Shown here in pieces: positions 1 to 18,545 of a DNA stretch of 18,545 bases. The notes beneath the pieces were generated by a model that worked only from the letters and a program-made list of their open reading frames with translations, ran no database searches and was not told the origin of the DNA. The translations under genes and the position numbers were made by a program. The stretch is from NCBI GenBank assembly GCA_946479905.1, contig CAMLIA010000068.1, forward strand, positions 1 through 18,545. The letters run 5' to 3'. The DNA comes from an uncultured Frankiales bacterium. GTDB lineage: Bacteria > Actinomycetota > Actinomycetes > Mycobacteriales > SCTD01. The first letter of the stretch is position 1. Each line of letters opens with the position of its first letter.

Positions 1-1222
1 CGGCGACGCGCGGCTTTGCCATGCCCGCTGCGGCGAACGCGGTCTCGGCTGCGTTGTCGAGGTCGTCGAAGGCCCCGACGTGCACGACGTCCGAGCGGGT
101 CTCCACCGGCACGACGTTGGCCCGGGAGGCCCGCCGGTACAGCCACTGGACGAGGTACCCCGTGGTGACGTACATCCGGTCGCCGCTGGTCTGCACGGCA
201 CCGATGACGTTCACCGGCTGGGCGTACATCGCGATCGTGACCCGGTCCGCGCGGCGGTAGACCTGGTTGAGGAAGCCGGCGTAGATCGGTGCGTCGGCGA
301 GCCGGTCGGTCTGGTGGACGAGGTCCTCGAAGTGCGCCCACAGACCCCACTCGTCGAGCGCCAAGGGCATCTTGCGGTCGGGCCCAAGGGCGGCGTCGAG
401 CTCGGCGATCGTGTTGTCGAGGATCGGACCGAGCTCGTCGGCGCCGGTGGCGATCTGGAGGAAGTCGCCCTCGGTGTCGCGCAGCCGGCGTCCGATCGAG
501 GGCCCGGGGAAGTAGAAGTGCGCCGACATCGCGTCGAAGGCATCGGGCGCCTGCTCCAGGACGTCGGCGTTCCAGGTCTTGCCGTTCGAGGCCTCACCGA
601 CGCCGACGACGAGGATGGTCGAGTCGACCGCGCGCATGGCCTCGACGAACTCGACGACCCGCTTGCCGTACTCGCTTCCCGAGCAGTGGCCGATCTCCCA
701 GTGCCCGAAGACCTCGTTGCCCACCGACCACCAGCGCACCGGGCGCGGGGACCTGCGGTCCACGTTGCAGTAGCGCACCCAGTCGGCGGCCTCCTCCGGC
801 GTGCCGCTGCCGAAGTTCGCGACCAGCATCGGCTCGGCGTCGATGTCGAGGCAGTACTGGAGGAACTCGTCGGTGCCGAAGGCGTTGGTCTCGATGGGAC
901 CGAGGACCTTGCCCAGCTCGGGGTCGGTGCCGGGCGAGCTGAAGTCGCTCCAGAACTGCTTGTCGTGGACGGGTCGCTGCTCGCGCGGGCCCACACCGTC
1001 GCGCCAGTGGTACCAGTCGGCGAAGCACCCGCCGGGGTAGCGGTACATGTTCCCGCCGAGGGCGCGCAGGGCGGCCTTCACATCTGCCCGGGGGATCTGC
1101 CGCTCGGTGTCCCAGATCCCGCCGTACACGCACTTGCCGAGGTGCTCGACGAGCTGCCCGTGCACGTACGGCGAGAGACGAGTGGGCTCGTTGGCGTGGA
1201 CGACGACCTCAGCGGTGCGCAT
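1..1222 (-). CDS. GH51 alpha-L-arabinofuranosidase (3' end cut by window edge)
   Basis: Retaining glycosidase expected to release terminal alpha-L-arabinofuranosyl residues from oligosaccharides in the cytoplasm. Seen: 407 codons from the ATG at 1222, open to the window edge, so the C-terminal beta-sandwich is missing. Clan GH-A landmarks are present: NMYRYPGGCFADWYHW (residues 58-73), the acid/base motif WWSVGNEVFGHWE with Glu170, and the nucleophile motif LALDEWGLW with Glu291. The paired Asn-Glu and Asp-Glu-Trp motifs at this spacing are typical of GH51 arabinofuranosidases (family knowledge). There is no signal peptide. The start is supported by a GAGGAA ribosome-binding site at 1226-1231 (minus strand). 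It follows the minus-strand GH1 gene by 67 bp but has its own TGGTATACCA operator in that gap. Some GH51 members are endoglucanases, so the exact sugar is inferred. Confidence 0.9.
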   Translation of the reverse strand, partial: MRTAEVVVHANEPTRLSPYVHGQLVEHLGKCVYGGIWDTERQIPRADVKAALRALGGNMYRYPGGCFADWYHWRDGVGPREQRPVHDKQFWSDFSSPGTDPELGKVLGPIETNAFGTDEFLQYCLDIDAEPMLVANFGSGTPEEAADWVRYCNVDRRSPRPVRWWSVGNEVFGHWEIGHCSGSEYGKRVVEFVEAMRAVDSTILVVGVGEASNGKTWNADVLEQAPDAFDAMSAHFYFPGPSIGRRLRDTEGDFLQIATGADELGPILDNTIAELDAALGPDRKMPLALDEWGLWAHFEDLVHQTDRLADAPIYAGFLNQVYRRADRVTIAMYAQPVNVIGAVQTSGDRMYVTTGYLVQWLYRRASRANVVPVETRSDVVHVGAFDDLDNAAETAFAAAGMAKPRVA

Positions 1223-1265
1223 GGGTTCCTCGTGGGTCAGCGATGGCGGACGGCAAGGGTAGCAG

Positions 1266-1275
1266 TGGTATACCA
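1266..1275. promoter_or_regulatory. Palindromic operator TGGTATACCA, copy 1
   Basis: Perfect 10-bp palindrome in the 67-bp gap between the GH1 gene and the GH51 gene on the minus strand, 43 bp upstream of the GH51 ATG. The identical sequence recurs at 2528-2537 and 8180-8189. Palindromes with a central TA and GGT/ACC arms fit GntR-family (FadR/NanR-like) regulators. The regulator identity is inferred. Confidence 0.75.
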
Positions 1276-1289
1276 AACTCGCGTGCGGC

Positions 1290-2483
1290 TCAGGGGACGT
1301 CGAGCAGGCGGTTGGCGCGGGCGACCCGGCCGAGCCACTCCGCCGTCGGACGGACGGCGCGCCGGAAGTCGGTCCGGTCCACCTCGATGAGCCCGAAGTG
1401 GGTGAAGTAGCCGCCCTCCCACTCGTAGTTGTCGAAGAGCGACCAGTAGAGGTAGCCGCGCACGTCGATCCCGTCGGCCAGGCAGCTCGCGACACCCGCG
1501 AGCGCCTCGTGGGTGTAGGCGAGGCGGACGGTGTCGTCCAGCGTCGAGCAGCCGCTCTCGGTCACCACGACGGGTACGCCGGAGTGCTCAGCCGACAGCC
1601 GGATGGTGTGCTCAAGGCCGCGGGGGTAGAGCTCCCAGCCGAAGTCCATGGTCTGCGAGGGATCGAGCTCCCGGCGTACGAAGCCCTCCGGGCCGATGAA
1701 CTCGCGCGAGTAGGTCTGCACCCCGACGAAGTCGTCCTCGCGCGAGACCTCGAGCCAGTCGAGCTGCGAGGCACGCCGCAGCTGCTCGCAGGTCTCCTCG
1801 CTCCCCTCGGCCGGCCACAGGTCGACGAGCGCCAACGTCCACCCCACGTTGATGTCGCCCCGGACGGCCTTGACGGCCTTCTTCGCGCTGTGGTGCATCG
1901 CGGCCATCGTGGCCAGCTTGGCCTCGGCCGCGACGGGCCGCGTCGGAGCGACGGAGGTGGTGTCGACCAGGTGCCTCAGGTTCGGCTCGTTCAGGGTGCA
2001 GACCCAGGAGGTCAGGTCACCGAGGTGCTCGGTCACCCGCTCCGCGAACTCGCCGAACCGCTCGGCGGCATCCGACGACAGCCAGGTCCCCTGCTGGTAG
2101 AACCAGCGGGGGACCGACCAGTGCGACAGCGTCAGGACCGGCTGAATCCCGTGCGCGTGGCAGGTCTCGGCCATCCGCCGGTAGTGATCCAGGGCGGCCC
2201 GCGAGAAGAAGCCGCGCTCGGGCTCGACCCGTGACCACTCGACCGAGAACCGGTAGGCGTTGAGGCCCCAGCTGCCCATCAGGCCGATGTCCTCCGGGTA
2301 GCGGTGGTAGTGGTCGCAGGTGTCCCCGGAGAAGTCGGCGAACCCGGAGTTGGGCGTCCACTCGCGCATCCAGTAGTCCGAGGCGACGTTGCCGCCCTCG
2401 ACCTGATGGCCGGAGGTCGCGGCCCCCCACAGGAACCCCTCCGGGAAGGCGAGCCCCTGACCGGCTTCTTGCTCTTTCGACAC
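1290..2483 (-). CDS. GH1 family beta-glycosidase (first of a divergent pair)
   Basis: Predicted cytoplasmic retaining beta-glycosidase acting on the non-reducing end of oligosaccharides. The 397-residue product has the GH1 order FLWGAATSGHQVEGG (residues 17-31, glycone-binding Gln27), LSHW (His121), acid/base motif CTLNEPN with Glu166, nucleophile motif VVVTESG with Glu309, and the C-terminal YLYWSLFDNYEWEGGY block (344-359). The Glu-Trp pair in that last block, instead of the Ser of 6-phospho-glycosidases, points to unphosphorylated substrates. The nucleophile motif is ESG rather than the usual ENG, and the protein is shorter than the common 440-480 residues. The chosen start is GTG 2483, with GGGAG upstream; in-frame upstream codons run across the operator and encode no GH1 sequence. 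It is clearly paralogous to the divergent GH1 gene at 2575. Confidence 0.9.
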   Translation of the reverse strand: MSKEQEAGQGLAFPEGFLWGAATSGHQVEGGNVASDYWMREWTPNSGFADFSGDTCDHYHRYPEDIGLMGSWGLNAYRFSVEWSRVEPERGFFSRAALDHYRRMAETCHAHGIQPVLTLSHWSVPRWFYQQGTWLSSDAAERFGEFAERVTEHLGDLTSWVCTLNEPNLRHLVDTTSVAPTRPVAAEAKLATMAAMHHSAKKAVKAVRGDINVGWTLALVDLWPAEGSEETCEQLRRASQLDWLEVSREDDFVGVQTYSREFIGPEGFVRRELDPSQTMDFGWELYPRGLEHTIRLSAEHSGVPVVVTESGCSTLDDTVRLAYTHEALAGVASCLADGIDVRGYLYWSLFDNYEWEGGYFTHFGLIEVDRTDFRRAVRPTAEWLGRVARANRLLDVP

Positions 2484-2526
2484 TGCGCTCGTCTCCCTCG
2501 GACTCCCGGGCCAGTCAGCCCGAGAT

Positions 2527-2538
2527 GTGGTATACCAC
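2527..2538. promoter_or_regulatory. Shared divergent operator GTGGTATACCAC, copy 2
   Basis: Perfect 12-bp palindrome containing the TGGTATACCA core (2528-2537), in the 91-bp gap between the two divergent GH1 genes. It lies 44 bp from the minus-strand GTG at 2483 and 37 bp from the plus-strand ATG at 2575. Such central placement would let one bound protein control both directions. On either strand the core reads TG-N-TATACC, which resembles an extended -10 element. Confidence 0.8.
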
Positions 2539-2574
2539 GCAGGCCAGCTCCGTGCACCCAACAGGAGATCATCG

Positions 2575-3726
2575 ATGTCCCTCGCGTTCCCTGACCGCTT
2601 CCTGTGGGGTACGGCGTCCGCCGCCCACCAGACCGAGGGCAACAACCACCTCTCCGACGTCTGGCTCGCCGAGCGCGCGCCCGGCACGTGGTTCAAGGCG
2701 CCGAGCCTCGACGCCTGCGACTCCTTCCACCGCTACCGCGAGGACATCGCGATCGTCGCCGAGGTCGGTCTGGGTGCCTACCGGTTCAGCCTCGACTGGG
2801 CCCGCATCGAGCCGGACGAGGGCACGGTGTCGCACGCCGCGCTCACGCACTACCGCACCATGGTCGAGGCCTGCCTCGAGGCCGGGGTCACGCCGGTCGT
2901 GACGCTGCACCACTTCACCAGCCCGCAGTGGTTCGCGGCCGACGGGAACTTCAGCAACCCCAAGGCGGTCGACCGGTTCGGCCGGTTCTGCGAGATCGTG
3001 CTGCCCGTCCTCGAGGGCGTCGACGTGGTCTGCACCATCAACGAGCCCAACATCGTGCTCGAGCTGATGGGCCTGTTCCTCCCGGAGTCGATGAAGCCGT
3101 CGGTCCCGGAGACGCGCGCCATCATGCTCGACGCCCACCGCCGGGCCGTGCAGGTGCTCAAGGACGCGGGCACGCGGGAGGTGGGCCTCACCCTTGCCAT
3201 CTCGGGCATGGAGGTCCTGCCCGGCGGCGAGGAGGCGGCGGTGCAGTGGGAGTCCGGGATGTACCCCTACCTGGAGGCGACCACCGGTGACGATTTCATC
3301 GGCGTGCAGACCTACACCGACGCCGTCATCGGTCCCGAGGGCTACGTCTACCCGGGGCCCGACGAGAGCCTGGACATGATCGCCTGGCGCGACCGGCCGG
3401 AGTCGTTGGGCCGCGCCGTCCGCCGTACCCACGAGCTGACCGGCAAGCCGATGTACATCACGGAGAACGGCATCCCGACCGCCGACGACCCGCACCGGAT
3501 CGAGTACGTACGCCGGGCGCTCACGAGCCTGCACGAGGCGATGGCCGACGGCGCCGACGTGCGCGGCTACTTCTACTGGTCACTGCTGGACAGCTACGAG
3601 TGGACGCACGGCTACGTCCCGAAGTTCGGCCTCGTCGCGGTCGACCCGACGACGTTCGTGCGGACGGTCAAGCCCAGCGCCCGCTGGTACGGCGGCGTCG
3701 CGAAGTCGGGCATGCTCCCGTCGTGA
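2575..3726 (+). CDS. GH1 family beta-glycosidase (second of a divergent pair)
   Basis: Predicted cytoplasmic beta-glycosidase, 383 residues. Seen in order: FLWGTASAAHQTEGN (residues 9-23), LHHF (111-114, in place of the usual His-Trp), acid/base motif CTINEPN with Glu157, nucleophile motif MYITENG with Glu297, and FYWSLLDSYEWTHGY (333-347). The Glu-Trp in that block fits non-phosphorylated glycosides. The His-Phe variant and short length resemble the more divergent, partly archaeal-like branch of GH1 (family knowledge, loosely applied). The ATG at 2575 is set by AGGAGAT at 2563-2569. An in-frame GTG at 2527 is unlikely because it lies inside the operator and lacks a ribosome-binding site. The sulfatase start overlaps its stop codon, so the two are co-translated. 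Confidence 0.9.
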   Translation: MSLAFPDRFLWGTASAAHQTEGNNHLSDVWLAERAPGTWFKAPSLDACDSFHRYREDIAIVAEVGLGAYRFSLDWARIEPDEGTVSHAALTHYRTMVEACLEAGVTPVVTLHHFTSPQWFAADGNFSNPKAVDRFGRFCEIVLPVLEGVDVVCTINEPNIVLELMGLFLPESMKPSVPETRAIMLDAHRRAVQVLKDAGTREVGLTLAISGMEVLPGGEEAAVQWESGMYPYLEATTGDDFIGVQTYTDAVIGPEGYVYPGPDESLDMIAWRDRPESLGRAVRRTHELTGKPMYITENGIPTADDPHRIEYVRRALTSLHEAMADGADVRGYFYWSLLDSYEWTHGYVPKFGLVAVDPTTFVRTVKPSARWYGGVAKSGMLPS

Positions 3727-5168
3727 GCTCCGGTCGGCTGAACATCCTCTGGATCTGCACGGACCAACAGCGCTTCGACACGCTCGGCTGCTACGGGAAC
3801 CCCTGGGTCCGGACGCCGAACCTGGATGCGCTGGCTGCGGAGGGGGTGCTGTTCGAGCACGCCTACACGCAGAGCCCGGTCTGCACGCCGTCGCGGGCGA
3901 GCTTCCTCACCGGCCGCTACCCCCGCACGACGCGGGCCCGGGCGAACGGCCAGTCGATCCCGGCCGACGAGGTGCTGGTCACCCGGCTGCTGGCGGAGGC
4001 CGGGTACGCCGGCGGGCTGGCGGGCAAGCTGCACCTGTCGCCCGCGCACCCGGACGTGGCGCCGGCGATGGAGCGCCGGATCGACGACGGCTACGCGGTC
4101 TTCGACTGGTCGCACCACTCGGGACCCGCTGCCTGGCAAGGGGACTCGTACGGCGCCTGGCTGCGCGGACTGGGGGTGACGTACGAGGCGACCCCCTTCG
4201 AGGGCTCGCCGAACGTGTCCGTAGGCCCGCCGACGGAGCACCACCAGACGACCTGGTGCGTGGACCGGGCGATCGAGTTCGTCACCTGGGCGCGTGAGTT
4301 CCAGGCTCCGTGGTTCTTCTCGGTCAACATCTTCGACCCGCACGCGCCGTTCGACCCGCCGCTGGCCTACCTCGAGCGGTACCTGGAGCGGCTCGACGAG
4401 ATCCCGCTCCCTGCGTACGCCCCCGGCGAGCTCGCGGACCGGCCTGTCTGGCAGCGCATCGACCACGACGGGGCCATGACCGGGACGTGGCTGAAGTACG
4501 ACGAGATGACCGACCAGGACCACCGGCTGATCCGCGCGGCGTACTGGGCGATGTGCGACCTGATCGACGACCAGGTCGGTCGGCTGCTGCGGGTGCTGGA
4601 GCACAACGGCCAGGCGGAGAACACCCTGGTGGTCTTCATGTCCGACCACGGCGAGATGCTCGGTGACCACGGCATCTACCTCAAGGGCCCGTACTTCTAC
4701 GAGCCCGCGGTCCGGATCCCGTTCCTCGTGCGCCTGCCGGGCGTGATCGAGCCGGCTCGCAGCGAAGCTCTCGTCGAGATGGTCGACCTGGCACCCACGC
4801 TGCTCGACGCGGCCGGGCTGCCGCGGCACCCCGGGATGCAGGGCCGCTCGCTGTGGCCCCTCCTGACGGGGGAGCTCAAGGGGGGCGTCCACCGCCACGA
4901 CGTGTACTGCGAGTACTACGACGCGATGCCCTGGCACACCGACCCGGCCGCCTGGGCCACCATGGTCCGGACCCGCGAGCACAAGCTGGTGCGCGCGCAC
5001 AGCGACAGCAGCGGGGAGCTCTACGACTTGGTCCGCGACCCGAGGGAGAGCCAGAACCTCTGGGACGATCCTGACTACACGGCCGTGAAGCTCGATCTGC
5101 TCCAGCGGATGTGTGACCGCATGGCCATGACGGCGGACCCGCTGCCGCTGCGAGAGGCCCAGTGGTAG
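3723..5168 (+). CDS. Type I (formylglycine-dependent) sulfatase, cytoplasmic
   Basis: Hydrolyses sulfate esters, here probably on sugars. The 481-residue product carries the S1/alkaline-phosphatase-fold landmarks: metal-binding Asp14 in ICTDQQR, the formylglycine motif CTPSRASFLTGR with Cys54 and Arg58, Lys102 and His104 in GKLHL, His207 in DPHAPF, Asp308-His309 in MSDHGEMLGDHG, and Lys321. The Cys-x-Pro-x-Arg form needs oxidation to formylglycine; no maturation enzyme is encoded in the window. There is no signal peptide, so it acts inside the cell on imported oligosaccharides. It starts at GTG 3723 in a GTGA overlap with the GH1 stop, a classic coupling arrangement. The substrate is not readable from sequence, but pairing with GH1 and GH51 suggests sulfated plant- or alga-type glycan fragments. 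Confidence 0.92.
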   Translation: MSSGRLNILWICTDQQRFDTLGCYGNPWVRTPNLDALAAEGVLFEHAYTQSPVCTPSRASFLTGRYPRTTRARANGQSIPADEVLVTRLLAEAGYAGGLAGKLHLSPAHPDVAPAMERRIDDGYAVFDWSHHSGPAAWQGDSYGAWLRGLGVTYEATPFEGSPNVSVGPPTEHHQTTWCVDRAIEFVTWAREFQAPWFFSVNIFDPHAPFDPPLAYLERYLERLDEIPLPAYAPGELADRPVWQRIDHDGAMTGTWLKYDEMTDQDHRLIRAAYWAMCDLIDDQVGRLLRVLEHNGQAENTLVVFMSDHGEMLGDHGIYLKGPYFYEPAVRIPFLVRLPGVIEPARSEALVEMVDLAPTLLDAAGLPRHPGMQGRSLWPLLTGELKGGVHRHDVYCEYYDAMPWHTDPAAWATMVRTREHKLVRAHSDSSGELYDLVRDPRESQNLWDDPDYTAVKLDLLQRMCDRMAMTADPLPLREAQW

Positions 5169-5190
5169 GACGATTCCTCACTGATTGACG

Positions 5191-5204
5191 ACTGGTATTC
5201 CAGT
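5191..5204. promoter_or_regulatory. Variant operator ACTGGTATTCCAGT, copy 4 (degenerate)
   Basis: Imperfect 14-bp palindrome whose core TGGTATTCCA (5193-5202) differs from TGGTATACCA at one base, while its arms extend the symmetry by two bases each side. It lies in the 93-bp gap before the secreted beta-helix gene, 59 bp upstream of its ATG. A TTGACG hexamer at 5185-5190 abuts it and could be a -35 element, with CATCAT at 5208-5213 as a 17-bp-spaced -10. That would place the operator in the spacer. Confidence 0.6.
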
Positions 5205-5261
5205 TGTCATCATTGCCGCCGCTTTGCGGAACAGGCTGCCCAGGGCGAGGAGAGTCGAAGA

Positions 5262-8138
5262 ATGTCGAAGAGCTTCTCGGTCCCGTTGCGCATGGCCTTG
5301 CTGTGGCCTGCGGTCGGTGCCCTTGTTGCGGGGGGTGTGGTGGCGCCGCAGGTGGCGAGCGCCTCGCCGCCGACGACCTACCACGTCGCCACATCGGGCA
5401 GCGACCTGAACCCGGGCACCTCTGCGCTGCCGTTCCGGCACATCCAGAAGTGCGCCGACGTGATGGTGGCAGGCGACACCTGCCTGGTCGGCAGCGGCCG
5501 CTACCCGGAGACGGTGACGCCCAAGGCGTCGGGAACATCGAGCCTGCCAATCACGTACGCGCCCGAGTCCGGTGCGAGCGTGACGGTCGACGGGTCGGAC
5601 CCCGTGCCGGGTGCCTGGGCAGCCGTCAGCTCGGTGCCCTCCTCCGTGAACGGCGTGTCCGACCCGCTGCTGGCCCAGTCGCCCTTCGCCACGGCCGTCG
5701 CAGCCGGCAAGGTCTTCGCGACGTCGGTGGCCATCGCGCAGCCCTTGATGGGTGCGAACCTGCTCGGCATCGCCCGCACGGACAACGTCCCTCCGCCGCA
5801 GGTCTTCTACAACGGCCAGATGATGATGATGGCGCAGTGGCCGCCGGCTCCTGCGTCGGAGGACCCGATGCACCCGACGATCGAGGTCGCCGGGGACGGC
5901 TCCGGGGCGACCACGATCGCTGACCCGAAGCTGACGCAGCCAGCGGGCTACTGGGTGGGTGCGCAGGCGTACGTGCTCGGGACCTCGTGGTCGCAGACGG
6001 TCCAGGTCGTCGCCTCGGCTCCCGGGCTGCTCACGGTCTGCTGCACGGTCACCGAGGAGTCCTCGCGGACCGATCCGCTGCTCGCCAAGAACGGCGTCGA
6101 CTCCCCGGTGTGGCCGTTCAGCAGCGGCGGCAACGTCTACTGCGCCAACCACATGGCGCTCAACAGCCCGATGACCGAGCGCTTCTTCCTCTACAACAAG
6201 CTCGAGTCGTTGTCCGGACCCGGTGACTGGTTCTACGACACGGACGCGCAGACGCTCTACTTCTACTCGCCGACCGGAGCAGCCCCCGCTGCCGGAACGG
6301 TGAAGGTGAAGCGCCGGTCGATGGCTTTCGACCTGGCGACCAACAACGCCAGCTACACGTCCGTCACCGGGTTCCACGTCTTCAGCTCCACCATCGAGAC
6401 CGGAGCGGCGAGCCAGGGGGACACCCTCGACCAAGTCGACGTCAACTACCCGTCGTACTTCACCGACATGGACGGCGACCCGAACCAGCCTGAGGGCGCT
6501 CCGGGCATCCAGGACTGCATGACCACCGCTGCCACGACCAGCGGGGTGATCCTGCGGGGTCACAGCAACGTGCTCCAGAACAGCACCGTGCAGAACAGTG
6601 CCGGCAACGGCGTGCGGCTGGACTCCGGCTTCCCCGTCGACGGCACCAAACCTGGCAACACGGTGACCAACAGCGTCATCAGGAACGTCGGGTTCGCCGG
6701 TGCCTTCGCCACCGCCGCGGTGCTGCCGTCCGGTGACAACAACACCATCACCCACAACACCATCGACCACTGCGGTCAGGCCTGCATCGAGATCAGCGTG
6801 CCGACGCCGCTCGAGGTCCACAACCTGCGGATCGCCTACAACGACATCTCGCACGCGGGCATGTTCCGGCTCGACGGCGGTGCCATCTACGCGCTCGGCA
6901 ACTACGACTTCACGGGGTCGAGGGTCGACCACAACTGGGTGCACGACGCCGAGCCGCTACCGGGTCTGTTCGACCCGGCGACGTCCGGCATTTACTTCGA
7001 CGGCGGCGCCCATAACATCCAGGTCGACAACAACGTGGGGTGGAACAACGTTCGCGGGCTGCTCGGCTTCGCCGTGGCCTCCGTGACGAGCCAGTACGGC
7101 CTGCACATCTTCAACAACGACGGCGACGGCTTCATGCACATCAAGGCCGGCTGCGAGGTGGCGTCCCCGCCCACCAACTGCAACCGGGTCCAGAACAACC
7201 TGGGCTACATCAGCACGACGGCGAACGGGGACGCGCCTGCGCCCGACATCGTCGTGGACCACAACATCCCTGCCGCCGCGCCGTACACGTTCCCGCAGCC
7301 GTTCACGGACCCGCAGTACGCCGACCCGCGGGTCAAGGACTACCGGCTGCAGTCCACGTCGCCTGGCCGGAACGCGGCTGTGGTCCTCAACCACGCCAGC
7401 GACCCGACCATCATCGGTGACGTGACGGGCGGGTCAACCGACTCCACCCCGAGCGCCGGCGCGTACCAGTACGGCGCCCCGCGCTGGGTCCCGGGCGCGG
7501 TCTCCCTCGGTACTCCCGTCGTGCTGCACTACGGCCCGACCGTCGACAGCACCGACCCGATCAACCGTGGCGCGACCGCCGACCCGGCGTGGGAGCACCC
7601 GAACTACCACCCGGGCTTCGTCGTGCGCATGACGAACGACGCCATCGACAGCTCCGACTGGTTCGGCGCAGACACCGACAACGTGGCGGGCAACCTCACG
7701 CTGCCCTACATCACCCCGGTCGCCAACGCGAGCAACCCGATGTTCGCCAACCTCTCCAACCTCGCCATCGACAAGGTCGAGATCCGGGTCTTCGCCCGCA
7801 GCTACGACCACCTCGGCAGCGTGGCGAACCTGACCGTCTCAGCGGACGGCCTCGGCACGGTGTGGGATGCGGGCGGCGTCAACTTCGACAGCTCCTCGTC
7901 GGGCGTGAAGATCGACGTCACGAGCGCGGTCGGAGGCGTGTGGAACAACCTGCCGAGCTGGGTGAACGCCTACGCGACGATGACGGCACCCGCCGCCGGA
8001 GCCAGGACGGGCGGCGCGACGGGTGTCTACACCGCGGGCATCTACCTGCACGCCGTGGAGATGTACGTGACGGCGCACTGCATCAGTGCCACCGCGGCGC
8101 CGTGCTCGGCGGTCGACAACACCCCGACCGCCTCCTAG
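5262..8138 (+). CDS. Secreted right-handed parallel beta-helix protein, probable polysaccharide lyase or hydrolase
   Basis: Extracellular protein of 958 residues, likely the enzyme that attacks the polymer first. Residues 1-34 form a Sec signal peptide (basic N terminus, hydrophobic core, cleavage after VASA). The mature start, YHVATSGSDLNPGTSALPF, then GDTCLVGSGRYPETV and LPITYAPESGA, is the standard entry of beta-helix carbohydrate enzymes. A GPGDWFYDTDAQTLYFYSP segment near residue 315 is followed by Asn/Gly-rich helix rungs at about 420-640, such as NNTITHNTIDHCGQACIEI and LDGGAIYALGN. A separate C-terminal beta domain (about 740-950) is unassigned. PL6, GH120 or GH141-like families are all possible; no catalytic set can be named with confidence. 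The ATG follows GAGGAGAG at about 5247-5254. It has its own variant operator, so it may be a single-gene unit. Confidence 0.7.
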   Translation: MSKSFSVPLRMALLWPAVGALVAGGVVAPQVASASPPTTYHVATSGSDLNPGTSALPFRHIQKCADVMVAGDTCLVGSGRYPETVTPKASGTSSLPITYAPESGASVTVDGSDPVPGAWAAVSSVPSSVNGVSDPLLAQSPFATAVAAGKVFATSVAIAQPLMGANLLGIARTDNVPPPQVFYNGQMMMMAQWPPAPASEDPMHPTIEVAGDGSGATTIADPKLTQPAGYWVGAQAYVLGTSWSQTVQVVASAPGLLTVCCTVTEESSRTDPLLAKNGVDSPVWPFSSGGNVYCANHMALNSPMTERFFLYNKLESLSGPGDWFYDTDAQTLYFYSPTGAAPAAGTVKVKRRSMAFDLATNNASYTSVTGFHVFSSTIETGAASQGDTLDQVDVNYPSYFTDMDGDPNQPEGAPGIQDCMTTAATTSGVILRGHSNVLQNSTVQNSAGNGVRLDSGFPVDGTKPGNTVTNSVIRNVGFAGAFATAAVLPSGDNNTITHNTIDHCGQACIEISVPTPLEVHNLRIAYNDISHAGMFRLDGGAIYALGNYDFTGSRVDHNWVHDAEPLPGLFDPATSGIYFDGGAHNIQVDNNVGWNNVRGLLGFAVASVTSQYGLHIFNNDGDGFMHIKAGCEVASPPTNCNRVQNNLGYISTTANGDAPAPDIVVDHNIPAAAPYTFPQPFTDPQYADPRVKDYRLQSTSPGRNAAVVLNHASDPTIIGDVTGGSTDSTPSAGAYQYGAPRWVPGAVSLGTPVVLHYGPTVDSTDPINRGATADPAWEHPNYHPGFVVRMTNDAIDSSDWFGADTDNVAGNLTLPYITPVANASNPMFANLSNLAIDKVEIRVFARSYDHLGSVANLTVSADGLGTVWDAGGVNFDSSSSGVKIDVTSAVGGVWNNLPSWVNAYATMTAPAAGARTGGATGVYTAGIYLHAVEMYVTAHCISATAAPCSAVDNTPTAS

Positions 8139-8161
8139 GGGACCGAGTAGCTGACAGGGGG

Positions 8162-8188
8162 TTGACCCGCCCCGGGACTTGGTATACC
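8162..8188 (+). promoter_or_regulatory. Candidate promoter TTGACC-N15-TATACC
   Basis: TTGACC at 8162-8167 matches the -35 consensus at five of six bases. TATACC at 8183-8188 is a weak -10, extended by an upstream TG. The 15-bp spacer is short but usable. The -10 is the core of the operator at 8180-8189, so a bound repressor would block RNA polymerase directly. It would drive the operon starting with the oxygenase at 8282. Confidence 0.5.
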
Positions 8189-8189
8189 A
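8180..8189. promoter_or_regulatory. Palindromic operator TGGTATACCA, copy 3
   Basis: Perfect copy of the palindrome found at 1266 and 2528. It lies in the 143-bp gap between the secreted beta-helix gene and the PhyH gene, 92 bp before the ATG at 8282. It heads the six-gene run to 16888. Confidence 0.75.
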
Positions 8190-8194
8190 CTTGA

Positions 8195-8211
8195 ATCGGT
8201 TTGTCACCGAT
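8195..8211. repeat. Inverted repeat ATCGGT-N5-ACCGAT
   Basis: Perfect 6-bp arms around a TTGTC loop, 6 bp downstream of operator copy 3 and about 70 bp before the oxygenase ATG. It could be a second operator or a small 5'-leader hairpin. There is no T-tract, so it is not an intrinsic terminator. It is not repeated at the other operators. Confidence 0.4.
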
Positions 8212-8281
8212 ACTTACCATCCCATCCCGCCCAGCAGCTGGGGAATGCCAAACGCACTGCCCTGACTCGGAGGAACGACGC

Positions 8282-8986
8282 ATGCGCACGATGACCGCAC
8301 AGGTGGATGCCTTCCAGCGCGACGGCTTCGCTGTGTTCGACCGGCTGATCGACGACGACGCCGTGGCCCAGCTGCGGACCATGTACGACGGGCTGCTCGA
8401 CGGCACGATCCCGGGGGTCTCTGAGCTCGACCTCGGGATCAAGACGCGGCAGGTCATGAACGTCGTCCAGTACGCGCCCTGGCTTCACGAGAGCGCGGTC
8501 TTCACGACGGCTCGGGACATCGCCAGGGAGCTCTTCCAGACCGACGACGTGCGGTTCGGCGAGGACATGCTGATCTACAAGCCGGCCGGGGACCCCAACC
8601 AGACGCCGTGGCACCAGGACTTCGCCTACAGCCGGATGCCGGCGGGCACCGAGGTCCGCAAGGGGCAGGTGTCGTTCTGGATCGCGCTGGACGATGCCGA
8701 CCTCGAGAACGGGTGCATGCACTTCATTCCCGGCAAGGACGACGTGCTGCTGGAGCACGTGCTGGCGACCGAGCAGGGCGCAGCAGGGGGGAAGTTCCTC
8801 GAGGTCAAGGACGTCGAGGCACACCTGGACCTGTCCCAGGCTGTGCCGTGCCCGATCCCGGCCGGTGGCGCCACCGTGCACAACGAGGGGACGCCGCACT
8901 ACACGCCGCCGAACCGCTCGGCCTCGCGTCCCCGCCGGGCGTACATCCCGACCTTCTACAACGGCAACCACCCGCGGTTCTCGTAG
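8282..8986 (+). CDS. PhyH-family Fe(II)/2-oxoglutarate-dependent oxygenase
   Basis: Cytoplasmic non-haem iron oxygenase of 234 residues that would couple 2-oxoglutarate decarboxylation to hydroxylation or oxidative dealkylation of a small substrate. Seen: the N-terminal FQRDGFAVFDRL of the family, metal-binding WHQDFAY with His111 and Asp113, SFWIALDDADLENGCMHFIPG (131-151), and a distal block PHYTPPNRSASRPRRAY in which His206 is the likely third ligand and an Arg near 216-219 the co-substrate anchor. The ATG is fixed by GGAGGA at 8269-8274. It is the first gene of the operon that continues with the three beta-helix paralogues, which implies a role in modifying a sugar or a substituent released from the polymer. 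The substrate cannot be deduced. Confidence 0.88.
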   Translation: MRTMTAQVDAFQRDGFAVFDRLIDDDAVAQLRTMYDGLLDGTIPGVSELDLGIKTRQVMNVVQYAPWLHESAVFTTARDIARELFQTDDVRFGEDMLIYKPAGDPNQTPWHQDFAYSRMPAGTEVRKGQVSFWIALDDADLENGCMHFIPGKDDVLLEHVLATEQGAAGGKFLEVKDVEAHLDLSQAVPCPIPAGGATVHNEGTPHYTPPNRSASRPRRAYIPTFYNGNHPRFS

Positions 8987-9034
8987 GCACAGCACGAGCT
9001 CGACGTCAGCGCAGGCAAAGGGGAGAGGGTGTCA

Positions 9035-10849
9035 ATGTCGGAGCTCGACCGCAGGCAGCTGCTTCGAACCGGAGGGATCGCGACGCTTGCCGCGGGCGGA
9101 CTCGCGTTGTCCGTCCGACACGCCGACCCGGCCGCAGCGGCGACCGTCGGGGCCGACACCTTCCTCGACGACCTCGTCAACGACGCCGGCGGCGAGGTCG
9201 TCAACGTCACGAACCCTGCCTACGGCGCGAAGGCGGACACCATCCGCTCGAGCCGACACGGTGCGATCACGGCCGGGTCGACGACGTTCACGCACACAAC
9301 GGTCGCCGCCGACACCTCCACCAAGCTGGCCGTCGCCTTCACCACCGCCGACGCGGGAAAGGTCATCACCGTCCAGGGCGCCGGCCCCTCCGGCGGCGTC
9401 CTGTCGACCACCATCGCGTCGGTCACCAACGCGTCCACGGTGGTCCTCGCCGCCTCCGCGAACACGTCGGTGGCGGACGCCGCGTTCGCGTACGGGACCG
9501 ATGACACGGCCGCGATCGTCGCAGCGATCAGTGCCGCGGGGACGACTGGCATCGTCTACCTGCCCGCGGGCATCTTCACGATCAGGGGAGCGTCGAGCTC
9601 GGGTGGACCGATCGTGCACTCGGGTCGCGGCGGGATCGTGGGACGGGGTGGGAAAGCCACCGCGCTGGCCGACCCGCAGCTCGGCTCCAACACGGTGCTG
9701 CTGTGCAGCGACCCGACGGCTGGCCTGGTCCTCAACGGCTCGGCCCGCTACGAGAGCTTCAGCTGCGACGGCAACGGGATCGGGACGCGGCCGCTGCAGA
9801 ACGGCATCGTGGTGTCCGGCACGGTCACGGCGCCGTGCTCGCACGCGACCTTCATCGACGTGTGGGCCACCGGGTCGGCCGGCACGGGGTGGGCCATCAA
9901 CGGCGGCACCTCGAACGGCTACTACGACTGCGGCACCAGCGACAACGCGCTCGACGGCCTGTCCATCGACGGTGGCGCCAGCAGCCTGCTGTTCCTCGGC
10001 TTCCGCCAGCACGGCGACCTCCGCTACGGCGTCAGGGGCGACCAGCTCGTCAACGCGCAGGGCGGCACCACGAAGCCGACGACCGGGATCCGCTTCGTCG
10101 CCTCTCTGCTGGGCGACGACCACGGGCGGCCCGCCGGGACGTCGACGGTGTACCTGCGCAACGCCGTCGACTGGCACTTCCCCTCCACGACGATCGGGGG
10201 GAAGAACCTCACCGGCCCGACGGTGGACCTCGACCAGACCGAGGGCTACGGCATCGACCTGTCCGGTTGCTGGATCTCCGGGTCCAAGCAGAACGCCAAC
10301 CCGGGCTACGCGTGTGTCCAGATCAGCGGGTCACCGACGTCATCGGTGGAGCGGCTGTTCCTGAAGGTCGACGGCTGCCACCTGCAGGACGGCGACAACT
10401 CGGTCTACGTGAAGGGCGCACCGGGGGCCGCGCGCTACTCGGCGGCCGGGGACTGGGACGACACGACGACCTACGGTCCCGCGGTCGCCGCCGGCGTACC
10501 GACCTTCGACAGCCTCTTCGACGGCCGCACCGGACAGTGGATCGGCCTTCCGGCGGCGGCGCCGTGGAGCGGCACCGTGTCCTTCCGCGTGATGGCCGAG
10601 CGATGGGTCGAGCTCAAGGGGACCGTGCGCCTCATGGGCCTCGGCACGGGCCCGCTCGTCACCCTGCCCGCAGGATGTCGCCCGCTCACGGCGACCAGAC
10701 GCGTCCCGACCGCGGCGAGCTCCGGCCTCGCGGTGGCGACGGTCACCACGGCTGGTGTCGTGTCGGTGGTGGCGACGGGGACGACGCCGTTCGTGATCGG
10801 TACAGACGTCCGCCTCGACGGCGTGAGCTTCACGACGGGCGGCGCGTGA
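9035..10849 (+). CDS. Tat-exported pectate-lyase-like beta-helix protein with phage-tail-like C terminus (paralogue 1)
   Basis: 604 residues. A Tat signal opens the protein (MSELDRRQLLR, twin Arg 6-7, hydrophobic stretch, cleavage near residue 36). The pectate-lyase-3-type signature is split: AYGAKADT near residue 63 is separated by about 80 residues, containing FTTADAGKVITVQGAG, from YGTDDTAAIVAAI near 153. The helix follows, with PAGIFTIRGA, GRGGIVGRGG, LNGSARYESFSCDGN, ATFIDVWATG and a conserved DNALDGLSID (Asp303, Asp307, Asp312) that could hold catalytic acids. Residues from about 508 carry PWSGTVSFRVMAERWVELKG and a VTLPAGCRP segment, resembling C-terminal domains of actinophage tail proteins. 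The ATG at 9035 is preferred over GTG 9029 because GGGGAGAGG (9020-9028) sits at the right distance. The function as a depolymerase is inferred from fold and context; the substrate is unknown. Confidence 0.75.
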   Translation: MSELDRRQLLRTGGIATLAAGGLALSVRHADPAAAATVGADTFLDDLVNDAGGEVVNVTNPAYGAKADTIRSSRHGAITAGSTTFTHTTVAADTSTKLAVAFTTADAGKVITVQGAGPSGGVLSTTIASVTNASTVVLAASANTSVADAAFAYGTDDTAAIVAAISAAGTTGIVYLPAGIFTIRGASSSGGPIVHSGRGGIVGRGGKATALADPQLGSNTVLLCSDPTAGLVLNGSARYESFSCDGNGIGTRPLQNGIVVSGTVTAPCSHATFIDVWATGSAGTGWAINGGTSNGYYDCGTSDNALDGLSIDGGASSLLFLGFRQHGDLRYGVRGDQLVNAQGGTTKPTTGIRFVASLLGDDHGRPAGTSTVYLRNAVDWHFPSTTIGGKNLTGPTVDLDQTEGYGIDLSGCWISGSKQNANPGYACVQISGSPTSSVERLFLKVDGCHLQDGDNSVYVKGAPGAARYSAAGDWDDTTTYGPAVAAGVPTFDSLFDGRTGQWIGLPAAAPWSGTVSFRVMAERWVELKGTVRLMGLGTGPLVTLPAGCRPLTATRRVPTAASSGLAVATVTTAGVVSVVATGTTPFVIGTDVRLDGVSFTTGGA

Positions 10850-10875
10850 TGGGACAGACGACGAAGGGCGCAGCG

Positions 10876-12699
10876 ATGTCAGGGCTGAGCAGGCGCGGCT
10901 TCCTGCGCGGCGGGGCGGCCGCCGCGGGCGGCATGGCGCTACCCATGGTCACCGCGACCCCTGCGGGAGCGACGGGAGGGGCCGACACGTTCGTGGGGTT
11001 CGTGCGCGACGGCGGCGGCCAGGTCTTCGACGTGAAGAACCCGTTGTGGGGCGCGAAGGGCGACACCGTCAAGGGCGCCCAGACGGGCAAGACGACGAAG
11101 GACGACTACACCTTCAGCCAGAGCACGGCGGGGACGGGCGACACCTCGGGCAAGCCGCCGGCGAAGATCGTCTTCACGGCCGCCGACAAGAACAAGGTCC
11201 TCACCATCCAGACCGCTGCGGCGGACGGCGGTGTGTTCACCACCACGATCGACGAGGTGATCGACGGGACCTCGGTGAGGATGAAGGATCCCGCCCCGGC
11301 CACGGTTGCCAGCGCGGAGTTCTCCTACGGCACCGACGACACCGCGGCGATCGTCGCCGCGGTCCAGGCGGCAGGCGACGACGGCGTCCTGTTCTTCCCG
11401 GGCGGCATCTACACGATCCGCGGGGCGTCGCACGGTGGGCAGATCATCGAGCTCGCGGGACGCGGCGGCATGCGGGGGCGGGGCGGCACGATGGTGCCGA
11501 ACGCTGGGGTCGGCTACCGCGACCCGAACACCGTCATCCTGTGCGCGGACGCGGACGCGGGCCTGCTGCTGAACGGGTCGGCGCGCTACGAGAGCTTCAT
11601 GTGCGACGGGAACAACGTCGCGACGAGCCCGCTGCGGCTCGGCACCCTCAACGCCGCCGGCGTCGTCACGAAGGCACCCTCGGAGGCGACCTTCATCGAC
11701 GTGTGGGCCACGCTGTCGCTCGGCACCGGCTGGGAGATCTTCGGCGCGCAGAGCTGCTCGTTCCACTCGTGCGGCAGCAAGGACAACGCCCTCGACGGCC
11801 TGCACATCGACGGCGGCGCGTCCGACCTGCGCTTCATGCACCTGGAGGAGTACGGCAACAACCGCTACGGGATCCACGGCGACCAGCAGAAGCAGGCCTT
11901 GGGCGGCGGCTTTGCGGTCACCCGCGGGATGCGCTTCTACAGCGGCCTTTGCGACGGCGCCGGGTCCATCCAGAAGACGGTCTCGAAGATCTACCTGCGC
12001 GGCGCCGAGGACTGGCGCTTCCCCGAGCTGATCATGGTGGCCTCGAACACCGGTCCCACCGTCTACCTGGACCAGTCGTCGTGCTTCGGCATCGACCTGT
12101 CCGACGCCCGCATCATCGGCGGCGGGCAGGACAACACGGAGCCCGGCGCCAATGACGTCTGCATCCAGATCGACGGCGACGCTCCCGCCAACAAGGCCGG
12201 GACGTTCGTCGATGTCGGCGGCTGCAAGTTCACCCAGGCGGTCAACGCCATCTGGGTGACCGGCGACCCGAAGGGCTACCGCTACTCGGCCGTCGACGGG
12301 TGGTGGGACTCCTCCTCGGCCGGCCCGGCGACGACCGTCGCGACCGCGCCCGCGATCGACGCCATGTTCCCCGGACGCACGGGTGGCTGGCAGACGGCGA
12401 CCGTGCTCGCACCGTGGAGCGGAAGCGTGAGCTTCCGCATCATGGGCGAGGACTGGGTGCAGCTCACAGGCACCGTGAAGTACGGCGGCTCGGGCGCCGG
12501 CCCGGTGTTCGTGCTGCCGTACGGGTACCGCGCCGAGAGCGGGGGGTCCCAGGTCCCCGTGCCGACCACGGCGGCTCCCGGGGTGGTCAGCATCGCGGCG
12601 ACCGGCGAGGTGTGGGTGGCTCCGGTCGGCACGACGCCGTACGCGGCCAACACGAGCGTGCCGCTCGACGGGGTGTCGTTCCCCGTCGCGCGCAGGTAG
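10876..12699 (+). CDS. Tat-exported pectate-lyase-like beta-helix protein with phage-tail-like C terminus (paralogue 2)
   Basis: 607 residues, colinear with the preceding paralogue. The Tat signal is MSGLSRRGFLRGG (Arg 6-7), with likely cleavage around residue 34 (PAGATG). GAKGD is followed by an inserted segment with FTAADKNKVLTIQ, then YGTDDTAAIVAAVQAAG near 151. Helix blocks: YTIRGASHGG, GRGGMRGRGG, LNGSARYESFMCDGN, ATFIDVWATLS, and DNALDGLHIDGG with Asp303 at exactly the same residue number as in paralogue 1. The C-terminal domain begins near 511 with APWSGSVSFRIMGEDWVQL. ATG 10876 is chosen because its first seven residues align with paralogue 1. An upstream in-frame ATG at 10849 overlaps the previous stop (TGATG) and would add nine residues, so it remains possible. 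The gene ends in TAG, in frame with the next paralogue. Confidence 0.75.
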   Translation: MSGLSRRGFLRGGAAAAGGMALPMVTATPAGATGGADTFVGFVRDGGGQVFDVKNPLWGAKGDTVKGAQTGKTTKDDYTFSQSTAGTGDTSGKPPAKIVFTAADKNKVLTIQTAAADGGVFTTTIDEVIDGTSVRMKDPAPATVASAEFSYGTDDTAAIVAAVQAAGDDGVLFFPGGIYTIRGASHGGQIIELAGRGGMRGRGGTMVPNAGVGYRDPNTVILCADADAGLLLNGSARYESFMCDGNNVATSPLRLGTLNAAGVVTKAPSEATFIDVWATLSLGTGWEIFGAQSCSFHSCGSKDNALDGLHIDGGASDLRFMHLEEYGNNRYGIHGDQQKQALGGGFAVTRGMRFYSGLCDGAGSIQKTVSKIYLRGAEDWRFPELIMVASNTGPTVYLDQSSCFGIDLSDARIIGGGQDNTEPGANDVCIQIDGDAPANKAGTFVDVGGCKFTQAVNAIWVTGDPKGYRYSAVDGWWDSSSAGPATTVATAPAIDAMFPGRTGGWQTATVLAPWSGSVSFRIMGEDWVQLTGTVKYGGSGAGPVFVLPYGYRAESGGSQVPVPTTAAPGVVSIAATGEVWVAPVGTTPYAANTSVPLDGVSFPVARR

Positions 12700-12707
12700 G
12701 GGAGGGG
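12699..12707 (+). promoter_or_regulatory. Ribosome-binding site GGGGAGGGG fixing the GTG start at 12712
   Basis: Purine-rich run beginning on the last base of the TAG stop at 12697-12699 and ending 4 nt before GTG 12712. It makes independent re-initiation of paralogue 3 likely, and it lies in the short segment between two genes that share a reading frame. Confidence 0.65.
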
Positions 12708-12711
12708 CGGC

Positions 12712-14529
12712 GTGACGTTCGAGGGCAGGATCCAGGATGAGGGCGGCGAGGTCGTCGACATCACGAACGAGAAGTACGGCGCCAAGGGCGACACCGTCGT
12801 GGAGGACGGCGGCGGGTCCACCGTCGCGGGCGCGGTGTCCTTCACGCAGACCCGCCGTACGTTCCGGCCCAGCGACGAGGGCAAGGTCGTGACGATCCAG
12901 GGCGCCGGGTACAACGGTGCCGTCCTCACGACGACGATCGCGCAGTACGTGAGCGACTCCACGGTGAAGCTGGCCGTGTCGGCGTTCAAGGCGGTGAGCA
13001 ACGCCGCCTTCTCCTACGGCACCGACGACACCGGCGCCATCCTCAAGGCGATCACCGCGGCGGGCTGGCTGTCGACGATCTACGCGCCGGCCGGGATCTA
13101 CACGATCCTGGGCGCGACCAACACGAGCTCGGACAACGGCGGCGGCAACCAGATCCACCTTCCGTCGCGAGGTGGGCTGCTCGGGCAGGGCGGCAAGCAC
13201 GACGTCAACGACCCGAGCTCGCGGGCGAACACCACCTTCCTGTGCGCCGACGCCAACGCCGGCTTGATGTTCAGCGGGCACGCCCGCTTCGAGGGCTTCC
13301 TGATCGACGGCAACAACATCGCGACGCTTCCGCTGAAGACGAGCCCGACGGCCGGTCCGAACGCGGCGCAGGCCCCGCTGCCGACAGGAGGCGTTCCCAC
13401 CGGCATTCCTACGGGCACGTCGAGCGGCAACGGCACGCAGTACGCCCTGTTCGTCGACGTGTGGGTGAAGCGGTCGGCCGGCGACGGCTGGTCGGTCTTC
13501 GCCTCGCAGAACCTGGCGTTCTACGACTGCGGCTCCACCGACAACGCGCGCGACGGCATCTACTTCGACATGGGTACCGGCGGCCACGACTTCTTCAACT
13601 TCTACGAGCGCGGGAGCCTGCGCTACGGGGTCAGCGGCGACAACAAGATCCCCGGCGGCGGGTTCGTCTACCTCCCGGGCGACATCCAGTTCTTCGGCGG
13701 CGTGCTCGACACGCACCCGAGCCGCAAGGGCGTGTCCAAGGTGCACATGGGGCCCTCCCTCGAGTGGGGCTTCCTCGACATGGACGTCGTCGGCACGAAC
13801 CTGAGCGGGCCGACGATCGAGCTGGACCAGACACTGGACGTCAACCACCGGATCAACCGGTGCCGGATCTGGGCTTCGCCTGGTCAGGCCTGCATCAAGA
13901 TCAGTGGCACCTCCCAGCGCAACGGGCAGCAGCAGCTGTTCCTGAAGACCGACGGTTGCTCGTTCCTGTCGGGTGACTCCTCCGTGCTCGTCACGGAGGG
14001 GAACGGGCTCGACCAGTACTTCTCGCGCGGCTGGGTCGTTGACGCGACGACCCGCGGCCCGCAGGCGGTCGGGTACGTCTCGGGCGACACGTCCGTGCAG
14101 CACCTGACGCTGCCCGACGCGAACGTGCTGCTGCAGGGTCGCACGGGCACCTGGCAGACGGTGTCGTTCCCCAGCACCTCTCCGTGGAGCGGCACGGTGC
14201 GCTACCGCGTGATGGCCGAGGGGTGGGTGCAGCTCGAGGGCAGCGCGCAGTCGGCGACCGGTGCCGCCGGGGACCTGTTCACCCTGCCGCTGGGGTACCG
14301 CCCGCCCACGGGGACGGCACGCGGGGTCCTGGTGGCGGTCCGCAACCCCGCCGGGACACAGCACGGCGTGGGACAGGTGACCATCCAGAACGGCGCCGCG
14401 ACCAACACGAAGGCGGGTGTGGTCGCCTACGCGCCCATCGCAGGTCCCGGAGCGCCCAGCGGCGCCACCGTCGTACACCTCGACGGCGTCTGGATCCCGG
14501 TGCGCGCCAACGACGGCCAGATGTGGTGA
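12712..14529 (+). CDS. Pectate-lyase-like beta-helix protein without signal peptide, phage-tail-like C terminus (paralogue 3)
   Basis: 605 residues from GTG 12712. The protein begins directly at the mature domain (VTFEGRIQDEGGEVVDITN, then KYGAKGDT), lining up with the sequence just after the Tat cleavage sites of the two upstream paralogues; no signal peptide exists. The inserted segment contains FRPSDEGKVVTIQGAG, and YGTDDTGAILKAI comes near residue 102. Helix blocks: YTILGATN, FEGFLIDGNN, LFVDVWVKRSAGDGW and DNARDGIYFD (Asp277, Asp281, Asp286). An additional Pro/Gly/Thr-rich loop with GGVPTGIPTGTSSGNG lies near 223-240. The C-terminal domain starts near 488 (SPWSGTVRYRVMAEGWVQL, then LPLGYRPP) and ends HLDGVWIPV. 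It follows a TAG stop in the same frame. It may be exported with a partner, be a fission product of a fused gene, or act inside. Its stop overlaps the next ATG. Confidence 0.72.
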   Translation: MTFEGRIQDEGGEVVDITNEKYGAKGDTVVEDGGGSTVAGAVSFTQTRRTFRPSDEGKVVTIQGAGYNGAVLTTTIAQYVSDSTVKLAVSAFKAVSNAAFSYGTDDTGAILKAITAAGWLSTIYAPAGIYTILGATNTSSDNGGGNQIHLPSRGGLLGQGGKHDVNDPSSRANTTFLCADANAGLMFSGHARFEGFLIDGNNIATLPLKTSPTAGPNAAQAPLPTGGVPTGIPTGTSSGNGTQYALFVDVWVKRSAGDGWSVFASQNLAFYDCGSTDNARDGIYFDMGTGGHDFFNFYERGSLRYGVSGDNKIPGGGFVYLPGDIQFFGGVLDTHPSRKGVSKVHMGPSLEWGFLDMDVVGTNLSGPTIELDQTLDVNHRINRCRIWASPGQACIKISGTSQRNGQQQLFLKTDGCSFLSGDSSVLVTEGNGLDQYFSRGWVVDATTRGPQAVGYVSGDTSVQHLTLPDANVLLQGRTGTWQTVSFPSTSPWSGTVRYRVMAEGWVQLEGSAQSATGAAGDLFTLPLGYRPPTGTARGVLVAVRNPAGTQHGVGQVTIQNGAATNTKAGVVAYAPIAGPGAPSGATVVHLDGVWIPVRANDGQMW

Positions 14530-15326
14530 TGGGTGCCGCACCGGTTGTCGCAAGCGACCTCGGGTACGCCGAGCGCGGCGGTCGCGTGCTCCGGCTCGAC
14601 CTCTACCGACCCAGTGACGACCGCTCGTTCGGCACCCGACCGGGTTGGGTGTTCGTGCACGGTGGCGGGTGGATCGCCGGTGGGAAGGGCCAGTTCGCGC
14701 GCCATGCGACGCACCTGGCCGAGGACCTGGACGCGGTGTGCGCGTGCATCGAGTACCGGTTTGCCGACGAGGCGCCGTTCCCCGGGCCGGCCGAGGACGT
14801 GGCCGAGGCCCTGCGCTGGCTGCGGGCGCACGCCGACGAGCTCGGCGTCGCGCCGGACGCGATCGCGCTCGCCGGCGGGTCCGCCGGTGGGCACCTGGCG
14901 GCCCTGGTTGCCCTGGGCGCCGTCGGCGACGAGGACGTCGCAGCGTTGGCCCTGTTCAACCCGGTCGTCGACCTCGCGTCGGTCGCCCGTGCCGACGCCG
15001 AGCTGCGTGAGGTCCTGAGCCGGCTGCTCGGTGGATCGCTCGACGACGTCCCCGACCGGTATCACTCCGCGTCGCCCATCACGTACGTCGGAGCGGGCGC
15101 ACCTCCCACGCTGGTCTTCCACGGCACGCACGACCGCCTCGTGCCGTACGAGCGCTCGGAGGCGTTGGTCCGGGCCCTGGGCGCCGCCGGGGTGGCCGCG
15201 GACCTCGTACCAGCTCACGGCGCCGGCCACGGGTACTTCAACGTCGACCCGTGGTTCGGCCCGTGCCTCGACCGGCTCGTCGAGCTCGCGCGCTCGGTCC
15301 ACGGAGCTGGTGCACTGTCACCATGA
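14529..15326 (+). CDS. Alpha/beta-hydrolase, BD-FAE/HSL-like carbohydrate esterase
   Basis: 265-residue serine hydrolase, probably removing acetyl or similar acyl groups from sugars. Seen: the oxyanion-hole motif VFVHGGGW (His44-Trp48), nucleophile motif LAGGSAGGH with Ser118, Asp202 in HGTHDRLVPY, and His234 in GAGHGYF, in canonical order. The lack of a signal peptide suggests action on imported oligosaccharides. ATG 14529 overlaps the upstream stop as TGATG, so translation is coupled to paralogue 3; an adjacent GTG at 14526 is a possible alternative. The next gene starts inside its stop codon. A carboxylesterase without sugar specificity cannot be excluded. Confidence 0.85.
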   Translation: MGAAPVVASDLGYAERGGRVLRLDLYRPSDDRSFGTRPGWVFVHGGGWIAGGKGQFARHATHLAEDLDAVCACIEYRFADEAPFPGPAEDVAEALRWLRAHADELGVAPDAIALAGGSAGGHLAALVALGAVGDEDVAALALFNPVVDLASVARADAELREVLSRLLGGSLDDVPDRYHSASPITYVGAGAPPTLVFHGTHDRLVPYERSEALVRALGAAGVAADLVPAHGAGHGYFNVDPWFGPCLDRLVELARSVHGAGALSP

Positions 15327-16888
15327 CGGGAACCAGTTCGATCGAGCGGACCGTCATGCGGACCCGCGACGGCGTCGAGCTGGCCACGGACGTGTGGCTG
15401 CCCGCGGGCGGCACGCCGCGCCCGGTGATGCTGCTCCGCACGCCCTACGGCATCGACGGAGGTGCGGGTCTCGGTCCCGAGGGCTGGGTGGACAAGGGCT
15501 GGGCCGTCGTCCTGCAGGACGTCCGCGGCCGCTACCGGTCGGCCGGGGCCTTCGACCCGTGGCGCCAGGAGATCCCTGACGGCGAGGACGCCGTGCTCTG
15601 GGCGGCGGCCCAGCCGTGGTCGGACGGCCGCGTCGTCACTGTGGGCATGTCGTACGTCGGCGGCACGCAGTGGCTCGCGGCATCGACGAGCCCGGCGCCG
15701 CTGCGAGCCATCTCACCGGTGATGTGCGGCCCCGACGTGCGTGACGGGTGGATGTACGAGAACCGCGCGTTCCGGGGGCTGAACACCAACTGGTCCTTGA
15801 ACATCGCGGCATCCCGGCCGGGCGTCGGGGACGAGGAGCTGGAACGGATCTCTCAGCTCCGCGCCGGCCACCTGTCGGAGCACCGCGCCTCGGTCGACGC
15901 CATCGCGGCGGTCTTCCCGCCGTACCGCCAGTTCGTCGACTACGACGATGGCGGGTTCTGGCAGCAGCTCGACACGACGCGCCGCTTGGGCGCGATGGAC
16001 GTCGCCGGCTACCACACCGCCGGGTGGTACGACGTGTTCTGCGAGGCCGGAATCGCGGGCTACACCGGCCTGCGCACATCGGCCGCGAGCGAGTACGCGC
16101 GCACCAGCCAGCGACTGGTCATCGGGCCCTGGTCGCACGCCAGCGTCTACGGCAGCGTCACGGGCTCGGTGGACTTCGGACCGCTGGCGAACGGCTGGAC
16201 CCAGGGCTTCCCGGACGAGCTGAACGCGCTGCTGACGGGCTCGCTCGACCGGCGCGCGGTGCCGACCGGGGTGAGCGTGTTCGTGATGGGCGCCAACCGC
16301 TGGGCGCACCTGCCCGACTGGCCGCCACCCTGTACGGCGACCGAGCTGTTCCTCGACGACCGCGGCCGACTCGTGACCGTCGCGCCCTCCGTCAGCGGCG
16401 AAGACCGGTTCGTGCACGACCCGCAGGACCCGGTGCCGAGCCACGGCGGGCGGACCCTGGGCGAGGCCCTCATGGGCCCCTTCGACCAGCGAGAGGTCGA
16501 GGAGCGGCCGGACGTGCTGGTCTTCAGCACCGACCGGCTCGAGACGCACAGGTGGGTCATGGGCGAGGTGCGCGCCTCGGTGTGGTTCAGCACGACCGCG
16601 GCCGAAGCTGATGTCGTGGTCAAGCTCGTCGACGTCCTGCCCGACGGACGCGCCATCAACGTCGTCGAAGGCGCACGCCGCATCGTGGGAGGGCCCCGAG
16701 CCGCGCTCGTGGAGCTGCCCGTCGGGTCCACCGGCCACTGCTTCCTGCCCGGCCACCGCATCCGGGTTGAGGTCGCGACGGCGAGCTTCCCGCGCATCGC
16801 GCTGGCACCGGCGGGCCGGCAGACCGTCCATCGCGGTGGGCGCACGCCGTCGTCGATCACCCTGCCCGTGGTCGCCGAGCCCGCCTAA
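15323..16888 (+). CDS. CocE/NonD family hydrolase (X-Pro dipeptidyl-peptidase S15-like)
   Basis: 521-residue serine hydrolase of the family that includes cocaine esterase, glutaryl-acylases and X-prolyl dipeptidyl peptidases. Seen: LLRTPYGIDG (38-47), LQDVRGRYRSAG (64-75), nucleophile motif GMSYVGG with Ser110, GWYDVF with probable catalytic Asp237, and LVIGPWSH with His272. A C-terminal jelly-roll follows from about residue 370 (FLPGHRIRVEVATASFPR is typical of the S15 C-terminal domain). There is no signal peptide. The start ATG 15323 overlaps the esterase stop as ATGA. In this operon an ester or amide substituent on the glycan is a more likely target than a peptide, but that is inference. 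Its stop overlaps the stop of the convergent AraC gene by 4 bp. Confidence 0.88.
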   Translation: MTGTSSIERTVMRTRDGVELATDVWLPAGGTPRPVMLLRTPYGIDGGAGLGPEGWVDKGWAVVLQDVRGRYRSAGAFDPWRQEIPDGEDAVLWAAAQPWSDGRVVTVGMSYVGGTQWLAASTSPAPLRAISPVMCGPDVRDGWMYENRAFRGLNTNWSLNIAASRPGVGDEELERISQLRAGHLSEHRASVDAIAAVFPPYRQFVDYDDGGFWQQLDTTRRLGAMDVAGYHTAGWYDVFCEAGIAGYTGLRTSAASEYARTSQRLVIGPWSHASVYGSVTGSVDFGPLANGWTQGFPDELNALLTGSLDRRAVPTGVSVFVMGANRWAHLPDWPPPCTATELFLDDRGRLVTVAPSVSGEDRFVHDPQDPVPSHGGRTLGEALMGPFDQREVEERPDVLVFSTDRLETHRWVMGEVRASVWFSTTAAEADVVVKLVDVLPDGRAINVVEGARRIVGGPRAALVELPVGSTGHCFLPGHRIRVEVATASFPRIALAPAGRQTVHRGGRTPSSITLPVVAEPA

Positions 16889-17724
16889 CCCACGGGGACG
16901 ATCGCCTCGCTGGCCTGCTGGCGGTACTCGCGCGGGGTGACACCGCGCAGCGCGCGGAAGACGCGGCTGAAGTACGCCTGGCTCGTGAACCCGCAGCGCG
17001 CCGAGATCCTGCCGACCGGCTGCGACGTCGTCGCGAGCAGGTGGGCCGCGTGCGCGATGCGGGTCTCGGTGACCCAGGCGATCGGTGTGCATTGCAGCCA
17101 TCGCTGGAAGCTCCGGACGAGATGGCTGCTGCTCACGTTGCTGAGCTCGACGAGGCGGGGGAGCCCCAGCCGCAGGTTCTCCTCCCGCCGCATCGCCTGG
17201 CACGCCTCGGCGAGCCACGTCGGCCCCTCTCGTGCCTCCGCCTCTGAGCCCTCGACGAGGTCGACGAGGGCAGAGAGAAATCTGACAAGACCTAACGCCG
17301 TCGTGTCTTGCTGGTAGCGGGCGAGCGTCGCCTCGAACAGCTCCAGGACCAGGGGCCACCGGTGCTGGTCGACGTGCACGACGACGGGATCCGCCGAGTC
17401 GGTCCACTCCGGCGGCACCGCGGGAGCGACGAGCGACCTGAACGCGTCCCAGGCCGTCGTGGGGAACGCGATGTTGATGATCTCTGCCCGGCCACTTCTC
17501 AGTGTGGAGAGGCGATGCGTGTCACCAGGCCGCACGAAGACCACCGATCCAGGGCCGAGCACGTGCTGCTCGGACTGGGCACGGTGCTCCACCAGGCCGT
17601 GCGTGACGGCGAGCAGCTCGTAGAAGTCGCCGTGCCCATGGACGCTGGTGTAGCGGCCGACCGGAACGAGGGCCGCGTGGTAGGGACCCGACTCCACGTC
17701 GCGGAACCACAGGGCGCGCGACAT
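16885..17724 (-). CDS. AraC-family transcriptional regulator with N-terminal cupin
   Basis: 279-residue DNA-binding regulator. Residues 1-100 form a cupin-like sensor domain (HGHGDFYELLAV, LGPGSVVFVRPGDTHRLS) expected to bind a small molecule such as a sugar. The C-terminal AraC domain has two helix-turn-helix units: LPRLVELSNVSSSHLVRSFQ (188-207) and VGRISARCGFTSQAYFSRVF (237-256), ending GVTPREYRQQ. The ATG at 17724 has no Shine-Dalgarno sequence; a TAGATT box six bases upstream suggests leaderless translation. It is convergent with the CocE-like gene and divergent from the second PhyH gene across 99 bp. It probably controls itself and/or that oxygenase gene rather than the TGGTATACCA sites, since AraC proteins generally bind longer asymmetric sites. 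Confidence 0.92.
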   Translation of the reverse strand: MSRALWFRDVESGPYHAALVPVGRYTSVHGHGDFYELLAVTHGLVEHRAQSEQHVLGPGSVVFVRPGDTHRLSTLRSGRAEIINIAFPTTAWDAFRSLVAPAVPPEWTDSADPVVVHVDQHRWPLVLELFEATLARYQQDTTALGLVRFLSALVDLVEGSEAEAREGPTWLAEACQAMRREENLRLGLPRLVELSNVSSSHLVRSFQRWLQCTPIAWVTETRIAHAAHLLATTSQPVGRISARCGFTSQAYFSRVFRALRGVTPREYRQQASEAIVPVG

Positions 17725-17730
17725 GCGAGA

Positions 17731-17736
17731 AATCTA
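17731..17736 (-). promoter_or_regulatory. Candidate -10 box TAGATT of the AraC gene (leaderless)
   Basis: On the minus strand TAGATT ends six bases before ATG 17724, which would place the transcription start at or next to the A of the ATG. It fits the TAnnnT pattern common in actinobacteria, and the lack of any ribosome-binding site agrees. No convincing -35 is seen. Confidence 0.45.
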
Positions 17737-17762
17737 CAAAGACAGGAGCGGAGAGTGCTAGT

Positions 17763-17780
17763 GGTCACGGCGGGGTGGCC
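17763..17780. promoter_or_regulatory. Imperfect inverted repeat GGTCAC-N6-GTGGCC in divergent promoter region
   Basis: Six-base arms with one mismatch, centrally placed in the 99-bp region between the divergent AraC and PhyH genes. It is a candidate operator for a local regulator. Weak, as short GC-rich repeats arise by chance in this DNA. Confidence 0.25.
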
Positions 17781-17823
17781 GACAGGCTTCCACCATGCAT
17801 CCGCTGACCCCACGGAGCGCCAC

Positions 17824-18545
17824 GTGACCACCACGACCGACATCACCCACGTGCGCGAGTACGAGCGGGACGGCTTCACGATCTTCCGCGACGTCATCGA
17901 CCCGGAGCTCCTCGCCCGCGCCAGCAGCCATGTCGAGTGGCTGCTCGCGAACAACCCGGACCTGCGGGGCGAGGGCCTCGAGATGCAGGCGGTCCCGCCG
18001 GACCCGTTCTGGGTGAGCCTGGTCTCCGACACCCGCCTGGTCGACATCGCCGAGCGCTTCCTCGGCCCGGACATCGGGCTCTTCGCGTCGCACTACTTCT
18101 GCAAGCCGGCCTTCACCGGCCAGGCGGTGCTGTGGCACCAGGACGCTGCCTACTGGCCGCTCGAGCCGATGGATGTCATCACGCTGTGGCTCGCCATCGA
18201 CGACTCGACGACCGAGAACGGCTGCCTGCGCGTCGTGCCGGGCAGCCATCACGACGAGGTGCACGAGCTCAGGACGCGGGACGACGTCGACAACGTGCTC
18301 GGGAGCGAGGCCGCTGCCACGGTCGACGAGGCCGACGCGGTAGACCTGGTGCTGCGCGCCGGTGACGTCGAGGTGCACCACCCGAACATCCTGCACGCCT
18401 CCAACGCCAACACGTCACCGCACCGGCGCTGCGGGCTCACGATCCGGTACATCCCCACGACGACCAACGTCCTGCTGCCTGCCTGGCCCACCGCCTACCA
18501 CCTGCGCGGGGAGCGGGGCGACAACAACTGGAAGACGCCGCCGGT
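17824..18545 (+). CDS. PhyH-family Fe(II)/2-oxoglutarate-dependent oxygenase (3' end cut by window edge)
   Basis: 240 codons, open to the right edge; the protein is probably nearly complete. Seen: YERDGFTIFRDVIDPELL (13-30), the iron ligands in VLWHQDAAYW (His105, Asp107), LWLAIDDSTTENGCLRVVPG (121-140, with SHH following), and the distal block ILHASNANTSPHRR with His191 as third ligand and an Arg near 201-202 for 2-oxoglutarate. It shares the family layout with the oxygenase at 8282 but is not a close copy. The start is GTG 17824 with GGAG at 17814-17817; no earlier in-frame start was found nearby. Divergent from the AraC gene, which may regulate it. The substrate is unknown. Confidence 0.88.
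   Translation, partial: MTTTTDITHVREYERDGFTIFRDVIDPELLARASSHVEWLLANNPDLRGEGLEMQAVPPDPFWVSLVSDTRLVDIAERFLGPDIGLFASHYFCKPAFTGQAVLWHQDAAYWPLEPMDVITLWLAIDDSTTENGCLRVVPGSHHDEVHELRTRDDVDNVLGSEAAATVDEADAVDLVLRAGDVEVHHPNILHASNANTSPHRRCGLTIRYIPTTTNVLLPAWPTAYHLRGERGDNNWKTPP

What the first reader, a model, noticed from the sequence alone, without database searches (positions are those of the whole stretch)
9035..14529. Three tandem beta-helix paralogues combining a pectate-lyase fold with a phage-tail-like C-terminal domain
All three proteins (604, 607, 605 aa) share GAK(G/A)D, (Y)GTDDT(A/G)AI, the DNA-x-DG helix block and a terminal domain with PWSG(T/S)V-x-(F/Y)R(V/I)M-x-E-x-W and LP-x-G-x-RP-like segments. 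From general knowledge, the last resembles C-terminal domains of actinophage tail proteins. A row of exported, tailspike-like depolymerases in a bacterial catabolic operon, with no phage structural genes around, suggests domestication of a tailspike-like architecture for polysaccharide breakdown. I know of no described system of this kind.
Basis: partly seen in the sequence, partly recalled or inferred. Interest (0 to 1): 0.8.

Follow-up and report, generated by a model that had tools for sequence, protein, structure and literature searches.

The report
Phage-spike-like proteins in bacterial sugar operon
A bacterium, probably an actinobacterium, carries inside a sugar-degrading gene cluster three sister proteins built like the spikes with which bacterial viruses grip and cut cell-surface sugars, and one of the three lacks an export signal, so it may have to ride out of the cell on its sisters.

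The parts
9035..10849 (+). P1: Tat-type leader, phage-type insert, right-handed beta-helix, phage RBP-head-like C-terminal domain (604 aa)
   Evidence: AlphaFold2 mean pLDDT 85.5, residues 1-52 under 50
10876..12699 (+). P2: paralogue with Tat-type leader (607 aa; alternative start ATG 10849 overlapping P1's stop)
   Evidence: (PF10518 TAT_signal, E 0.0012, 19.2 bits, below the cut-off of 22.7)
12712..14529 (+). P3: paralogue without a signal peptide (605 aa, GTG start, GGGGAGG upstream)
9242..9493 (+). P1 N-terminal insert (about residues 70-153) shared with phage proteins and weakly with a decoration protein (8eci)
10523..10846 (+). P1 C-terminal domain (residues 497-604): fold of phage receptor-binding heads
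12373..12696 (+). P2 C-terminal domain, same family by alignment
   Evidence: no PHROG hit of its own
14137..14526 (+). P3 C-terminal domain, same family
8282..8986 (+). PhyH-type dioxygenase, upstream in the same direction
14529..15326 (+). BD-FAE / alpha-beta hydrolase esterase; its ATG overlaps P3's stop by one base
15323..16888 (+). CocE/NonD family hydrolase; if it starts at ATG 15323 it overlaps the esterase gene by four bases
5262..8138 (+). 958-aa beta-helix protein with a signal-like N-terminus by eye (Beta_helix; weak Pel9A-like and GH141_M matches)
3600..5168 (+). sulfatase (start not settled)
2527..3726 (+). GH1 glycosidase (start not settled)
1290..2696 (-). GH1 glycosidase (start not settled)
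2..1495 (-). alpha-L-arabinofuranosidase (cut by the window's edge)
16885..17724 (-). AraC-family regulator

Best explanation
P1-P3 are cellular proteins assembled from tailspike modules of phages and used for binding and most likely cutting a glycan outside the cell. Shown by computation: P1 is predicted as a right-handed parallel beta-helix followed by a domain with the fold of phage receptor-binding heads, and P2 and P3 align with it throughout; P1 and P2 carry Tat-type leaders; P3 carries none; the genes are packed in one direction with esterases inside a glycan-catabolic cluster. Inferred: the chains fold and oligomerise (probably as trimers, as tailspikes and WceF do) in the cytoplasm and are exported folded through Tat; conserved polar residues of the helix form the active site; the head domain holds the glycan or the oligomer together. 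Inferred with less certainty (about 0.4): P3 leaves the cell as a subunit of a mixed oligomer with P1 and/or P2.
Against: No oligomer was modelled. The helix matches monomeric enzymes (AlgE4; monomer recalled) as well as tailspikes, so it does not argue for a trimer. Activity is untested; the AlgE4 catalytic residues are not kept, so the chemistry is unknown. P3 has lost R375 (kept in 20/23) and R353 (19/23); P0033 and P0037 of P3's clade have S and T, and all three X-clade members G, where D400 stands. P0033 has its own Tat leader, so hitchhiking cannot be general for P3's clade. Five of eight leaderless members had no visible partner. P2's C-terminal domain alone hit no PHROG at E <= 0.1. 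Foldseek's matches for the C-terminal domain are weak by E-value (best 0.019).
Confidence: 0.6

Rival explanations
1. P1 and P2 are independent homotrimers or monomers of different glycan specificity; P3 stays inside the cell (for instance handling imported oligosaccharides) or is a duplicate that lost its leader and its role.
For: P3 has no leader; a close relative with a leader exists (P0033); paralogues have diverged to 45-49% identity, as expected for different specificities; five leaderless members show no partner.
Against: P3 keeps the eight listed polar residues, the insert and the head domain in an open frame. The leaderless state is spread: at least four changes of state on the tree, direction not told, and five members of clade Y lack a leader.
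Confidence: 0.35
2. They are adhesins or lectins, not enzymes, like the beta-helix adhesin PfbA.
Against: Strongly conserved acidic and tyrosine residues of the helix (that they stack into a groove is my reading, no coordinates were seen); operon with glycosidases and esterases.
Confidence: 0.2
3. They remodel the bacterium's own exopolysaccharide, as WceF does, not a foreign glycan.
For: WceF precedent (PMC7949094).
Against: No polysaccharide synthesis or export gene was recognised among the window's genes scanned; the neighbours are glycosidases, a sulfatase, esterases and an AraC regulator. Only 18.5 kb is visible.
Confidence: 0.12
4. The genes are part of a prophage or prophage remnant.
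For: Phage-type modules.
Against: No phage structural family among nine other genes; Tat leaders on P1 and P2; no full-length relative in the virus collections as searched.
Confidence: 0.04

Closest known systems
WceF of Pantoea stewartii (PMC7949094)
   Same: Bacterial protein with Tat signal, right-handed beta-helix with tailspike-like extra domains, encoded in a glycan-linked gene cluster
   Different: WceF has a P22-like head domain and acts on the cell's own exopolysaccharide from a synthesis cluster. The window proteins have another insert and another C-terminal domain, are three in tandem with one lacking a leader, and lie in a catabolic cluster. WceF was not among the sequence matches.
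Phage tailspikes and depolymerases (Sf6 tailspike, Geobacillus virus E2 ORF18, Dettilon tailspike)
   Different: No virion-binding head domain recognised; Tat leaders on two of three instead; no virion genes nearby
Phage receptor-binding-protein heads (Listeria phage PSA gp15, lactococcal TP901-1 ORF49 and p2)
   Different: Here joined to a beta-helix on cellular proteins, two of them with export signals
AlgE mannuronan C-5 epimerases
   Different: Y149, D152 and H154 fall at T284, A287, N289, which vary
PaoABC and other Tat hitchhiker complexes (PMC4273604)
   Same: A subunit without signal encoded beside one with a Tat signal
   Different: Here signal-bearing and leaderless partners are paralogues; no complex has been shown

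Membership tests
Tailspike-like bacterial glycan enzyme (WceF kind) | right-handed parallel beta-helix related to tailspikes | tested here: met
   (P1 only was folded)
Tailspike-like bacterial glycan enzyme (WceF kind) | additional domains shared with phage tail proteins | tested here: met
Tailspike-like bacterial glycan enzyme (WceF kind) | Tat export signal | tested here: inconclusive
   present on P1 and P2, absent on P3
Tailspike-like bacterial glycan enzyme (WceF kind) | native trimer | not testable with these tools
   no multimer prediction available
Tailspike-like bacterial glycan enzyme (WceF kind) | glycan hydrolysis | not testable with these tools
   needs protein and substrates
WceF family proper | P22-tailspike-like N-terminal head domain | tested here: inconclusive
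   no such family among Pfam matches of 23 members at E <= 0.01; residues 1-52 of P1 are low confidence
AlgE mannuronan C-5 epimerase | catalytic Tyr149, Asp152, His154 (named in PMC7385640, passages seen) | tested here: not met
   T284, A287, N289 in P1, variable in 23 members; the alignment over this stretch is weak (HHalign global mode, probability 5.9; the local mode aligned only residues 155-190)
Pfam PF12708 Pect-lyase_RHGA_epim | score over the gathering cut-off of 27 bits | tested here: not met
   P1 21.9, P2 16.2, P3 no match; 9 of 23 family members match at E <= 0.01, and some relatives carry a precomputed PF12708
Tat hitchhiker complex | subunit without signal encoded beside one with a Tat signal | tested here: met
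   window DNA
Tat hitchhiker complex | physical complex and interdependent export | not testable with these tools
   needs co-purification and deletion strains

The most novel reading that the evidence does not exclude
Bacteria, probably actinobacteria, have turned phage tailspikes into hetero-oligomeric extracellular glycan enzymes: paralogous spike chains from fixed clades assemble with each other in the cytoplasm, and chains without a signal of their own are carried through the Tat pore by a signal-bearing sister chain.
Probability: 0.38. Interest if true: 0.78.

Novelty: new variant of a known kind. Interest (0 to 1): 0.58.

Why it matters
It would be another route, with different phage parts from WceF, by which bacteria took over tailspike architecture, and the only one in a catabolic cluster that my searches showed. 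If the mixed-oligomer reading is right, it shows how a protein that must oligomerise before export can diversify into unlike subunits, and offers partner pairs for testing Tat export of large folded assemblies. The tandem clades also make substrate and partner specificity directly testable.

Tried and rejected
AlgE-type epimerase: among the closest folds, but the three named catalytic residues are not kept. Prophage: disfavoured by the lack of phage genes and the Tat leaders. A hidden signal peptide for P3: the in-frame stop upstream is P2's own TAG, and in the other two frames around the junction I saw no leader in the printed translation. Sequence search of solved structures found nothing convincing for the family (one match, E 0.99; 8eci 'Decoration protein' E 0.014 on the insert, 7chu 0.026, 5olp 0.039). 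WceF was not among the 50 rows shown; that is no test. Plasmids held no match to P1 at E <= 0.01. INPHARED was searched with P3 (4 of 50,697 records, N-terminal matches only, two of them the same phage) and with P0014's C-terminal domain (1 record, E 0.03), not with P1 or P2. IMG/VR, six scans: no relative, two loci, one, three, none; the six loci match within residues 22-192 of their queries.

Literature: nine searches of the held PMC library. Searches listed 0, 0, 1, 4 and 1 papers, none of which by title or abstract start describes an actinobacterial, tandem or heteromeric tailspike-like system (listing only; PMC9862828 on Curtobacterium prophages was not read). One search gave WceF. Papers outside that library were not searched.

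Shared contigs are inferred from equal contig lengths and equal sources. A trial with PF12708 in the genome of L001 and a plasmid search with the esterase, both made while looking for a way to actinobacterial genomes, led nowhere.

Full report
What is there. The window has 66-74% G+C per kilobase, no tRNA and no held genome; that it is actinobacterial is inferred from the composition and from its named relatives. Three genes lie head to tail: P1 9035-10849, P2 10876-12699, P3 12712-14529. Their products are 604, 607 and 605 aa; P2 and P3 are 49% and 45% identical to P1. P3's stop overlaps by one base the start of a BD-FAE/alpha-beta hydrolase gene, which overlaps a CocE/NonD hydrolase gene by four bases if that starts at 15323. 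Around them are a PhyH dioxygenase, a 958-aa beta-helix protein, a sulfatase, two GH1 genes, an arabinofuranosidase, an AraC regulator and a second PhyH gene. Nine other genes were scanned against PHROGs at E <= 0.001: matches were only to esterase, regulator or unknown-function families, none structural.

N-terminal module. An insert of roughly 70-90 residues between the GAKGDT and YGTDDTAAI motifs is shared with phage genes: Burkholderia phage BcepMigl ('pectin lyase-like'), Streptomyces phage Frankenweenie ('minor tail protein'), Pseudaeromonas phage KLEP7 ('putative tail fiber') (4 of 50,697 records with P3 as query, N-terminal part only), IMG/VR loci L004-L009 and a gene in L001. It also weakly matches a 'Decoration protein', 8eci (E 0.014; an actinophage protein as I recall). 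phrog_32881 matches 20 of 23 family members at E <= 0.01; in P1-P3 the match lies within residues 17-194.

A family of its own. Two profile searches of 5.8 billion proteins (7,994 and 7,995 candidates scored; 29 and 35 hits) and one with a C-terminal domain (3 hits) gave 30 members besides the window's three: P0001-P0020, P0030 and P0032-P0040. P0006, P0013, P0020 and P0037 are cut short at one end. Only three have an organism name, all actinobacterial MAGs (P0014; P0035 and P0039, Gaiellaceae); the rest are unnamed. I left out P0021-P0029 and P0041-P0056, which match over 44% of the query or less, and P0031, which matches in the C-terminal domain only. Of eight of these scanned, P0021, P0024, P0026, P0028, P0031, P0042 and P0047 hit tail or 'pectin lyase activity' PHROGs and P0044 hit nothing at E <= 1e-5. 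No full-length relative appeared in the virus collections as searched.

Clades and partners. In a maximum-likelihood tree of 33 members, P1, P2 and P3 fall in separate clades of full support, each with members from elsewhere. Equal contig lengths and sources place these together: 15,888 {P0002, P0003}, 9,739 {P0010, P0012, P0034}, 14,508 {P0015, P0019}, 40,605 {P0009, P0032}, 41,913 {P0004, P0033}, 24,149 {P0035, P0039}. The P1 and P2 clades meet again on 15,888; P0004, in the sister group of the P2 clade, meets the P3 clade on 41,913; clade X (P0018, P0032, P0035) meets clade Y (P0009, P0011, P0016, P0036, P0038, P0039) on both 40,605 and 24,149. Paralogue pairing thus looks old and kept. This rests on contig lengths, not on DNA that I read.

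Signals. By eye, 19 of 33 have a twin-arginine-type leader (two, P0018 and P0035, with RK for RR); 8 have none (seven begin within 8-12 residues of the mature domain; P0036 has a non-signal stretch before a likely later start); 6 cannot be judged (P0006, P0008, P0013, P0016, P0020, P0037). The script's pattern missed P0004's leader, which one search shows. Parsimony asks for at least four changes of state; the tree does not tell their direction. For P3 the DNA is decisive: its frame is closed by P2's stop, 12 bases before its start. P3's relative P0033 has a leader while P0007, outside both, has none, so whether P3 lost a leader or P0033 gained one is open. Of the eight leaderless members, the three whose family partners can be seen (P3, P0009, P0039) each sit with a Tat-leader paralogue; five show no partner (P0007, P0036, P0038 on contigs of 2.5-3.3 kb; P0011 and P0017 on 9.1 and 12.3 kb, where one could have shown).

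Mechanism. Tat carries folded proteins. WceF is a bacterial trimer of beta-helices with a Tat signal; [quoted passage not shown] PaoABC is a three-subunit complex that goes through Tat with one signal (PMC4273604, abstract and opening seen). Joining the two, the simplest use for a leaderless, otherwise intact spike chain in the same gene row is as a subunit of a mixed oligomer. That is inference. The likely site of action is a set of polar residues: N289, D312 and D336, and T284, D307 and Y331, fall at matching places of successive helix turns by my own reading of the sequence (no coordinates were seen); D312 falls at AlgE4 D178 in a weak alignment. D312, Y331 and Q401 are invariant in 23 of 23; T284 and N289 vary; P3 lacks two arginines kept in most (R353, R375). 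The substrate is unknown; the neighbours suggest an acylated, arabinose-bearing or sulphated glycan, which is a guess.

Verdict. The unexpected result is the leaderless third paralogue and its parallels on two other contigs.

Noticed in passing
L005:5404-9491 (IMG/VR contig 3300036793_000118): Two tandem beta-helix genes (664 and 702 aa) that look alike by eye, in what reads as a phage tail region; only the second has the N-terminal insert. Tandem spike paralogues thus occur in phages too and could be the source of the bacterial arrangement.
   Followed up: partly
window:5262-8138: A 958-aa beta-helix protein with a signal-like N-terminus and weak Pel9A-like and GH141_M matches, upstream of the PhyH gene; a further glycan enzyme candidate of uncertain family.
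   Followed up: no
window:8282-8986 and window:17308-18543: Two PhyH-type dioxygenase genes in a glycan cluster; their role there is unexplained.
   Followed up: no
window:1290-3726: Two GH1 glycosidase genes on opposite strands in a divergent arrangement.
   Followed up: no
window:9242-9493: The insert family of P1 weakly resembles a phage decoration protein (8eci, E 0.014): one small module may serve on capsids, tail spikes and cellular proteins.
   Followed up: partly
family members P0020, P0036, P0038, P0039, P0040: These lack the N-terminal insert and run almost straight into the TDDT or TDST helix start, so the insert is dispensable in the family.
   Followed up: no
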